This document shows positions 1 through 64,000 of a stretch of DNA of 64,000 bases, one piece after another (the stretch's first letter is position 1; the number at the start of each line of letters is the position of its first letter). The stretch covers positions 310,001-374,000 of the forward strand of contig NZ_JAKENF010000002.1 in NCBI RefSeq assembly GCF_021491355.1, written 5' to 3'. The position numbers and the translations under genes were made by a program. Below the pieces are notes generated by a model. That model did no database searches, was not told the DNA's origin, and saw nothing but the letters and a program-made list of their open reading frames with translations. Origin of the DNA: Alitabrizicola rongguiensis. Lineage in GTDB: Bacteria > Pseudomonadota > Alphaproteobacteria > Rhodobacterales > Rhodobacteraceae.

Positions 1-1
1 A

Positions 2-514
2 TGCGTGGCCGGCGGTATGCCGACCTCGGTCTGGGGCATGACCCCCGAGGTCGCCGATCGCTACATCGAGGCCAACGCGAAACGCAAATCCGGCCACAGC
101 GGGATGGGCACGACCCTGTCGGCCAACCCGATGCAGTTCGCCTGCCTGCGCGCGAACCTGTCCGATGTGATGACCGCGAAGAACTACGCCCATATGGAAA
201 ATGGTGCGCGCCGCCTGTCCGAGGGGCTGGCCAAAGTGATCGCCAGGCACAAGGCGCCGTGGCATGTCGTTCGCGTCGGCGCGCGTGTCGAGTTCATCTG
301 CGCCCCCGGCCCGCTCAAGAACGGCTCCGAGGCGGCGCACGCCCACCAGCCCGAGGTCGAGGCGGCGGTCCATACCGCCCTTCTGAACCGTGGCTGCCTG
401 ATCGCCCCCTTCCACAACATGATGCTGGTGAGCCCCGCCACGAAGAAGCGGCAGATCGACCGCCTGATCGCTGCTTTCGACGAAATCCTCACCGAGCTGT
501 TCCAAGATGCGTGA
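2..514 (+). CDS. class III aminotransferase, C-terminal part (partial)
   Basis: This reading frame is open from the left edge, so the gene begins outside the window and only about 170 C-terminal residues are present. The sequence (GGMPTSVWGMTPE near the start, then SGMGTTLSANP, and a closing region with APFHNMMLVSP) matches the C-terminal domain of PLP-dependent class III aminotransferases related to glutamate-1-semialdehyde aminomutase. The catalytic lysine would lie upstream and cannot be seen. Its stop overlaps the start of the glutamine synthetase-like gene by 8 bases, which implies translational coupling and a shared amine or amino-acid pathway. The exact substrate cannot be read from this fragment. 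Confidence 0.8.
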   Translation, partial: CVAGGMPTSVWGMTPEVADRYIEANAKRKSGHSGMGTTLSANPMQFACLRANLSDVMTAKNYAHMENGARRLSEGLAKVIARHKAPWHVVRVGARVEFICAPGPLKNGSEAAHAHQPEVEAAVHTALLNRGCLIAPFHNMMLVSPATKKRQIDRLIAAFDEILTELFQDA

Positions 515-1910
515 CATGACCGATATCCACAGCCCCTCCGGTTCCACCGTTGCCGAGGCGGAAGCCTTTCTCGACGCCCATCCCGAAATCGAGGCCTTCG
601 ACATCGTGCTGCACGACGCCAACGGCATCGGGCGCGGCAAGATCATCCGCCGCCATGAACTTCTGTCGATCTACAAGTCGGGCCGGCACATGCCGATTTC
701 GATCCTCGGCCTCGACATCTGCGGCGAGGACGTCCACGAGACCGGGCTGATCTGGGACCAGGGCGACGGCGACCGCCGCGCCTGGCCGATCCCCGGCACC
801 CTGGTGCCGCTGGCCGGGACCACCCCGCCGCGCGGCGAGGTGCTGATGAGCCTTTACAACCTCGACGGAACTCCGATGACGTCGGACCCGCGCCATGCAC
901 TGAAGCGGCAGGTCGATGCGCTGGCGGCCGAGGGCCTGCATCCGGCAGGCGCCTTCGAGCTTGAGTTCTTCCTGCTCGAGAACGAGCGCGACGCGAACGG
1001 CAAGATGGTCCCGGCGCGCGACGTGCTGGACCGGCGGCGGAACTCCAAGACCGATGTCTATTCGGTCGATCAGTTGCACGGGATGCTGCCCCTGTTCAAC
1101 GACATCTATGCGGGCGCCAAGGCTGCGGGGATCAAGGCGGAAACGCTGATCTCGGAATTCGCGCCCGGTCAGTACGAGCTGACCCTGCATTACCGCACCG
1201 ACGTGCTGCAGGCGGCCGATGACCTGATGCGGCTGAAGCGGCTGGTGCGGATGCATGCCAGGCTGCATGGGGTCACCGCCTGCTTCATGGCCAAGCCGAA
1301 CGAGGACTATGCCGGCTCGGGCATGCATTTCCACGTCTCGCTGATGGACGATGCCGGCACCAACGTGTTTGTCGAGGCGGTCGAGGGCCAGTGGAACGAC
1401 ACGATCCGCCATGCGATCGGCGGGCTCAAGGCGACCATGGGCGAGTCGATGCTGGTCTTCGCACCCCATGCCAACAGTTGGCGACGCTTCGCCTCGCAGA
1501 GCTATGCGCCGGTGTCGCCGAGCTGGGGTGTCAACAACCGCTCGGTGGCGCTGCGCATCCCGGCCGGCGACATCCGCGCGCGGCGGATCGAGCACCGCCC
1601 CTCGGGCGTGGACGCGAACCCCTACCTCGTCGCGGCGACGGTGCTGGCGGGCATCCGCCACGGGCTGAAGAACAGGATCGATCCCGGCCCGGAAACCACC
1701 GGCAACGCCTATGCCGAGACGACCGAGCAGTTTGACATCCCCGTCGACTGGCGCTCGGCCATCGAGGCGGCGAAGCGGTCAGAATTCCTGAAGGACGCCC
1801 TTGGCCCGGACATGCACCGCACCTTCACCGCTATCCTGTCGGCTGAGTATGGGCGGGTGGCGCGGACCGTGTCCGAGGTCGATTTCGACCTCTACCTGCA
1901 TACGGTCTGA
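507..1910 (+). CDS. glutamine synthetase family protein (gamma-glutamylpolyamine synthetase-like)
   Basis: The 467-residue protein has the catalytic blocks of glutamine synthetases: an N-terminal beta-grasp region, FELEFFLL and SEFAPGQYE (metal-binding glutamates), AGSGMHFHVSL (ATP and ammonium region), NSWRRFA with SWGVNNRSVALRIP, and RIEHRPSGVDANPYL. The divergent N terminus (DANGIGRGK) and the coupling to a class III aminotransferase point to the PuuA/GlnT-like branch that joins glutamate to an amine, rather than to housekeeping GlnA. The ATG at 507 overlaps the upstream stop; a second ATG at 516 is possible. The amine substrate is inference only. Confidence 0.85.
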   Translation: MRDMTDIHSPSGSTVAEAEAFLDAHPEIEAFDIVLHDANGIGRGKIIRRHELLSIYKSGRHMPISILGLDICGEDVHETGLIWDQGDGDRRAWPIPGTLVPLAGTTPPRGEVLMSLYNLDGTPMTSDPRHALKRQVDALAAEGLHPAGAFELEFFLLENERDANGKMVPARDVLDRRRNSKTDVYSVDQLHGMLPLFNDIYAGAKAAGIKAETLISEFAPGQYELTLHYRTDVLQAADDLMRLKRLVRMHARLHGVTACFMAKPNEDYAGSGMHFHVSLMDDAGTNVFVEAVEGQWNDTIRHAIGGLKATMGESMLVFAPHANSWRRFASQSYAPVSPSWGVNNRSVALRIPAGDIRARRIEHRPSGVDANPYLVAATVLAGIRHGLKNRIDPGPETTGNAYAETTEQFDIPVDWRSAIEAAKRSEFLKDALGPDMHRTFTAILSAEYGRVARTVSEVDFDLYLHTV

Positions 1911-1932
1911 TGGCCGAGGCCCAAACAACAGC

Positions 1933-2751
1933 TTAGGGCTTCTCGAGCACCACGATGTCCTGCGCGCCCACGGGCGCGTCATGGCTTCCGGACCAGAGAC
2001 CGGGGACAGGCTCCATCGCCACCTTCAATCCGGCCTCTTCCGCCATGCGGTAGACCAGTGCACTGGAAAAGGCCGTCATGCGCTCGACGTCGAATGGATC
2101 GACGATGGCGTAGTCAGAGCCATATGGACCATGGGAATGGTCGAAGTTGAAGTCCGGTCTGGCAAAACCCAGGGGCCGGCGTTGACCTTTCCGATAGTGA
2201 TCGAAGAGGAAGAAGCTGAAGACGCAGCGCCCGCCCGGCCTAAGCACACGCGCGGATTCCTTGAAGTAGTGCGCGACAGTCGGCGGCAGCATGTGGGTGA
2301 AGATCGAGGCCGCATAGACGAGATCGGTGCTCGAATCCTCGGCAGGAAACCTGAACTCCGCCGGTGCGACCTTCCCAGTCGGGTTGTAGTGCGTGTTGTA
2401 CAGATCTTCGTAGACGAACTGGAAATTCGGATAGCGGGCCTGAAATCCGGCCTGCAACCTGCTGATATTGCCAGAGGATATGTCGAAGCCGAGGTAGCGC
2501 CCCTGCTGCAGGATGAAGCGGAGTGCAAAGGCGATGCGCCCCTGACCACAGCCTATCTCGAGAACAGACGCCCGGACACTCATCCGCCCGTAGACCCGCA
2601 GGAGCATCGACCACTCCTCGGCCCACCGAAACCATTCTTCAAGATTGATGATGCCTTCACGTCCCATAAGCGTCGGAGACGGCACCAGATCGGGATCATA
2701 GGATACCCAATCTGGGTAGACAGCCTGATCGTGACCGGCCGATATCTTCAT
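1933..2751 (-). CDS. class I SAM-dependent methyltransferase
   Basis: The 272-residue product carries the SAM-binding motif VLEIGCGQGR (about residues 65-75), an acidic residue at the end of strand 2 (YLGFDIS), and a later RVLRPGGRCVFSFF strand-5 block, all typical of the class I methyltransferase fold. The frame stays open upstream, but the ATG at 2751 (MKISAGHDQ) is preferred because the upstream translation is low-complexity and lacks family character. It is convergent with the glutamine synthetase-like gene, with only 22 bases between them. The methyl acceptor is unknown. The aromatic-rich C-terminal half (FFLFDHYRKG, DFNFDHSHGP) resembles methyltransferases acting on glycans or small molecules, but this is weak. 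Confidence 0.8.
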   Translation of the reverse strand: MKISAGHDQAVYPDWVSYDPDLVPSPTLMGREGIINLEEWFRWAEEWSMLLRVYGRMSVRASVLEIGCGQGRIAFALRFILQQGRYLGFDISSGNISRLQAGFQARYPNFQFVYEDLYNTHYNPTGKVAPAEFRFPAEDSSTDLVYAASIFTHMLPPTVAHYFKESARVLRPGGRCVFSFFLFDHYRKGQRRPLGFARPDFNFDHSHGPYGSDYAIVDPFDVERMTAFSSALVYRMAEEAGLKVAMEPVPGLWSGSHDAPVGAQDIVVLEKP

Positions 2752-2942
2752 GGTCCAGTCCTTTGAGCAAATTGCGGGATCGGCAAGAGCTGTAGCAAAG
2801 CAGAAAGTCCCAGCTTTCAGTTTACGCGAATGGGCGCACCAAGAAAGCCCTATGTCGGAAATGAACGGTTCCGATTGTTCCCTTCCTGCATACGGCTGGT
2901 GGTTTGCGAACCGGGGACGGATGGGCACATCCAGACAATCAA

Positions 2943-2975
2943 AAGGGCGCGATCCCCCCAAGGAACCGCGCCCTT
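2943..2975 (-). terminator. probable intrinsic terminator of the Tat-exported protein gene
   Basis: A perfect 9-base inverted repeat (arms 2943-2951 and 2967-2975, AAGGGCGCG / CGCGCCCTT) with a 15-base loop lies 20 bases past the stop of the 2996-3556 gene. Read on the minus strand, the second arm ends in TTTT followed by GATTG, giving the stem plus U-run of a Rho-independent terminator. Confidence 0.65.
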
Positions 2976-2995
2976 CCTGTGGAGTGCCGAAACCT

Positions 2996-3556
2996 TCAGT
3001 AGATCGCAGCGCGGCGGAACGAGCGGCGCGCCACGCCCGCATAGGAAACCGGCGTCAGGGGCATGCCGATCACGTCGATGAACACCGAAACCTGGCCGCC
3101 GCTGGTCGGGATGTCGTTGTCGACACCTTCGACCGCATAGGACAGGGTCGAGCCGTCAAGCTGCGGGTCCTTCAGGACGACCACCGTCTGATGCAGCATC
3201 CCGTCGATGATCATGCTGACATCGGCGTTCGGAGGATCGGACAGGAAGCTGTCCTTGCCTTCTCCCCAAAGCTTCAGGAAGCGCTCGGTCGTCATGTTGC
3301 CCGCGATCCGGTCCGGACGGTCCGCGAAAAACAGCGTGATCGGGTTTGTGTCGGTCAGGGTCATCCGCTTGGTCGCAGGATCGTAGGTCATCCCGAGCGC
3401 TGTCTGCACAAAAAGGAAATCCGCGCTTTTGGCCGTGTCTTCAGCGCGCACCGCGCTTGCAAGGGCGATGCCAGAGGCAAGGGCGGTGGCACCGGCCAGA
3501 AGGTCGCGGCGGCCGAGGCCCTTCCGGTTGGCGGGTTTGTCATTGGTCATGGTCAT
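2996..3556 (-). CDS. Tat-exported protein of unknown function, paralogue of the 3764-4528 gene
   Basis: The 186-residue product begins with a Tat-like signal: basic residues, GRRDLLAG, then an alanine-rich hydrophobic stretch ending in AVRAE (about residues 12-38). The mature part contains FADRPDRIAGNMTT, WGEGKDSFLSDPPNADVS and a late VSVFIDVIGMPLTPVSYAG. The middle block is shared almost motif for motif with the divergent neighbour at 3764. ATG 3556 has a GAGGAAA Shine-Dalgarno; ATG 3550 is an alternative. No enzymatic motif is recognised. A periplasmic location follows from the signal. The function is unknown. Confidence 0.75.
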   Translation of the reverse strand: MTMTNDKPANRKGLGRRDLLAGATALASGIALASAVRAEDTAKSADFLFVQTALGMTYDPATKRMTLTDTNPITLFFADRPDRIAGNMTTERFLKLWGEGKDSFLSDPPNADVSMIIDGMLHQTVVVLKDPQLDGSTLSYAVEGVDNDIPTSGGQVSVFIDVIGMPLTPVSYAGVARRSFRRAAIY

Positions 3557-3763
3557 GCGCTTTCCTCGATGGTTTCCCGCCGGGCACAATCCGGCAAGGA
3601 CGGTTGTCGGGCCCATTTATAGCCCGTTCCGTAACAAATCTTGTCTTTCTGCGCCAGAACACGACGGAAGTCCTGGCGGCCGCCAAAGCAACGCTTTGAC
3701 CTTTGGCGGACAGCATCGAAAATGCGTTTCGCAACTCTCAACCGGCCCATGCAGGAGGTCCAA

Positions 3764-4528
3764 ATGAAAGGTAGCGCACAAACTGCAGTAATTGCGGCTG
3801 TTGCATTAGCAGTCCTTGCAACTGGGGTGGCCCAGGCACAGGAGAAGCCGGCACATGTGCCGCTGGAAAAGAACATTGGCCAGGTCACCGCGACCGGCCC
3901 GGTCCCTTCGCTCGCCGTCCTGAATTCTGACGGGGCGACCCTCACGGACGGGCGGCTGACCCTGAGCGGGGTCGGCAAAACCACCATCGTCTTCGCTGAC
4001 CGTCCAGTGCGGGCAGCGGGCCATGTCATGACGACTCAGTTCATCCAGCAATGGGACGAGGGCAAGGACAGCTTCGCCGTCGACCCGCCCAACGCCACCA
4101 TCTCGGTGCTCAGCGACACGCCCGGCGACGTTGACGATGCCGTCGTTGAACTTACCAAGCCGGAACTCAAGGGGGATACGCTCAGCTTCCAGGTTAAGGT
4201 ACTGCAGGGCGAGATCGGCAACAGCGGCCCCGCTGCCCTGTTCATCGACTGGTTCGCCGCGAGGGACGCCTATGGCGGCGTGGCCCATTTCGGTGGCGTC
4301 GATGGAGTGACGGTTGCCCATGAGGGGGCATACTGGCATGCGCCGGTCGTGCACGGAGCCTGGTATGGTGCGCCTGTGGCCAGGGCGGCAGTGGCGGGTG
4401 CCGCCGTTGCAGGAACGGCTGCGGCTGTGGGCGCGGCGACCGCGGACGCAGCAGCGGCTGCAACCTACCCAGGCTTTGCCTATCCGCCCAATTGCGGGCA
4501 TTACCCCTATCTTCCCTGCTATCCGTGA
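3764..4528 (+). CDS. exported protein of unknown function with Ala/Pro/Tyr-rich tail
   Basis: The 254-residue product starts at an ATG preceded by GGAGG with 5-base spacing. It has a Sec-type signal peptide (hydrophobic residues 8-26, cleavage near AQAQE). The middle holds FADRPVRAAGHVMTT, WDEGKDSFAVDPPNATIS and LFIDWFAARDAYGG, matching the divergent neighbour's core. After about residue 180 the tail changes character: histidine and tyrosine repeats (HAPVVHGAWYGAPV), an alanine-rich run, and a Tyr/Pro/Cys end (YPPNCGHYPYLPCYP). The tail may be a wall- or membrane-contacting segment; this is inference. Relative to the paralogue the signal type differs (Sec versus Tat). Confidence 0.75.
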   Translation: MKGSAQTAVIAAVALAVLATGVAQAQEKPAHVPLEKNIGQVTATGPVPSLAVLNSDGATLTDGRLTLSGVGKTTIVFADRPVRAAGHVMTTQFIQQWDEGKDSFAVDPPNATISVLSDTPGDVDDAVVELTKPELKGDTLSFQVKVLQGEIGNSGPAALFIDWFAARDAYGGVAHFGGVDGVTVAHEGAYWHAPVVHGAWYGAPVARAAVAGAAVAGTAAAVGAATADAAAAATYPGFAYPPNCGHYPYLPCYP

Positions 4529-4546
4529 GGATTGTTGTCGCAAGTC

Positions 4547-4566
4547 TGGGGCCAATCATGGCCCCA
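4547..4566 (+). terminator. hairpin downstream of exported protein gene
   Basis: A 7-base perfect stem (TGGGGCC / GGCCCCA) with a 6-base loop begins 18 bases after the stop at 4528. There is no clear T-run, so this may be a weak terminator or a 3'-end stabilising hairpin. Confidence 0.4.
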
Positions 4567-4660
4567 GAACCAACCCAGGCATGGATTCGCTGATCGGACG
4601 GACCGGCTAGACCGGCCATTCCTCCGGAGAAGGAAAGCCACAAGACCTGAATGCTGGAAG

Positions 4661-4737
4661 TGGTCGGGGCGAGAAGATTCGAACTTCCGACCTACGGTAC
4701 CCAAAACCGTCGCGCTACCAGACTGCGCTACGCCCCG
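4661..4737 (-). tRNA. tRNA-Pro (anticodon TGG)
   Basis: Read on the minus strand, the 77-base gene folds as a cloverleaf. The acceptor stem is CGGGGCG paired with CGCCCCG, the D arm is GCGC...GCGC, the anticodon stem is ACGGT/ACCGT with loop TTTGGGT (anticodon TGG), and the T loop is TTCGAAT. A discriminator A and an encoded CCA (4661-4663) complete the 3' end. It lies alone between a + strand gene and the DUF192 gene. Confidence 0.95.
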
Positions 4738-4778
4738 ACGCGGCCTTCCTAGCCGGGACCGCCGCATTTGAAAAGCCG

Positions 4779-5264
4779 CTATTCGGCGCAAGGCCACGCG
4801 GCGAGCGCCTGATCGATCGAAGGATGGCGCAGCTCGCCGCCCGGGACGATGCCCATGCGAGCTGCAAGACCGCCATTGATTTCGAGAACGAACTGGACGC
4901 CCTCGCCGCCATCGATCGGGGTTTCATCTCCCGGAACAGCATTGGAATGAACCACGGTCACCCGGCCGGTCGCGTCGGCAAAGATCATGTCGAGCGGGAT
5001 CAGCGTGTTTCTCATCCAGAAACTGGCATGCTGCGGTTCGGGATAGACGAAGAGCATCCCCGCCGAACGCGGCAGACTCTCGCGATACATCAGGCCGCGG
5101 CTGCGGGCCTCGGACGTATCGGCAATCTCCACATTGAAACGGGCACTGCCCCCGCCGCCACGCCATTCCAGAACGTCAGGCTGACATTCGCCGCCCCAGG
5201 CCGTGATTGCCGACAGAACAAGGAGGGCGCCGCTCAGGACCCCTGACGTGACGCGACTTCCCAT
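4779..5264 (-). CDS. DUF192 family exported protein
   Basis: The 161-residue product has an N-terminal signal peptide (hydrophobic SGVLSGALLVLSAITAWG, about residues 7-24) and a full DUF192 domain: FNVEIADTSEARSRGLMYRE, then GMLFVYPEP, SFWMRNTLIPLDMIF and VLEINGGLA. DUF192 proteins are small, usually exported, and of unsettled function. The ATG at 5264 lies inside the 3' end of the upstream cold-shock gene (31-base overlap) and is preceded by an AGGTGG-like ribosome site, so the two are probably co-translated. Confidence 0.85.
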   Translation of the reverse strand: MGSRVTSGVLSGALLVLSAITAWGGECQPDVLEWRGGGGSARFNVEIADTSEARSRGLMYRESLPRSAGMLFVYPEPQHASFWMRNTLIPLDMIFADATGRVTVVHSNAVPGDETPIDGGEGVQFVLEINGGLAARMGIVPGGELRHPSIDQALAAWPCAE

Positions 5265-5737
5265 GAAACCACCTGAACCGCCATACGCCCACGTTTCCCG
5301 TCGACGATGCGCAGGGCGACGGCTTCGCCCGGTTGCAGATCGGCGAATCCTGACCGGCGCAGCACCTCGACGTGGATGAACACATCTTCCGCTCGACCGA
5401 AGACATTTGCAAAGCCGAAACCCTTGCCCTTGTCGAACCATTTCACGCGCGCCGGCTCGAGCGGAAGCTTCGCCAGTTCGCTTTGGCTAAGGACGTCCTC
5501 TTCCTCGTCAAGCAGATGTCCGCCCGTCGCCGGAGGTTCGATCTCGAGCACCTCGGTCGCCTGGGCGCCGCGATGTGTCCGCTGGACCCGAACCGTGATC
5601 CCGGCCCCGTCTGCGACCGATCCCTGCCCGAAGTTTCGCAATACGTTAGCGTGAAGCAAGATGTCCGTCGGGCAATCCTCGCTCACGATGAAGCCAAAGC
5701 CCTTGACGGGATCGAACCACTTCACATGGCCGCGCAT
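5234..5737 (-). CDS. two-domain cold-shock protein (CspA family)
   Basis: The 167-residue product contains two cold-shock domains: VKWFDPVKGFGFIVSE near residues 5-20 and VKWFDKGKGFGFANV near residues 99-113, each with RNP1-like KGFGF and a downstream DILLH or DVFIH RNP2-like motif. They are joined by an acidic linker (LLDEEEDVLSQSE). Such double-CSD proteins are common in alphaproteobacteria and bind single-stranded nucleic acid. The start is uncertain: ATG 5737 begins just before the first domain; the only earlier starts in frame are far upstream (TTG at 5872) without a convincing ribosome site. The 145 bases separating it from pdxH are AT-rich, as in cold-shock leaders. Confidence 0.85.
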   Translation of the reverse strand: MRGHVKWFDPVKGFGFIVSEDCPTDILLHANVLRNFGQGSVADGAGITVRVQRTHRGAQATEVLEIEPPATGGHLLDEEEDVLSQSELAKLPLEPARVKWFDKGKGFGFANVFGRAEDVFIHVEVLRRSGFADLQPGEAVALRIVDGKRGRMAVQVVSWEVASRQGS

Positions 5738-5882
5738 GACCTGCGTCGCGCCGGTGTCTTCCGGATTATTCAGCGTAACTTCCCCTGCCTGTCGGTTTTT
5801 TCTATCGAGTCTTTCTGTTAACTCCTTTGGCGTTTCAAGCGAAAAACTGAATATAAGCGGAAATCTGTCCAAAAGAGCATGT

Positions 5883-6485
5883 CTAGGGATTCAGCCGTTC
5901 AACGCTCCAGGCCAGCCCTACCCCGTCGCGCGACCATCGAAACCGGTCATGCAACCGGAAGGCACCATCCGCCCAGAACTCGATTTCAACCGGATGGATG
6001 CGGATTCCGCCCCAATACGGCGGACGTTTCGGATTCGGCCCATGCTCCATCGTCACCTTCGCCACTTCGGCCATCAGAGCCGCACGAGATGACAATGGTT
6101 GCGACTGGCGCGAGGCCCATGCACCGAGGCGGCTCTTGAGCGAGCGCGAACTGTAATAGTCGTCGGCCTGAGGGCCTTCCTCGCGGCTGGTGATGCCCCG
6201 CACCCGGATCTGCCGCCGTAGCGATTTCCAGTGCATCACGAAGGCCGCCTTGCCGGAAGCCTCGATCTCCTGCCCCTTCGTGCTGCCATAATTCGTATAG
6301 AAGACAAAGGCATCAGCCTCGATCTCCTTCAGGAGCACCATCCGTGCATTCGGCATACCCTGGGGATCAACCGTCGACAGCGCGATGGCGTTCGGATCGT
6401 TCGGTTCCGTCTTCTCGGCCTCGGTCAGCCAACTACGCGCCAAGGCAAACGGGTCATCGCCCGCAAAGATACCAGTCCTGTCCAC
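5883..6485 (-). CDS. pdxH: pyridoxamine 5'-phosphate oxidase
   Basis: The 200-residue protein matches PdxH end to end. PdxH is the FMN enzyme that oxidises pyridoxine or pyridoxamine 5'-phosphate to pyridoxal 5'-phosphate, in the cytoplasm. Visible family blocks are NARMVLLKE (FMN and substrate contact), [49 protein letters not shown] and the C-terminal ERLNP signature. Length is typical. It is divergent from fabI, with 110 bases between the starts, and may be followed by the cold-shock gene on the same strand. Confidence 0.95.
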
Positions 6486-6595
6486 TAGTTTACCTCATTA
6501 CCGGCGCTCTTGCGCGCCCAGCCCCGCCCTTGATGCGGCTCGGCGGATCGCCTAAACCTCGGGCTCAATCAGAATGAGTGGGCGAGGGACGCCGA

Positions 6596-7426
6596 ATGTC
6601 AACCGGACTAATGAAGGGAAAACGCGGCCTCATCATGGGGCTGGCGAATGACAAGTCCATCGCCTGGGGCATCGCCAAGGCCTGCGCCGATGCTGGCGCC
6701 GAGATGGCGTTTTCCTACCAGGGCGAAGCGCTGAAGAAGCGGGTCGAACCGCTTGCCGCCTCTATCGGCGCAACAGAGCTCGTCGAATGCGATGTGTCCG
6801 ACGAAGCCTCGCTCGACGCGCTGTTCGCCCGACTGCGCGAGGTCTGGGGCACGCTCGACTTCGTCGTGCATGCGATCGGCTTCTCGGACAAGAGCGAGCT
6901 GCGTGGCCGCTATGTCGACACGACGTCTGCGAATTTCCGCATGACGATGGATATCTCGGTCTATTCCTTCACCGCCGTCTGCCGCCACGCCGCGGGGATG
7001 ATGCCGAACGGGGGTAGCCTGCTGACCCTGACCTACTACGGCGCCGAGAAGGTCATGCCGCATTACAATGTCATGGGTCTGGCCAAGGCGGCGCTCGAGA
7101 CTTCAGTGAAGTACATCGCCGAGGATCTCGGTAAGGACAACATCCGGGTCAATGCGATCTCTGCCGGCCCGATCAAGACGCTGGCAGCCAGCGGCATTGG
7201 CGATTTCCGCTACATCATGAAGTGGAACGAGCTGAACTCGCCCCTGCGGCGCAACGTGACGCAGGAAGAGGTCGGCAAGGCCTCGCTGTATCTGCTGTCG
7301 GATCTCGGCTCGGGCACGACAGGCGAGGTTCTTCATGTCGATGCGGGCTACCACGTCGTCGGCATGAAGGCTGTCGACGCGCCGGACATCGACGTGGTCA
7401 CCGGCCGCAAGGACGGCGGCCAGTGA
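6596..7426 (+). CDS. fabI: enoyl-[acyl-carrier-protein] reductase (NADH)
   Basis: The 276-residue protein is a classical FabI of fatty-acid synthesis. It has the divergent SDR nucleotide motif (GLANDKSIAWGIAK), the Tyr-x6-Lys catalytic pair in HYNVMGLAKAALE, LTYYGAEKVMPHYN and the AGPIKTLAASGI substrate loop. The ATG at 6596 is chosen over the GTG at 6578 because it has GAGGGACG at good spacing and agrees with family N termini (MSTGLMKGKRG). The stop overlaps the following lysE-type GTG by 4 bases. Confidence 0.95.
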   Translation: MSTGLMKGKRGLIMGLANDKSIAWGIAKACADAGAEMAFSYQGEALKKRVEPLAASIGATELVECDVSDEASLDALFARLREVWGTLDFVVHAIGFSDKSELRGRYVDTTSANFRMTMDISVYSFTAVCRHAAGMMPNGGSLLTLTYYGAEKVMPHYNVMGLAKAALETSVKYIAEDLGKDNIRVNAISAGPIKTLAASGIGDFRYIMKWNELNSPLRRNVTQEEVGKASLYLLSDLGSGTTGEVLHVDAGYHVVGMKAVDAPDIDVVTGRKDGGQ

Positions 7427-8037
7427 CGCTTGCCGCCTTCTTCGCCGCCTGGGCACTGAGCCTGATGGCCGCGGCTTCGCCGGGCCCGGCGGTGCTGATG
7501 ACGGCGCGCGTGGGGGTAACCGAAGGTCTGCGCACCGGGATCTGGCTTGCCGTGGGCATCGGGATCGGCGCGGTCTTCTGGGCGACGGCAGCCCTTTTCG
7601 GCCTGTCGCTACTGTTCCGCGCCGCGCCTGCCCTGCTCTGGACGCTGAAGATCCTGGGCGGACTGTATCTCGTCTGGATCGCGATCGGCCTCTGGCGTCA
7701 CGCCGACGCGCCGATGGTCGAGGGCGACACGACAGCGACCCCGCGTTCGGCTCTGTCGGCGCTGCGTCTGGGCATCTCGACGCAGCTGGCCAACCCGAAA
7801 CCGGCTGTGTTCTTCGGGGCGGTCTTCCTGGGCACGGTGCCCTCGGGAACGCCGCTTTGGGTGATCGGTGCGCTGCTTGTCGCCGTCTTCCTGAACGAGG
7901 CCGGGTGCAACATACTCGTCGCGCGGCTGTTTTCGCTGCCCGCCGCTCGACGCGCCTATCTGCGACTGAAATCCCGGATCGACCGGACCTTCGGCGTGAT
8001 GCTCGGCCTGCTCGGGATCAAGATCGCCGCCACCTGA
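7423..8037 (+). CDS. LysE/RhtB family amino-acid exporter
   Basis: The 204-residue hydrophobic protein fits the LysE family: an N-terminal segment with [24 protein letters not shown] (the conserved PGP region), about six predicted membrane segments, and the central [22 protein letters not shown] block. The GTG start overlaps the fabI stop (GTGA), indicating coupling. LysE-type carriers export amino acids or related solutes across the inner membrane. The substrate is not predictable here. Confidence 0.85.
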
Positions 8038-8047
8038 GGACATTGCC

Positions 8048-8569
8048 ATGACCGACCGCCTGCCGCACGAGAAAGGCTTCCACGTCTCCTGGGACCAGAT
8101 TCACCGCGACGCCCGGGCGCTGGCCTGGCGGCTGGACGGCAAGGGGCCCGGCGAGGGCGGGTCTTGGCGCGCCGTCGTCGGCATCACCCGGGGCGGTCTT
8201 GTCCCGGCGATGATCGTCAGTCGCGAGCTAGACATCCGCGTGGTCGACACGATCTCGGTCAAGTCCTATCACATGGGCGGCGGGGCCGCGGACCAGCGCA
8301 GCGAGGCGGTGGTGACCAAGTCGCCGCAGGCCGAGCTGATGGGCGACGGCACCGGCATCCTGATCGTCGATGACCTCGTGGACAGCGGCAAGACACTGGA
8401 ACTGGTGCGCGCGCTTTATCCCAAGGCGCATTTCGCCACTGTCTATGCCAAGCCCTCGGGCAAGCCGATGGTCGACAGCTACATCACCGAGGTCAGCCAG
8501 GATACCTGGATCTTCTTCCCCTGGGACATGGCGCTGCAATACGTCCAGCCGTTCCGCGGGGCGGACTAA
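8048..8569 (+). CDS. gpt: xanthine-guanine phosphoribosyltransferase
   Basis: The 173-residue protein carries the PRPP-binding motif [15 protein letters not shown] (about residues 107-121) and an upstream [22 protein letters not shown] block. The C terminus has [15 protein letters not shown], typical of type I PRTases of the Gpt group in purine salvage. The length is a little above E. coli Gpt. It begins 10 bases after the exporter gene, probably in the same transcript. Confidence 0.88.
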
Positions 8570-8574
8570 ACACC

Positions 8575-9075
8575 ATGACAGCGCCAGCCCAGAAACGTGG
8601 ACTGGCATGGCTTTGGCACGAGCTGTTCGAGGCCAGCCTTGTCATCAAGGGCCTGCTCGCCGGCAGCGAGGCTCTGGCGGGGCTAGGGCTTCTGCTCACC
8701 TCGAACAACCTGATCCTGCGCTTCGTGGCCTGGCTGACCTCGCACGAGCTGACGCAGGACCCGACCGATCCGATGGCGACCTGGACCCAGCACACCATGG
8801 CCGCCTTTTCGATCGAGACGCAGCATTTCTTCGCCATCTACCTGTTGACCCACGGTGCACTGAAACTCGCGATGGTGCTGCTGCTGGCCCGCCGAATCCT
8901 CTGGGCCTATCCGGCGGCGATGGCGATGCTGACGGGTTTCATCCTTTACCAGATGAACCACTGGACCCACACCCATTCGCCCGCCCTGCTTGTCCTGACC
9001 GCCTTTGATGCCTTCATGATCTACCTGGTCTGGCGTGAGTATCGAACCCTGAAGACAACGCGCCTGGCGGCGTGA
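8575..9075 (+). CDS. DUF2127 family membrane protein
   Basis: The 166-residue protein has four probable membrane segments (roughly residues 20-45, 73-100, 105-125 and 130-150). It shows the DUF2127 pattern: LFEASLVIKGLLAGSEALAG, HGALKLAMVLLLARR, WAYPAAM and LTAFDAFMIYLVWREYR. No function is established for the family. It starts 5 bases after gpt. Confidence 0.8.
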   Translation: MTAPAQKRGLAWLWHELFEASLVIKGLLAGSEALAGLGLLLTSNNLILRFVAWLTSHELTQDPTDPMATWTQHTMAAFSIETQHFFAIYLLTHGALKLAMVLLLARRILWAYPAAMAMLTGFILYQMNHWTHTHSPALLVLTAFDAFMIYLVWREYRTLKTTRLAA

Positions 9076-9147
9076 AATCTGCGGCCGCCCCTTCCGGCCC
9101 GCAGCCTGCCTTGTTAGGGTCTGGCCCGAGCGAAAACGAGGTGCCCC

Positions 9148-10320
9148 ATGACCCTGCCCCTGAACCCGGCGATGGCCGCGACCGAACCGCCCCCGGTGAT
9201 GGAGGCCCGCCGCTGGATCGCCGAGGCACGCTTTTCGGCCGACCGCCCGCTCATCAATGTCAGCCAGGCGGCCCCGGTCGATCCGCCGCCGCTCGCCCTG
9301 CGCCAAGCCATCGCCGAGGCAGCGCTGAATGATCCGGCAGCGCATCTCTACGGGCCGGTCCTGGGCCTGCCCGCGCTCCGCGAGGAAATCGCCAGCCAGT
9401 GGTCGGCGAGCTATGGCGGCACGATCCGGCCAACCCAGGTCGCTATCACCCAGGGCTGCAACCAGGCGTTCTGCGCCGTGCTGGCGACGCTGGCCGGCGC
9501 GGGCGACGAGGTGATCCTGCCGACGCCGTGGTACTTCAATCACAAGATGTGGCTCGACATGGCCGGCGTCACCGCCGTGCCCCTGCCCGCCGGTCCGGGC
9601 CTGATCCCCGAGGCCGAGCGCGCCGCGACCCTCATCACCCCCCGGACCCGCGCCATCGTGCTGGTCAGCCCGAACAACCCAGGCGGCGTGGAGTATCCCG
9701 CAGAGACGCTCCGCGCCTTCTTCGACCTCGCCCGGTCGCGCGGTCTCGCCCTGATCGTGGACGAGACCTACCGCGACTTCGACAGCCGCCCGGGCGCGCC
9801 GCACGACCTTTTCGCCGATCCCGACTGGGCGGGCACGCTCATCCATCTCTATTCCTTCTCAAAGGCCTACCGCCTGACGGGCCATCGCGTCGGGGCGATC
9901 GTCGCCGCCGAGGCGCAGCTGGCCGAGGTCGAGAAGTTCCTCGACACCGTCGCGATCTGCCCCGGACAGCTTGGCCAGATCGGGGCGCTCTGGGGCATGC
10001 GCAACCTGCGCCAATGGGTGGCGGGAGAGCGGGACGAGATCCTCGCCCGCCGTGCCGCCATGATCTCGGGCTTCTCGGCGCTGCCCGACTGGAAGCTCCT
10101 CGGTTGTGGCGCCTATTTCGCCTATGTCGAACACCCCTTCCCGGAAGCCTCCGACGCCCTGGCCAAGCGGATGGTCCATGATGCGGCGATCCTGATGCTG
10201 CCCGGCACGATGTTCCAGCCAGCGACGCACCCCGAAGGCAAGCGCCAGTTGCGCATCGCCTTCGCCAATATCGACACGACCGGCATCGCCGAGATGTTCC
10301 GACGGCTGGCGGCGCTCTGA
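9148..10320 (+). CDS. PLP-dependent class I/II aminotransferase
   Basis: The 390-residue protein has the fold-type I aminotransferase signatures: YGPVLGLPALREEIA, the TQGCNQAF cofactor region, LVSPNNPGGV (substrate Asn), IVDETYRDF (PLP Asp) and the Schiff-base lysine block YSFSKAYRLTGHRVG (Lys at about residue 237), plus the late arginine in RQLRIAFANI. It resembles aspartate or aromatic aminotransferase-like proteins. The exact substrate is not inferable. The start at 9148 has a GAAAACGAGGTG-like upstream region. A terminator-like hairpin follows. Confidence 0.85.
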   Translation: MTLPLNPAMAATEPPPVMEARRWIAEARFSADRPLINVSQAAPVDPPPLALRQAIAEAALNDPAAHLYGPVLGLPALREEIASQWSASYGGTIRPTQVAITQGCNQAFCAVLATLAGAGDEVILPTPWYFNHKMWLDMAGVTAVPLPAGPGLIPEAERAATLITPRTRAIVLVSPNNPGGVEYPAETLRAFFDLARSRGLALIVDETYRDFDSRPGAPHDLFADPDWAGTLIHLYSFSKAYRLTGHRVGAIVAAEAQLAEVEKFLDTVAICPGQLGQIGALWGMRNLRQWVAGERDEILARRAAMISGFSALPDWKLLGCGAYFAYVEHPFPEASDALAKRMVHDAAILMLPGTMFQPATHPEGKRQLRIAFANIDTTGIAEMFRRLAAL

Positions 10321-10360
10321 GCCCGGCAGCATTTTCTGCTCACAAACATCCCACGGGGGT

Positions 10361-10382
10361 GCGGGGGGCGTGAAGCCCCCGC
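10361..10382 (+). terminator. GC-rich hairpin after aminotransferase gene
   Basis: A perfect 7-base stem (GCGGGGG at 10361-10367 and CCCCCGC at 10376-10382) with an 8-base loop lies 41 bases past the aminotransferase stop. No T-run follows, as is common for Rhodobacteraceae 3'-end hairpins. Confidence 0.45.
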
Positions 10383-10474
10383 TTCCGCCCCAACAGGCCC
10401 GCGCCACGCCCATCTTGCCCCCCTGCCCCCAACCGCTTAGACAGGCGCAAACCCTGTGGGAGCATCGGCAAGAC

Positions 10475-12361
10475 ATGGCCAAGAAGATCGCCCAGAAGAC
10501 CGACGACGAGGACCGCCCGAAGAAGCGCAAGAACCATCATGTGATGGCCTGGGTACTTCTCGCGATGGTCGTGACCGGCCTCGGCGGCTTCGGCCTGACA
10601 AATTTCGGCGGCCAGCTGACCGCGGTGGCCACTGTCGGAAACCAGACCGTGGACGTGCAGGATTATGCCAGGGCGCTGCGGCAGGAAATGCAGGCCTTCC
10701 AGGCCCAGATCGGCCAGCCGGTCACCTGGGAGATGGCCAAGCAGTTCGGGCTCGATGCGCGCGTGCGCGAGCGGCTGGTGACCATGGCCGCGCTCGACAA
10801 CGAAGCGGATCGGATCGGCATCTCGGTCGGCGACGAACGTGTGGCCAAGGAAGTCATGGATATCCGGGCCTTCCAGGGCGTGAACGGCAAGTTCGACCGC
10901 GAGGCCTATCGCCAGACGCTGGACCGCAACGGCTTCACCGAAAGCGACTTCGAATCCCAGATCCGTTCCGATATCTCGCGATCGGTGCTGCAGGGGGCGG
11001 TGACCTCGGGCTTCGTCGCGCCCGAGCAGATGCTGGCGACGATCGCTTCATGGGCCGCGGAACGGCGCGGCTTCAGCCTGCTAACCCTGACCGAGGCGGA
11101 TCTCGCCGCGCCCATTCCCGCGCCGACCGAGGCCGATCTGAAAGCCTTCTACGACGGGCATCCAGACCAGTTCACCGCGCCCGAAGCCAAGCGCATCACC
11201 TATGCCGCGCTTCTGCCCGAGATGCTGAAGGATACGGTCAAACTCGACGAACAGGCCCTGAAGGACGCCTATCAGGAGCGCATCGGCGAATTCGTACAGC
11301 CAGAGCGGCGTCTGGTCGAACGCCTTGTCTTCCCGGATCAGGCTGCCGCCGAGGCCGCCAAGGCGCAGCTGGACTCCGGCGCCACCACCTTCGAGGCTCT
11401 GGTCGAGGCACGGGGCCTGACGCTTCCCGATGTCGACATGGGTGAACAGTCGAAGGCCGATCTCGGCGCTGCGGGCGAAGCGGTCTTTGCCTTGACCGCA
11501 CCGGGTGCTGTCGGTCCGCTTCCCTCGGACCTGGGTCCGGCTCTCTATCGCATGAACGGCATCCTGCAGGCCCAGGAAATCCCCTTCGAAGAGGCGCGGG
11601 CAACCCTCGCCTCGGAACAGTCCACCGATGCCGCCGCGCGCGAGATCGCGGATCGGACCGAAAAGATCGACGACCTGCTGGCAGGCGGCGCGACGCTGGA
11701 GGACTTGCAGAAGGAAGCCGGGATGAAACTCGGCACGGTCGATTATGTCACCGGCACGACCGGCGAGGATCCGATCGAAGGATATGAGGCCTTCCGCAAG
11801 GCAGCCGACAAGGTGACCGAGGACGACATGCCCGAGATCATCCAGCTTGAGGATGGCGGGATTGTCGCGATCCAGCTCGATAGCATCGTTCCTCCGACGC
11901 TGAAGCCTTTTGACAGCGTGAAGACCGAGGTCGAGGACGCCTGGCGGATCGACGCCCTGCACAAGGCACTGCTTGCCCGCGCCGACGAGATCGTTGCCGC
12001 GGTCAAGGGCGGTGCCTCGCTCGGTGCTTATGGCATCGTCGATGTGACCGTCTCGACGACCCGCGACGGCTATCTCGAGAAAGCTCCAGAGACGACGATG
12101 ACGACGGCGTTCAAGATGGCCGAGGGCGACCTGCAGACGATCTCGGACAAGGATATCGTCGCAGTGCTGAAGCTCGACACGATCCAGCCTGCGGCGGCCG
12201 ACGGCCCGGATGCGCAGCGGGTCAGAGCCCAGCTGGGTGGCCAGATCGGACAGGTCCTGTCGCAGGACGCTTTCGCGCTGTTCACCAATGCCCTGATCGC
12301 CCAAACGGGCGTGACGCTGGACGAGGCGGCGATCAATGCCGTCAACGCCCAGATGAACTGA
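10475..12361 (+). CDS. PpiD/SurA-like membrane-anchored peptidyl-prolyl isomerase
   Basis: The 628-residue protein has a short basic cytoplasmic N terminus, one membrane anchor (VMAWVLLAMVVTGLGGFGLTNF, about residues 23-44), then a SurA_N-type helical chaperone domain (VGNQTVDVQDYARALRQEM...). A degenerate parvulin-like region and a long periplasmic C-terminal domain follow. This layout is that of PpiD-type folding factors acting on secreted proteins at the outer face of the inner membrane. ATG 10475 was chosen over the upstream frame extension because it starts just before the basic and anchor segments. trpE starts 12 bases after its stop. Confidence 0.82.
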   Translation: MAKKIAQKTDDEDRPKKRKNHHVMAWVLLAMVVTGLGGFGLTNFGGQLTAVATVGNQTVDVQDYARALRQEMQAFQAQIGQPVTWEMAKQFGLDARVRERLVTMAALDNEADRIGISVGDERVAKEVMDIRAFQGVNGKFDREAYRQTLDRNGFTESDFESQIRSDISRSVLQGAVTSGFVAPEQMLATIASWAAERRGFSLLTLTEADLAAPIPAPTEADLKAFYDGHPDQFTAPEAKRITYAALLPEMLKDTVKLDEQALKDAYQERIGEFVQPERRLVERLVFPDQAAAEAAKAQLDSGATTFEALVEARGLTLPDVDMGEQSKADLGAAGEAVFALTAPGAVGPLPSDLGPALYRMNGILQAQEIPFEEARATLASEQSTDAAAREIADRTEKIDDLLAGGATLEDLQKEAGMKLGTVDYVTGTTGEDPIEGYEAFRKAADKVTEDDMPEIIQLEDGGIVAIQLDSIVPPTLKPFDSVKTEVEDAWRIDALHKALLARADEIVAAVKGGASLGAYGIVDVTVSTTRDGYLEKAPETTMTTAFKMAEGDLQTISDKDIVAVLKLDTIQPAAADGPDAQRVRAQLGGQIGQVLSQDAFALFTNALIAQTGVTLDEAAINAVNAQMN

Positions 12362-12373
12362 AAGACCTGACCC

Positions 12374-13882
12374 TTGGCGCTGATCCCGAGTTTCGAAGAG
12401 TTCGAGCGTGGCTGGACCGCCGGCCGCAATCAGGTCGTCTACGCACGGCTGGCGGCCGATCTCGACACGCCGGTTTCGCTGATGCTGAAACTGACCGAGG
12501 CCGGGACCGACAGTTTCATGCTGGAATCCGTGACCGGCGGCGAGGTGCGGGGGCGGTATTCGATCGTCGGCATGAAACCCGACCTGATCTGGCGCTGCGA
12601 GGGCCACAGGGCGTCGATCAATCGCGAAGCGCGATATGACCGCATGTCGTTCCGCCCGCTTGACGGCGCTCCGCTCGACACCCTGCGCGCGCTGATCGCC
12701 GAAAGCCGGATCGAGATGCCTGCCGACCTGCCCGCGGTCGGCGCGGGCCTGTTCGGCTATCTCGGCTATGACATGATCCGCCTGGTCGAGCATCTGCCGG
12801 ATGTGCCGCCAGATACGCTCGGGCTGCCCGACGCGGTGATGATGCGCCCCTCGGTGGTGGCCGTGCTGGATGGCGTCAAGGGCGAGGTAACGGTCGTCGC
12901 GCCCGCCTGGGTTACGCCGGGGCTTTCGGCACGCGCCGCCTATGCCCAGGCAGCCGAACGGGTGATGGACGCGCTGCGCGACCTCGACCGCTCGCCCCCC
13001 GCCATGCGCGACCTCGGCGAAACGGCCCCGCTTGGGGCGGCGAAGTCGAATTTCAGCAAGGAGGCCTACAAGGCCGCCGTCGAAAAGGCCAAGGACTATA
13101 TCCGCGCCGGTGACATCTTCCAGGTGGTGCCGTCGCAGCGCTGGTCGCAGAGCTTCACGCTGCCGCCTTTCGCGCTTTATCGTTCCCTGCGAAGGACGAA
13201 CCCCTCGCCCTTCATGTTCTTCTTCAACTTCGGCGGCTTCCAGGTCATCGGCGCCAGCCCCGAGATTCTCGTACGGCTGCGCGACGGCGAGGTCACGATC
13301 CGCCCGATCGCCGGCACCCGCAAGCGCGGCGCGACACCCGAGGAGGATCGCGCGCTCGAGGCCGACCTTCTGGCGGACCAGAAGGAACTGGCGGAACATC
13401 TGATGCTGCTCGACCTCGGCCGCAACGACGTTGGGCGCGTCGCCAAGATCGGCACCGTGAGGCCGACCGAGAAGTTCATCATCGAGCGCTACAGCCACGT
13501 CATGCATATCGTCTCGAATGTGGTGGGCGAGATTGCCGACGGAGAGGATGCACTTTCCGCGCTGCTGGCGGGGCTTCCTGCCGGCACCGTCTCGGGCGCG
13601 CCCAAGGTGCGGGCGATGGAGATCATCGACGAACTGGAGCCGGAAAAACGCGGCGTCTATGGCGGCGGCGTCGGCTATTTCGCCGCCAATGGCGAGATGG
13701 ACATGTGCATCGCGCTGCGGACGGCGGTCCTGAAGGACGAGACGCTCTACATCCAGGCCGGGGGTGGCGTGGTGTATGACAGCGACCCCGAGGCCGAGTG
13801 GCAAGAAACGGTCAACAAGTCGAGCGCGCTTCGCCGCGCGGCCGAGGATGCAGGCCTGTTCGCCCGGCGCGGGAACAGCTGA
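12374..13882 (+). CDS. trpE: anthranilate synthase component I
   Basis: The 502-residue protein is full length for TrpE, the chorismate-to-anthranilate enzyme of tryptophan synthesis. It shows the N-terminal Trp-binding region (FMLESVTGGEVRGRYSIVG), the chorismate-binding domain blocks FQVVPSQRW, RTNPSPFMFF, GASPEILVR, PIAGTRKRG, LLDLGRNDVGRV, HIVSNVVGE and AGLPAGTVSGAPKVRAMEIID, and the closing QAGGGVVYDSDPE. The start is TTG at 12374. The 12-base spacing after the PpiD-like gene leaves no room for a trp leader peptide. Confidence 0.95.
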   Translation: MALIPSFEEFERGWTAGRNQVVYARLAADLDTPVSLMLKLTEAGTDSFMLESVTGGEVRGRYSIVGMKPDLIWRCEGHRASINREARYDRMSFRPLDGAPLDTLRALIAESRIEMPADLPAVGAGLFGYLGYDMIRLVEHLPDVPPDTLGLPDAVMMRPSVVAVLDGVKGEVTVVAPAWVTPGLSARAAYAQAAERVMDALRDLDRSPPAMRDLGETAPLGAAKSNFSKEAYKAAVEKAKDYIRAGDIFQVVPSQRWSQSFTLPPFALYRSLRRTNPSPFMFFFNFGGFQVIGASPEILVRLRDGEVTIRPIAGTRKRGATPEEDRALEADLLADQKELAEHLMLLDLGRNDVGRVAKIGTVRPTEKFIIERYSHVMHIVSNVVGEIADGEDALSALLAGLPAGTVSGAPKVRAMEIIDELEPEKRGVYGGGVGYFAANGEMDMCIALRTAVLKDETLYIQAGGGVVYDSDPEAEWQETVNKSSALRRAAEDAGLFARRGNS

Positions 13883-14042
13883 GCCCCAGCTAATCTCGGC
13901 CAGCCTGGTCGGCGGATGAGATGCTGGGCCAAGGTAATGTCAGGTCCTTGCAATCAGGGGCGGCAGGCACCGCACGCACTACCGGCTGGCTCACGGACAC
14001 CAAGCATCCGACGGGCGAACCGCCGAGGTAAGTCCGGAGCGC

Positions 14043-14702
14043 CTAATCGATGCCAAGGCTGACCTGATAGCCAGCTGCGTCATTGCCGCGATTGATCACC
14101 TCGACGACATGGTCGCCTGACTGCCAAAGCTGACCCCGGTAGGGCGTGGCAGTTTGAACCATGTCGAGCAGGAACGATCCGTCAGGATTGAATATCTGAT
14201 AGGAAAGGCCGTCGGCTTGTCCATCAACCGTCACATACAGAAACTGGTTCTTCCTGGCCCCCAGGACAAATCGCATGCTTGCACCCGGTTCCAGCCTGCC
14301 CCCATATGTGGCGCCGGTGGTTCCCTTGGCAAATTTCACATTCTTTGTAGAGGTTTGGCCTACCGCCACACTGCCTGCATCGCTGATGTTTGCGGAACTG
14401 CCTGGCATTGCCCCGCCGCCGTCGTCGGTCGAGTCGGACATGGCAAGTTCGCCGACCGAACCATCATCGTAGCCGATGCAACGCCAGACGGACCCTCCGG
14501 CATCGCGGAGCATGACAAGCGTACCCGCCTGCGACCATTCGTGGCTCAAGACCTCGCCACCGCCCGCAGCATCCGGCCCGCCCACCGCGCGAAGCCGATC
14601 GATGCAACCATCGATCGCTGCCTGCTCATCCGCAACTGCAGGCAAGACCGGGATGGATGCAGCAAGGGCCAGACTTAGAGCAGCGACGGCACGGACTGTC
14701 AT
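14043..14702 (-). CDS. exported protein of unknown function
   Basis: The 219-residue product has a Sec signal (VRAVAALSLALAASIPVLPAVADE, cleavage near residue 26). An N-terminal region follows with two cysteines (DGCIDRL, WRCIGYDD), then a Gly/Ser/Asp-rich linker and a C-terminal beta-rich domain (FAKGTTGATYGGRLEPG, FLYVTVDGQADGLSYQIFNPDGSFLLD, GDHVVEVINRGNDAAGYQVSLGI). The C-terminal part has the look of a small carbohydrate- or inhibitor-type beta-sandwich, but no family is confidently recognised. ATG 14702 has GGAGG at 5-base spacing, better than the ATG at 14714. Confidence 0.72.
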   Translation of the reverse strand: MTVRAVAALSLALAASIPVLPAVADEQAAIDGCIDRLRAVGGPDAAGGGEVLSHEWSQAGTLVMLRDAGGSVWRCIGYDDGSVGELAMSDSTDDGGGAMPGSSANISDAGSVAVGQTSTKNVKFAKGTTGATYGGRLEPGASMRFVLGARKNQFLYVTVDGQADGLSYQIFNPDGSFLLDMVQTATPYRGQLWQSGDHVVEVINRGNDAAGYQVSLGID

Positions 14703-14799
14703 GCGGACCTCCATCAGATGCGAAGCTTCCTTTGAGGAATACTGACCACCAGCGTGGAGTCTCGCTATCCGAATTGCGAAGGCAGCGGTGCGGCGGCGC

Positions 14800-15723
14800 T
14801 CAGAAGAACCAAGGGTTCGACCAGGCCCGCTTGCCGCCCGCTTCGATGACGCTGACCCTAACCCAGGGCGAATTGCGGAAGCGGTCGAGAGGGATGCTGG
14901 CGCGGGTCATCGAGGTGCCATGCACCGCCTTGGCCGCCGTTCCGGCCCCCTGCACGATGACCGAGCGGACGGCGGTGCACTCGACCTCGACAGCATCGGC
15001 GGTGATCCGCACGTCGCGCAGTTCCGGACCCTGGCTGGAGTAGTAGTGCCCAGCCTTCAGCGCGGCCAGCAGCGCCTCGGGTTCGTTCGCCTCGGCCTTG
15101 ACCATGACCCAGCCACCGAAATGGTCGGGTTCGGTGAAATGGGCGTCGTCGGTCGCGCAGAGCGTCAGCCTCCGCCCCTCGGACAGCAGCAGGTCCGCGA
15201 TGGCAAAGCCGTCGGGGCGGTCGGCCCCCTCGGCGCAACCGGTGTTGTAGACCTCGACCGCGTGAGCCGATGTGATGGTGCGGGCATCTGCCAGCGTCAG
15301 GCCCGACCATTGCGGATGGGCGATGGCGACGAAGGCCCCGGCATCGACCGCCCGCTGCGCGATCTCGGCGCCCGTTTCCTGATCGGGGACCGGCTGGAAA
15401 TCGGGCGAGTTCGAGGGCGCAAAGGTTTCCGGCAGCCCGACGGCAAGGATGTGCCAGAGCTCGCCATTGGCCATGGCACCGGAATGCAGTTCGGCCCCAA
15501 GGATCGTGGTGAAGCTGTTGGTGCGGAAGGGGCGCGTATCGATGATCGGATAGCCGTAGCGCCCAACGAAATGGTCGGTCAGCGCGAGGAAGTCATAGCC
15601 CTCGTCCCGGTAGCGCCGGCAAACCTCTTCGGGCGACAGCACGCCGTCGGAACGGGTGGAATGGGTGTGCAGGTTCCCGCGCCAGAAACGGCCGGGGGCG
15701 GTGAAGGCGGACAGGCTGGTCAT
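14800..15723 (-). CDS. PHP-domain phosphoesterase
   Basis: The 307-residue protein carries the PHP metal-site motifs in order: NLHTHSTRSDG (HxH), FLALTDHF, GAELHSG, AIAHPQW and ATDDAHF. The PHP family includes phosphatases and cyclic-phosphate diesterases. It lies 57 bases downstream of phnM on the same strand, and a DUF1045 2H-phosphoesterase is divergent from phnM. A role on a phosphorylated ribose intermediate of phosphonate breakdown is therefore plausible but inferred. ATG 15723 has GAGGATTCC upstream. Confidence 0.85.
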   Translation of the reverse strand: MTSLSAFTAPGRFWRGNLHTHSTRSDGVLSPEEVCRRYRDEGYDFLALTDHFVGRYGYPIIDTRPFRTNSFTTILGAELHSGAMANGELWHILAVGLPETFAPSNSPDFQPVPDQETGAEIAQRAVDAGAFVAIAHPQWSGLTLADARTITSAHAVEVYNTGCAEGADRPDGFAIADLLLSEGRRLTLCATDDAHFTEPDHFGGWVMVKAEANEPEALLAALKAGHYYSSQGPELRDVRITADAVEVECTAVRSVIVQGAGTAAKAVHGTSMTRASIPLDRFRNSPWVRVSVIEAGGKRAWSNPWFF

Positions 15724-15780
15724 GGAATCCTCGCGACGCAGTGGCGGCCAGCTTAACCGGGCCGCCATGACAGTCCAGTG

Positions 15781-16923
15781 TCAGCCGACCCGAGCCCCTC
15801 CGACCCAGACGCCGCGCACCATCGCTGCCGTGCCGAGCCGGCGAACCCGGATCACATCCGCCCTGAGCCCCGGCTTCAGCGCGCCGCGATCGGCAAGGCC
15901 CGTTGCTTGCGCCGGAGCGGTGGTGACGGTGGCGATGCCGCGCGGCAGGTCGTTCCAGATATCACCCAGCATCAGCCCCGCCGTCAGCAAAGCCGCCGGC
16001 ACGTAGTCGGACGAAACTATGTCGAGCAGCCCGGCATCGGCCAATGTACGTGCGGCGACGTTGCCCGAATGCGATCCGCCCCGGATCAGGTTCGGGGCAC
16101 CCATCATCACCGCGATGCCGTGCTCGTGGCAGGCGGCGGCGGCTTCGACCGTCGTAGGGAACTCGGCGAAATGCACGCCGTTGTGGCGCGAGCGGACAAC
16201 GTGCGCGGGCTCGGTGTCGTCATGGCTGGCCAGCACCGCGCCATAGCGGCGCGCCGCATCGACTGCTGCCGCTTCATGCGCAGCACAGACCCGCAGGCCA
16301 AGCTCGCGCCGATCGACGACATGGGCGTCGAACTCGGCTTCGCTGAAGCCGTATTTGCCCATCAGGTAGTTGCGCAGCTGCGTGAGGTCGCGGAACTGCC
16401 GCTCGCCCGGGGTGTGATCCATCAGGCTGACGATGCCGATGCCATCCTCGGGCCCAAAGGCGTCGAGTTCTTCGGGCAGGGTTTCCGAGCAGATCTCGGC
16501 CCGCAGGTGCAACAGGTGGTTGATGCGCAGGGCGTCCTCGGCGCGCAGCGCGATGATCTCGTTGGCCAGACCGCGCGCGTATTCGCCGTAGTTGCCCTTG
16601 GAGCGCGTGGGCAGCGAACCGACCCTGAGCGCATCGAAGACCGTGGTGACGCCCACGCTCGCCAGTTCCGCATCATGGGCCAGGATTGCTGCCGCATGGG
16701 GCCAATCCACCTTGGGCCTGGGCTGGATGTGCCGTTCAAGATTGTCGGTGTGCAGCTCGATCAGACCGGGCATTACCAGATCGCCCTCGCAATCCTCGGC
16801 GCCCGGCGGAACGGCCTCACCCTCTGTCACATCGGCGATACGGCCACCGGAGAAGGTGATGCGGCCGCGGATGACTTCCTTCGGAAGCACAAGCGTGGCA
16901 TTGGCGAGGGTAAGGTCAGTCAT
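15781..16923 (-). CDS. phnM: alpha-D-ribose 1-methylphosphonate 5-triphosphate diphosphatase
   Basis: The 380-residue amidohydrolase-fold protein matches PhnM, which removes pyrophosphate from ribose methylphosphonate 5-triphosphate in the C-P lyase pathway. Visible blocks are LVMPGLIELHTDNLERHIQPRP (metal-binding HTDN), GVTTVFDALRVG, VSLMDHTPGERQF, LASHDDTEPAHV, VMMGAPNLIRGGSHSGN and DIVSSDYVPAALL. ATG 16923 is preferred, with GGAG six bases upstream; ATG 16929 is possible. The core phnGHIJKL genes are not in this window. Confidence 0.92.
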   Translation of the reverse strand: MTDLTLANATLVLPKEVIRGRITFSGGRIADVTEGEAVPPGAEDCEGDLVMPGLIELHTDNLERHIQPRPKVDWPHAAAILAHDAELASVGVTTVFDALRVGSLPTRSKGNYGEYARGLANEIIALRAEDALRINHLLHLRAEICSETLPEELDAFGPEDGIGIVSLMDHTPGERQFRDLTQLRNYLMGKYGFSEAEFDAHVVDRRELGLRVCAAHEAAAVDAARRYGAVLASHDDTEPAHVVRSRHNGVHFAEFPTTVEAAAACHEHGIAVMMGAPNLIRGGSHSGNVAARTLADAGLLDIVSSDYVPAALLTAGLMLGDIWNDLPRGIATVTTAPAQATGLADRGALKPGLRADVIRVRRLGTAAMVRGVWVGGARVG

Positions 16924-16982
16924 GGGCATCTCCAGGTCCGGCGGCGGACCCTACCCCGCGCATGTGACAAAAGGAGCAGCGG

Positions 16983-17678
16983 ATGGCAATCGGCGGTTTC
17001 GCCCGTTACGCGATCTATTGGGCCCCGGAGCCGGGGCCGCTTGCCGATTGGGCGGCGGGCTGGCTCGGCTGGGATCCGGTTGGCGGAACCGAACCGTCCC
17101 ACCCCGACCTGCCCGGACTGCCCCGGCCGGTGACAGAGATCACCGCCACGCCGCGCAAATACGGCTTCCACGGCACGGTCAAGCCACCTTTCCGCCTGGC
17201 CGATGGGCTGGACGCCGCCGAACTCGACCAGACCGCGCGCGCGCTTTGCGCAGACCTGGCACCGGTTGCGCTGCCGGGGTTGGCGCTACATCGGATCGGC
17301 GGCTTCGTGGCCTTGACACCCGAGGGCGACCAGACCGCGCTCGCAGGGCTCGCAGCACGGGTAGTCGGGGCGCTTGACCGCTTTCGCCTTCCGCCCGATG
17401 CCGCCGAGATCGCCCGGCGACGGCCCGAGCGGCTGAGCGAGCGCCAGCGCGAGCATCTGGCGCGGTGGGGCTATCCTTACGTCATGGACGAGTTCCGCTT
17501 TCACCTGACGCTGTCCGGCGACCTGCCCGCGGCCGAGGCCGAGGCGTTGGTCTCTGCGCTGGCCCCGGCGGTCGCGCCTCTCCTGCCCCGCCCCTTCAGC
17601 GTCGACAGCCTGTGCCTGTTCGGCCAGGCGGACGACGGGCGGTTCCGGCTGATCGAACGCTACGCGCTGACGGGGTAA
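16983..17678 (+). CDS. DUF1045 phosphonate-associated 2H-phosphoesterase
   Basis: The 231-residue protein matches the DUF1045 family usually found with phn genes. Two HxT-type motifs are visible, HGTVKPPF near residue 63 and FHLTLSGDLP near residue 174, as in the 2H phosphoesterase superfamily. It is divergent from phnM with 59 bases between starts, suggesting a shared regulatory region. 2H enzymes open cyclic or 2',3'-type phosphodiesters. The exact substrate is not established here. Confidence 0.85.
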   Translation: MAIGGFARYAIYWAPEPGPLADWAAGWLGWDPVGGTEPSHPDLPGLPRPVTEITATPRKYGFHGTVKPPFRLADGLDAAELDQTARALCADLAPVALPGLALHRIGGFVALTPEGDQTALAGLAARVVGALDRFRLPPDAAEIARRRPERLSERQREHLARWGYPYVMDEFRFHLTLSGDLPAAEAEALVSALAPAVAPLLPRPFSVDSLCLFGQADDGRFRLIERYALTG

Positions 17679-17690
17679 CCGGCGCAGCCT

Positions 17691-18650
17691 TCAGAACCAG
17701 TGCTTCCACTTGAAAAAGATGTAGGTGCCGACCGCCGAGGCCAGCATCAGCCCCAGGGCCATCGGATAGCCCCAGTCCCAGTGCAGTTCCGGCATCACGT
17801 CGAAGTTCATGCCATAGGCCGAGGCGATCACCGTCGGCGGCAGAAAGACCACGGCCAGAACCGAGAAGATCTTGATCGTCTGGCTTTGCGACAGACCGAT
17901 CATGCCAAGCGTCGCATCGACCGCCAGCGCGACGCGAGACGACAGGAAATCGGCATGGACCTCAAGCGCCTGGATGTCGCGCATGATCCCCTTCACCACC
18001 GGACGCAGCTCGTCCTTGGCGCCGAGATGGATCTCGCTTTGCCCGAAGAAGCTGATCGCACGCTCAAGCGTCAGGAGCGAGAGCCGCACGCGCCCGACCA
18101 GGTCGCCCTCGCGCCCGATCCGCTGCAAGGCATCCTCCAGAAGATCGGACCGGTCGCCTTTGCTGGGGGCGAAGACCTCGCGCATCACCTGATCGAGCGC
18201 CTTGCCGGCGTTCTCCATCAGGTCGGCCAGGCGACCGATGATCTCCTCGGTCAGACCGAGAAAGATCGTCTCAGGCCGGCTGCAGCCGGGGCCGACCTTG
18301 TTGGCCCGCGTCGGATAGGTCTCGAACGGGCGGGGGGCATGGTGGCGCACCGTCACCAGCCGGTCGTGCGTCAGGATGAAGGTCACTGGACCCGAGATCG
18401 GCGCCTTGGTCTCCGACAGACCGGGCAGAACGACCGTCATGTAGTCCATGCCGTTCTCGCGGTAGAGACGGTTCGAGATTTCGATCTCTTCCATGTCCTC
18501 AAGCGTCGGCACGTCGACGCCAAGCGCCGTCACCGCATCGACCTGGACCTTGAGCGGGCGATAGAGGTCGATCCAGACGCTTCCTTCAAGAGGCGCGTCA
18601 GGCGTCAGGCGATCGAGACGGCCCTGGTCTTCGCGATAGGCAAACAGCAT
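17691..18650 (-). CDS. CorA-family divalent cation transporter
   Basis: The 319-residue protein has the CorA layout: a large N-terminal cytoplasmic domain, a long helix region (DLMENAGKALDQVMRE...), and two C-terminal membrane segments. The signature YGMNF sits at the end of the first (FSVLAVVFLPPTVIASAYGMNF) and the second is MALGLMLASAVGTYIFFKW. The protein mediates Mg, Co, Ni or Zn flux at the inner membrane; the ion cannot be decided. ATG 18650 is chosen because upstream frame extension loses family character. Confidence 0.9.
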   Translation of the reverse strand: MLFAYREDQGRLDRLTPDAPLEGSVWIDLYRPLKVQVDAVTALGVDVPTLEDMEEIEISNRLYRENGMDYMTVVLPGLSETKAPISGPVTFILTHDRLVTVRHHAPRPFETYPTRANKVGPGCSRPETIFLGLTEEIIGRLADLMENAGKALDQVMREVFAPSKGDRSDLLEDALQRIGREGDLVGRVRLSLLTLERAISFFGQSEIHLGAKDELRPVVKGIMRDIQALEVHADFLSSRVALAVDATLGMIGLSQSQTIKIFSVLAVVFLPPTVIASAYGMNFDVMPELHWDWGYPMALGLMLASAVGTYIFFKWKHWF

Positions 18651-19162
18651 GGCGGACACCGATTGTCTGTTCCTTCCGCCGCTGCCTAGCGCGGCTCGAC
18701 CGATCCTCCAACCCCTGATGTGCAACAGCCCCATGACGCGGCCATGACGCGCCGCAGCTTGGTCTGCGGCAAGATCGCGGGGAATTCGCCGCAGGTGCAG
18801 CAAATTCCGCGAATTGGCCATTGTTATGCCCCGATTCGCGGCGATTGAACGGTCAACGGGTACTGGAGTTTGGTAAATGACGCTTCTGAGCCAAGTTTCT
18901 TTCGACAACGTCATGTGCAGCCTGATGGTCTGCATCGCACTCCGTCAGACCATGGTTGTAGTTCTGCCCGATCGGATCGCTGGCCCCGGCGGCTGGCTGA
19001 TCGATACCGGCGAAGAAGCCTGAGCGATCTCTCCTCTCTGCTTGTCGCTACCAGTGATCGGCCCTATGTCCAGAACGACGGGCGTGGGAACGACAGGGCG
19101 ATGGCGCATATCACGACAAACAGATCGACCCTGAAGGCGTTGCCGATCCAGACCGGACAGAT
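18651..19162. other. 512-base intergenic region between CorA and flavin reductase genes
   Basis: No long gene is supported. The left part should hold the promoter of the minus-strand corA gene and the right part that of the flavin reductase gene. One small reading frame with a ribosome site is listed separately at 18877-19023. No clear inverted repeats, tRNA or terminator were seen in the rest. Confidence 0.5.
18877..19023 (+). CDS. possible small protein, 48 residues
   Basis: An ATG with GGAG nine bases upstream opens a 48-codon frame (MTLLSQVSFDNVMCSLMVCI..., ending DTGEEA). It contains a short hydrophobic stretch with two cysteines. It is isolated and no homologue is recognised. The frame could be chance. 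It is listed because start, ribosome site and stop all fit and the intergenic region is otherwise unexplained. Confidence 0.25.
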   Translation: MTLLSQVSFDNVMCSLMVCIALRQTMVVVLPDRIAGPGGWLIDTGEEA

Positions 19163-19681
19163 ATGCGGCTGACGGCGATGACCGACGAGACCTTCTCTCC
19201 AATCGGCGCAAACCAGCGCGCCTTCCGCGATGCACTCGGCAGGTTCGCGACAGGCGTCACGGTGGTGACGATTCCGACGCTGGAAGGCCCAATGGGCTTT
19301 ACCGCAAACAGCTTCGCATCGGTTTCGCTGGATCCGCCGCTGGTCCTGTGGGCGCCGTCCCGTGCCTCGATGCGGTTTCCGTATTTCGCGGCTGCCCGCC
19401 ATTACGTCATCCATGTGCTCGGGTCTGAACAGATGGACCTTTGCAGGCGCTTTGCCCGTGGGGGGGCCGGATTCGACGGCCTGCCGTACAGCCTGAACCC
19501 CGAAGGCATCCCGGTGATCGAGGGGACGCTCGCCCGGTTCGACTGCGCGCACCGCGCCTCGCATGACGGCGGCGATCACCTGATCCTGATCGGGGAAGTG
19601 CTGCGTGCCTCAGCACGGGCCGGTACGCCTCTGGTCTTCAGTCAGGGAAGCTATGGCGGCTTCACCTTGGGGCTGGACTGA
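19163..19681 (+). CDS. flavin reductase family protein
   Basis: The 172-residue protein has the FMN-binding split-barrel pattern of flavin reductases: FRDALGRFATGVTVVTIP, GFTANSFASVSLDPPLVLW and HYVIHVLGSEQMDLCRRFA, and the late DHLILIGEVL. Such proteins supply reduced FMN to two-component monooxygenases or act as stand-alone reductases. No monooxygenase partner is adjacent. ATG 19163 and ATG 19178 are both possible starts; neither has a strong ribosome site. Confidence 0.85.
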   Translation: MRLTAMTDETFSPIGANQRAFRDALGRFATGVTVVTIPTLEGPMGFTANSFASVSLDPPLVLWAPSRASMRFPYFAAARHYVIHVLGSEQMDLCRRFARGGAGFDGLPYSLNPEGIPVIEGTLARFDCAHRASHDGGDHLILIGEVLRASARAGTPLVFSQGSYGGFTLGLD

Positions 19682-19838
19682 GGCTTTGCGATGCGTCAAA
19701 AACTATTTTTGTGCAGGGAAGTTCGCCAATCAATGCGGCATCCTTCTCGGTGCCGGGAAGTTCTTTTGGGCCGAGAGGGGTCCGAACAGGGTTATTGGTT
19801 TCCGGGAACTGCCCCGGTCTTTCTGAGGAGCGGCAAAG

Positions 19839-20204
19839 GTGTCGAGGGTTGAACTGAGTCCGAAATCATCTGATCCGGTCGTGCAGACCGCGACTGACGA
19901 GATGGTCGAACACGCCCAGGAAGCCGCAGCATTCCTCAAGGCGCTCTCGCATGAGGGCCGGCTGATGATCCTCTGCTATCTCGCCAACGGAGAGAAATCC
20001 GTATCGGAGCTGGAACAGCTTCTGGGATCGCGGCAGGCGGCCGTCAGCCAGCAACTGGCCCGACTGCGGATCGAGGGGCTGGTCAGCACCCGGCGCGATG
20101 GCAAGGCGATCTACTACTCGATCGGCGATGAACGCGTCAGACGCACGATCAACCTGGTCTACGACATGTTCTGCAATGTCGACGGCGTCAGCCGCGGCCA
20201 ATAA
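19839..20204 (+). CDS. ArsR-family regulator, SqrR/BigR-like
   Basis: The 121-residue winged-helix protein has the ArsR core: AAAFLKALSHEGRLMILCYL, SVSELEQLLGSRQAAVSQQLARLRIEGLVSTRRDGKAIYYSI. It lacks the ELCVCDL metal-binding box of ArsR/SmtB metal sensors. It has two cysteines, Cys46 and Cys112, 66 residues apart, the same spacing as the two redox cysteines of Rhodobacter SqrR, a persulfide-responsive repressor. The GTG start is preceded by GAGGAGC. A persulfide or redox role is inference; no sulfide-oxidation gene is adjacent. Confidence 0.8.
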   Translation: MSRVELSPKSSDPVVQTATDEMVEHAQEAAAFLKALSHEGRLMILCYLANGEKSVSELEQLLGSRQAAVSQQLARLRIEGLVSTRRDGKAIYYSIGDERVRRTINLVYDMFCNVDGVSRGQ

Positions 20205-20925
20205 ACGGCATCGAATTGGCCATGATCGTCAGGAACGGGATGTTCACGTCCAAGGGCTGACGGGCCATCATCAACACTGCCTCGGCCACGTTCTGGACCG
20301 GCATCACCGGCTCGGTGCGGATGGAGCCATCGGCTTGCGGCACTCCCTTGGTGAATCGGGCGGCCATGTCAGTCAGGGCGTTGCCGATATCGATCTGGCC
20401 GCAGGCGATGTTCCAGGGGCGGCCGTCGAGCGACAGGGTCTTGGTCAGTCCCGTCACGGCATGCTTCGACATCGTATAGGGCACCGAGCCGGGACGCGGG
20501 GCATGGGCCGAGATCGAGCCGTTGTTGATGATCCGGCCACCCGCGGGCTGCTGGCGTCGCATGATACCGAAGGCGGCGCGGGCGCACAGGAACATGCCGG
20601 TGATGTTGACGTTGCACAGCCGCAGCCAGTCGTCGACGGGGATCTCATCGATGGGGTTACCTGGCAGCGAGATGCCCGCGTTGTTGAACAGCACGTCGAT
20701 CCGGCCCCAGTCGCTGACGATCCGGGCAAAGGCGGCGTCGACCCCGGCTGGGTCTGAGACGTCACAGGGCAGAACCAGTGCGGGATACTCGTCAGCCGTT
20801 TCACGCAGGGCCTCCTCGCGCCGGCCAATCAGGGCAACGCGCCAACCGGCGTCGAGAAAGGCCCGCGCCGTGGCGCGGCCGATGCCGGAACCGGCGCCGG
20901 TGATGACGATCCCTTGCTGGGTCAT
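20188..20925 (-). CDS. SDR family oxidoreductase
   Basis: The 245-residue protein has the classical short-chain dehydrogenase motifs: TGAGSGIG cofactor loop (residues 9-16), NNAGIS, the catalytic Ser of NNGSISA and YTMSKHAV (Tyr-x3-Lys). ATG 20925 has GGAGG at good spacing. It lies 220 bases after the aldehyde dehydrogenase of the sugar operon on the same strand, separated by a GC hairpin, so it may be the last operon gene or an independent one. Its 3' end overlaps the convergent ArsR gene by 17 bases. The substrate is unknown; a sugar or sugar-acid is plausible from context. Confidence 0.85.
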   Translation of the reverse strand: MTQQGIVITGAGSGIGRATARAFLDAGWRVALIGRREEALRETADEYPALVLPCDVSDPAGVDAAFARIVSDWGRIDVLFNNAGISLPGNPIDEIPVDDWLRLCNVNITGMFLCARAAFGIMRRQQPAGGRIINNGSISAHAPRPGSVPYTMSKHAVTGLTKTLSLDGRPWNIACGQIDIGNALTDMAARFTKGVPQADGSIRTEPVMPVQNVAEAVLMMARQPLDVNIPFLTIMANSMPFIGRG

Positions 20926-21076
20926 GGTGGTCCTCCCTCTGGCGGCCATCTGGCGTCGGGACGGGCGGAATGGCAAGCAGGAAGCGTTTCGCGACCCGTC
21001 AGTTTCCTTTCGGGTTTCCGTCTGGCATCCGTATGGCATTGCGCGCCTCGCCCGGCCTTCGGCGCAGCGGCGGGCG

Positions 21077-21097
21077 CCGGGGGTTTTGCACCCCCGG
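21077..21097 (-). terminator. hairpin downstream of the sugar operon's aldehyde dehydrogenase
   Basis: Perfect 8-base arms (CCGGGGGT at 21077-21084 and ACCCCCGG at 21090-21097) with a 5-base loop lie about 50 bases past the aldehyde dehydrogenase stop. There is no T-run in the minus direction. It is part of a short intergenic element that recurs near 32.46 kb. Confidence 0.4.
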
Positions 21098-21145
21098 ACC
21101 CCCGCAGGGTATTTGGGCCAAGAAGAAGCCGGGAAGGAAATCCCC

Positions 21146-22651
21146 TCAGCGCAGGTCTGGCGGCAGCAGCGCCTCGGGGATGTTCTGGAAGCAGACCGGG
21201 CGCAGCCAGCGGCGGATCGACATGGTGCCGACAGAGGTCGCGCCGAAGTTGGTCGAGGCCGGATAGGGCCCGCCATGCACCATCGAATCCGCGACCTCGA
21301 CGCCGGTCGCGAAGCCGTTGGCGAGGATCCGGCCAGCCTTGCGTTCCAGGATCGGCATCAGGCGCTGCGCAAGGGCCGTGTCGCCGGCATCGAGATGAAG
21401 CGTGCAGGTCAGCTGGCCCTCCACCCCGCGGGCGAGGTCGAGCATGTCCTCCTCGTTCTTCGCGCGGACGACAAGGCCGAGCGGGCCGAAGACTTCCTCA
21501 TCCAGTCCATGCGACTTGCGGAAGGCATCCGAGGTGACCTTGTAAAGGTTCGGGCGGGCGATGCGGCCCTCGCTGGTGGTCTCGACCAGCGCCTCGACGC
21601 CTTCGGCGCCCGCGATGCGCGCCTGGCCGTCGCGGTAGGCGGCGGCGATGCCGTCGGTCAGCATCGTTTGCTCGGCAACCGCCGAAAGCGCGGCGGAGGC
21701 GGCGCGTTCGAAGGCATCGGTCGCCGGACCGTCGAGGGCGATCATCAAGCCGGGATTGGTGCAGAATTGGCCCGCGCCCATGGTCAGCGAGGCGACCCAC
21801 TGGGCGGCGATCTGGTCGCCGCGGGCGGCGAGCGCGGCAGGCAGGAGGAAGTTCGGGTTGACCGAGCCCAATTCACCGAAGAACGGGATGGGGTCGGGGC
21901 GGCGGGCGCAGAGGTCGAAGAGCGCCCTGCCCCCGATCAGCGAGCCGGTAAAGCCCACGGCGCGGATCAGCGGATGCTGGACAAGGCTTTCGCCCACGTC
22001 GCGGCGGCCGCCCTGGATCAGGCTGAACACGCCCTTGTGCATCCCCGTCGCCTCGATGGCGGCGAGGACAGCCTGGGAGATGATCTCGCCGGTGCCGGGA
22101 TGGGCGGAGTGGCCCTTCACCACCACCGGGCAGCCGGCAGCAAGCGCCGAGGCGGTGTCGCCGCCCGCGGTCGAGAAGGCGAGCGGGAAGTTCGAGGCGC
22201 CGAACACCGCGACCGGGCCGACCGGCAGCTGCATCAGCCTCAGCTCCGGGCGCGGCAGCGGCTTGCGGTCGGGCAGCGCCGCGTCGTGGCGGCGGTCGAG
22301 ATAGTCGCCCTTGCGGATATGGGAAGCGAAGAGCCGGAGCTGTCCGGTGGTGCGGCCACGCTCGCCTTCGAGGCGCGCCGCAAGCAGGCCGGTCTCCGAA
22401 GTGCCGATGGCGGTCACCTCGGCACCCCGTGCCTCGATCTCGTCGGCGATCTTCTCGAGAAAAACAGCCCGCTGCTCCCGGGTGGTCTGCGAATAGGTCT
22501 CGAAGGCGGCTTCGGCAGCCTGCACGGCGCGGTCGACATGGGCCGGGGTGCCCACGGCATAGGCGAGTGCCTCGCCCGTGGCGGGCGAGGACAGGAACGT
22601 GGCGTCGCCCGCCACCCATTCGCCTGCGATCAGGTGCTTGCCGGTCAGCAT
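21146..22651 (-). CDS. 2-oxoglutarate semialdehyde dehydrogenase-type aldehyde dehydrogenase
   Basis: The 501-residue protein belongs to the NADP-dependent aldehyde dehydrogenases acting on 2-oxoglutarate semialdehyde. Visible are the PVGPVAVFGASNFPLAFSTAGGD cofactor region, VKGHSAHPGTGE, VGFTGSLIGG, the general base glutamate in FFGELGSVNP and the catalytic cysteine in MGAGQFCTNPGL. It is the last step of non-phosphorylative pentose oxidation, giving 2-oxoglutarate, and lies downstream of the matching dehydrogenase, dehydratase and GguC genes. Function rests on both family and context. Confidence 0.87.
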   Translation of the reverse strand: MLTGKHLIAGEWVAGDATFLSSPATGEALAYAVGTPAHVDRAVQAAEAAFETYSQTTREQRAVFLEKIADEIEARGAEVTAIGTSETGLLAARLEGERGRTTGQLRLFASHIRKGDYLDRRHDAALPDRKPLPRPELRLMQLPVGPVAVFGASNFPLAFSTAGGDTASALAAGCPVVVKGHSAHPGTGEIISQAVLAAIEATGMHKGVFSLIQGGRRDVGESLVQHPLIRAVGFTGSLIGGRALFDLCARRPDPIPFFGELGSVNPNFLLPAALAARGDQIAAQWVASLTMGAGQFCTNPGLMIALDGPATDAFERAASAALSAVAEQTMLTDGIAAAYRDGQARIAGAEGVEALVETTSEGRIARPNLYKVTSDAFRKSHGLDEEVFGPLGLVVRAKNEEDMLDLARGVEGQLTCTLHLDAGDTALAQRLMPILERKAGRILANGFATGVEVADSMVHGGPYPASTNFGATSVGTMSIRRWLRPVCFQNIPEALLPPDLR

Positions 22652-22685
22652 GGTCTGGTGTCCTTCAGTTCGGGCCTTGCGCCCG

Positions 22686-23612
22686 TCAGTCGTGGAATGC
22701 GTCCGTCTGCACCTGCCGGCCCTTGAGGCAGGCATCCGCGACGATCCGCAGCGGAGAAATGTCGGTGTCGCTCTTGCGGGCCGAGACCAGCTCCGCGAAG
22801 CGGCGATAGATCGTCGGATATTCCTGTTCGGGGCCAACGTCCACCCGGCGACCGTCGATCACCAGTTCCGCCCCGCCCATGTGAAGCTCCAGCCGTTCCT
22901 CCCCGGCTTGCACGAAGATCGACCAGGTCTGCGGGCCTTCCTGCCGCCAGTCGAAATCCGCGCTGAGCGGCACCTGCCCGCGCGCCTGCATCGTCAGGCG
23001 GGCGGCGATCGGGGTGAAGGCGTTCGACGGCACTTCCAGATCGGCAGACTGAACGTGGATCGGACCCGGCAGGATATGGGTCAGGATCGAAAGGGCGTTG
23101 ATGCCGGGATCGAACACGCCGAAGCCGCCCGGTTGCCAGATCCAGGCCTGTCCGGGATGCCAGCGCCGAACATCCTCGCGCCAGACGATGTCGACCGAGG
23201 TGATCTCGCGGCTGGCCATCCAGGCGCGCGCGGGCTCGACCCCGGGGGCGAACCGCGAATGCCAGGTTGCAAAGAGGGTGACCCCCTTCGCCTTTGCGGC
23301 CGAGATGATCGTCTCGATCTCGCCGAGCGTGGCGGAAGGCGGTTTCTCGATCATCAGATCGCGGCCCGCCTCGATCGCGGCAAGGCTCATTTCGACCCGC
23401 ACGTCGGGCGGGGTGCAGAGCGAGACCGCCGCGAGCGGGCCGTCGCGAAGGAAGCTTTCGAAGTCGGTGAAGTTCGGCACGCCCTCGACTTTGCCGTGGC
23501 GAGACACCGCCGCCGCCAACAGGAAGTCGGGGTTCGCGGCGATGGCCGGCAGGTGCTGGTCGCGGGCGATCTTGCCCACGCCGACCACGGCGACGGGGAT
23601 GGGACCGCCCAT
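22686..23612 (-). CDS. Gfo/Idh/MocA-family aldose 1-dehydrogenase (L-arabinose/D-galactose type)
   Basis: The 308-residue protein has an N-terminal Rossmann loop (VAVVGVGKIARDQHLPAI), the family EKP motif (MIEKPPSATLGE), and the C-terminal substrate block GGFGVFDPGINALSILTHILP characteristic of galactose/arabinose 1-dehydrogenases. It would oxidise the aldose to the 1,4- or 1,5-lactone with NAD(P). It starts 2 bases after the dehydratase stop, so it is in the same operon. Sugar specificity between L-arabinose and D-galactose cannot be decided by sequence alone. Confidence 0.83.
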   Translation of the reverse strand: MGGPIPVAVVGVGKIARDQHLPAIAANPDFLLAAAVSRHGKVEGVPNFTDFESFLRDGPLAAVSLCTPPDVRVEMSLAAIEAGRDLMIEKPPSATLGEIETIISAAKAKGVTLFATWHSRFAPGVEPARAWMASREITSVDIVWREDVRRWHPGQAWIWQPGGFGVFDPGINALSILTHILPGPIHVQSADLEVPSNAFTPIAARLTMQARGQVPLSADFDWRQEGPQTWSIFVQAGEERLELHMGGAELVIDGRRVDVGPEQEYPTIYRRFAELVSARKSDTDISPLRIVADACLKGRQVQTDAFHD

Positions 23613-23614
23613 GA

Positions 23615-25357
23615 TCAGTGCGCCTCACGCGCCACCGCGTTGCCGCGGCAGCCGACGAGGAAGTCCATGTCGGCGCCGGTTTCCGGGCCCTGCACATGGT
23701 CGTGGTAAAGCTGCGCCCAGCCACCCGAGGGGCGTTCGATGCCGGATTTCCACTCGGCAAGGCGTTTCGCCAGTTCCGCATCCGAAATGTCAAGATGGAC
23801 CCGCCGCGCCTCGACATCGAGCTCGATCATGTCGCCGTTGCGCACGATGGCGAGCGGACCGCCGCGCGCCGCTTCCGGGCTGACATGCAGGACAACCGTG
23901 CCATAGGCGGTGCCGGACATGCGCGCGTCCGAGATGCGGACCATGTCGGTAATGCCCTTGCGCAGCACCTTGGGCGGCAGGCCCATGTTGCCGACCTCAG
24001 CCATGCCCGGATAGCCGCGCGGGCCGCAGTTCTTCAGCACCATCACGCAGGTCTCGTCGATGTCGAGGCTCTCGTCCTCGATCTTGGCCTTGTAGTCCTC
24101 GATGGTCTCGAAGACGACGGCGCGGCCGCGATGCTTCATCAGATGCGCCGAGGCCGCCGAGGGTTTCAGCACGGCGCCATTCGGGGCAAGGTTGCCGCGC
24201 AGGACGGCGATGCCGCCATGCGAGGTCAGAGGATTGGTCACCGGGCGGATGACGTCCTCGTTCCAGTTGCGGACGTCCTTGACCTCGTCCCAGATCGGGC
24301 CGCCCGACACGGTCAGTGCATCCTTGTGCAGCTTGCCGCCCTCGCCGAGCGCCTTGATGACCACGGGCAGGCCGCCGGCGTAGAAGAACTCCTCCATCAG
24401 GTACTTGCCCGAAGGCATCAGGTTGACGATGGTCGGGATGTCGCGCCCCTGCTTGTCCCAGTCCTCAAGCGTCAGATCGAGGCCGACGCGGCCCGCGACG
24501 GCGAGAAGGTGGATGACTGCGTTTGTCGAACCGCCGATGGCGCCGTTGACGCGCATCGCGTTCTCGAACGCCTTGCGGGTCAGGATGTCCGAGGGCTTCA
24601 GGTCGTCCTTGACCATCTGCACGATCCGCCGTCCGGTGACATGGGCCATGACGCGGCGGCGGCTGTCGACCGCCGGGATCGCGGCGTTCCCCGACAGGGT
24701 CATGCCAAGCGCCTCGGCCATGCTGGCCATGGTGCTAGCCGTGCCCATCGTGTTGCAGGCCCCGGCCGAGCGCGACATCGAGGCTTCGGCCTCGACGAAT
24801 TCCTCGGCCGTCATCTCGCCCGCCTTCACGGCCTCGGAGAATTTCCACAGATGGGTGCCCGAGCCGACCGTCTCGCCCCGGAAATAGCCGTTCAGCATCG
24901 GGCCGCCCGACACCAGGATCGCGGGAATGTCGACGCTGGCCGCGCCCATCAGAAGGGCCGGTGTGGTCTTATCGCAACCGGCGAGCAGCACGACGCCGTC
25001 GATCGGCTGGCCGCGCAGGCATTCCTCGACATCCATGGCGCAGAGGTTGCGGAACATCATCGCGGTCGGGCGGAAGGCGGATTCCGACGGCGACATGACC
25101 GGGAATTCCATCGGCAGGCCGCCTGCCTCGTAGATGCCGTGCGCCACCCTTTCGGCGAGGTCGCGGAGATGGGCGTTGCAGGGGGTCAGCTGACTCCAGG
25201 TGTTGCAGATGCCGATCACCGGGCGGCCATCGAACAGGTCGGCCGGCAGGCCCTGATTCTTCATCCAGGAGCGGTGATAGATCGCGTCCTTCGTCGTGCC
25301 GCCGAACCACTCCTGCGAGCGCAGCTTGCGGGGCCAGGGGGCGGGTTTGAAGGTCAT
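23615..25357 (-). CDS. IlvD/Edd-family sugar-acid dehydratase (arabinonate dehydratase-like)
   Basis: The 580-residue protein carries the iron-sulfur dehydratase cysteine motifs: CNTWSQLTPCNAHL, LAGCDKTTPALLMG and SAGACNTMGTASTM. It has the late blocks GPRGYPGMAEVGNMGLP and RISDARMSGTAYG. In the sugar-acid branch of the family it dehydrates L-arabonate or D-galactonate type acids to the 2-keto-3-deoxy acid. Its position between gguC and the aldose dehydrogenase fits the L-arabinose oxidative route. Ilv synthesis is unlikely given this context. Confidence 0.87.
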   Translation of the reverse strand: MTFKPAPWPRKLRSQEWFGGTTKDAIYHRSWMKNQGLPADLFDGRPVIGICNTWSQLTPCNAHLRDLAERVAHGIYEAGGLPMEFPVMSPSESAFRPTAMMFRNLCAMDVEECLRGQPIDGVVLLAGCDKTTPALLMGAASVDIPAILVSGGPMLNGYFRGETVGSGTHLWKFSEAVKAGEMTAEEFVEAEASMSRSAGACNTMGTASTMASMAEALGMTLSGNAAIPAVDSRRRVMAHVTGRRIVQMVKDDLKPSDILTRKAFENAMRVNGAIGGSTNAVIHLLAVAGRVGLDLTLEDWDKQGRDIPTIVNLMPSGKYLMEEFFYAGGLPVVIKALGEGGKLHKDALTVSGGPIWDEVKDVRNWNEDVIRPVTNPLTSHGGIAVLRGNLAPNGAVLKPSAASAHLMKHRGRAVVFETIEDYKAKIEDESLDIDETCVMVLKNCGPRGYPGMAEVGNMGLPPKVLRKGITDMVRISDARMSGTAYGTVVLHVSPEAARGGPLAIVRNGDMIELDVEARRVHLDISDAELAKRLAEWKSGIERPSGGWAQLYHDHVQGPETGADMDFLVGCRGNAVAREAH

Positions 25358-25369
25358 TTCAGGGAATCC

Positions 25370-26341
25370 TTACAGAACGCGGACGGTTGAAGGGGTTTCA
25401 GCCGCAACCGCAAGCGGATTGGCGAGCGGCAGGCCGAATTCGGGTGCTTCGATCTCGAAGACATCGCCAGGCATGGTCCGGACGCCATCGGCGAAGCTGA
25501 GCGTTGCCGTGCCGAACATGTGGACGTGCAGATCCCCCGGCACGCGGAAGAGGTCATACTTGAAATGGTGATGCTCGAGGTTGGCGATGGTGTGCGACAT
25601 GTTCGTCTCGCCCGACAGGAACGGCTTTTCCCAGATCACCTTGCCATCCCGGCGGATGCGGCTTGTGCCGCGGATGTCCTGTGGCAGTTCACCAACCAGC
25701 AGTTCGGGGCCGAAGGAGGCAGGGCGAAGCTTGGAATGGGCGAGATAGAGGTAGTTGATCCGCTCGGTCACGTGGTCCGAGAATTCATTGGCGAGCGAAA
25801 AGCCGATGCGGTTCGGCGTGCCATCGGGGCCGATCAGGTAATAGGCGGCAATCTCGGGTTCCTCGCCGCCGTCCAGAGCGAAGGCCGGCGACGTGAGCGG
25901 CTGGCCCGGGCCGACTGCGAACACGCCGGTGCCCTTGTAGAACCATTCCGGCTGCACGCCGGTCTCGCCCGCGGCGGGTTTGCCACCCTCGATGCCCATC
26001 CGGAACATCTTCATGCTGTCGGTCATCTTGGACGGATCGGCCTGCGAGTGCATCGCGTCGCGCGCCGAGGCTGATCCGAGATGGGTCAGACCGGTACCGG
26101 TCACATGCATATGCGCCGGATCGGGATGACGAACGGGGCAGTCGAGACGACCCGCCGCCAGCAGGTCGGGCAGATCGACGGCCTCGCCCTGCCCCAGACC
26201 GGCGACGACTTCGGACAGCGGCTTGCCGGAGGCAATCGCGGCCTGCGCCAGTTCAAGGACGCTGCCCGCGCCGGGGATCAACCGGGCGTCCTTGCCAGAG
26301 CGGACGACAACGCCGCCGCCGATGAGTTGGGAAAGATGCAT
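25370..26341 (-). CDS. gguC: GguC/AraD1-family 2-keto-3-deoxy-L-arabonate dehydratase
   Basis: The 323-residue protein matches the GguC group of the fumarylacetoacetate hydrolase superfamily. Visible features are THLGSASARDAMH, EWFYKGTGVFAVGPGQPL, ALDGGEEPEIAAYYLIGPDG, GFSLANEFSDHVTERINYLYLAHSKLRP and a C-terminal MFGTATLSFADGV with MPGDVFEIEAPEFGLPLANP. Members convert 2-keto-3-deoxy-L-arabonate to 2-oxoglutarate semialdehyde. It follows the permease gene by 9 bases, in the same order as the Agrobacterium ggu locus. The symbol is given on that synteny. Confidence 0.85.
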   Translation of the reverse strand: MHLSQLIGGGVVVRSGKDARLIPGAGSVLELAQAAIASGKPLSEVVAGLGQGEAVDLPDLLAAGRLDCPVRHPDPAHMHVTGTGLTHLGSASARDAMHSQADPSKMTDSMKMFRMGIEGGKPAAGETGVQPEWFYKGTGVFAVGPGQPLTSPAFALDGGEEPEIAAYYLIGPDGTPNRIGFSLANEFSDHVTERINYLYLAHSKLRPASFGPELLVGELPQDIRGTSRIRRDGKVIWEKPFLSGETNMSHTIANLEHHHFKYDLFRVPGDLHVHMFGTATLSFADGVRTMPGDVFEIEAPEFGLPLANPLAVAAETPSTVRVL

Positions 26342-26350
26342 TGGGCCGCC

Positions 26351-27544
26351 TCAGGACTTGGATTTGTTGTAGACGTCGAAGATGACCGCGGCGAGCAGCA
26401 CGAGGCCCTTGATGACTTGCTGGTAGTCGATGCCGATGCCGAGAATCGACATGCCGTTGTTCATCACACCCATGATGAAAGCGCCAACGACGACCCCAAC
26501 GATCTTGCCCGATCCGCCCGACATCGACGCTCCGCCGATGAAGACGGCCGCGATCACGTCCAGTTCGAAGCCGACGCCGGCCTTCGGAGTGGCCGAGTTC
26601 AGCCGGGCGGTCACGATCATGCCGGCGAGCGCTGCCAGCACCCCCATGTTGACGAAGGTCAGGAAGGTCAGCCGCTCGGTATTGATGCCCGAAAGTTTCG
26701 CGGCCTTCAGGTTTCCGCCGATCGCATAGATACGCCTGCCGGTCGTCGTCGCTTCGGTGAAGAAGGCGTAGAGCACGATCAGGACCGCCATGACCACAAG
26801 CACGTTCGGCAGGCCGCGGAAGCTGGCGAGCTTGTAGCCGACGAAGATCAGCGCGGCAGTCACGATCAGGTTGCGGATCCAGAACAGGCTGTCCGGCTCT
26901 TGCGCCAGACCATAGGCCTCGTTGCGCTTGCGGGCGCGCCAGCCGATCCAGATCAGGATCGCAGCCGCGATCGCCACGACCAGAAGCGCGGTCAGGTTCG
27001 GCTTGCCGACGCCGAACATGTCCGGGACGAAGCCGGTTGACAGAAGCTGGAAGCTTTTCGGGAAGGGCCCGACGTTCTGGCCGCCCAGCAGCCACAGCGT
27101 CAGGCCGCGGAAGACCAGCATCCCCGCCAGCGTCACGATGAAGGACGGAATGCGCCAGTAGGCGATCCAGTATCCTTGCGCCGCGCCGATCAAACCGCCG
27201 ATGATCAGGACCGTCGGAATGACCGCGAATGTCGGCCAGCCGAGGTTCAGCACCAGCACCGCCGAGACCGCGCCGGTAAAGGCAGCAACCGAGCCGACCG
27301 AAAGGTCGATGTGGCCGGCCACGATCACCAGCAGCATGCCAAGCGCCATGATGATGACGTAGCTGTTCTGAAGGAACAGGTTGGTGATGTTCTGGGCCGA
27401 CAGGAAGTCGACCCCGAGCATCGCCCGCACGATCACGACGAAGAAGACGACGATGGCCACAAGCGCCATCAGCATCCCGTTCTCGCGCAGGTTCACATTC
27501 ATCCCGGACTTCTTGCCGGCCGCTCCTGCGGTCTGGTCGGTCAT
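26351..27544 (-). CDS. gguB: sugar ABC transporter permease (MmsB/GguB type)
   Basis: The 397-residue hydrophobic protein belongs to the BPD_transp_2 (ribose/xylose) permease family and has about ten membrane segments. Typical blocks are NLFLQNSYVIIMALGMLLVIVAGHIDLSVGSVAAFTG, PSFIVTLAGMLVFRGL, RRIYAIGGNLKAAKLSGIN and GVGFELDVIAAVFIGGASMSGGSG. It is the inner-membrane channel of the importer formed with the adjacent ATPase and ChvE-like binding protein. It starts 16 bases after gguA. Confidence 0.9.
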   Translation of the reverse strand: MTDQTAGAAGKKSGMNVNLRENGMLMALVAIVVFFVVIVRAMLGVDFLSAQNITNLFLQNSYVIIMALGMLLVIVAGHIDLSVGSVAAFTGAVSAVLVLNLGWPTFAVIPTVLIIGGLIGAAQGYWIAYWRIPSFIVTLAGMLVFRGLTLWLLGGQNVGPFPKSFQLLSTGFVPDMFGVGKPNLTALLVVAIAAAILIWIGWRARKRNEAYGLAQEPDSLFWIRNLIVTAALIFVGYKLASFRGLPNVLVVMAVLIVLYAFFTEATTTGRRIYAIGGNLKAAKLSGINTERLTFLTFVNMGVLAALAGMIVTARLNSATPKAGVGFELDVIAAVFIGGASMSGGSGKIVGVVVGAFIMGVMNNGMSILGIGIDYQQVIKGLVLLAAVIFDVYNKSKS

Positions 27545-27560
27545 TGCCTGCCCCTCCCCT

Positions 27561-29075
27561 TCAATGCGTCACGATCAGGGACATGATGCGTTCCTGGCTC
27601 GCTTCGGCGGAGGTGAGTTCGCCCACCAGCTCGCCTTCGTTCATCACGTAGATCCGGTCGCACATGCCCAGAAGCTCGGGCATCTCTGACGAGATCATCA
27701 CCACCGCGCGGCCCTCATCGGCCAGCCGGTTCATCAGGCCGTAGATCTCGAACTTCGCGCCCACGTCGATGCCGCGCGTCGGCTCGTCGAGGATCAGCAC
27801 CTTCGGCTCGGTGAAGAGCCATTTCGACAGCACGACCTTCTGCTGGTTGCCGCCGGACAGGTTTACCACCTTCTGGAAAACCGAGGGCGTGCGGATGTTC
27901 ATGGCCTTGCGGTAGCCCTCGGCCACGTCTTGTTCGCGGTGGCGGTTGATCACGCCGTTGACCGCGATCCCGGCAAGGTTCGCAAGAGAGATATTCCACT
28001 GGATCGGTTCCTCCAGCACCAGCCCGAGCGCCTTGCGGTCCTCGGTCACATAGGCAAGGCCCGAGTCCACCGCCTTGACCACCGACGAACAATCAACGGC
28101 CTGGCCGTTGATGCGGACCTCGCCAGAGATGTTGCGCCCATAGCTGCGACCGAACAGGCTCATGGCAAGCTCGGTGCGGCCCGATCCCATCAGCCCGGCG
28201 ATGCCGACGATCTCGCCCTTGCGGACGTTGAAACTGACATTCTTGATGACCTGGCGCTCGCGGTGTTCGGGGTGGAAGGCGTTCCAGTTCTTCACCTCCA
28301 TGATCACCTCGCCCGGGCGGCGGTCACGCTCGGGATAGCGGTGGGCCATGTCGCGGCCGACCATGTCGCGGATGATGCGGTCTTCGGTGATCTCGGCTCG
28401 CGGAATGGTCGATACGCTGGTGCCGTCGCGGATGACGGTAATATTGTCGGCGACGCGGCTGACTTCGTTCAGCTTGTGGCTGATGAGGATCGAGGTGATG
28501 CCTTGCGCCTTGAGTTCCAGTAGCAGGTCCAAGAGCTTCTGGCTGTCGTTTTCCTGCAGCGCCGCCGTCGGTTCGTCGAGGATGAGCAGGCGCACATCCT
28601 TGGCAAGAGCCTTGGCGATCTCGATCAATTGCTGCTTGCCGACACCGAGCGTATCGACCGTCGCGGTCGGCGGCTCGTGCAGGCCGACCTTGGCGAGGAG
28701 CTTTTCGGTGCGCCTGTAGGTTTCCTGCCAGTTGATGACCCCGCCCTGGGCCACCTCGTTACCGAGGAACAGGTTCTCGGCGATCGACAGGAGCGGGACC
28801 AGTGCCAGCTCCTGGTGAATGATGATGATCCCCTTCGCTTCGCTGTCGTGGATGCCCGAGAACTGGGCAAGCGACCCGGCGTAGTGGATCTCGCCTTCGT
28901 AGCTGCCGTGCGGGTAGACGCCGGACAGCACCTTCATCAGCGTGGACTTGCCCGCCCCGTTCTCGCCGACGAGGGCGTGGATCTCGCCTTCCTGTACGGA
29001 GAGATTGACATGATCGAGCGCGCGGACCCCCGGGAAAGTCTTGGTGATCGCCCGCATTTCCAGAATCGTGCCCAT
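27561..29075 (-). CDS. gguA: sugar ABC transporter ATP-binding protein (MmsA/GguA type)
   Basis: The 504-residue protein contains two ABC domains in tandem, as in ribose/xylose-type transporters. The first has Walker [10 protein letters not shown] (about residues 36-44) and [11 protein letters not shown]; the second has GLMGSGRTE, a degenerate Walker A, with [15 protein letters not shown] and [16 protein letters not shown]. It energises uptake with the adjacent permease. A GC hairpin separates it from chvE, consistent with lower expression than the binding protein. Confidence 0.92.
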
Positions 29076-29103
29076 GCCCGCCGTCCTGCAAGGTATTCGG
29101 TGA

Positions 29104-29130
29104 GGCCCGCCGCTGAATCGGCGGCGGGCC
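29104..29130 (-). promoter_or_regulatory. intercistronic hairpin between chvE and gguA
   Basis: A perfect 10-base GC stem (GGCCCGCCGC at 29104-29113 and GCGGCGGGCC at 29121-29130) with a 7-base loop lies 26 bases after the chvE stop and before the gguA start. There is no following T-run. Such hairpins protect the upstream mRNA or reduce read-through, giving more binding protein than ATPase. Confidence 0.6.
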
Positions 29131-29156
29131 GTTGTCAGGTCGCCGTCAGGACGGGA

Positions 29157-30224
29157 TTATTCGATCTGGTCCTTGGTGTAGTAGCCGGAACCGATCAGGA
29201 TCTCTTCCCAGTTCGACTTGTCCACCGGCTGCGAGGCCAGCAGGTAGGACGGCACGACCTTCACGCCGTTGTTGTAGGTCGAGGTGTCGTTGATCTCGGG
29301 CTCTTTGCCCGAAAGGATCGCATCGACCATCTTCACGGTCACGCCGGCAAGGTTGCGGGTGTCCTTGAAGATCGTCGAGTATTGCTCGTCTGCAAGGATC
29401 GACTTGACCGACGGCACTTCGGCGTCCTGGCCGGTGACGCAGGGCATCTTCAGGTCGCCCGAGCCGTAGCCCACGCCCTTGACCGACGACAGGATACCGA
29501 TCGACAGCCCGTCATAGGGCGACAGCGCGCCGTTCAGGGTCTTGTCGCCGTAGTTTGCCGACAGCAGGTTGTCCATGCGGGCCTGCGCAACAGCACCGTC
29601 CCAACGCAGCGTACCGACCTTGTCCATGCCCATCTGACCCGACGGGACGGCGATCTCGCCCGAGTCGATCATCGGCTGAAGGACCGACATGGCGCCGTCG
29701 TAGAAGAAGAAGGCGTTGTTGTCGTCGGGCGAGCCGCCGAAGAGTTCGACGTTCCACGGCTTGGTGTCCGGGAAGCGGGATTTCAGGCACTGGACCAGCG
29801 ACTCGGCCTGCTGCACGCCGACCTTGAAGTTATCGAAGGTCGCATAGTAGTCGACCGCGCCGCTGTCACGGATCAGACGGTCATAGGCGATGACCTTGAT
29901 GCCGGAAGCCTGGGCGTTTTCCAGTGCGTTCGACAGGGTCGTGCCGTCGATCGCGGCGATCACGAGAACGTTCACGCCTTTGGTGATCATGTTCTCGATC
30001 TGTGCGAGCTGGTTCGGGATGTCATCCTCGGCGTACTGCAGATCGGTGGCATAGCCGGCTGCCGTGAACTGCTCGACCATCGAGTTGCCGTCCGAGATCC
30101 AGCGAGCCGACGATTTGGTCGGCATTGCAATGCCGACGGTGCCCTTTTCCTGCGCGATGGCCGGAGCCGCAAAAAGCGCCGCGCCAACCGCAACAGACGC
30201 CAGAAGTGACGTGAAAGTCTTCAT
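29157..30224 (-). CDS. chvE: ChvE-like periplasmic multiple-monosaccharide-binding protein
   Basis: The 355-residue protein has a signal peptide ([26 protein letters not shown]). A periplasmic binding protein type 1 fold follows: [76 protein letters not shown] and [10 protein letters not shown]. This pattern is that of ChvE, which binds L-arabinose, D-galactose and related aldoses. The ATG has GGAGG upstream. It heads the import and catabolic operon. Confidence 0.9.
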
Positions 30225-30331
30225 GGGTTCTCCTCCCTGCCACGGCTTCCGCACGGTGCGACAGCGCCCTGGCCCCTCGTTGGTAGGATCGTGCTGATCC
30301 GAAGCGCACTCTAGACAGTCGCCTTCATACC

Positions 30332-30346
30332 ATTCAAATTCTGAAT
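30332..30346. promoter_or_regulatory. putative LysR-type operator between chvE and the regulator gene
   Basis: The 148-base region between the divergent starts contains an inverted repeat ATTCA-N5-TGAAT, the size and T/A pattern of a LysR-family recognition box, just upstream of the regulator gene. Assignment is by position and form only. Confidence 0.35.
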
Positions 30347-30372
30347 CTGACGCAAGACATACCGGAATTGAC

Positions 30373-31299
30373 ATGACCGCGCATTTGGCCAGCAGACTAA
30401 TGATAAAGCATCTGCGGTTGATCGTTGCGGTCGCCGAGCATGCTCAGATCACCATCGCGGCTCAGGCGCTTGGAATGACGCAACCGGCCGCCTCGCGCAT
30501 GCTGGCCGAAGCCGAGGCACAGGTGGGCGCCCCCCTGTTCGAACGGAATGCGCGCGGCATGGTCCTGACCGCCATCGGCGAGGCGATGGCCCGTCGGGCG
30601 CGGAACGTGTTGAGAGAGATTGCCGATGCGACCGAGGAGGTCGAGCTTCTGCGCAGCGGTCGTGGCGGCGTTGTGCGCATCGGCGCGGTCACCGGTGCGG
30701 CCGTGGGCTACGTCGTCCCGGCGATCCGCCAGTTGAAGCGCGTTGCCCCGGACGCCGAAGTGCATGTCGAGGTCTCGACGAGCGAGGAACTCATCGGCGG
30801 CCTGCTGGCGCAGCGGCATGACATGGTCATGGCCCGCATCCCGCCCGGAACACCGGCGGGAGGCCTGGCCCTGCACCGCGCAGCCGGAGAAAGGGTGCAT
30901 CTGGTGGCGCGCAAGGACAACCCTGCTGCCGGACGGGGTCCGGTCGTCCTGACCGATCTTGTCGAACAGGAATGGGTCATGCAGGGACCCGGCGCCCCGA
31001 TCCGCCGCGCCATCGAGGAGGCCTTCCTGTCGCAGGGCCTGCCTTTGCCCCGCAACGTGACCAATACCGCGTCGCTTCTTATGACGCTCGCGCTGTTGCG
31101 CGACCCCGAGGTGGTGACGGCCGTCAGCCAGGAGGTCGCGCTGCTTCTGTCCGGGGGCCGCAGCGATCTTGTCATCTTGCCGATGCGCGATCCCGTCCTT
31201 CTGGCCCCCTATTCGCTGGTCACGCTTCGCGAGCGGCGCCTGTCTCCGGTGGCCGCGACCTGCCGTGACCTCATCAAGTCGCTCGTCGCTGCCGCTTGA
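30373..31299 (+). CDS. LysR-family regulator, GbpR-like
   Basis: The 308-residue protein has an N-terminal winged helix ([39 protein letters not shown], about residues 13-50) and a LysR substrate domain ([21 protein letters not shown]...). It is divergent from chvE, as GbpR is in Agrobacterium, where it activates chvE in response to galactose or arabinose. It probably controls the sugar operon. The start may be ATG 30373 or ATG 30400; neither has a strong ribosome site. Confidence 0.85.
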
Positions 31300-31365
31300 C
31301 AGGGTGGGATCACCAAGGCCTCTTTGCGTGGGCTTGGCGTCAGCGCCAACGGAGGGAGGGATACG

Positions 31366-32418
31366 ATGAAGACGATCAAGGGGCCGGCCCTGTTCCTGGC
31401 TCAGTTTGCCGGCGATGACGCGCCATTCAACAGCTGGGCCTCCATCACCCGGTGGGCCGCCGAATGCGGCTATGTGGGGGTGCAGATTCCAAGCTGGGAT
31501 GGTCGGCTGTTCGACCTGGAAAAGGCTGCGACATCAAAGACCTATTGCGACGAGATCACGGGCGTTGCGAAGGAGGCGGGCCTCGAGATCACCGAGTTGT
31601 CGACCCACCTGCAAGGGCAGCTCGTCGCGGTCCACCCTGCCTATGACGAAGCCTTTGACGGATTTGCCGCCCCGTCGGTCCGGGGCAACCCGAAGGCCCG
31701 TCAGGAATGGGCCGCCGACCAGGTGAAGAAGGCGCTGACTGCCTCGAAGAACCTCGGCCTGAATGCCCACGCGACTTTCTCGGGCGCACTCGCCTGGCCT
31801 TTCGTCTATCCTTGGCCGCAGCGCCCGGCGGGGCTGGTCGAGACTGCCTTCGACGAACTTGCGAGACGCTGGCTGCCGATCCTGAACCATGCCGAGGACT
31901 GCGGCGTGGACGTGTGCTACGAGATCCATCCGGGCGAAGACCTGCATGACGGGATCAGCTACGAGATGTTCCTGGAGCGGACGGGCAACCACGCACGGGC
32001 GAACATGCTCTACGACCCGTCGCACTATGTCCTGCAACACCTTGATTACCTGGAACATATCGACATTTACCACGACCGCATCCGCATGTTCCACGTCAAG
32101 GATGCCGAGTTGAACCCTACAGGGCGGCAGGGCGTCTATGGCGGCTACCAGTCCTGGGTGAACCGCGCCGGCCGGTTCCGCTCGCTCGGCGACGGTCAGG
32201 TGGATTTTGGCGGCATCTTCTCGAAGCTGACCCAGTACGGCTTCGACGGCTGGGCGGTGGTCGAATGGGAATGCTGCCTGAAGCACCCCGAGAATGGCGC
32301 GCGCGAAGGTTCGGACTTCGTTCGGGCCCATATCATCCGGGTGACCGAGAAGGCCTTCGACGACTTCGCAGACGCGGGGACCGACGAGGCGGCGAACCGG
32401 CGGATGCTCGGGATCTGA
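31366..32418 (+). CDS. TIM-barrel sugar isomerase/epimerase family protein
   Basis: The 350-residue protein has the AP endonuclease family 2 / xylose isomerase-like barrel with its metal-site residues: YEIHPGEDLHDG (Glu), MLYDPSHYVLQH (Asp and His), MFHVKDAELN (His) and a C-terminal VVEWECC (Glu). It starts with a strong GGAGGGAGGG site. It follows the LysR gene by 66 bases and probably belongs to sugar metabolism. The exact substrate is unknown. Confidence 0.83.
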   Translation: MKTIKGPALFLAQFAGDDAPFNSWASITRWAAECGYVGVQIPSWDGRLFDLEKAATSKTYCDEITGVAKEAGLEITELSTHLQGQLVAVHPAYDEAFDGFAAPSVRGNPKARQEWAADQVKKALTASKNLGLNAHATFSGALAWPFVYPWPQRPAGLVETAFDELARRWLPILNHAEDCGVDVCYEIHPGEDLHDGISYEMFLERTGNHARANMLYDPSHYVLQHLDYLEHIDIYHDRIRMFHVKDAELNPTGRQGVYGGYQSWVNRAGRFRSLGDGQVDFGGIFSKLTQYGFDGWAVVEWECCLKHPENGAREGSDFVRAHIIRVTEKAFDDFADAGTDEAANRRMLGI

Positions 32419-32426
32419 TGGCCCCG

Positions 32427-32459
32427 GAGGGGGCGCTGCCCCCTCGCCCCTTGCGGGGC
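32427..32459 (+). terminator. double GC hairpin after the TIM-barrel gene
   Basis: Two stems in a row, GAGGGGGC/GCCCCCTC (32427-32434 with 32438-32445) and GCCCC/GGGGC (32446-32450 with 32455-32459), begin 8 bases past the stop. No T-run follows. This fits a 3'-end transcription stop or mRNA-end hairpin. Confidence 0.5.
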
Positions 32460-32534
32460 TCACCCCCGGGGTATTTCCGCAAAGAAGAAACGAAGGCGGT
32501 CTGCCTGGACTTTCCCGTCATGCGAAGGAGAAGC

Positions 32535-32608
32535 TGGAGGCGGGTACCGGAATCGAACCGGTCTTCACGGATTTGCAATCCGCTGCGTAACCTCTCCGCC
32601 AACCCGCC
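32535..32608 (-). tRNA. tRNA-Cys (anticodon GCA)
   Basis: On the minus strand the 74-base gene has acceptor GGCGGGT paired with ACCCGCC, an anticodon arm CGGAT-TTGCAAA-ATCCG with GCA, and a T arm CCGG-TTCGATT-CCGG. A discriminator T and an encoded CCA (32535-32537) complete it. A tyrosine recombinase lies 107 bases away, making this tRNA the probable integration site of the island to the right. Confidence 0.95.
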
Positions 32609-32611
32609 AAC

Positions 32612-32631
32612 ATACTGATTTAAATCAGTAT
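32612..32631. repeat. 20-base perfect AT-rich palindrome next to tRNA-Cys
   Basis: ATACTGATTT is followed directly by its own reverse complement AAATCAGTAT, with no spacer, three bases beyond the 5' end of tRNA-Cys. It sits between the tRNA and the recombinase gene. It could be a recombinase or excisionase site, a terminator for the recombinase transcript (T-run TTTT on the plus side), or a regulator site. Confidence 0.6.
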
Positions 32632-32715
32632 TTTCACTCAGAACTTGTCGCCGTGAGGTTTTCTGCAACAAGTTCGTCAACATTCACGGTTCGTCCGCGA
32701 TTCGTTCGGAACACG

Positions 32716-33732
32716 TTATTTCCGTTTCGCGCTCGCCTGTCTAGCCCGCATGATCTGTCGCGCGATTCCGGCATATTTCCGGATCATCGCCATGGTCACA
32801 TGGCCGCTGTATGAGGCGATCTCGTCGTCGCTGCAGCCGGCCCAAGCCAGCTCCATGATGCCCCGGTAGCGCATCGCATGGAGGTCGTGCTCTTCGGTCC
32901 CGAGGCGCTTGCGCTCGGCCAGCATGATCTCGGCCATGCGCCGATAGGTCAGTCTCAAGCCGTCCCGATTGGTCAGGATGTGGCGGTTCGGATGCGGGGT
33001 CAGGCGGGCGCGCTCGGCATCGAGCACCGCCTTGAGGGCTTCGGTGCAGGGGAGGATCAGCTCCACGCCCGTCTTTCCCTGCATCACCTTGATCGTGGCG
33101 CCGTCATAGTCGCGCCAGCGGAAGCGGGTGAGGTCGTCCGGGCGCTGGACGGTGCCAATCCCGAGCTCCATGCAGAGCCGCGGCAGGCCGGTCGATTCCT
33201 CGCGCCATTTCGCAACAGCCTCATCCGTCCATGGGACATGCGGCTTCTGCTTCGCCTTGGGCGTCTTGAGCAGGCTGACCCCGACTGCCGGGTTATCCAC
33301 GCGCCAACCCTTCTCATGAGCGAATTTCAAGAGCGGTCGGATGACCTGGACGATGTAGTTGGCCTGCCTGACCCGGTCGGCATTGGCATCGCGAAGGGCC
33401 ACGACATCCTTCTTTTGCATGGCAGAGACGCGGATCTTGCCAATCGTCGATCGCAGGAAGTCGAGGATCTTCCTGTAATCGGCTTTGGTCCGTGGCGCGA
33501 GCTCGGTGAAGGCGGGATTGGACACGTAGAGGTCGATCAGGGCGGAGAAGGTGCGCTTGTCCGCAACGGTGATGCGGGCGCCATCGAGTGCACTGGCATA
33601 TTCCCGCTGGAAGTCCGCTGTGCCTGGTTCCGCCTTGATCCTCCTGGGCGGCTCGCCGCGGCGAATGAACCAGACATAGCTATAGTTTCCGCGACGCTTC
33701 CAATAACAGAAGGCCGGAAGATCACGTTTCAT
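32716..33732 (-). CDS. tyrosine recombinase/integrase
   Basis: The 338-residue protein has a core-binding domain (FSALIDLYVSNPAFTELAPRTKADYRKILDFL...) and a C-terminal catalytic domain. Catalytic features are GTVQRPDDLTRFRW (first Arg), LHAMRYRGIMELAW (His-x-x-Arg), SGHVTMAM and the Tyr nucleophile in IRKYAGI. It is adjacent to tRNA-Cys and the gene is transcribed towards it, as in integrative elements. ATG 33732 is preferred; the frame is open upstream to 33789. The host target is inferred from position only. Confidence 0.9.
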   Translation of the reverse strand: MKRDLPAFCYWKRRGNYSYVWFIRRGEPPRRIKAEPGTADFQREYASALDGARITVADKRTFSALIDLYVSNPAFTELAPRTKADYRKILDFLRSTIGKIRVSAMQKKDVVALRDANADRVRQANYIVQVIRPLLKFAHEKGWRVDNPAVGVSLLKTPKAKQKPHVPWTDEAVAKWREESTGLPRLCMELGIGTVQRPDDLTRFRWRDYDGATIKVMQGKTGVELILPCTEALKAVLDAERARLTPHPNRHILTNRDGLRLTYRRMAEIMLAERKRLGTEEHDLHAMRYRGIMELAWAGCSDDEIASYSGHVTMAMIRKYAGIARQIMRARQASAKRK

Positions 33733-34516
33733 TTCCTCACCCCAAGCCAGAGACGAGTGGAATTGTACACGAGTGCAGGACCAATCCAAATGGTCACACT
33801 CCGATCACAACCACCCTGACCCGCCAACGAGCCTCTCCAGACTTGCCTGGTAGAGGTGCTCAACCGGTCAGTGAAGGGCCAAACCCAAACAAGACTCAGC
33901 TCTGGATGAGGCAGACACGGACGCAGGTCAGCAAGATCAAGCTCGAAAACTGGATTATCTCCGACTTTCGCGCAGAAAATGCGCTCGAAAGTTTGCATTC
34001 ATATCAAGATAAACATCGCCAAAATGGATCAAATCCACATGAAGACAATGATTTGAATAAGCCACCGCTTGAGCCAAACATGAGCCAAACAGATCCGTAG
34101 CTATGTATAGTTGTGGCGGCGCGCGCATGGACGCGTGGGCGCGACTAGCCGCCCCGATCGGATCGACCCTGACAACTATCGCGCATGACAGGTCTTAGGA
34201 ACCGGACGCCGCGCGGCCGGGTCGTATGGTGTCACATGGACCAGCATCCGCTATCCTGAGGGCCAGCGCATCGGCGTCTTCTGGCGCGAAGTGATCCCAA
34301 TCCCCATTCAAGGCACGAATTACGCCAATCACTGAAAAGCGGCAGCGGTGAAATATGCTAAGAAATTGGAAAAAAGGAAAATGTCCGGGCTGTTTAGGCC
34401 TGCACTGACGGCGCTGCATAGAGGCGTTTCTTAGTCCGGAAGCTGGGCGAATATGTCGTCTTGCGCGAGTAGGCGCAGGCGTGACGGTAGAAGCCGAGAC
34501 GACTCCACACCCGACA
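33733..34516. other. 784-base region without a supported gene
   Basis: Between the integrase and the helicase no frame is convincing. A frame at 33843-34100 + (85 codons, rich in Asn, Gln and Lys, lower GC) could encode a small protein but lacks a good ribosome site. Open stretches around 34190-34330 look like gene remnants on either strand. The lower GC differs from the backbone and fits acquired DNA. The promoters of the integrase should lie near 33.75-33.85 kb. Confidence 0.4.
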
Positions 34517-37465
34517 TCAGGTACGTCTCCTGCGTCGCAGCTTCGTGGCGGTGGGCAGCTCGCCGCTCGAGATCTTCGCCTTCCCGACACAGGTCGGATA
34601 GCGAACGCAGCCAAGGAACTTGCCATAGCTGCCGCTCCGTTCGACCAGCCAGCCATCATCGCATTCCGGGCAAGTGGGATAGCTGGCACCGCAGCTACAT
34701 CGAACTTCGGTCGTCCCATTGACACGGCGTGGCAGTGCGCTTCCGCAGGATGGACAGGCAGGTAGTAGGTTTCCGCAATGTTGTACATGCTCACAACGAT
34801 ACCACAGCCGTCCGTCCTGCCCAGTGACGCCCAGCAAACGCCCACCGCATTCGCCGCAGACGTGGGCCTCCGGCTCAGCTCCGGGGGCCGCCGAGATCCC
34901 ATAAGCAGGATCTTTCCGAAGCTCGGTGACGAAAGACGATGGCCGCGCGTTCGAGGCAAGGATCGTCAAGGTGTGCCGTGCCCGGGTCATCGCGACATAC
35001 ATGACACGACGCTCTTCTGCGTTCTGGTAGGCTTCCTCCTCCGGCGACACCAGAGACAGGAGCGGGTCGTCGACGATCTCTGACGGGAACCCCATGCGCC
35101 CACTGTCGGCGTTCAGCAGGATGACGTGGTCGGCCTCCAGCCCTTTGGAGGCATGGATCGTCTTGAAGCTTATCTTCAGCCGAGAGTAGCGGCGCCTAAG
35201 TTCCTGCATGTCCGGCTCGATAAATCGGTATCGGCCAAGGAGAAGTACCGTCGCGGGTTTTGCATCAGGCGCCACAGCGGCTGACATGGCGGCAAGAACC
35301 TCGGACAGTTTCCCCTCATCCTCTCCCTTGGAGACGGTCATGATCCGGATCGCAGGTTCGGTCGCTGTTCCGGCCGGGATGATCTGTTTCTGGATCTGCG
35401 CCGGGTTCTGCAAAACGAAGGTTCTGGCTGCGAAGGCAATCTGATCGACCGAACGGAAGGTGCGACCCAGATCGACGGTTCGGTGCACTCCTGTCTCACC
35501 ATCGAAGCTGCCACCGAACTCTGTCCCGAAGTGACGCATCAGGTGTATGTCGGACCCCGCGAAGCGGAAGATCGACTGCCAGTCGTCGCCCACGGCGAAA
35601 ACACGCACGTCAGGATGCTGGGCTTTCAGCGCCTTCACCAACCGGGCCCGGCTTTGCGAAATGTCCTGGAACTCGTCAACCAGGATGTGGCGGAACGGAC
35701 TGATGTAGCGCCTCGTCTCTACATAGCCTGCAGCGCGCAGGATCATGTCCTCGAAGTCGATGCGACCGCTGAGGCGCTTCTGGTACTCCTCGAAGACCGG
35801 CGTAAAGACATCGAGAAACGCACGTGCTCGCTGACCCAACTTGATCCGCTCGGATTTGGTCTCGCAGTCCTGCAGGCTGTAACCACCGCTCTTGAACTTG
35901 CGCAGGAAGGTTCCGAGCAGCTTCGAAAAGTCATCGACCTGGTTCAACTCGACGATCCGGTCATAGATCGTGTTGACCGGTCGGGGTTTCTGGGTGACAT
36001 GCGGCGCCAGTTTCTCGGCGAGGCCGGTCAGCAGGCGACCCTCCTGCCGTTCATAGCTGTAGGTCTCGATCAAGGTGGTTTGATGCTCGGCGTGGACCTG
36101 GCGCTTCCAGTCCATGCTGGCCAAGTATTGGTCGCGGTTCACAAAAGGGGCCGTAAATAGCCGTTCGCTGCCATCGGCCATCTTCTGGCGTCGCACCCCG
36201 AAATGCTCGATGTAGATGCCACTTTCGGTCAGCCGAAAGTCCGGCTGGTAATCTCGCCTGCCCGTTTCCGCGATCTTGTGCTCGTAGATGGGCTCGTACT
36301 CGTATTCGATGCCGTTCTCATAGAGCCAGTTGGCGATCTGCAGCTCTTCGTAGCTTTTGACCTTTTCTCCCTGCAGTGTCCGCAGGTCTTGCGCTTCCAT
36401 GTGGGTGTAGAAGTCGTGTTTGGTCTTGAAGTCCCATTCGGTCTTCGGCTCGACCAGGAAATGCGAAAAAAACCGGATGATGGCGTTCGACACGTCCGAG
36501 AGCTTGTGGACAAGGTCCTTCAGGATCTGCTTGATCAGGTTGGTGAAGGCCATGTCGTCCGTGGCGTGGTCGGCCAAGGCTGGCTTCGACCCTTCGACGA
36601 TCCCGATGATGTCGTAGGCAATTGCGTGGAACGTCCGCGCGACGACGGGCACCCCGGATCGGGCCTCGACCCGTTCCGACATCTCTTCTGCCGCGTTCTT
36701 CGCGAATGCTAAGAGCAGGATCTCTTGCGGCTGGCGGATGCCCGCCTTGACCAGATAGGCGGCCTTTGCAGTAATGACGCTGGTCTTGCCCGATCCCGCT
36801 CCGGCAAGAACGAGCGTCGCATCCTCATCGACGACAACCGAAAGACGCTGTTCCGGCGTCAGCGGCTTGCTCTCAATAGTATCGAAGAAGTCCTTCCAGC
36901 GTTCCAGTTCGGCGGAGAGGAAAGCGGCAATGCCATCCGCACGCATCGTGCGCGGGTCAGCGGCAAACTTCCTGACGGGCGCAATACGGGCGGCGGCCTC
37001 GGGACCAATGGCATCGATATTCAGCTTCGACAGCAGCGACGCCTCCAGTCGTCGAGCGTCATCCAGTGCAGGTGAGATCTGGCACGCCGCGGGGTATCGG
37101 GACGGTGCAGCCAAATCGAGCACCTCGGCAAGGGTCCTGTCCAGTTGCGCCGCTTCTCTCTCGAGGGCTCCGAGATTGAAGCTGGTCCACGCTGCCGCAA
37201 CCTGTGCTGAGAAATCATGGGCCTCGTGGTTGCCCGCGCCCTTCAGCGTGACAACGTCAGTTTCGCCCGAGCGGATGGTTAGTGAGGTCCCGAGCATTCC
37301 CTTCCGAATGGAAGGTGCGGCCACCATCAACCGCAACGGCAAGTCATCAACCCGGCCGCGTCGCGTGATCCGGATGCTATTCCCGTCCAACTCAATCGCA
37401 CGAGCAAATCGGCCTAGGGGATCAGCAAGGAAACCAAACAGAGGTCGTTGTTGCAGTCGAATCAA
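34517..37465 (-). CDS. helicase IV-like UvrD-family helicase with inserted nuclease domain and zinc ribbons
   Basis: The 982-residue protein follows DNA helicase IV (HelD): an N-terminal region, TPEQRLSVVVDEDATLVLAGAGSGKTSV (Walker A near residues 221-228), HILVDEFQDIS, FAVGDDWQSIFRFAGSD, FKTIHASKGLEADHVI and RRVMYVAMTRARH. Between the helicase blocks, about residues 365-425, is an insert with SYEELQIANWLYENGIEYEYEP and YQPDFRLTESGIYIEHFG, the pattern of a PD-(D/E)XK nuclease. The C terminus adds several CxxC zinc ribbons (CGECGG, CPSCG, CSCG, CPECDDG and a topoisomerase-type last ribbon). A DNA repair or phage-defence role is likely. Start at 37465. Confidence 0.85.
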   Translation of the reverse strand: MIRLQQRPLFGFLADPLGRFARAIELDGNSIRITRRGRVDDLPLRLMVAAPSIRKGMLGTSLTIRSGETDVVTLKGAGNHEAHDFSAQVAAAWTSFNLGALEREAAQLDRTLAEVLDLAAPSRYPAACQISPALDDARRLEASLLSKLNIDAIGPEAAARIAPVRKFAADPRTMRADGIAAFLSAELERWKDFFDTIESKPLTPEQRLSVVVDEDATLVLAGAGSGKTSVITAKAAYLVKAGIRQPQEILLLAFAKNAAEEMSERVEARSGVPVVARTFHAIAYDIIGIVEGSKPALADHATDDMAFTNLIKQILKDLVHKLSDVSNAIIRFFSHFLVEPKTEWDFKTKHDFYTHMEAQDLRTLQGEKVKSYEELQIANWLYENGIEYEYEPIYEHKIAETGRRDYQPDFRLTESGIYIEHFGVRRQKMADGSERLFTAPFVNRDQYLASMDWKRQVHAEHQTTLIETYSYERQEGRLLTGLAEKLAPHVTQKPRPVNTIYDRIVELNQVDDFSKLLGTFLRKFKSGGYSLQDCETKSERIKLGQRARAFLDVFTPVFEEYQKRLSGRIDFEDMILRAAGYVETRRYISPFRHILVDEFQDISQSRARLVKALKAQHPDVRVFAVGDDWQSIFRFAGSDIHLMRHFGTEFGGSFDGETGVHRTVDLGRTFRSVDQIAFAARTFVLQNPAQIQKQIIPAGTATEPAIRIMTVSKGEDEGKLSEVLAAMSAAVAPDAKPATVLLLGRYRFIEPDMQELRRRYSRLKISFKTIHASKGLEADHVILLNADSGRMGFPSEIVDDPLLSLVSPEEEAYQNAEERRVMYVAMTRARHTLTILASNARPSSFVTELRKDPAYGISAAPGAEPEAHVCGECGGRLLGVTGQDGRLWYRCEHVQHCGNLLPACPSCGSALPRRVNGTTEVRCSCGASYPTCPECDDGWLVERSGSYGKFLGCVRYPTCVGKAKISSGELPTATKLRRRRRT

Positions 37466-37666
37466 TGCGCTGAGCCTCGGGATCGCATCTGGTCAGCTTG
37501 TCTCTCGGACAAGCCAGACATCAACCATGAACGAAGATCACGGCCAAAGAATGGAAAGTACCATCCCGGCACGTCAGGCTTTTCGGCGTCATTGTCCCAT
37601 CTGCCACAGATCAGCCTGATTGCGATGCTGTTCTGGCTCATGAGCATCAATCAGGACTTTCTTCGA

Positions 37667-38176
37667 ATGGACTCTATCGACTGGGATGACCGCGCATTTT
37701 TCGATGATGACGAGTGGGTGACCTGGTCGGAAATCAATGAACAGTTGCGACACAAGGAATGGCGCGCCAAGTATCCAAACGCTGTTCAAACCATGATCCC
37801 CTACTTCGAGTCACTGATCTCGCTTGCTGAAAGCTACCATCTCGAAACTGGACTCCACCTGAACGCCTACGGCGACATCGGTGAACTCTTCGGCGCCATC
37901 ACATACGGGATCAAATTGAACCGAACCTACGCCCAAGGTGCGGATGGAAGGCTTGGCAACGACCATGTCGAGATCAAGACAATTACTCCCTTCAAGAAGA
38001 AGGACGAGGTCTTGGTCGACCTGTCAGGCAACTTCAGCAAGCTGCTTGTCGTCAAGATTAACGAGGCATTTCAGGTATGTGGCCGAATGGTTGATCGCAG
38101 GTCCCTTCCGACGCAAAGGGGGCGTTATCTCAGGGTCAGGTGGGCGGACCTGCCGAGTTCAACTTCCGGAAGCTGA
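37667..38176 (+). CDS. probable PD-(D/E)XK-type protein of unknown function
   Basis: The 169-residue product (MDSIDWDDRAFFDDDEWVTW...) has an acidic N terminus, then a helix-like LNAYGDIGELFGAITYGIKL. NDHVEIKTITPFKKKDEVLVDL and LLVVKINEAFQ follow. The spacing of a helix glutamate, Asp and Glu-x-Lys suggests a restriction-endonuclease fold. The frame is open to 37448 and the start is uncertain (ATG 37625, 37640 or 37667; none has a strong ribosome site). It begins 201 bases from the divergent helicase start. Confidence 0.55.
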   Translation: MDSIDWDDRAFFDDDEWVTWSEINEQLRHKEWRAKYPNAVQTMIPYFESLISLAESYHLETGLHLNAYGDIGELFGAITYGIKLNRTYAQGADGRLGNDHVEIKTITPFKKKDEVLVDLSGNFSKLLVVKINEAFQVCGRMVDRRSLPTQRGRYLRVRWADLPSSTSGS

Positions 38177-38385
38177 CGAAAATGCTTACTGTGCGACGAT
38201 GTCAGTTGTCGCTGCGCACTGACACTTACCGCTCCCCGCTTGGTGCCGAATATTGGAACCTGCAAAGCTGCTCTCCAGCATCGGCTGCCCCCACCACTTA
38301 AACGTGCAGGACCAAAACGCGGATAGTCGCTCGAACTATGCGAATGCCGGAAGCAACCTCTGATCAACGCTCAATTGATACAAGG

Positions 38386-39378
38386 TTACGGCATCGCCGG
38401 GAAATCCGAGCGACCGTAGTTCTCGACCATCTTTCGTAGACCAACGGGGGTCACGACCTCGACCTTGTCGCCCCACTGATAAAGGTGCCACGCCATCTCG
38501 AGCCAGCCGCTGGCCTGAAAGCGGACAACCAGAGACCCATCCTCTTCCTCCGCAACCTCCTGATCCGGATGAAACTCGAACTCCCTCGCAATGGCGGCTG
38601 CCTCGGGCCGGAACCTCCAGACGACTTCGCCAAATTCCTTGTCGGCATGGAAGGACCCGAAGGCTCTCGCGGCATGGGTTGACAGGTCGAACTCGGCATC
38701 GCGGGCGAAGGTCTGGATGTCGAGGCGCGCGTGGCGCATCCGGTCCAGCCGGTAGTGCTGGAACCCGCCCGATTTGCCGACCTCCCGGGCGACGAGATAC
38801 CTACGTACACCGATCAGCAGACCATAGGGCTCGAGGATGCGTTCGCGGGGATTCTTTTCCTTGGGGCCTGCGTAGCTCACGACGAGCCGGAAGGGCCCCT
38901 TCAGCGCCTGGGCAATCGTTTCGAGAACCAAAGGCTCGCTCTTCACTCGCGGGCCAGGCCGTGAGGCGTAGCCATAGGCTTCCAGCACCGCCTCGGCATC
39001 GGCCTCCGCACGTCGCGCATGGGAACTCGGCATCGTGGCGAGCAGCCGATCCCTGAGCGAGGTCAGTGTCCGGACCTCGTGGATAGCTCCTTCGCGCTCG
39101 GCGCGGCGGATGCTCATTTCAAGCGCGGCAAGCTCGCTGTCGCGGATCCCCTGCATCCGCAGAAGGCTCGTGTCCCGCAGCTTCCAGCGGCGGCGGCGAT
39201 CTGCATCCGTGCGGATCTCGACACCGGGAAAGGCGTCTTCCAGCGCCTTGGTCATGCGCTGTGCCGTGCGATGATCGGCGTCGAACTCCTCAACGATGTC
39301 GGCAAGGGACACACCGGCATGACGCGCCGCGGCCATTTCGGCCAGCCGAAGAAGATCTTTAGCCTTGCTCAGGGACAT
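38386..39378 (-). CDS. WYL-domain transcriptional regulator
   Basis: The 330-residue protein has an N-terminal winged helix (KDLLRLAEMAAARHAGVSLADIVEEFDADHRTAQRMTKALEDAFP), then a WYL domain (PFRLVVSYAGPKEKNPRERILEPYGLLIGVRRYLVARE). A C-terminal WCX-like extension (FHPDQEVAEEEDGSLVVRFQASGWLEMAWHLYQWGDKVEVVTP) follows. WYL proteins are frequent repressors of defence loci and may bind nucleic-acid ligands. ATG 39378 has GGAGGACAA upstream. Confidence 0.88.
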   Translation of the reverse strand: MSLSKAKDLLRLAEMAAARHAGVSLADIVEEFDADHRTAQRMTKALEDAFPGVEIRTDADRRRRWKLRDTSLLRMQGIRDSELAALEMSIRRAEREGAIHEVRTLTSLRDRLLATMPSSHARRAEADAEAVLEAYGYASRPGPRVKSEPLVLETIAQALKGPFRLVVSYAGPKEKNPRERILEPYGLLIGVRRYLVAREVGKSGGFQHYRLDRMRHARLDIQTFARDAEFDLSTHAARAFGSFHADKEFGEVVWRFRPEAAAIAREFEFHPDQEVAEEEDGSLVVRFQASGWLEMAWHLYQWGDKVEVVTPVGLRKMVENYGRSDFPAMP

Positions 39379-39717
39379 TTGTCCTCCACCCCACACCTCT
39401 GCGCACGAGCAAGGTCCAGCAGAACCGCTGCCGCCGAAGAAATATTCAACAAAAACAAGCGATCACACTGGCACTGCGCCGTCCAGTCATCCCTTCGGCC
39501 ATTTCCGCCAGCCGTTGCCGCGATCGTCCTTTCGGAACGTGTCATCACTTTGGCGGGCCTTGGTCCTGAAATTCCATACTGCATCCGGAAGGCGGGTGAG
39601 TACAGGCTCGCGCAGCCTCCCTGACAGGATCTGACACCTTCACCTCTTATTAACGTTTCTGTGGCCGTCGGGGCGATTCCTTCGGTTCACGAGTAACTCA
39701 AGGTGAAGAGTATCCCG
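39379..39717. other. 339-base divergent intergenic region (WYL regulator / thermonuclease)
   Basis: The region should hold the promoters of the WYL gene (minus) and the thermonuclease-fold gene (plus). An AT-rich stretch around 39640-39665 (TCTTATTAACGTTTCTG) is the most promoter-like part. I saw no further gene and no convincing operator. Confidence 0.4.
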
Positions 39718-40200
39718 ATGGTCACACCCCCTGCCCCCGTAGCCACCCAGTCCCCTGGCCGGATCCCTGCCCAGACATCTCTGTTTGCTGCTGCACTTAT
39801 CCTCCTCACGTCGAATCCCATGCAGGGTTCAGGGCTGATGCTCGAAGGTGTCGTCACCCATGTGCGGGACGGGGACACGATTGTGGTCTCCGGGGTTCCC
39901 GTCCGTCTGTCGGGCGTGACCGCCGATGAGCTGGGAACAGCCCGAGGCGAAGCAGCCGCAGCGTTCATTCGCGACATGGTGCGTGGAGAAGTCGTGACCT
40001 GCGCCCTGACCGGCGAAACCACGCATGACCGTCAGGTCGGCCGCTGCTCCATTGATGGCGAGGACCTCGGCATCAAGCTGATTGCGGCGCGCCTCGCGGG
40101 GCGCTGCGCCCGCTACGACCCCGACGGATTCTACCGCGTCCCGCAACAGGACGCGGGCCCCTACACCGGCCTGATGCCGGCCTACTGCATTCCCCGATGA
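39718..40200 (+). CDS. thermonuclease (SNase) family protein, exported or membrane-anchored
   Basis: The 160-residue protein has a hydrophobic N-terminal stretch (TSLFAAALILLTSNP, about residues 20-34), then an OB-fold SNase core. The core shows GVVTHVRDGDTIVVSGVPVRLSGVTADE, GEAAAAFIRDMVRGEVVTCALTGETTHDRQVGRCSIDGEDLGIKLIAARLAGRC. The Asp in DGDT, the Arg in VRLSGV, the Glu in GEAAA and the later GRCSI Arg match the catalytic pattern. It probably cleaves nucleic acids outside the cytoplasm. ATG 39718 is preferred over GTG 39703. Confidence 0.78.
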   Translation: MVTPPAPVATQSPGRIPAQTSLFAAALILLTSNPMQGSGLMLEGVVTHVRDGDTIVVSGVPVRLSGVTADELGTARGEAAAAFIRDMVRGEVVTCALTGETTHDRQVGRCSIDGEDLGIKLIAARLAGRCARYDPDGFYRVPQQDAGPYTGLMPAYCIPR

Positions 40201-40242
40201 CGCTCGGCGACCCCGAGACTGCTTGCCAGAAAGGACCCTGAG

Positions 40243-41352
40243 ATGACGACCAAAGACCTCCCCACCCATTACGAGCGCGGCACGCGCCTGGCCCAGTCCG
40301 CGGCCATTGGCTGCTCCGCCTTCGCGGCCCTCGGGACCGCGCTCGGCTACTATGCCGCCGGCGGCCATCCGATCGTCGCGGCCGCCGGGGGGCTGGTGCT
40401 TGCCGGCGCGCTCGGCGTGAGCTGGCACATCGCCATCGGCGCGGCGAGCCGGGCCAGGACGGTCCTCGGGACAACCGCGATCATTCTCACGGGCTTTGCC
40501 CTGACCGCCGTGGCTATCGGGGCCAGCGCCCAAGCGGTTGTCGTTACGATGGCCGGCAGGAGCGCGCTTTCGGCGGAGCTGATCGAGCGGGTCGAGCCGA
40601 TCAGCGACGCCCTGGCCACGGCATCGGCGCAATCCGATTTGAGCCCCCTGATCGGCTCGGCCGCATCCATCGCCGCGGGCTATCGCGCAATGGCAGGTCA
40701 GGAAGCCAAGGGCGCCTTTGGCAAATCCGGCGAAGGGCCGCGCTTTGCCACGCTAACCCTGGCCGCCGAAGGCTTTGACACAGCCCAACAGACCCTGACG
40801 GCGCTCGACGCCAAGTCGGGTGAAATCCATGCCCGCGGCCTCAACGCCATCGCAGCCCTGCGCGCCGCCGCGGCGATGGGCGACCAGGCCGCCTTCCTGA
40901 CCGCCGCGCAGGACGTCGCCGCCGCCGTGACCGACCTGCAGTCGCTTGATCCCAGTGTGGTGGTGCAGACGACCGGGATCGTCCGCGTCGACGGGGAGAC
41001 CATCGCCGGTCTCGACGCCCCGACCCAAGGCTGGGTCTCGCAGGCGCAGGCCTGGTCGGATAACCATGCCTCGGTCAGCGTCCCAATCCCCGCCCCGATC
41101 AGCCTTGGCGAGGCCGTCCGCGCCCAAGCTTTCGGCGCAGCTCTTCACGCCTGGATCGCCGCCGGCGCAATCGACATGCTGCCGCTGATCGCCCTCCTGC
41201 TCATCGTCAGCCTCCGCGCCGAGCCCCTGATGCGCGACCGCATCCAGCCCCCCGAAGAGGCCGAGATAGGCGAACGCGAAGCCGCCCTGCGCAACCGGGA
41301 ATCCGCCGTCGCGGCCGGATCGGGGATCAGCCGGCTTCATGCGGCGGAGTGA
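40243..41352 (+). CDS. membrane protein of unknown function
   Basis: The 369-residue alanine-rich protein has three N-terminal membrane segments (about residues 21-40, 44-62 and 74-95). A long alanine-rich helical region (about 100-280) with coiled-coil-like repeats follows, then one C-terminal membrane segment (MLPLIALLLIVSLRA) and a charged tail (EEAEIGEREAALRNRESAVAA). No family is recognised. The layout suggests an inner-membrane protein with a periplasmic or cytoplasmic helical domain. It starts 42 bases after the thermonuclease gene. Confidence 0.68.
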   Translation: MTTKDLPTHYERGTRLAQSAAIGCSAFAALGTALGYYAAGGHPIVAAAGGLVLAGALGVSWHIAIGAASRARTVLGTTAIILTGFALTAVAIGASAQAVVVTMAGRSALSAELIERVEPISDALATASAQSDLSPLIGSAASIAAGYRAMAGQEAKGAFGKSGEGPRFATLTLAAEGFDTAQQTLTALDAKSGEIHARGLNAIAALRAAAAMGDQAAFLTAAQDVAAAVTDLQSLDPSVVVQTTGIVRVDGETIAGLDAPTQGWVSQAQAWSDNHASVSVPIPAPISLGEAVRAQAFGAALHAWIAAGAIDMLPLIALLLIVSLRAEPLMRDRIQPPEEAEIGEREAALRNRESAVAAGSGISRLHAAE

Positions 41353-41455
41353 TTGCAGCCAGGCCACCTCGTGCGGCTGTCCCGTCAAACACTGACGAAG
41401 AGCAGCACCAGACCTTATCGCAAGATTTCCCGCCAAATGTGCGTCACGAGGAAAG

Positions 41456-41887
41456 ATGGCAATGCACGAGCCCAAAGACATCCGCGCGGCCCTGGAAGCA
41501 ATTACTACATTCTTGCCACGACTGGAGGACCCGGCGTTTCGCGGAGGCACCTGGGTTCATCGCAAGCTCTCCGATGGCCACCGCCAGATGCCGTTTGTGC
41601 ACTATGACCGCACCATCGTGGAGTTGGTAGAACAGGCCTACCAGCAGCAATGGGTTCGGCGCGATCTGCCGTGGCCGAAATGGAGTCAAACAGCGGAGGC
41701 AAAGCGTTTCCGCGATCACCCTGAGGAAATTGCGCAGGCCACTCTGGAACAACTGGTCCTGATAACGACGGCGGACATCAGAGCGGACCGCTTCTGTGAA
41801 GGACGGCTGCTCCAGATGATTGAGTCGGGAATGTTACTTCTTATAGTCAGGCGGATGCGAGCGATCTTGACCGAACTCGGTAGCTGA
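41456..41887 (+). CDS. DUF6508-like small protein
   Basis: The 143-residue protein has AALEAITTFLPRLEDPAFRGGTWVHRK and PFVHYDRTIVELVEQAYQQQWV, then a helical C-terminal half with LITTADIRADRFCEGRLLQMIESGMLLLIVRRM. The first half resembles DUF6508 proteins; this is from memory of the family pattern. The ATG is preceded by GAGGAAAG. Function is unknown. It lies 104 bases after the membrane protein and 74 bases before the HEPN-like gene. Confidence 0.55.
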   Translation: MAMHEPKDIRAALEAITTFLPRLEDPAFRGGTWVHRKLSDGHRQMPFVHYDRTIVELVEQAYQQQWVRRDLPWPKWSQTAEAKRFRDHPEEIAQATLEQLVLITTADIRADRFCEGRLLQMIESGMLLLIVRRMRAILTELGS

Positions 41888-41961
41888 AGAGCCCTGACTG
41901 TTTCCTCGAGCCAAACAATCTTCCCCGATCCGCCCAACCTTCGCCAAAATCAAATGGCTGC

Positions 41962-42717
41962 TTGACGCAAGACAACCGGAAGGTGATCCAATTGGCCGAG
42001 CGCGCCCTGTCATTTGAACAGTTGAAAGCCAAGGAGCGCCTGCTCAGGGACGGGTTCCCAGAAACTATGGCCGTCAAGGTGCATCGGGCGATTTCCTGGA
42101 TCGGCCGGGCGCAATCGGAACCCGACGACCCGGATGCTGCCTTCCTCTTCTACTGGATCGCCTTCAACGCGGCCTACGCTGATGACCAGGACGCGGATAC
42201 TCCCATCTCGGAAAGGACGCGCTTCGCCTCCGTCCTGCGCCAGATCGTGCGGTTGGACACCTCCGCCACCCTGCAGGGCGCCGTTGCCCAACGGTTTCAG
42301 GGGCCGATCAGGAAACTGCTCGAGAACAGGTATGTCTTCCGCCCCTTCTGGCTGAACGTGAATTGGGGAAGCGACGCCGACTGCCAACGCGCCTTCCGTT
42401 CTTCGGCGATGGAGGCGCGGCAGTCGATGATCGACAATGATGTCGCGCGAATCCTGATGATCGTTCTCGACCGGCTTTATGTGCTCCGCTGCCAGATGGT
42501 GCATGGGGGCACGACCTGGGGCTCCTACGTCAATCGCGATCAGGTGCGCGACGGAGCGGCCATTCTCGGCACTTTCCTTCCCGCCATGATCGACCTGATG
42601 CTGGACAACCCAGACGAGGATTGGGGGCGCCCCTTCTACCCGGTCGTGGGCAACCCCAGAAGAGGCGCGTCCGGGTCCGCGAAGCTTCAGGCGGGGACGG
42701 CAAGGACAGGTCCTTAG
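41962..42717 (+). CDS. HEPN-domain-like protein with R-x4-H motif
   Basis: The 251-residue protein has a HEPN-like helical pattern: AAFLFYWIAFNAAYADD (about residues 59-75) and a C-terminal helix pair DRLYVLRCQMVHGGTTW with Arg176-x4-His181, the RNase-type motif of HEPN toxins and Abi/ApeA-type proteins. Start is uncertain: TTG 41962 or GTG 41983, neither with a good ribosome site. Its end lies 61 bases before the five-gene operon, so it may belong to the same transcript. Nuclease activity is inferred. Confidence 0.6.
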   Translation: MTQDNRKVIQLAERALSFEQLKAKERLLRDGFPETMAVKVHRAISWIGRAQSEPDDPDAAFLFYWIAFNAAYADDQDADTPISERTRFASVLRQIVRLDTSATLQGAVAQRFQGPIRKLLENRYVFRPFWLNVNWGSDADCQRAFRSSAMEARQSMIDNDVARILMIVLDRLYVLRCQMVHGGTTWGSYVNRDQVRDGAAILGTFLPAMIDLMLDNPDEDWGRPFYPVVGNPRRGASGSAKLQAGTARTGP

Positions 42718-42778
42718 TCAAACCATTCCGGGATGATGAGTGCAACGTTGGCGAGTTTTGACGGGATTGACAGAAAAA

Positions 42779-45367
42779 ATGAGGATTGATCCGCTCTTCA
42801 CGCGACATCCGGCAACCGGTGCAATACGACCTTTGACGCCCTCGCTGTTGGCCGAGATCTATCTGGTCCCGAAGGCAAAACCGCTGGACCTTGCCTCAGC
42901 CATCCGTGCTGACGATCCCTGGGCCGCGAGCCACGCGGCCGCGCCCCGGGAAACCGAAGCGGCGCTGCAGGCGGCTCTCCGCGCCGTGGCGACCGGGACG
43001 CCAGAGATGGTTCCGTCGTCCCTGCGCCCCGAGGCCCTGCCGGACGGTCGAGCAAAGCACCATCTCACCGGCATAAAGCAGCTTTGGGAGCGGATGGACG
43101 GGACCCTTCCGGACGATCTTGCCATCTGGCGCGATGTCCTGTCCTCCTCCGCATCCGACGCCCTCGAGGCACTTCCCGTCGTCGAGAGTCCGACCTGCCA
43201 CTTCGCCAGCCCGGCCGAACGCGCGCTGGAAGACCTGTTGAGACATCAGCACGGCACGGTCAGCCACGAAGTCCAGACCGATGGGATCACCCCGCGCTTG
43301 GGCATGGCTCCGTTTGCACCGGGCGCCCTGGGGGAAATCCAGGCAGGACTTTCTTCTTCGGAAGCGGCAGTTCCGCCTGACCATAGCGTCGCGTTCTGGG
43401 GCCTGCGCGATCCGGCCGAGGAAGCGGCCTTCGCCGCAGGCATGATCCAGAAGCTGCTCGACGATGGCATTGTGGCCTCCCCCGCCGACGTCGCGATCCT
43501 GACACCCGGGAGCATATATCCTGCACTCGCCGCCGCGGCCTTCGCGACCGCAGGTCTTCCACTGTCCGGCGGAGAAGGGCCGGCCGTTCGCGATCTTGCC
43601 GCCGATCTGATGGTAAATGTGCTGCGCGTGCTTCAGGGACCCGGCGCGAGAATGGCGCTTGCAGCCGCGATCACGTCGCCGCTGATGCCTTGGTCTACCG
43701 CGCGCGGAAGCGCGATGGCCCGGCACTTGATGGACCGGGGCCACATCCGCCCCGACCCGGCATCGGCGCCAATGCTGGACCTTTTGCGTGGCCCTGTAAT
43801 CTCGGTCCGCCAGCTATTTGCGCGACTGGGTGACATTCAGGCAGCCCTTGCTGCAGATTTTCCGCAGGCCCGCGAGACATTCGCTGAACTCATTTGCCGG
43901 CTGAGGGCAGCGCTCACGCTTGAGAGCCCGGATTGGACCCTCGCCCGCGCAGTCGTCGATACGGCGCCGAGCCGCGCTCCCGCCGAACGGTTCATCGAGG
44001 GCGTAAGCCTCTTCACGGCCGATGCCCTGCCGTGGCGGCGCTGCAAGAGACTGATCGTTCTTGGTGCTGCCGGCGACGCCTATCCGACGTCGGCGGCAAC
44101 GGATCCGGTCTTTCTTGACCGCGAGAAACTCGAAATTCGCAGGCTGACGAACCTCTGGCTTCCTACGCGCGGGGAAGTGCTGGCGCGGCGTATCGAGCTC
44201 TTTCGCCGCCAACTTTGCGCGGCAACGGAGACCGTTGACGTTCTCGTGCCGGCGCTGGATTCCGGCGGGAAAAGGCTTTCGACCTCGACGGCCCATGCGC
44301 TGATGGCCAGATGTCTTGGCATTACCACGCCGGCCGAACTCGTCACCGACGTCAGCAAGGTTCCGAAAGGTTCGGTCCCGTCCCTTTCGCGCACCATTCC
44401 GCGCGATGAAGATGATGGCCAGCCCGCCCTGCCCGAGACTGGCGAGCTTGCCCTGGGAAGCGATCTTCTGTCACTGCGCAGAACCGACGACGGCAGGGCC
44501 AAGCCCCAGTCCCCCTCCCGGCTCGATACGCTCCTTGTCAGCCCTCTCGCATGGACACTGAGCGAACTCGATCTTCACGCCGTGCCCTGGAAACCGGAAA
44601 GCCTCGACGTGCTGACACTCGGCTCGCTGGCCCATGACGTGCTGGAGCATGCCTTTCCCGCCAATGCCGCCCTGCCGAGCGAGGCGGCGCTTGCATCGAG
44701 CTGCCCGGACCTTGTCGCAGACGCCGTGGCGCGGATCTCTCCTTGGCTGGCGCAGCCTGGCTGGGAAACCGAGCGGGGCGGGCTGGTCCGGGAAATCACA
44801 GCAATTGCATCCGCTTGGCGTCGCCGCCTGGAGCAACTCGGGGCGACAGTTCTTGCAAATGAAATCTCCCTGTCCGGCGAGGGCTACGGCCTGATGCTGA
44901 ACGGCCGAGCCGATTGCCTGCTGCAGATCGCCGACGGTCGCCACGTCATCGTCGATCACAAGCGGTCCCGGTCGGCCAGCCGTGAAAAACGCATGCAGCA
45001 CGGGTGGGATCTGCAGGTCGAACTCTACCGGGCCATGCTGGCAAGACCAACAACCGCTGCGCCAGTGCCCACATTCTCCGCCATAGCCGTCGCCTACAAT
45101 TGCCTGCTCGACGACCATGTGCTGTCGAATGGATTGGCCGACGCGCCCGGCATCGACGATCTCGAGAATGACATCTCGGAGTTGGCTGTCGCCGAGCTTG
45201 TCCGCCTCGCGGCGAAGCTTGGAGCCGGGCTCGTTCCCCTCGGTCGAGCCGACGATGCCAAGCGGTTCGACAAGGAGCGGGGAATGAAGGCCTATGCGCT
45301 CGACGACGCCTTCGTGTCCGCCTTCCTCTTGCCGGTCCCGGATGAACCCTCGGAGGATGCAGAGTGA
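42779..45367 (+). CDS. AddB-like PD-(D/E)XK nuclease family protein
   Basis: The 862-residue protein resembles AddB/RexB partners. It has a long helicase-like N-terminal region without a visible Walker A GKT (DHSVAFWGLRDPAEEAAFAAGMIQ, then RCKRLIVLGAAGDAYPTSAATDP). The C-terminal RecB-type nuclease has a conserved LGSLAHDVLEHAF histidine, LNGRADCLLQIADGRHVIVDHKRS (GRxD and DHK) and QVELYRAMLA (QxxxY). Its gene overlaps the next by 4 bases (GTGA). ATG 42779 is chosen; GTG 42740 is possible. Confidence 0.75.
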   Translation: MRIDPLFTRHPATGAIRPLTPSLLAEIYLVPKAKPLDLASAIRADDPWAASHAAAPRETEAALQAALRAVATGTPEMVPSSLRPEALPDGRAKHHLTGIKQLWERMDGTLPDDLAIWRDVLSSSASDALEALPVVESPTCHFASPAERALEDLLRHQHGTVSHEVQTDGITPRLGMAPFAPGALGEIQAGLSSSEAAVPPDHSVAFWGLRDPAEEAAFAAGMIQKLLDDGIVASPADVAILTPGSIYPALAAAAFATAGLPLSGGEGPAVRDLAADLMVNVLRVLQGPGARMALAAAITSPLMPWSTARGSAMARHLMDRGHIRPDPASAPMLDLLRGPVISVRQLFARLGDIQAALAADFPQARETFAELICRLRAALTLESPDWTLARAVVDTAPSRAPAERFIEGVSLFTADALPWRRCKRLIVLGAAGDAYPTSAATDPVFLDREKLEIRRLTNLWLPTRGEVLARRIELFRRQLCAATETVDVLVPALDSGGKRLSTSTAHALMARCLGITTPAELVTDVSKVPKGSVPSLSRTIPRDEDDGQPALPETGELALGSDLLSLRRTDDGRAKPQSPSRLDTLLVSPLAWTLSELDLHAVPWKPESLDVLTLGSLAHDVLEHAFPANAALPSEAALASSCPDLVADAVARISPWLAQPGWETERGGLVREITAIASAWRRRLEQLGATVLANEISLSGEGYGLMLNGRADCLLQIADGRHVIVDHKRSRSASREKRMQHGWDLQVELYRAMLARPTTAAPVPTFSAIAVAYNCLLDDHVLSNGLADAPGIDDLENDISELAVAELVRLAAKLGAGLVPLGRADDAKRFDKERGMKAYALDDAFVSAFLLPVPDEPSEDAE

Positions 45368-48300
45368 AACAAGGAATTACCCTCGTCCCTGCCGGGGCCG
45401 GGTCGGGCAAGACCCATCGGATCGAGACCGAACTGACCGCGCTGGTGACGTCCGGCGTGATCAGGGCCGAGCGCATCCTGGCTGTCACCTTCACCGAAAG
45501 CGCCGCTGACGAATTGAAGGGGCGGCTGCGCGGATCTCTCATGGCCGCCGGTCGCATCGAGGATGCGCTCGCGATTGACCGTGCCTATGTCGGAACCATT
45601 CATGGCCTTGGGCTGCGGCTGCTGACCGAACACGCCTTTGCCACGGGTCGCAATCCCTCACTCCGCCTCCTTTCGGAGGCGGAGCGGGACCTTCTCCTGC
45701 GCCAGGAGATGGGACATGGCGAGGCGCTGCGACCTGTCCGCGAGAACCTTGGACGATTTGCCTACGCTTGGGACAGGCAGACCGGCAGGAGCGCCGAGGA
45801 GCAGTTCCGCTCCAAGGTCATTGCGACCATCGACCTGCTTCGCGGCCTCGGTCCTCGCGGCCTTGATCCAGAGATCGTGCGTGATGCCGAGGCTGAACTG
45901 CGCAGGCGGTATGGGCCATGCCTAGCTGACCCTCAGGCGGCGACCGCACGACTTTCGGATGCTGTCCACGCGCTGATGTGCGCCTTTCCGAAGTGTCTGA
46001 CGGTGCCCAAAAACGTCACGGCAAACAGGGACTTCCGCGCCAACTTTGACAGCCTCCGCAAAGCGTCGCATTCACCCGATCTGCTGACGCAGGATTGGGA
46101 GTTGTGGCAGAAGCTGCGCAATCTGCGCCAGTCCAAGCGCGGATGCCCGACCCCGGACGGCTATGATGCCCTCGCCGACGAGGTGATGGCGGCTGCGGCG
46201 GTCTTGCCGAGCCACCCCGGTCCGCTCGAGGATGCCTGCATTCATCTCAGGGCGCTGGTGTGCGGGGCCCAGGAGGTGATGGCCGTCTATGCGCAGGCCA
46301 AGGTCTCGGCAGGACTGATCGACTATGCCGACATGATTTCCGACACCGAGGCGATCTTGCGGGAACAGCCCGATCTCCTGAACGCAGTGATCGGCGAAAT
46401 CGACTGTGTGGTGATCGACGAGTTTCAGGATACCAACCCGGTCCAGTTCGCCATGCTGTGGCGTCTTGCCCGACATGCACCACGTTGCCTGATTGTCGGT
46501 GACACCAAGCAGTCTATCATGGGCTTCCAGGGTGCGGACCCGCGTCTTTCGGAAGCCCTGAACCGCGCGCTGCCGGAGAGCCTTGATCCACAGCGCGAGA
46601 ACTGGCGATCGACCCCGCCGGTGATGGAACTTGTCAACGCATTGGGCCAGTCGCTCTTCGACGAAGCCTATGTTTCCCTCGCTGCCACCCGGTCCGACCC
46701 CGGACTCCCTTGGCTGGAAGTCGTCGAAGTTCCGGGAAGCAGGTCGAAGGCCGGAAAGCCGCAGGATGCCATCGCTGCGCGCGTCGCCGCGATGATTGCC
46801 GACGGCGAGCCTGTCGTCGACCGCAAGACCAGGCAAATCCGCCCCGTCCGCCCCGATGACATCGCGATCCTGTGCTACCGGCATGACCGGGCGCAGGCGC
46901 AGGCGGATGTCCTGCGGTCTCTTGGTCTACCGGTGCGGATCCAGGGAGACGGCTGGCGCGAGTGCCTGGCCGTGCGTGTCGCCGGCCATGCGCTTATTTT
47001 TGCTGCCGACCCCCATGATGCCCATGCCGCCCTGGCGTTCCTCACCCTTGGCCCCCCCCATGTCCCGATTGAGGAAGCGCTCAGACAGTCCATTTCCGGC
47101 GACCTCCTTGTCCATCCCGGACTGGATCCCCTCCGCTTGATTAACCCGAACCTGCTTTCGTTGGCCGATCTTGCGATCAAAGCCGTTTGTGCCGCCGGTC
47201 TATGGGATTGGGCCGCCGGGCTGCCCGACCCCCGGTCTGCACGGGCAGACCTCTGCCGCTTCCTGGCCGAGGCCCAGGCTTTCGACGAACTTGCCCCCGA
47301 GATCACGGCGGCGGCAGGCTTCCACGGACGACGCGCCAAGACATTCCTGGGCTGGTTGGATGCCCAGTCCGAAAAGGCCTTCAACCGTCGCCCCGACCCG
47401 GACGGCTGGTCCTCCGACGGAATCGAGATCGTCACCTGGCACGCAGCAAAGGGCCGGGAATGGCCGGTGGTCGTTGTGGCGGAGCTCGAATACGACTGGA
47501 GCGAACGCGGCAACTCTCTTCGGGCCGAATTTGAAGGGTTTGAAGACATCGACAACGTGCTCGATCATGCAGAGCTGGAGTTCACGCCGCACTTCGCAGC
47601 AAAGGAACAGACCGCGGCCTTCAAGTCTGCCCGTGAGGACGCCTGCCGAAGCGAGGCACACCGCCTGCTCTATGTCGCGATGACGCGCGCCCGCGACCGC
47701 CTTGTTATTGCCCTGCCGCCCGAACCGAGGGAGCCCAGAACGGACTTTGCGACCATCCTTCGAAGCCAATGTGGATTGAAGAACGAGGAGGATGGTGTCT
47801 GGCTGGGAGGAAAGCGCTTCACGGCACGGGTCACTGCCCTGCCATCTGTGACGCCAGCAATGGATGACGGACAAACTCGGGCAGCCACCGCGGGCTCGAC
47901 ACTTTTTGCTGAACGACGAGCGCCCATTGTCACCGGCCGCACGCCCCTGCGCGTCGCGCCTTCCTCGCTCGCGACCAAGGCGCCTGCAACACCCGTGCGC
48001 ACGATCTTCCTGGGTTGCAGGGTCGGAGGGACACCGGATGGCTTCTCGACCGCGACGGATCGCGGCACTGCATGGCATCTGGCATTTCGGGTTCTGTCTC
48101 AGCGCCCCGACCTCGCGTCTCGCCTGACCGCATCAACTGGCCTCGATGCCAACACGATCAAAGCCATCGCTGCCCAGGCCGCGGCGGTTACCGGGTGGCT
48201 TGGCGGACAGGGCTTCGCTGAACTGGCTTTTGAAGTGCCGATCCAGGTCAAGGATGCGAGCGGATCGGAGATCAACGGCATCATCGACTGCCTCGCCTCC

Positions 48301-48522
48301 GGCCCGGCAGGGATGCTCATTGTCGACCACAAGTCCGGCCCTGCTCCCGATCCCGCGGCGAGGTTCGAAGACTACCGGGCGCAGCTGATGAGCTATGCGG
48401 CGGCTCTGCAAGGCTTACAGCCCGATCGTCCGGTTTTGGGTGTCCTCATCAATTGGATGAACGAGGGCATGGTGACCCATTGCGAGCTGACCGGGTCCAG
48501 CGCAGTTCGGGAGGACGCCTGA
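45364..48522 (+). CDS. AddA/RecB-like UvrD helicase-nuclease
   Basis: The 1052-residue protein has all SF1A motifs: VPAGAGSGKT (residues 8-17), LAVTFTESAADELKGRL, CVVIDEFQDTNPVQF (about 348-362), VGDTKQSIMGFQGAD, ENWRSTPPVM, EIVTWHAAKGREWPVVVV and LYVAMTRARDRLV. The C-terminal RecB-type nuclease shows GTAWHLAFR, INGIIDCLASGPAGMLIVDHKSG and RAQLMSYAAAL. With the AddB-like neighbour it forms a two-nuclease helicase complex like AddAB, which resects double-stranded DNA ends. Its placement in a defence operon suggests a specialised version; the genome's own addAB is expected elsewhere. Confidence 0.85.
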   Translation: MKQGITLVPAGAGSGKTHRIETELTALVTSGVIRAERILAVTFTESAADELKGRLRGSLMAAGRIEDALAIDRAYVGTIHGLGLRLLTEHAFATGRNPSLRLLSEAERDLLLRQEMGHGEALRPVRENLGRFAYAWDRQTGRSAEEQFRSKVIATIDLLRGLGPRGLDPEIVRDAEAELRRRYGPCLADPQAATARLSDAVHALMCAFPKCLTVPKNVTANRDFRANFDSLRKASHSPDLLTQDWELWQKLRNLRQSKRGCPTPDGYDALADEVMAAAAVLPSHPGPLEDACIHLRALVCGAQEVMAVYAQAKVSAGLIDYADMISDTEAILREQPDLLNAVIGEIDCVVIDEFQDTNPVQFAMLWRLARHAPRCLIVGDTKQSIMGFQGADPRLSEALNRALPESLDPQRENWRSTPPVMELVNALGQSLFDEAYVSLAATRSDPGLPWLEVVEVPGSRSKAGKPQDAIAARVAAMIADGEPVVDRKTRQIRPVRPDDIAILCYRHDRAQAQADVLRSLGLPVRIQGDGWRECLAVRVAGHALIFAADPHDAHAALAFLTLGPPHVPIEEALRQSISGDLLVHPGLDPLRLINPNLLSLADLAIKAVCAAGLWDWAAGLPDPRSARADLCRFLAEAQAFDELAPEITAAAGFHGRRAKTFLGWLDAQSEKAFNRRPDPDGWSSDGIEIVTWHAAKGREWPVVVVAELEYDWSERGNSLRAEFEGFEDIDNVLDHAELEFTPHFAAKEQTAAFKSAREDACRSEAHRLLYVAMTRARDRLVIALPPEPREPRTDFATILRSQCGLKNEEDGVWLGGKRFTARVTALPSVTPAMDDGQTRAATAGSTLFAERRAPIVTGRTPLRVAPSSLATKAPATPVRTIFLGCRVGGTPDGFSTATDRGTAWHLAFRVLSQRPDLASRLTASTGLDANTIKAIAAQAAAVTGWLGGQGFAELAFEVPIQVKDASGSEINGIIDCLASGPAGMLIVDHKSGPAPDPAARFEDYRAQLMSYAAALQGLQPDRPVLGVLINWMNEGMVTHCELTGSSAVREDA

Positions 48523-49679
48523 TGTCCTTTCTCGCCTGGATCGACTTCGACCAATCCGACCGCGAGCGGACCCATCGCATCATGGACCTGTTCGCGGAGG
48601 AGGAGGCACGCGACGAACTCGGGGTCAGCGCAGTGCGCGACGGACTCTCGGACCTGATGTTTCCAGGGACGAGCACCATCCAGACCCGCCTACGCTACAT
48701 GCTGTTTGTGCCGTGGATTTACCGGCAGGCACATCGCCACCCGGGGAGTGGACTCGCGCGCGCTGAGGTCGCGCGATCGCTCGAAATCAGGTTGATCGAA
48801 GCCCTGATCGCGGGCGGCGAAAAGACGGGAGTCATCGGATCGGTCGCGAAGGGAGCGCTGAAAAGATTCCCGAGTGACGTCTACTGGGCAGGACTTGGAG
48901 TGCTGGGTATTCGTCGCTTCCATGGCAGCAGAAGCGCCTATTTCGACCTGCAGCCAGGCGCCGAAGAAAACATCGGTCTCTGGTCGGCAGGGTTGCCCGA
49001 TGAACAATTGGGCTTCCTTGACGCCACCACTTTCCGGCTCACGCGGGACGAGACCGGGTTCCTGATCGATCGGTTGCATCAGGTTGCACCCCAATCCCTC
49101 TTTCGGGAGCTTGTCGGCTCCGGCGATTCCGTTCGCTGCACCTCGATCTGGACGCATCCGATGCGGGCGACCTGGACTGAGGACAATCAGATACTTGTCC
49201 AGCATGCCGAGTTTCTTGCCTGCATGGTTCTTGGGGCCAGCCTGCTCTACAACCTCATGCTCTCGGAACTGATGTCGGAGAGGGCCGGAGAGGGATCTGC
49301 CTGGCAAGACCGGTCCGACGATTACCGGAGCCGCATCAAAGACTGGCAGAGGGAACTTGAGCAGCTCCCCTTGCAGGACTGGCGTCTCGAGGACCTGTGG
49401 CGACGCGTCGGAGCCACGGCGCACCGTGTAACGCCCTTGACCCGTCGCTTCATAGTCGAATGGCTCGAGACAACACGCCAGACCCGCTCGTCCATCTGCG
49501 ACGATCCGGATGCGCGGCGCATCATCGAACGGCGGGAGCGCACGCTGAAAGGGGCAAAATCGCGCTTCGCCAACACCGCAGCGCTGTCTCGCTGGAGCGG
49601 ATCCTCCGGAACCCAGGTTATTGGATTCCGGTGGGATCTGGTTTCGTCGCATCTGAAGGATCTGACGAATGCAGAATGA
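48522..49679 (+). CDS. DUF6361-like protein
   Basis: The 385-residue protein starts MSFLAWIDFDQSDRERTHRIMDLF and continues DELGVSAVRDGLSDLMFPGTSTIQTRLRYMLFVPWIYR, which I recognise as the DUF6361 pattern. The rest is helical, with no catalytic motif I can name. The ATG overlaps the previous stop (TGATG) and its own stop overlaps the next gene by 11 bases, so it is an integral part of the operon. Its role, possibly sensing or assembly, is unknown. Confidence 0.72.
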   Translation: MSFLAWIDFDQSDRERTHRIMDLFAEEEARDELGVSAVRDGLSDLMFPGTSTIQTRLRYMLFVPWIYRQAHRHPGSGLARAEVARSLEIRLIEALIAGGEKTGVIGSVAKGALKRFPSDVYWAGLGVLGIRRFHGSRSAYFDLQPGAEENIGLWSAGLPDEQLGFLDATTFRLTRDETGFLIDRLHQVAPQSLFRELVGSGDSVRCTSIWTHPMRATWTEDNQILVQHAEFLACMVLGASLLYNLMLSELMSERAGEGSAWQDRSDDYRSRIKDWQRELEQLPLQDWRLEDLWRRVGATAHRVTPLTRRFIVEWLETTRQTRSSICDDPDARRIIERRERTLKGAKSRFANTAALSRWSGSSGTQVIGFRWDLVSSHLKDLTNAE

Positions 49680-51510
49680 AGCGGCACTCGATCCACAGAA
49701 CCGGGCCCTATACACCGACATCCTGCGGGCGCCACATGGCTATCGTTTTGATTGCGCCTTGGCCACGACCTATACACTCGACTTCGAGACCGCCCTCGTC
49801 ATTCCCGCATCGCTGGCCTTCCAGGCGGCCGAGAGTCGAAGCGAGGTTCTCGACACGCCTCTTGCCCTGCTCGAAGGACTCGAGCGCAACGCCCGGCGTA
49901 TCGCCATTTTCTGTGAATCGGGCCGGATCCAGGGCACCCCGAAAGGGGTCAGCCGCCTGACTGCCCTTCTCGAGGACACAATCACCGAAGTCAGGGCACC
50001 GAGAGGCGGTGCGTTCCATCCGAAGATCTGGTTGCTTCGATTCACAGCCGGAAACCGTCCCCCTCGCCTGCGCCTGGCCCTTCTGTCGCGCAACATCACC
50101 AAGGACGCCTCGTGGGATCTCTCCCTGGCCCTTGATGGAGCGCGCGGACCAGAGGAGAACCCAGAAAACCAGCCGATTGTTGAGCTGTTGTCCCGGCTAC
50201 CGGATTTGGCCTCGGGCAGAAGAACTCCGCCTTCGGCCCGCGGGATTTCGGAGACCCTTGCTCAGGATCTCAAGAGCACAATCTGGGACCTTCCGCCGGG
50301 GTTCGCACGCGCGAAGTTCGCGGTGAACGGTCTGAGTGAGAAATGCTGGAAGCCGCCAGTCGGCCGCAATCTCGGTGTCATCTCTCCTTTCGTCACCGAT
50401 GACGCCCTCATCCAGTTGACCCGGGGATTGTCCCCCACCGAGGCACGGCTCCTGTCGCGGGAAGACGAGTTGGCCAATTTGATGGAAGACACGCGATCGC
50501 GCTTTGGCAGGATAGATACTCTTGATGACTTCGCCGAGGCAGGTGAGGGCGAAGATGGCGATTCAGACGACGCGATAGGTATGGCAACGGGTCTGCACGC
50601 GAAGGTTTTCGTCACGGAGCGCAAAGCAACAACACTAGTCACAGTCGGATCCGGAAACGCGACGACGTCGGCCCTGATCAACGGGCGCAATGTCGAAGTG
50701 TTCGCTACCCTGTCCGGACCGACGGAGAAGATCGGATCTACTGAAGATCAGTTTTCCGCTGCTCGGCTGGGAAGATTCCTTCGGCCATACGAGGCGCGCC
50801 CTCCCCGGCTCGATTCAGTTGTGCAGGCGGCAGAGAAAAGGGTCGAAGCCGGACTGGCGGCGCTATCGTCGAGTAAGCTGACGATGCGGTGCCGCCGAGA
50901 TGACGACGCCATCAGGCTGACCTTGTCTGCCGAAAATCTGCGTCTTCCAGACGCTCTCGACCTGCAGGCCTGGCCGTTGGTCGCCGGGCCGAACCACGCG
51001 GTCGACGCAGGTCGTCTTGCGGATGCTCCGGTAAAGCTTGGCACCGTCGCTCTTCGGGATGTCACGCGATGGCTTGGCTTCCGGCTTGTCGACCGCGAGG
51101 CTGGCATCGACAAACTGGTTTCGATTGGTGCCGAAATCGAAGGACTGCCCGCGGACAGAAACGCGGAAATCCTTCGATCGGTCATCGAAAACCGCGACGC
51201 ATTTTTGAAATACCTGGCCTTGCTTCTCGACAGCTCCGAACAGGGCATTGGATTTTCAGCGGCCATGCGAAAAGGAAGAGGCTGGAGAGAAGCCGCTGGC
51301 GAGGAGGTGCCGCTGTTCGAAGAACTGGTGCGCGCCTTTTCGAGGGACGAGAACCGTTTGGGCGATGTCGACCGGTTGATCGAAAGACTTGGTCCATCTC
51401 ATGGCACCGACGGCGTGAGTGTCATTCCGGCTGACTTCCTCGACCTCTGGAGAGTGTTCCGGCAGGCCATGCGGCAGGGACGAAACAGGAAGGGAGCCGG
51501 TCATGCTTGA
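49669..51510 (+). CDS. PLD-like protein with two HKD-type motifs
   Basis: The 613-residue protein has two phospholipase D-type half-sites: FHPKIWLLRF followed by LALLSRNITKDASWDL near residues 115-150, and GLHAKVFVTE followed by TVGSGNATTSAL near residues 308-335. This is the layout of PLD-superfamily nucleases found beside helicases in defence loci. A C-terminal helical region follows. It overlaps the neighbours at both ends (11 and 8 bases). DNA or RNA cleavage is inferred. Confidence 0.78.
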   Translation: MQNEAALDPQNRALYTDILRAPHGYRFDCALATTYTLDFETALVIPASLAFQAAESRSEVLDTPLALLEGLERNARRIAIFCESGRIQGTPKGVSRLTALLEDTITEVRAPRGGAFHPKIWLLRFTAGNRPPRLRLALLSRNITKDASWDLSLALDGARGPEENPENQPIVELLSRLPDLASGRRTPPSARGISETLAQDLKSTIWDLPPGFARAKFAVNGLSEKCWKPPVGRNLGVISPFVTDDALIQLTRGLSPTEARLLSREDELANLMEDTRSRFGRIDTLDDFAEAGEGEDGDSDDAIGMATGLHAKVFVTERKATTLVTVGSGNATTSALINGRNVEVFATLSGPTEKIGSTEDQFSAARLGRFLRPYEARPPRLDSVVQAAEKRVEAGLAALSSSKLTMRCRRDDDAIRLTLSAENLRLPDALDLQAWPLVAGPNHAVDAGRLADAPVKLGTVALRDVTRWLGFRLVDREAGIDKLVSIGAEIEGLPADRNAEILRSVIENRDAFLKYLALLLDSSEQGIGFSAAMRKGRGWREAAGEEVPLFEELVRAFSRDENRLGDVDRLIERLGPSHGTDGVSVIPADFLDLWRVFRQAMRQGRNRKGAGHA

Positions 51511-54500
51511 TCTCCGCTTTTCGGCAGAAACGGCACTTGCCCCTCTCAAGGCCTTCCAGCGAAGGACAGTCGACTATGCCTTTGCGCGGCTGTTTACCGA
51601 CCCGGATAGAACACGGCAGTTTCTCGTCGCCGACGAAGTCGGGCTGGGCAAGACTATGGTTGCCCGGGGCGTGATCGCCAAGGCCATCGAGCTGATGCAA
51701 GACAGCGTTCCAAGGATCGATATCGTCTACATCTGCTCCAATGGTGCAATCGCGCAGCAGAACCTCGCCCGGCTCAATGTGCTGGGCAACCGAGCACATA
51801 GCTTGCCTACTCGGCTCACATTGCTTCCGCTCCAGCTTGGCGGGGACAAGGGACTGCGCCGGAACCGCATCAATTTCATCAGTCTGACCCCGGGAACGAC
51901 CTTCGATCTGAAATCGTCGACCGGGACTGCGAGAGAGCGCGCATTGATCGTCCGGATACTTGACGATCTGCTTACGCCGGGCGACGGGAAATTCGCGCTG
52001 TTTCGGGTCGGCTCACGGGAAGACACCTGGCAGGTAACGCTCGCAGACATTCGATTACAGTCGATAGATGAAGAGATTGCTGCAAGGTTCCGCGCCAGAG
52101 TTGCCTCCGAACCAGGGCTGCTCGATGACATCAACGATCTCGCCAAAATCTGGATGCCCAGATCCGGCATCGAACGCGCCATGCGAGCCAGGCGCGATCC
52201 TCTGATCGCGCGGCTCCGTGGACTTCTGGCGAAGGAATGTGTTGCCGCGCTCGAACCGGATCTCATCATCCTCGACGAGTTCCAGAGATTTCACGAGGTA
52301 CTTCATGGCACCTCGGAAGCGGCGGAACTTGCTCAACAACTTTTTGAATACATTGATGAAAATGGACAGGAGTGCCGCACACTCCTGCTGTCGGCCACCC
52401 CCTATCGGATGTTGACCCTGTCTGGAGACAGTCCGGAAGAAGGGAACCATTACACCGATTTTCTTGAAGTGATGAGGTTCCTGTTTGGGAAAGAAAACGG
52501 ATTGAGCACCGTCGCCGATCTGGAGAGGGAGCTTCAGCACTACCGCGACTGCATGCTTGCCTTGCCATCCGGGTTCGATGCGGCCAGGGAGGCGAGGGTC
52601 AATCTCGAATCCCGCCTGCGCCGAGTTGTCGCCAGAACCGAACGCGTTGGCGAAACGGAAGCCCGCGATTCAATGGTTCGTGAAGTGGCAGAAACGGTCG
52701 ACGTCATGCCCGCTGATCTGCTCGAAGCACGCGCAGTTTCGGCCGTGGCCGTGGCTGCCCGTGCGCCCGGAACTCTCGAATACTGGAAGTCCGCGCCTTA
52801 CCTCATGAGTTTCATGCGGGACTACAAGCTTCGAGAGCGACTGGACTCCCAGGCTAACAACCCGACGGTCGAACTGCGCTCTGCACTCAAGTCTGTTCGA
52901 CCATTCCAGCTGAACCGGTCGGATATTGACCAATATCAGTCCATCCCGCTGAACAACGGCCGGATGCGCGCCCTCAAGCGGCTCGCCTTCGAAGCGGATC
53001 TGGCACGGCGTCTTTGGTTGCCGCCCTCTCTTCCCTACTTCGGCGCGAGGATCGAAGCGACCAAGGCACTGGTGTTCTCTGCCTGGTCGATGGTGCCAGA
53101 TGCGATTTCGGCCCTGCTTTCACATGAGGCAGAGCGTGAAATGGGAATGGGAGCCGATGGACACGGCTATTTCGATCGCCCGACTTCCCGGCCAATTCAG
53201 TTCAGGGAAGCCCAGGGGCGGCTGGCCGGGTTGCGGGCCCTCCAACTCGTCTGCCCTTCGCCGACGCTCGCGGCAGCCGTCGATCCGCTGCATATTCTTC
53301 GCGAGAACAAGCTGGTTCAGGACCACCATCACCAGCGGATCGCTGCTATGTCGGCCCTGGAGCCCCTTGCACGAGACCTGCATCGCGCACAAACCCCGCC
53401 CGATCGGGAAGTCACATGGGATTGGGCATCCCTCGCCTGGATTGACCTCCGCCAAGCCAAGTCGTTTATGGATTGGATCCAGGCGCCGGATGGCCTGACA
53501 GCCTGCGGCGACGAGGAAGCATGGCCGGCACATGTCTCAGCGCTGCATGCGGCAGCGCAAGTCGAGGGTCTCCTCGGTTCGGTTGAACTCTCAGATCTGG
53601 CGTCCCATCTCGCCGATGTCGCCCTGGGAAGCCCGGCCACCTGTGCGCTCAGGGCCTTTTCCCGAATTGCTCCCGATCTCGAGCTTTCGTCAGCTGTAAT
53701 GCTCACATCAGCGGCAAAGGTCGGCATGGGATTTCGATCGCTGTTCAACCAGCCGGAGAGCCAGGCGCTTCTGCGCGCCTCAGAAGAAGGCTATTACTGG
53801 CAATCGATCCTGCGTTTCTGTGTAGAGCATGACCTGCAATCAGTCCTCGACGAATATGTTCACGTGCTTCTCGAGGCTGAAGGCTTGCAGGGGCATCCGT
53901 CCGAAAAGGCAGTGCCGAAACTCGCGGACGCCATGGTCGCAGCTCTTTCCCTGCGGCCGGCACAGATTGATGTCGACCAGTTCGGCATCCGCCGAGGAAA
54001 GATCGTCAACACTCCCTTCAGGATGCGTGGGCGCTTTGCAATGCGCCTCGCTCCCCGAGGTGAAGATGAAAGCGGCGAACAGCGGACCGGTCTCGTGCGC
54101 GAGGCATTCAACTCGCCATTCCGACCTTTCGTGCTTGCGTCGACATCCGTAGGCCAGGAGGGTCTCGACTTCCATCCATACTGCCACCGTCTCATTCACT
54201 GGAACCTCCCTTCCAATCCTGTTGATCTGGAGCAACGGGAAGGACGTGTGCACCGCTACAAGAGTCATGCTGTCCGCCTGAATATAGCGGCTGCTCAGAG
54301 TTGCATGATGCTCAACAACGACGATCCAGACCCTTGGGCTTCGATGTTTCGTGCGGCCAAGGCCTCTGCCCAAAGCAATTCCGACCTAGAGCCCTATTGG
54401 ATCTGCCCTGGCTCAACAAGAGTGGAGCGACACACCTTGTTATTTCCCTTCAGCCGCGAGGTATCGCGACTTGCCTGGCTCAAGCAGTCCGTAGCGGTCT

Positions 54501-54616
54501 ATCGCCTTGCTTTTGGTCAGCCAAGGCAGGACGATCTTCTAGCTTGGCTGAGCAAACTACAAAGTAGCGAACCCGAGCAACCGCTGTCTGAATTTCAGAT
54601 ATCCCTAAAGCCGTGA
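51503..54616 (+). CDS. SF2 helicase (DEAD/SNF2-like) partner of the PLD protein
   Basis: The 1037-residue protein has VADEVGLGKTMVARG (Walker A, about residues 42-56), DLIILDEFQRFHEVL (about 253), RTLLLSATPYRML (about 295), and C-terminal motifs LASTSVGQEGLDFHPYCHRLIHWNLPSNPVDLEQREGRVHRYKSH (V and VI). Between them is a long insert of unknown fold. ATG 51503 overlaps the PLD stop by 8 bases and has GGGAGCC upstream. It closes the operon and could drive or gate the PLD nuclease. Confidence 0.85.
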   Translation: MLDLRFSAETALAPLKAFQRRTVDYAFARLFTDPDRTRQFLVADEVGLGKTMVARGVIAKAIELMQDSVPRIDIVYICSNGAIAQQNLARLNVLGNRAHSLPTRLTLLPLQLGGDKGLRRNRINFISLTPGTTFDLKSSTGTARERALIVRILDDLLTPGDGKFALFRVGSREDTWQVTLADIRLQSIDEEIAARFRARVASEPGLLDDINDLAKIWMPRSGIERAMRARRDPLIARLRGLLAKECVAALEPDLIILDEFQRFHEVLHGTSEAAELAQQLFEYIDENGQECRTLLLSATPYRMLTLSGDSPEEGNHYTDFLEVMRFLFGKENGLSTVADLERELQHYRDCMLALPSGFDAAREARVNLESRLRRVVARTERVGETEARDSMVREVAETVDVMPADLLEARAVSAVAVAARAPGTLEYWKSAPYLMSFMRDYKLRERLDSQANNPTVELRSALKSVRPFQLNRSDIDQYQSIPLNNGRMRALKRLAFEADLARRLWLPPSLPYFGARIEATKALVFSAWSMVPDAISALLSHEAEREMGMGADGHGYFDRPTSRPIQFREAQGRLAGLRALQLVCPSPTLAAAVDPLHILRENKLVQDHHHQRIAAMSALEPLARDLHRAQTPPDREVTWDWASLAWIDLRQAKSFMDWIQAPDGLTACGDEEAWPAHVSALHAAAQVEGLLGSVELSDLASHLADVALGSPATCALRAFSRIAPDLELSSAVMLTSAAKVGMGFRSLFNQPESQALLRASEEGYYWQSILRFCVEHDLQSVLDEYVHVLLEAEGLQGHPSEKAVPKLADAMVAALSLRPAQIDVDQFGIRRGKIVNTPFRMRGRFAMRLAPRGEDESGEQRTGLVREAFNSPFRPFVLASTSVGQEGLDFHPYCHRLIHWNLPSNPVDLEQREGRVHRYKSHAVRLNIAAAQSCMMLNNDDPDPWASMFRAAKASAQSNSDLEPYWICPGSTRVERHTLLFPFSREVSRLAWLKQSVAVYRLAFGQPRQDDLLAWLSKLQSSEPEQPLSEFQISLKP

Positions 54617-55016
54617 GCTTCGCATTGCTCAGTGGAAGTGAAGGCAAAGAGATCTGAGGTGTCCCTTGCTTCCAATCACCTTCGGCTCATCCAGTTCGGG
54701 AGAAGCCGACCTCGCCGTCAGAACCCACTTCTCCGCCCAACTCAGCCTTAGCGGCAACACATGTCATGAATCTGAATTGAAAGGGTTTCTAGATTGCGGC
54801 ATGCATCTATGTGAAACATAGCACTTTTCGGCACTTGCCAACGCCACAAGTCTCTGCTTCTCTCAGATTGTTGGGATTTTCCCTCGCCTTTAAGATATAT
54901 CTGCAACAAAAGAATTTGGAGACGCGTTGCGCCAATCACATCTATAGTCATTTCCACCGAATTTTAATTAGTTGTCTTTTTAGGTAACATCATCCGCTCG
55001 AGGACGGAGGGATTTC
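54617..55016. other. 400-base AT-richer intergenic region
   Basis: No gene is supported between the operon end and the small gene at 55017. GC content falls markedly around 54740-54980, which fits a promoter region for the following pair. No hairpin with a T-run was found after the operon stop. Confidence 0.45.
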
Positions 55017-55262
55017 ATGAATACGACCAACGGCTTCGGTTCCTTCATTTTCGACATATATTTCGAAACTAAATCTTTGGATGCCGCAGAGGCCGCCCGC
55101 CGCATCGGCAGCGAACCGGTTGCGAGGACCGAGAGCAGCACTTATTTCTGCTGGCATCCGACTGGTAAGCGCCGTGGAGACGACGAAACGATTGTCTGGA
55201 ATCTTTCTGCCATACTCGGAGATATCTGGTTCTGCATCGACTGGTCGCGCAGTTCATACTGA
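55017..55262 (+). CDS. small protein, possibly a truncated DUF4279-like protein
   Basis: The 81-residue protein (NGFGSFIFDIYFETKSLDAAEAARRIGSEP..., WHPTGKRRGDDETIVWNLSAILGDIWFCIDW) has a strong GGAGGGATTTC ribosome site. The strand-helix pattern with a conserved Trp-rich end recalls the N-terminal part of DUF4279 proteins, but it is shorter than usual. It precedes the ADP-ribosylglycohydrolase gene by 65 bases. Function is unknown. Confidence 0.55.
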   Translation: MNTTNGFGSFIFDIYFETKSLDAAEAARRIGSEPVARTESSTYFCWHPTGKRRGDDETIVWNLSAILGDIWFCIDWSRSSY

Positions 55263-55327
55263 TCTCGGCGAGAGAATCTGATACCCATCCAAGTTATCTA
55301 TCAAAGATCAAAAAATGGTGAATCCCC

Positions 55328-56365
55328 ATGCAGCAGTTCATCACTGGCCCGCGTATCGACCCGGTTATAAACAAGATCAGAGGCTGTTTATTCGGCGGCG
55401 CAGCGGGTGATGCACTTGGCGCCGAGATCGAGTTCTGGGACCTTGCTCGAATCCGCAAGAGTTTCCCCGATGGGCTGACTTCTTTACCGCGGCATGACGG
55501 CCGCCGCGCACATATCACTGACGACACCCAAATGACGCTCTTCACTGCAGAGGGTCTGATCTGCGCCATTGTGCGCGCCGGAGATAGAGGAATATGTGCA
55601 CCCGAGGCGGTAGTACACCACGCGCTGCTGCGGTGGCTTCTGACCCAAAGTGGAAAACCGCGTATGCAGGTTTCCGATGTCGGACTGGTCAACGATGTGC
55701 GTCTTCAGATTCGTCGAGCGCCTGGCAATACCTGTCTGTCGGCTCTGGCCGCGGCCAAAAAGTTCGGCGACCCCGCCAACAATGACAGCAAGGGTTGCGG
55801 CACAATCATGCGTGTATCTCCCTGCGCCTTGATCGCCGATTCCGCTGGACAGGCCGAACTGCTTGCCCGTGACACCTCGGCGCTCACCCACGGCCATACC
55901 CTCGGGATCGAGGCGGCTGTGGCCTTCGCCCGCATACTCTTTGAGGTCTTCAACGGCGCCCCTCTGAAACGCGCGATTGACAAGGTGCGGCTTTCTCCTC
56001 CAATCATGGCGGCGCTCGAAGCTGCGCTGAATGCACCACGAGACGGCCGAGCGGAAACTGTTGAGAGCCTTGGCAGTGGCTGGGTCGCCGAAGAAGCTCT
56101 TGCGATTGCCATCTATGCGGCACTCGCGGGGCGAGACTTCTGGCATGGTCTGCAGATCGCAGTCACCCATTCCGGCGACAGCGACAGCACCGGTGCAATC
56201 GCCGGAAACCTTTTGGGTCTGCTCTACCCCGATCAGGCGCAGGCGTCCCGCACACAGCTCGAATGTTCCGACTTGATCGCTCGGATTGCGCGGGACCTTG
56301 CTTTTGCCCGCCGCGATAGTACCGAGTTCGCCGCAGAGTTCGGCGACCAATACCCTGGCTGGTGA
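55328..56365 (+). CDS. ADP-ribosylglycohydrolase family protein
   Basis: The 345-residue protein has the DraG/ARH signatures: GCLFGGAAGDALGAEIEFWD, HITDDTQMTLFTAEGL (metal-binding TDDT), KGCGTIMRVSP and HSGDSDSTGAIAGNLLGLLY (C-terminal metal site). These enzymes remove ADP-ribose from proteins or nucleic acids. In a defence island it may reverse a modification by a partner toxin or an invader. No ADP-ribosyltransferase was recognised nearby. Confidence 0.88.
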   Translation: MQQFITGPRIDPVINKIRGCLFGGAAGDALGAEIEFWDLARIRKSFPDGLTSLPRHDGRRAHITDDTQMTLFTAEGLICAIVRAGDRGICAPEAVVHHALLRWLLTQSGKPRMQVSDVGLVNDVRLQIRRAPGNTCLSALAAAKKFGDPANNDSKGCGTIMRVSPCALIADSAGQAELLARDTSALTHGHTLGIEAAVAFARILFEVFNGAPLKRAIDKVRLSPPIMAALEAALNAPRDGRAETVESLGSGWVAEEALAIAIYAALAGRDFWHGLQIAVTHSGDSDSTGAIAGNLLGLLYPDQAQASRTQLECSDLIARIARDLAFARRDSTEFAAEFGDQYPGW

Positions 56366-56384
56366 CGGCAGGATTTTGTGAGCT

Positions 56385-56579
56385 TCATGCCTGATACAGA
56401 TCGCCTACATCTGGAATGATCCCGGAGTAGCGCCGAGGCCGGTCACGCTGACCCGCTTTGTCGCGGACTAGCTGTACGGCGCGTTCGCGCACTCCACGGA
56501 AAAATCCATCCGTGAGCATGCTCATTTCCCTCGAACCGACCAAAAAGTTGGCCCCTACGGCAAACAAGGCGCGGTTCAA
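56385..56579 (-). pseudogene. possible short gene remnant
   Basis: A 64-codon frame on the minus strand contains LTDGFFRGVRERAVQLVRDKAGQRDRPRRYSG, which faintly recalls the first lines of an IS3-type OrfA. It has no ribosome site and no transposase core follows. It may be a remnant or chance. Confidence 0.2.
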
Positions 56580-56591
56580 GTTGCCCGACGA

Positions 56592-59500
56592 CTAAAGGCG
56601 CTCAAGCGTAAGGAAGACAGCGCATTCCTTCTGCAGCGCCATCAGGTTGTCGATCCCGGCGGTGATGTCGAACCGCGCCTTGAGCGGGGCCAGCGCATCC
56701 ACTGTGGCGGCTTCCACAAACCGATCATGGAAATGGCGGCGGCGGTTGCGGTCTGAGGGCTCGGGGCGCAGTTGGGCAAACAACCCTTTCCTGCCAAGCA
56801 GCCGCTCGGCCTCAGCGATCTGATCGCGTAGCGGCAGGTCGGGTGTGTTGTCAGGTTCCCACACCAGCGTCAGGCGGCTCACCTGCACTCCCTGCCTCTT
56901 CAGCATGTCAAGAAAGGCCTCCAGTCGTTCGCGCTGCGGTGGGCGCGCAAGGCACCAAGGGTCTTCGATGTGCAGATCCACTTGCCGGCCGGAAATCGCC
57001 TCGAAAACGGGAGCAAGATTTCGCTGCGTGCCGGGACGATAGTCAAAGCGGCGGATTCGGGCGTTGAAGGCCTCCAGCACGCCCTTTCGCAACGAAAGCT
57101 CACGGATGTTGCACCCTATCCAGCTTTCCGTCACAGCCCTGCGCCCGAAATGCGACACGCCCGCCAATGGCCCTTCCAGCACAGGGGCTGCATCGGCCTC
57201 GGCCCAAAATTCCTCTACCGCATCGGTCTTGACCACCGTCAGCCGCGGTGCTGCGGCAAGCCGATCGGCACGGGTAAGATGAACCTCGATCTGTGCATTG
57301 CGCTCATACTCCACCAATCCGTCCACCAGGCGCCGGTCCAGCCCCGTGGCTTCGGCCCCGGCCATATCGGCCGTCTCCGGAAGCAGGTAATAGAGCTTCC
57401 TCGTTCGATCATCGTCCAGCCAACGGCGCAAGGCCCGCAGACTTGCGGCCGCCTGTTCATGCCCCTGCGCGCCCCAAAGCTGTTGCGCAGCAAGAATGAT
57501 TAGGCTGGCCCCCTGCAGACGCAGGCCAAGTGTTTCGGCCGCGGTATTGGCAATCGGCACCACATCCGCCGGCGCAAACGGGGGCCGGGGTTGCGTCTGG
57601 GCCAGCACGCCCGTAAGCCAGGCTCGCACTGGGTGCCGGTTCAGCTTGTCCCAGTGCTGCTGGTTGGAAAAATCGTTCAGGCAGTGCGGGCAACTTGTCT
57701 CGCAGGCATCGCCGCTCGGGCATTCCAGGATCTGCAAGGCCCGCCCGATCACGGCGCGCGCGGAAAAGCGTGGCTCATCATCGGCCAGAAGGCGGCGGCA
57801 ATAGCCAGCCCCGCCCGGCACGGCGTCGGACAGGATGACCGACGGCTGCCCGGACGGAATCTCGGCCGTGGCGCGGATATCGCGCGGGTCCGTCTCCAAC
57901 AGGTCGGTCGCCGCCAGCCTCAGCGCCTCTGACAGCGTGCGGACAAAGCCTTCGCGTGCCTCGCGGGTTTCACTTTCCTTCTTACGCCCAAAATCGGGCA
58001 AGGGGGTCGAAAAGCGGATCGCCCGCAGGTCGGTTTCGAAGATGTGGGCCAGATCGACGGGCCAGCCCAGCTTGTCCACCTGGCAGGTCTCGCCGCTGCG
58101 TGGATTGTTGTGGCGCTTCTGCACCTCGGCCCCATGTGCCAGATCACGCGGGGCGGGCATGGCGAACTCGCAGCGCGGACAGCACAGATAGCCCCTGCCC
58201 TGCGGACCACGGTTCACGATGAACATCTGCCCCGGCTTTTCCCTGCTGCGTGGTACTGCCGGGGCGAAAAAGCTCATCACACCATTCAGGTCGGACGGTC
58301 GGAAGTCCTCTTCCATCGCGCGGGTCAGCAACCGCGCCTCATCCACCGGTCGGACACGCAGGCGCGATGAACCGGGGTCACGGCCCATGCGCCCGGTGTA
58401 GGATGTAAGGAATCCGAAGGGTTCGATGAAGCGCGCCTTCAGCCCTTGCTGGCCAGCCCCGCATTGCGGGCAACTTTCCTCGAAGCCCTCGCGGTCGTCG
58501 TGAATTTGCACATGGTTGCAGGAAGGGCAGATGCGGTAATAGCCCTTTTCGGTCCAAGCATCCCCGCCGCCGATCGCAGCCTTGCGGGCGATGCCTTCGC
58601 TGGTCCAGATGCGGCCCCCCGCCACCACCTCAGCCCCAGGAGCATATTCCGCGATGGCAAGGCTGGCATCCCTGTCCAGTTGCAGCGCTCGGCCCTGATC
58701 GCCGTGCGACTGTTGATCGGTCACGATTTCCAGATGAATGGAATGAACTGGGAAGCTATAGGTCGGGATCACGGCTGCGCGCGACATCGCCTCGACCACA
58801 AACCGGTCCAGATACAGCTTCTTGTCGCGCATCCGGCCGTTTGCCCGTCTTAGCGCCTTCTGGGCTTCCGCATCAGTCGTGGCCGCATGATGCGCAGCCA
58901 TGGCCTGTTCATAGCCCTCGTGTATCCCGCGCCAGCGCCCGGCGATTACGGCGACAAATCCTTCCACCTTCTGCAGGAAATGCGCCGCCAGATCGGCCCC
59001 GCGCAGGGCGACCGACGCCAGCGAACCGGGAAGCGTTCCCGCCAGAGCATCGGCAGATGCTAGCGCCGCCTTGCCCGCATCCGACGCCAGCCAGGATCGC
59101 AGATCGGCCAGAATGGCGGCTTCGCGCGCATGGTCCAGATTTTCGCCGAGAATGTCGCGCAACTGCGGCGCGCCTGTCTTGGTGGAACCAGCAAGGCGAT
59201 GCTCCAGCCAGCCCGACAGGATTATGGACACCTGGTGACGGCGGAAGAAGTCGGGGTTTTCTAGGGTCAGGTAGGGCGGCGCCGGCAGCGCCTCCAGATA
59301 GGATTGCAGGTTGCGGAAACTAGACTGGTCATACCGGCTTCCCCGCGCCAGCATCAGGGCAATCGGCGCGACTTGTGCCCGTCGACCGGCACGGCCCGCA
59401 CGCTGCTGGTAATTCGCGATACCCGGCGGAACGTTGCGGCAGAACACGGCCTCAAGATCGCCCAGATCAACCCCCATTTCCATCGTGGTGGTGCAGCTAA

Positions 59501-62500
59501 GCAGGTTCACCTCACCCCGCCGGAATCGCTCTTCGATCTCGGCCCGTTCCGATACGCCGATGGCAGCGGTATGTTCGCGGGCGATAGCGCTTTGCGGTCG
59601 CGCGCGATAGCGCTCAAGATAGTGGTTCGAACTTTCAGCAACCGCGCGCGCCTCGCGCGATACCTTCTCCACCTCGCCGGCGCAGCGCCACGCGGTGCAC
59701 TGGCCTTCCAGATCGACATGCGCGACCGCCCCGCAACTGTGGCAGCGATACAGGCTGCCAGCAGGTGCCGGAACGAACCGCAATGCCGCCAAGTTTAGCA
59801 CATGACCATGACCTCCCGGTTTCAGAAGGCCCGAGCCGGGCCGCGTGGCCGCCTGCCAGAAGGCGCGCATCGCGGTGCCGATCTGATCGGGCGAAAAACC
59901 CAGCTTCTGGCCCATAAGCCAGCTGATACGGTTCTGCGCGTTTGGCGCTGGCATCAGCGTGTGCAACCGGCGCGACGCCTTCACCCGGACTTCGGCCCAG
60001 GAAATGTCACCGCTGGCCTTGCCCTCGCCCCAAAGGGTTTCATCCGTCAGGTCAATCACCCCACCCAGATCGTTGATCGCGCGGGAATAGCGGATCTGAT
60101 CCAGCAGGAACCGCACCAGTGGCGCGGCAAGGTGCCGCCGGCCTTCGGGCAGGGCTTGGGCCACGCTGCGCACCACCTGATCCTCACCGTGATACTGCAC
60201 CTCCATCAGGCCCAGCGTTTCCAGCGAAAGCCGCAGGGCGCCGTCACACAATTCGCCGGCAATCAGCGCCATCAGCCTGTCCTTCACCGCCGTGCTGCCC
60301 AGGGGATCGGGGTTGCGCCGGTCGTAAAGCCGGAATCCCTCACGCCGCATGGCCCGCCATACCCCTTCCTTCAGCCCTTCCAGATCCAGCTTCTCGTCCT
60401 CGGCCCGCTTCAGCGCCTCGACCATCGCAGCGCGCAGGGCCTGATCCCGGGCAGTGCGTTCGAAGAATGGGGCGAAGAATGCCGCATCCTGACGGTTGTC
60501 GGCAAAAACCAGCAGGTTGCGCCCCTTCATCGGCGCGTCCGACTCGCGGTTGGCCGGCGGTGGCAGGGCTTCGATCAGCGTCTGTGCAGCGACCGCAGCC
60601 AGCGCATCGTCACCGGGGTTGATCGCCGTCACCGGCTCAGCATAGCGGCCACCCCTTTGCCCGCAAGATAGGCATCGCTTCACATAGCTGCGCCGCTCCT
60701 CGGTGTCCTGCACCATCTCGGCCTCTTGCAGCCCCAGCAGACCATCCGCGGGCCCGTCTATCAGGTCGCCGGTCTTAGGATCGAACCAGAACAGCTCCAC
60801 CGCCTCGGCCCCGGCGGCCTCAACCTCTTCGGCATCGTCCTCAAACGCGCTCTGACCCGCGCCGACCAGCCGCAACACGCGGCGCGTACCTCGCTGCGCC
60901 AAATCGGGCCGGGGATGCAGAGCATGGCCATCATCCCATCCCTCGACATAGGGCTCGCCACAGTTGCGACAGACCAGAAGCGGATAGGCCGGAACGCCAT
61001 CCACATGCGTTCCGGCACGATGCACGACTGGCATCCCGTCCCAATGCTCGGGATTTTCAGCTGACAGCGTCAGTGCAAGGCCCTCCACGCCCGATGCCGC
61101 CAGGTGATAGCGCGCCGGCAAAAGCGGAAAGGCGCCTAGTATAGCGGGCTTGGCCAGAACACCGGCAGCAATCAGCGCGGTCAAGGCCTGGTGGGCAAGC
61201 CCCGAATCGTCGCCAAAGATCGTTCGCGCCAATCCGTCGAACGGCAGAGACCGGCACATTAATGCCCGTGCCACCTGCCTAACCTCGGCCAATCCAGATA
61301 GTGCATGAATTAGCGCCTCGCCCAGATGCTGGCCTTCCAGCCGCAGCGCGTCGATCCCCGCCGCCTCCATGGCGGCGTTCCATTCGCCCACTTGATGTTC
61401 GGCATTCTCATCGGAAAAAAGGTTCGCGGCGCGTAGCTGGGCAATTACCTCGCCGATCTGCACCCAGGTCTTCGCGTCAAACCCATGGGCTGCATCGCCT
61501 TCGATCAGCTGCGGGTGCAGCCGCCGCGCTGACGTGATGACCGCGGCATCCCCGCTGGGAAAGGGTTCGCCGAAAAGGTTTTCGGCAAAGCGCGCCAGTT
61601 CATCGCGCCGTGCCGGATCAAGGCTGGCCGAGGTACCCACGCAACGCAGCCGCCCCGGGGCCAGTCCCAGCTGGGTTTTCAGCTTGCGCAGCAGAAATGC
61701 CACCTCGATGGCCTGCGCCCCGGTATATGTGTGCACTTCATCCAGCACGATCCATTTCAGGTCGGCCTCTTCCAGAAGCCGGCGGTTGCGCGGCAGAAGC
61801 AGGATGTGCTCCAGCATGGCATAGTTCGTAATCAGGATATGCGGTGGCGTGTCCAGCATCTCTTGCCGCGACAACAGCCAGCTGGCCGGAACGCGGGCCG
61901 CATCGGGAAAATTCGCTTGGAACGACGGGCTTTGCACCAGGTCGTTTTCAACGTCGCTGCGTATCTCATTCGACCGGACTTGACCGGTGTATCGGCCCAG
62001 CGTGATGCCGGGGTCCTTCAGATCAGCAAACAGCAGTCGCGAGATGCGGTGCATCTGGTCATTGGCCAGCGCGTTCAGCGGATAGACCAGAACGGCCCGA
62101 ACCCCGGGGCGCGCCAGATCAGGGTCGCGCAGCAAGCTGTCGACCAGCGGAAACAGGAAGGATTCCGTCTTGCCCGAACCGGTTCCCGTGGCCACCAGAT
62201 AGTTTTCTTCCAGCCCGATGGTCGCCGCCTGATGCAGATGCAACGGTCGGTCCATCAGGGCGCGCCCACTGTCGCTGCCCTCTAGCGCCATCCAGCCCTT
62301 GTGCAGCCGCCCGTCCTGCACCATCCGGCGGATCGAAGCGCCCTTTTCGAAATCCGGCAGGCTTTCCACAAATGGGCCCTTCACCAGATCGGCCGCCGCA
62401 ATCGTTGCCGCCACGCGCTGCGACAAAAGCGGCGCCCGGGCCGCCGAAACCCCCGCGGCAGTCGAGGTATAGCGGGCAAGCGTTTCACGCAGCCGGTCCT

Positions 62501-62531
62501 TGAACAGTAATGGGTCGAGTTCGTGGGTCAT
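56592..62531 (-). CDS. giant DUF1998-type helicase, DruE-like
   Basis: The 1979-residue protein is an SF2 helicase with C-terminal zinc modules, as in DruE of Druantia. Motifs: [13 protein letters not shown] (Walker A at residues 116-122), [40 protein letters not shown] and [12 protein letters not shown]. Zinc-type cysteine sets are [33 protein letters not shown] with CPQCG, and the DUF1998 signature [19 protein letters not shown]. The last 250 residues hold [12 protein letters not shown], suggesting a PLD-like C-terminal domain. The ATG overlaps the upstream gene's stop (ATGA), so the pair is translated together. It is convergent with the glycohydrolase gene. Confidence 0.8.
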
Positions 62532-64000
62532 GGACGTACCTTGGCCAGCTGCCAGACAAGAAGGAAATAGAAGAACAATTCGGGTGCGAGTCGCAGTAGG
62601 AACCCGACGGATGCCAATACATCGCCCGGTCGCCAGCTCAGGGTAGTGGCTAGGGTATCGATGAACTGCCTGGCTGATCCTGTCCGGCTGGCGCGGGCGA
62701 ACTCGGAAAGGGTGGCCGCAACGGCCAAATCGATCGCATGAGGACGGTCATCTTCGGGTCGGCGCTTTGGCATGGGCGGGCGCCATACGGGCGGACACTG
62801 AGCCAGCACGTGAAGGGCAAGGGTCGACAAGGCTTCCGCGCGCCGGCTGTTGCCGCCGCTCTCGCTCGGTGAATCGAACAACACATTGGCCGCCTCGAAT
62901 CTCTCCAGCATGCGTAGCTGTGCGGCCCGCAGATGGGCCGGGCCCATGATCGGTGTGCCATGCCAGAACCATCCCGCTCCGGCATCGGTATCCAGCGGCG
63001 CAAAAAGCTTGAAGAAGCGTTCAGGCCGAAAGCCCGCCAGCACCGTTTCGGCGTTCCGTTCAGCTTCGGTGGCATTAGCAAAGGCAATCAGCGCCTGCGC
63101 ATGCAACAACCCCTCGCGCAGGCGTTCCCGCGAAAACGCACTCAGCATGGAACCTGCTCTCAGCCCATCATCGGTCTGATCGGCCAAAGCATCAAACGCA
63201 GCCGGCAGGGCAGAATACAGCCCGGGATCGATCTCCACCGGGTGCACCATCGGCACCCAGCTTGGCGAAGTTTCCCCCGGCATCGGCAAAAGCGCCGCCC
63301 GCATGAGAAGCCCACTCGATAGGGGCAGGCCTGCTATCATAGCTCCCAGCTTACGCCATCGAGGCAGCAGGCTGCGTTCCAAACCATGGTCCAGCCAGCA
63401 GTCCACCGCATAACAATCCGAAAGCCAGCGGCACAGTGTCTCAAACCGGGTCTGGATGAAATCGACTGGCGCATCAGACAGGCTGTGCGAAGCTGTCAGC
63501 GGCAAGGCATAGGTATCGCCCCTTCCGTTCCGTAGGGGACGCCATCCAAGATCCGGGTTAGCGATGTCTGGCCGCACGAAAATCTTCCCGATCATCAGTC
63601 CTTGATTGGCTGGCTGCTGGGCGATGGTGAGCGTCACGTCGCGGGCGTCAGTGCCAGATAGCTCGGCACGCAGCCACTCGGACGCCGCCCGGCGTACGGG
63701 CCGTCTCCCCAGGGCGATCTCGTGAAAGCTTCGCTTGCCCATCTCGTCCTCGGCCTCGACCGCAACAGCATCAATGGCCGTGCTAATGGCAAAGGTGGCT
63801 TGCACCCCAACCCGGACTAGTCGCAGATCAAACCGCGCGGGCTGAAGTGCGTCTACGACCTCGAACAGCACCACCTCGGCCCCGTTCGACCGTCGCAGCA
63901 CAACTGCAGCGTTCCGCCCCACAAGCTCTGAAATCGCGATATTGCGGGTCATCCCCAATGCAAAAGGCTGGGCTTCGTGCCGCGCCCCAACCCGCAAGGC
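62528..64000 (-). CDS. partner of the DruE-like helicase, DruH-like (partial)
   Basis: The frame is open to the right edge, so only the C-terminal 490 residues are seen. No catalytic motif is recognised; the sequence is helical with stretches such as [16 protein letters not shown] and [25 protein letters not shown]. By position and size it matches the large protein encoded upstream of DruE in Druantia type III loci (DruH), with a 4-base overlap. Identification is by context more than by motif. Confidence 0.55.

Follow-up and report, generated by a model that had tools for sequence, protein, structure and literature searches.

The five-gene operon at 42779-54616 of the 64,000-nucleotide stretch of Alitabrizicola rongguiensis DNA analysed here (the window) can be read, in what is from its sequence an evenly balanced judgement, as an Azaca system (ZacABC) to which an accessory helicase-nuclease of the AddAB type is closely coupled, with a presumed anti-phage action. 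The accessory pair differs from the chromosomal addAB, has been inherited as a single unit and repeatedly re-associates with separately inherited ZacABC genes, usually directly upstream of them. We consider that there is about an even chance that alphaproteobacterial islands and plasmids carry in this pair a mobile, often WYL-associated helicase-nuclease that is exchangeable among unrelated systems (Azaca, Shango, an X-PLD-helicase cassette and perhaps others) and serves as a plug-in DNA-end processor replacing host AddAB.

Re-reading of the frames bore out the first-pass annotation of this DNA, which had described five genes on one strand overlapping by 4, 1, 11 and 8 bases; all five are co-directional on the + strand and contain 0 internal stops (Table 1). 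The HEPN-like gene directly upstream of addB is probably a member of the operon; relatives precede addB by 23 bp in L042 and by 65 bp in L059, and those in L025 and L027 bear the NCBI name "HEPN domain-containing", while a Pfam search of the window's own protein gave no match. The WYL-domain protein is a candidate regulator of the module, and of the 76 pair loci with 3 kb or more of upstream sequence, 40 have a WYL gene no further than 4 kb upstream of addB, as counted with a model seeded with 8 WYL proteins from the pair loci themselves. The ADP-ribosylglycohydrolase is possibly associated with the module, since 7 other pair loci have such a gene at most 4 kb upstream of addB. In a search for the ends of the island, the tRNA-Cys/integrase stretch proved to have no repeat of at least 15 bases in the sequence examined.

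Table 1. The operon and neighbouring genes in the window
Feature	Position	Strand	Remarks
WYL-domain regulator (candidate)	38386..39396	-	divergent, 3.3 kb from addB; PADLOC WYL match
HEPN-like protein	41962..42717	+	directly upstream of addB
AddB/RecC-like protein (gene 1)	42779..45367	+	ATG start, 862 aa
AddA-like SF1 helicase with C-terminal nuclease (gene 2)	45364..48522	+	GTG start, 1052 aa
ZacA, DUF6361 (gene 3)	48522..49679	+	ATG start, 385 aa
ZacB, PLD-type, two HxK motifs (gene 4)	49669..51510	+	ATG start, 613 aa
ZacC, SF2 helicase/translocase (gene 5)	51503..54616	+	ATG start, 1037 aa
ADP-ribosylglycohydrolase	55328..56365	+	PF03747, 9.6e-64

The five genes had been proposed to form an undescribed defence system, with the suggestion that a defence-system annotator be run on them. 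For genes 3-5 the proposal does not hold, as PADLOC names the DUF6361, PLD and SF2 helicase half as ZacA, ZacB and ZacC of the named Azaca system; it stands for the coupling to the AddAB-like pair, which is absent from the models and literature searched. Azaca (ZacABC) reportedly goes back to Millman et al. 2022. The gene order A-B-C of Azaca, adjacent and on one strand, is found at 48522-54616. ZacA is matched over residues 24-407 (profile 2-393 of 396; PADLOC 5.9e-113) and also by Pfam DUF6361 (PF19888, 6.3e-97), ZacB over profile positions 2-583 of 586 (1.3e-159) and ZacC over positions 5-1016 of 1019 (1067 bits). ZacB has no Pfam match at E 0.01 and contains two HxK/SxN motif pairs (FHPK 116 with LSRN 139, and LHAK 309 with GSGN 327), of which H117/K119 and H310/K312 are invariant in 11 of 11 aligned sequences, the window's one included. 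ZacC carries the Pfam DEAD and Helicase_C domains and the motifs GLGKT 47, DEFQ 258, SATP 297 and QREGRVHR 911. At least one passage of PMC12278908 lists "Azaca (ZacC)", tying the Zac genes to Azaca. A literature search that extended in part to titles and the beginnings of abstracts found no paper linking Azaca with AddAB, or treating DUF6361.

The description of genes 1 and 2 as two RecB-type nucleases, one of them with an SF1 helicase, was likewise correct. Pfam PDDEXK_1 is matched in both the AddB-like (2e-17) and the AddA-like protein (1e-6), and the latter also matches UvrD-helicase (3e-45) and UvrD_C. The window pair has an intact SF1 motor and two intact nuclease sites, as judged by their residues: the AddA-like protein possesses GAGSGKT 11, DEFQDT 352, HAAKGREW 693 and YVAMTRAR 770, together with the nuclease residues D975, D988-x-K990 and Q1007-x3-Y1011, and the AddB-like protein has a C-terminal PD-(D/E)XK domain with H632, D725, D739-x-K741 and Q759-x3-Y763 (counted from an alternative start at 42740; the numbers are 13 lower when counted from 42779), which is predicted to be an active nuclease. 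Among 80 aligned pairs the nuclease columns of both subunits are kept in at least 93%; the strict motif patterns are not universal (Walker A in 73, DEFQDT in 78 and AddB DxK in 68 of the 80). A C-terminal CxxC, as expected for the iron-sulphur cysteines of AddB, is present in 0 of the 80 AddB-like proteins, but nor does the genome's own AddB contain one. PADLOC 2.0.0 does not place the pair in Azaca: it gave no match for the AddB-like protein, for which there is only a below-cut-off NCBIfam match, and the matches listed for the AddA-like protein (25 of 51) are to GajB or RTasHel helicases.

This pair resembles housekeeping AddAB in combining one SF1 helicase with two RecB-type nucleases, and in a B subunit devoid of Walker A, as is the case for the genome's own AddB and for all AddB-like proteins aligned (pattern in 0 of 80). 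It differs in that the window's AddA-like protein scores 173 bits for addA_alphas (TIGR02784), the cut-off of which is 860.75; a separate addA in the same genome scores 1243 bits, and accessory AddA matches in the checked genomes range from 90 to 308 bits. The accessory pair is often plasmid-borne, another difference, and in the AddA tree the accessory proteins fall separately from 19 of the 21 housekeeping rows, two odd long rows being the exceptions. The first-pass annotation had noted that the five-gene unit would be a chance join if the pair were the genome's only addAB and the PLD/helicase half occurred without it in most genomes. The former was ruled out, as all 22 genomes checked, including the window's, possess an above-cut-off housekeeping addA. 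The same observation weighs against a backup repair enzyme, which would sustain double-strand-break repair when phages block AddAB or mend collateral breaks made by ZacB. Such a role would suit the retained AddAB catalytic residues and the island or plasmid setting beside nucleases, but the recognised neighbours are defence cassettes, and we consider it unlikely.

Co-location of the pair with ZacABC is seen well beyond this genome, and the five-gene order, whose recurrence had been put forward as a check, is found again beside other defence genes. Among 81 ZacA loci (the window together with the 80 best among 416 matches, because of which near relatives and alphaproteobacteria are over-represented) the pair is directly upstream in 40 and absent in 17, with the remaining 24 showing contig ends, remnants or another gene between. 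The second part of the chance-join condition, a PLD/helicase half that mostly occurs without the pair, is correct in part, in that many ZacABC loci lack it. An AddH helicase separates the pair from ZacABC in 3 further loci, a complete pair is found about 2.9 kb upstream in two (L100 and L104), and in 4 of the 81 what precedes ZacABC is no more than a remnant or part of the pair. The frames of the pair are broken in L066 and L097, which are counted in the 40. The pair is not required for Azaca loci: all 7 gammaproteobacterial ZacA loci are among the 17 that lack it, ZacABC genes on Cronobacter, Halomarina and Phaeobacter plasmids also stand without it, and linkage was observed in only 7 of 17 DUF6361 genomes from random genome samples. 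Where both are present the spacing is tight, the distance from addA stop to zacA start being 10 bp or less in 31 of 43 measured loci, with a 1-bp overlap in 14 of the 43. The many Azaca loci without a pair might suggest a chance join of unrelated gene sets in this single genome, but the same neighbourhood also appears in 10 of 45 plasmid records, with 1 further record being divergent, and 385 genomes of the class contain DUF6361 in 7, an AddB-like gene in 8 and both in 6 (Fisher 4.5e-11; 1.9e-9 minus the window's own genome). The join is not chance, an explanation that is scarcely credible and was rejected on recurrence, the tight addA-zacA gaps and this co-occurrence.

The two modules have distinct histories. 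Over 44 loci, distances correlate strongly between AddA and AddB (r 0.996) and among ZacA, ZacB and ZacC (r 0.98-0.99), compared with r 0.63-0.65 between Add and Zac proteins, each correlation exceeding 500 of 500 permutations; this rules out a single co-inherited unit of all five proteins. On the AddA tree the label "Azaca" has to change 14 times or more. For example, L027 and L094 have 8346 bp in common at 98.4% (WYL, ADP-ribosylglycohydrolase, addB and most of addA), beyond which they carry different three-gene cassettes, such that one pair is followed by ZacABC in one locus and by an X-PLD-helicase cassette in the other. Profile comparison of the X404 protein of the alternative cassette with ZacA found nothing (probability 0.5), and X404 was rejected as a distant ZacA; the PLD protein of this cassette is weakly ZacB-like (E 4e-9 and 7e-9; profile comparison probability 41). 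The pair was found in 0 phage records and on 1 IMG/VR contig.

It is possible, if rather doubtful, that the pair is instead a self-contained defence module, often with a WYL regulator, merely stacked beside ZacABC or other systems at a cassette-exchange site with no cooperation between them. This would account for the pairs without a recognised core or partner (on plasmids of Aminobacter, Bradyrhizobium 192 and B. elkanii, and in 9 of the 22 pair loci that came from genome samples), for the many unrelated neighbours (Gabija, CBASS, type III RM and BREX-1) and for the WYL gene near the pair in 9 of the 33 loci that have no Zac genes. The spacing is nevertheless tighter than stacking needs, not only at zacA but also in L226, where the pair overlaps the X-helicase by 4 bp, and at the 2-bp junction with Shango described below. 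A module that stays constant while its effector-like partners are many fits a shared sensor and a shared effector equally, and the pair might therefore bind phage DNA ends and pass them on to a partner effector; a pure sensor would have no need of the two conserved nuclease sites, which makes this very unlikely.

The repeated joining of the pair to Azaca and other defence systems suggests a shared, mobile part, and the best explanation is that it acts as a private, mobile helicase-nuclease that would process DNA ends for partner systems. We propose that ZacC would sense foreign DNA or translocate along it, ZacA being a putative adaptor, that ZacB may nick or cut this DNA, and that the AddAB-like heterodimer would load on the ends, unwind the duplex and degrade both strands, so that the DNA would be cut beyond repair. 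Other systems might be served by the pair in the same manner. Being separate from host AddAB, the pair could escape phage inhibitors of the latter and act without Chi control. Several defence systems are defined by co-located core sets, beyond which annotation tools do not look; a fourth and a fifth gene that recur would alter the composition of the Azaca machine in many alphaproteobacteria. A shared helicase-nuclease, if true, would also offer one testable explanation of how nicking or cutting systems finish DNA while phages disable host RecBCD or AddAB, and the partner swap leads one to expect in the X-PLD-helicase cassette a so far undescribed functional analogue of Azaca.

Among known systems, DISARM, Mokosh, PLD_Helicase and PDC-M27 resemble genes 4 and 5 in having a PLD-type protein and an SF2 helicase. 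Mokosh consists of such a combination, and gave no PADLOC match in the five genes. DISARM comprises the DrmA/DrmB helicase pair and the PLD protein DrmC; DrmB is not among the PADLOC families listed for the five genes, and DrmA matches no more of gene 5 than residues 898-949, in its helicase core. Matches to DISARM and PDC-M27 are weak or limited to the helicase core (DrmC 0.0049, DrmD 2.6e-15 and PDC-M27C 8.9e-20), in contrast to the 1067 bits of ZacC. With regard to Shango (SngABC), no Sng match was present among the PADLOC families listed for the window's five genes (25 of 51 for gene 2), and a literature search found no paper joining Shango and AddAB. Some Shango operons nevertheless have the same pair directly downstream: SngA/B/C, as named by PADLOC, ends 2 bp before addB in L149, the pair lies beside Shango in Sulfitobacter (L167), and it is present in 8 of the 45 listed plasmid records with a Shango helicase (680 in total). 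Shango differs in possessing TerB and a BrxC/D-type ATPase where Azaca has DUF6361 and PLD.

The operon consists of five overlapping genes on one strand, with overlaps of 4, 1, 11 and 8 bases between successive genes; on re-reading, coordinates, strand (+) and overlaps agree with the arrangement first described. An alternative upstream start for gene 1 lies at 42740. The first-pass annotation had proposed a candidate undescribed defence system, which is borne out only in part, as PADLOC identifies genes 3 to 5 as ZacA, ZacB and ZacC of the known Azaca system. The Zac genes are those of Azaca (PMC12278908), and a PLD-like domain is given for Azaca (PMC10952713).

Genes of the operon, with positions within the window
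Gene	Position	Strand	Assignment	Internal stop
1, AddB-like (addB)	42779-45367	+	PDDEXK_1 sole Pfam domain	none
2, AddA-like (addA)	45364-48522	+	UvrD helicase and PDDEXK_1 nuclease (Pfam)	none
3, ZacA	48522-49679	+	PADLOC, nearly full profile; Pfam DUF6361	none
4, ZacB	49669-51510	+	PADLOC, nearly full profile	none
5, ZacC	51503-54616	+	PADLOC, nearly full profile; Pfam DEAD/Helicase_C	none

A chance join had been envisaged should the addB-addA pair be the only addAB of the genome and the PLD/helicase half occur without it in most genomes. A separate addA is present on contig C5, where it adjoins a second PDDEXK_1 protein and scores 1243 bits against the AddA equivalog model (cut-off 860.75); gene 2 scores 173 bits. 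A housekeeping addA above the cut-off was found in 22/22 genomes checked, which were picked because of their pair or Azaca content. Residues were compared across 80 accessory pairs in which both genes are long, after removal of five near-copies. One residue occupies at least 93% of each column in AddA GxGKT, DEFQDT and motifs V and VI, in the AddA nuclease (H905, D975, D988, K990, Q1007 and Y1011) and in the AddB nuclease (H632, D725, D739, K741, Q759 and Y763, numbered from the start at 42740). Strict text patterns give lower counts (Walker A 73/80, DEFQDT 78/80, AddB DxK 68/80), and the Walker A pattern occurs within the first 120 residues of none of the 80 AddB proteins. From the conserved columns and the lack of an AddB Walker A, most accessory pairs are predicted to have a single motor and two nucleases.

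Scanning the genome collection by ZacA alignment gave 416 relatives, the best 80 of which were kept with their flanks and, with the window, make 81 loci. The pair lies directly upstream on the same strand in 40 of these (addB is split in L066 and all frames are broken in L097). The AddH helicase is assigned between addA and zacA in three (L098 and the copies L108 and L110), a complete pair lies about 2.9 kb upstream in two (L100, L104), and AddA runs off the contig in seven and AddH in two. Four loci (L036, L040, L086, L090) have a remnant or partial pair upstream of ZacABC frames that look whole, and from such remnants we can say that ZacABC can persist without the pair. Seventeen have no pair in at least 6.2 kb, including L088, with a convergent AddA-like frame downstream, and L056, with one upstream on the other strand; the contig is short in six. 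At 90% ZacA identity there are 49 clusters: 29 with the pair, 12 without, 3 with a remnant (taking in L100 and L104), 3 short and 2 at a contig edge. The pair is found at none of the seven gammaproteobacterial loci among the 81; the two betaproteobacterial loci carry a whole (L087) and a partial (L086) pair. Of 43 loci measured for the distance between addA stop and zacA start, 14 have a gap of -1 and 31 a gap of 10 bp or less (the 40 direct-upstream loci minus L097, plus four plasmid loci).

In a less biased sample of the class (385 genomes), DUF6361 is present in 7, AddB-like proteins (E below 1e-70; next matches 7e-17 and weaker) in 8 and both in 6 (Fisher 4.5e-11, or 1.9e-9 with the window's own genome left out). 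The samples of the family, class and phylum (394, 385 and 398 genomes) together include 17 distinct genomes with DUF6361, 7 of which show linkage to the pair, so that linkage is common but not universal. The whole pair is co-directional with the DUF6361 gene in four of the seven (G000, G566, G661 and G1047). In the sequence examined of G389 (L006) AddA is adjacent, and L039, a contig of equal length, has the pair whole. The pair is convergent across a break between two contigs in G452, and AddA lies at a contig edge in G417. Outside these seven, an AddA fragment 3.4 kb downstream ends the sequence examined in G933. The pair is elsewhere in the genome in G457 and on other contigs in G678, whose Zac contig begins 0.5 kb upstream, so that adjacency cannot be judged; no pair was found near the gene in the sequence examined of G386, G324, G149, G168, G967 and G904, and G301 is uninformative for this count. 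ZacA also matches 45 plasmid records, for which adjacency was judged by position against the AddB table (60 of 64 records). At least 10 have the pair upstream and co-directional, one (Sphingomonas NIC1) divergent and four of B. elkanii about 25 kb off, and none of 19 Cronobacter records is among the AddB matches listed (60 of 64). Annotated plasmids with the pair include those of Bradyrhizobium 195, Rhizobium sullae and Agrobacterium fabrum; those without it include ones from Cronobacter, the archaeon Halomarina, Phaeobacter, B. elkanii USDA 61 and Haliscomenobacter.

In the 44 loci that carry the complete set of five genes, pairwise distances correlate at 0.996 between AddA and AddB, at 0.982-0.987 among ZacA, ZacB and ZacC, and at 0.625-0.648 between Add and Zac; the last lies above 500/500 permutations, so that the two share some history. 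AddA and ZacA identities are 0.84 and 0.44 for L043/L109, and 0.24 and 0.74 for L081/L107. On an AddA tree built with FastTree from 83 accessory and 21 housekeeping rows, no fewer than 14 changes are required to explain the label Azaca; the tree came with long-branch warnings, two of its housekeeping rows are odd, and its labels vary with the flank examined. From the distance correlations and tree changes, Add and Zac are separately inherited modules that repeatedly meet in the same position. A natural swap is seen between L027 (Leisingera plasmid) and L094 (Palleronia), which have 8346 bp in common at 98.4%, spanning WYL, ADPRH, addB and addA up to about 130 bp before the addA stop; beyond it L027 carries an X404-PLD-helicase cassette and L094 ZacABC. 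L032 and L028 have the pair alone in common (5.8 kb at 98.2%).

This cassette (X404, a PLD-type protein and an SF2 helicase) is found at L027:17498-23053 and in L023, L025, L032, L031 and L226. It lies downstream of the pair in Haematobacter, Fuscovulum, Leisingera and Novosphingobium and upstream in Paracoccus and the viral contig L226 (with a 4-bp overlap), and 5/7 X404 plasmid records have the pair. Unnamed, and in the place of ZacABC, it is a candidate undescribed defence system. For Shango, PADLOC identifies SngA, SngB and SngC in L149 (G678), and SngA and SngC in L167 (Sulfitobacter D7); at either locus the distance to addB, which lies downstream, is 2 bp. Shango also accompanies the pair in Methylorubrum CM4 (annotation) and, convergently, in G1133. 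By position, at least eight of the 45 Shango-helicase plasmid records listed (out of 680) have the pair 2 bp to about 1.1 kb from the Shango helicase, six being near-copies. AddH, a 1113-aa ResIII/SWI2-SNF2 helicase, lies downstream of the pair at L167:17062-20400 and in L168, L148, L190, L111 and L112. The pair is present in 7/7 plasmid records whose AddH identity is at least 80%; none of the next three (40-44%) is among the AddB matches listed (60 of 64).

Near the pair, without overlap, are BREX-1, type III RM, CBASS cyclase with E1-E2, Gabija, HmaA and DrmD. On the Desulfosarcina plasmid L171 (7513-17152) genes for a CBASS cyclase, E1-E2 and a JAB-type protein immediately precede addB-addA and share its strand, the pair being placed as if standing in for the CBASS effector. 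Two genes follow the pair at L187:13392-16792, which by eye resemble McrB/McrC; the first has only partial REase_II and similar PADLOC matches and the second no PADLOC match. AddB alignment in the genome samples, two of them centred on genomes known to carry the pair, gave 22 pair loci. Azaca is the partner in 7, of which one is convergent over a break between contigs and another is diverged and lies behind AddH; Shango is the partner in 2, AddH alone in 1 and divergent DrmD/Mod-Res in 1. Two contigs are too short, and nine loci have no recognised partner, G1228 among them, with no AddA in the sequence examined.

Downstream in the window, 56592-62531 (-) encodes a 1979-aa YprA-type helicase with an MrfA zinc-binding domain (best PADLOC matches DruE1/DruE3); its neighbour at 62528-63997 (-) has no match, and past the window end (L114) is a DUF499 protein that begins with a HEPN domain of the Swt1-like kind. 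The region is probably a Druantia- or ARMADA-like neighbour. A tRNA-Cys beside a phage-type integrase (32535-33789) is a possible left end of the island bearing the operon; no matching repeat was found in the sequence examined. Near the integrase, 34517-37465 (-) encodes a UvrD helicase of the DNA-helicase-IV type (982 aa) that carries a topoisomerase zinc ribbon.

Judging from their families, the AddAB-like protein would unwind and degrade DNA from ends, ZacC would move on DNA and ZacB would cleave it; the pair may escape Chi control and phage inhibitors of host AddAB. The literature searched yielded no description of AddAB coupling to Shango or to Azaca, although the main Azaca paper or its supplement could mention the latter, and no mention of DUF6361. 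Gene content, residues, linkage and exchange are established; as Azaca is already known, they do not amount to a new system.
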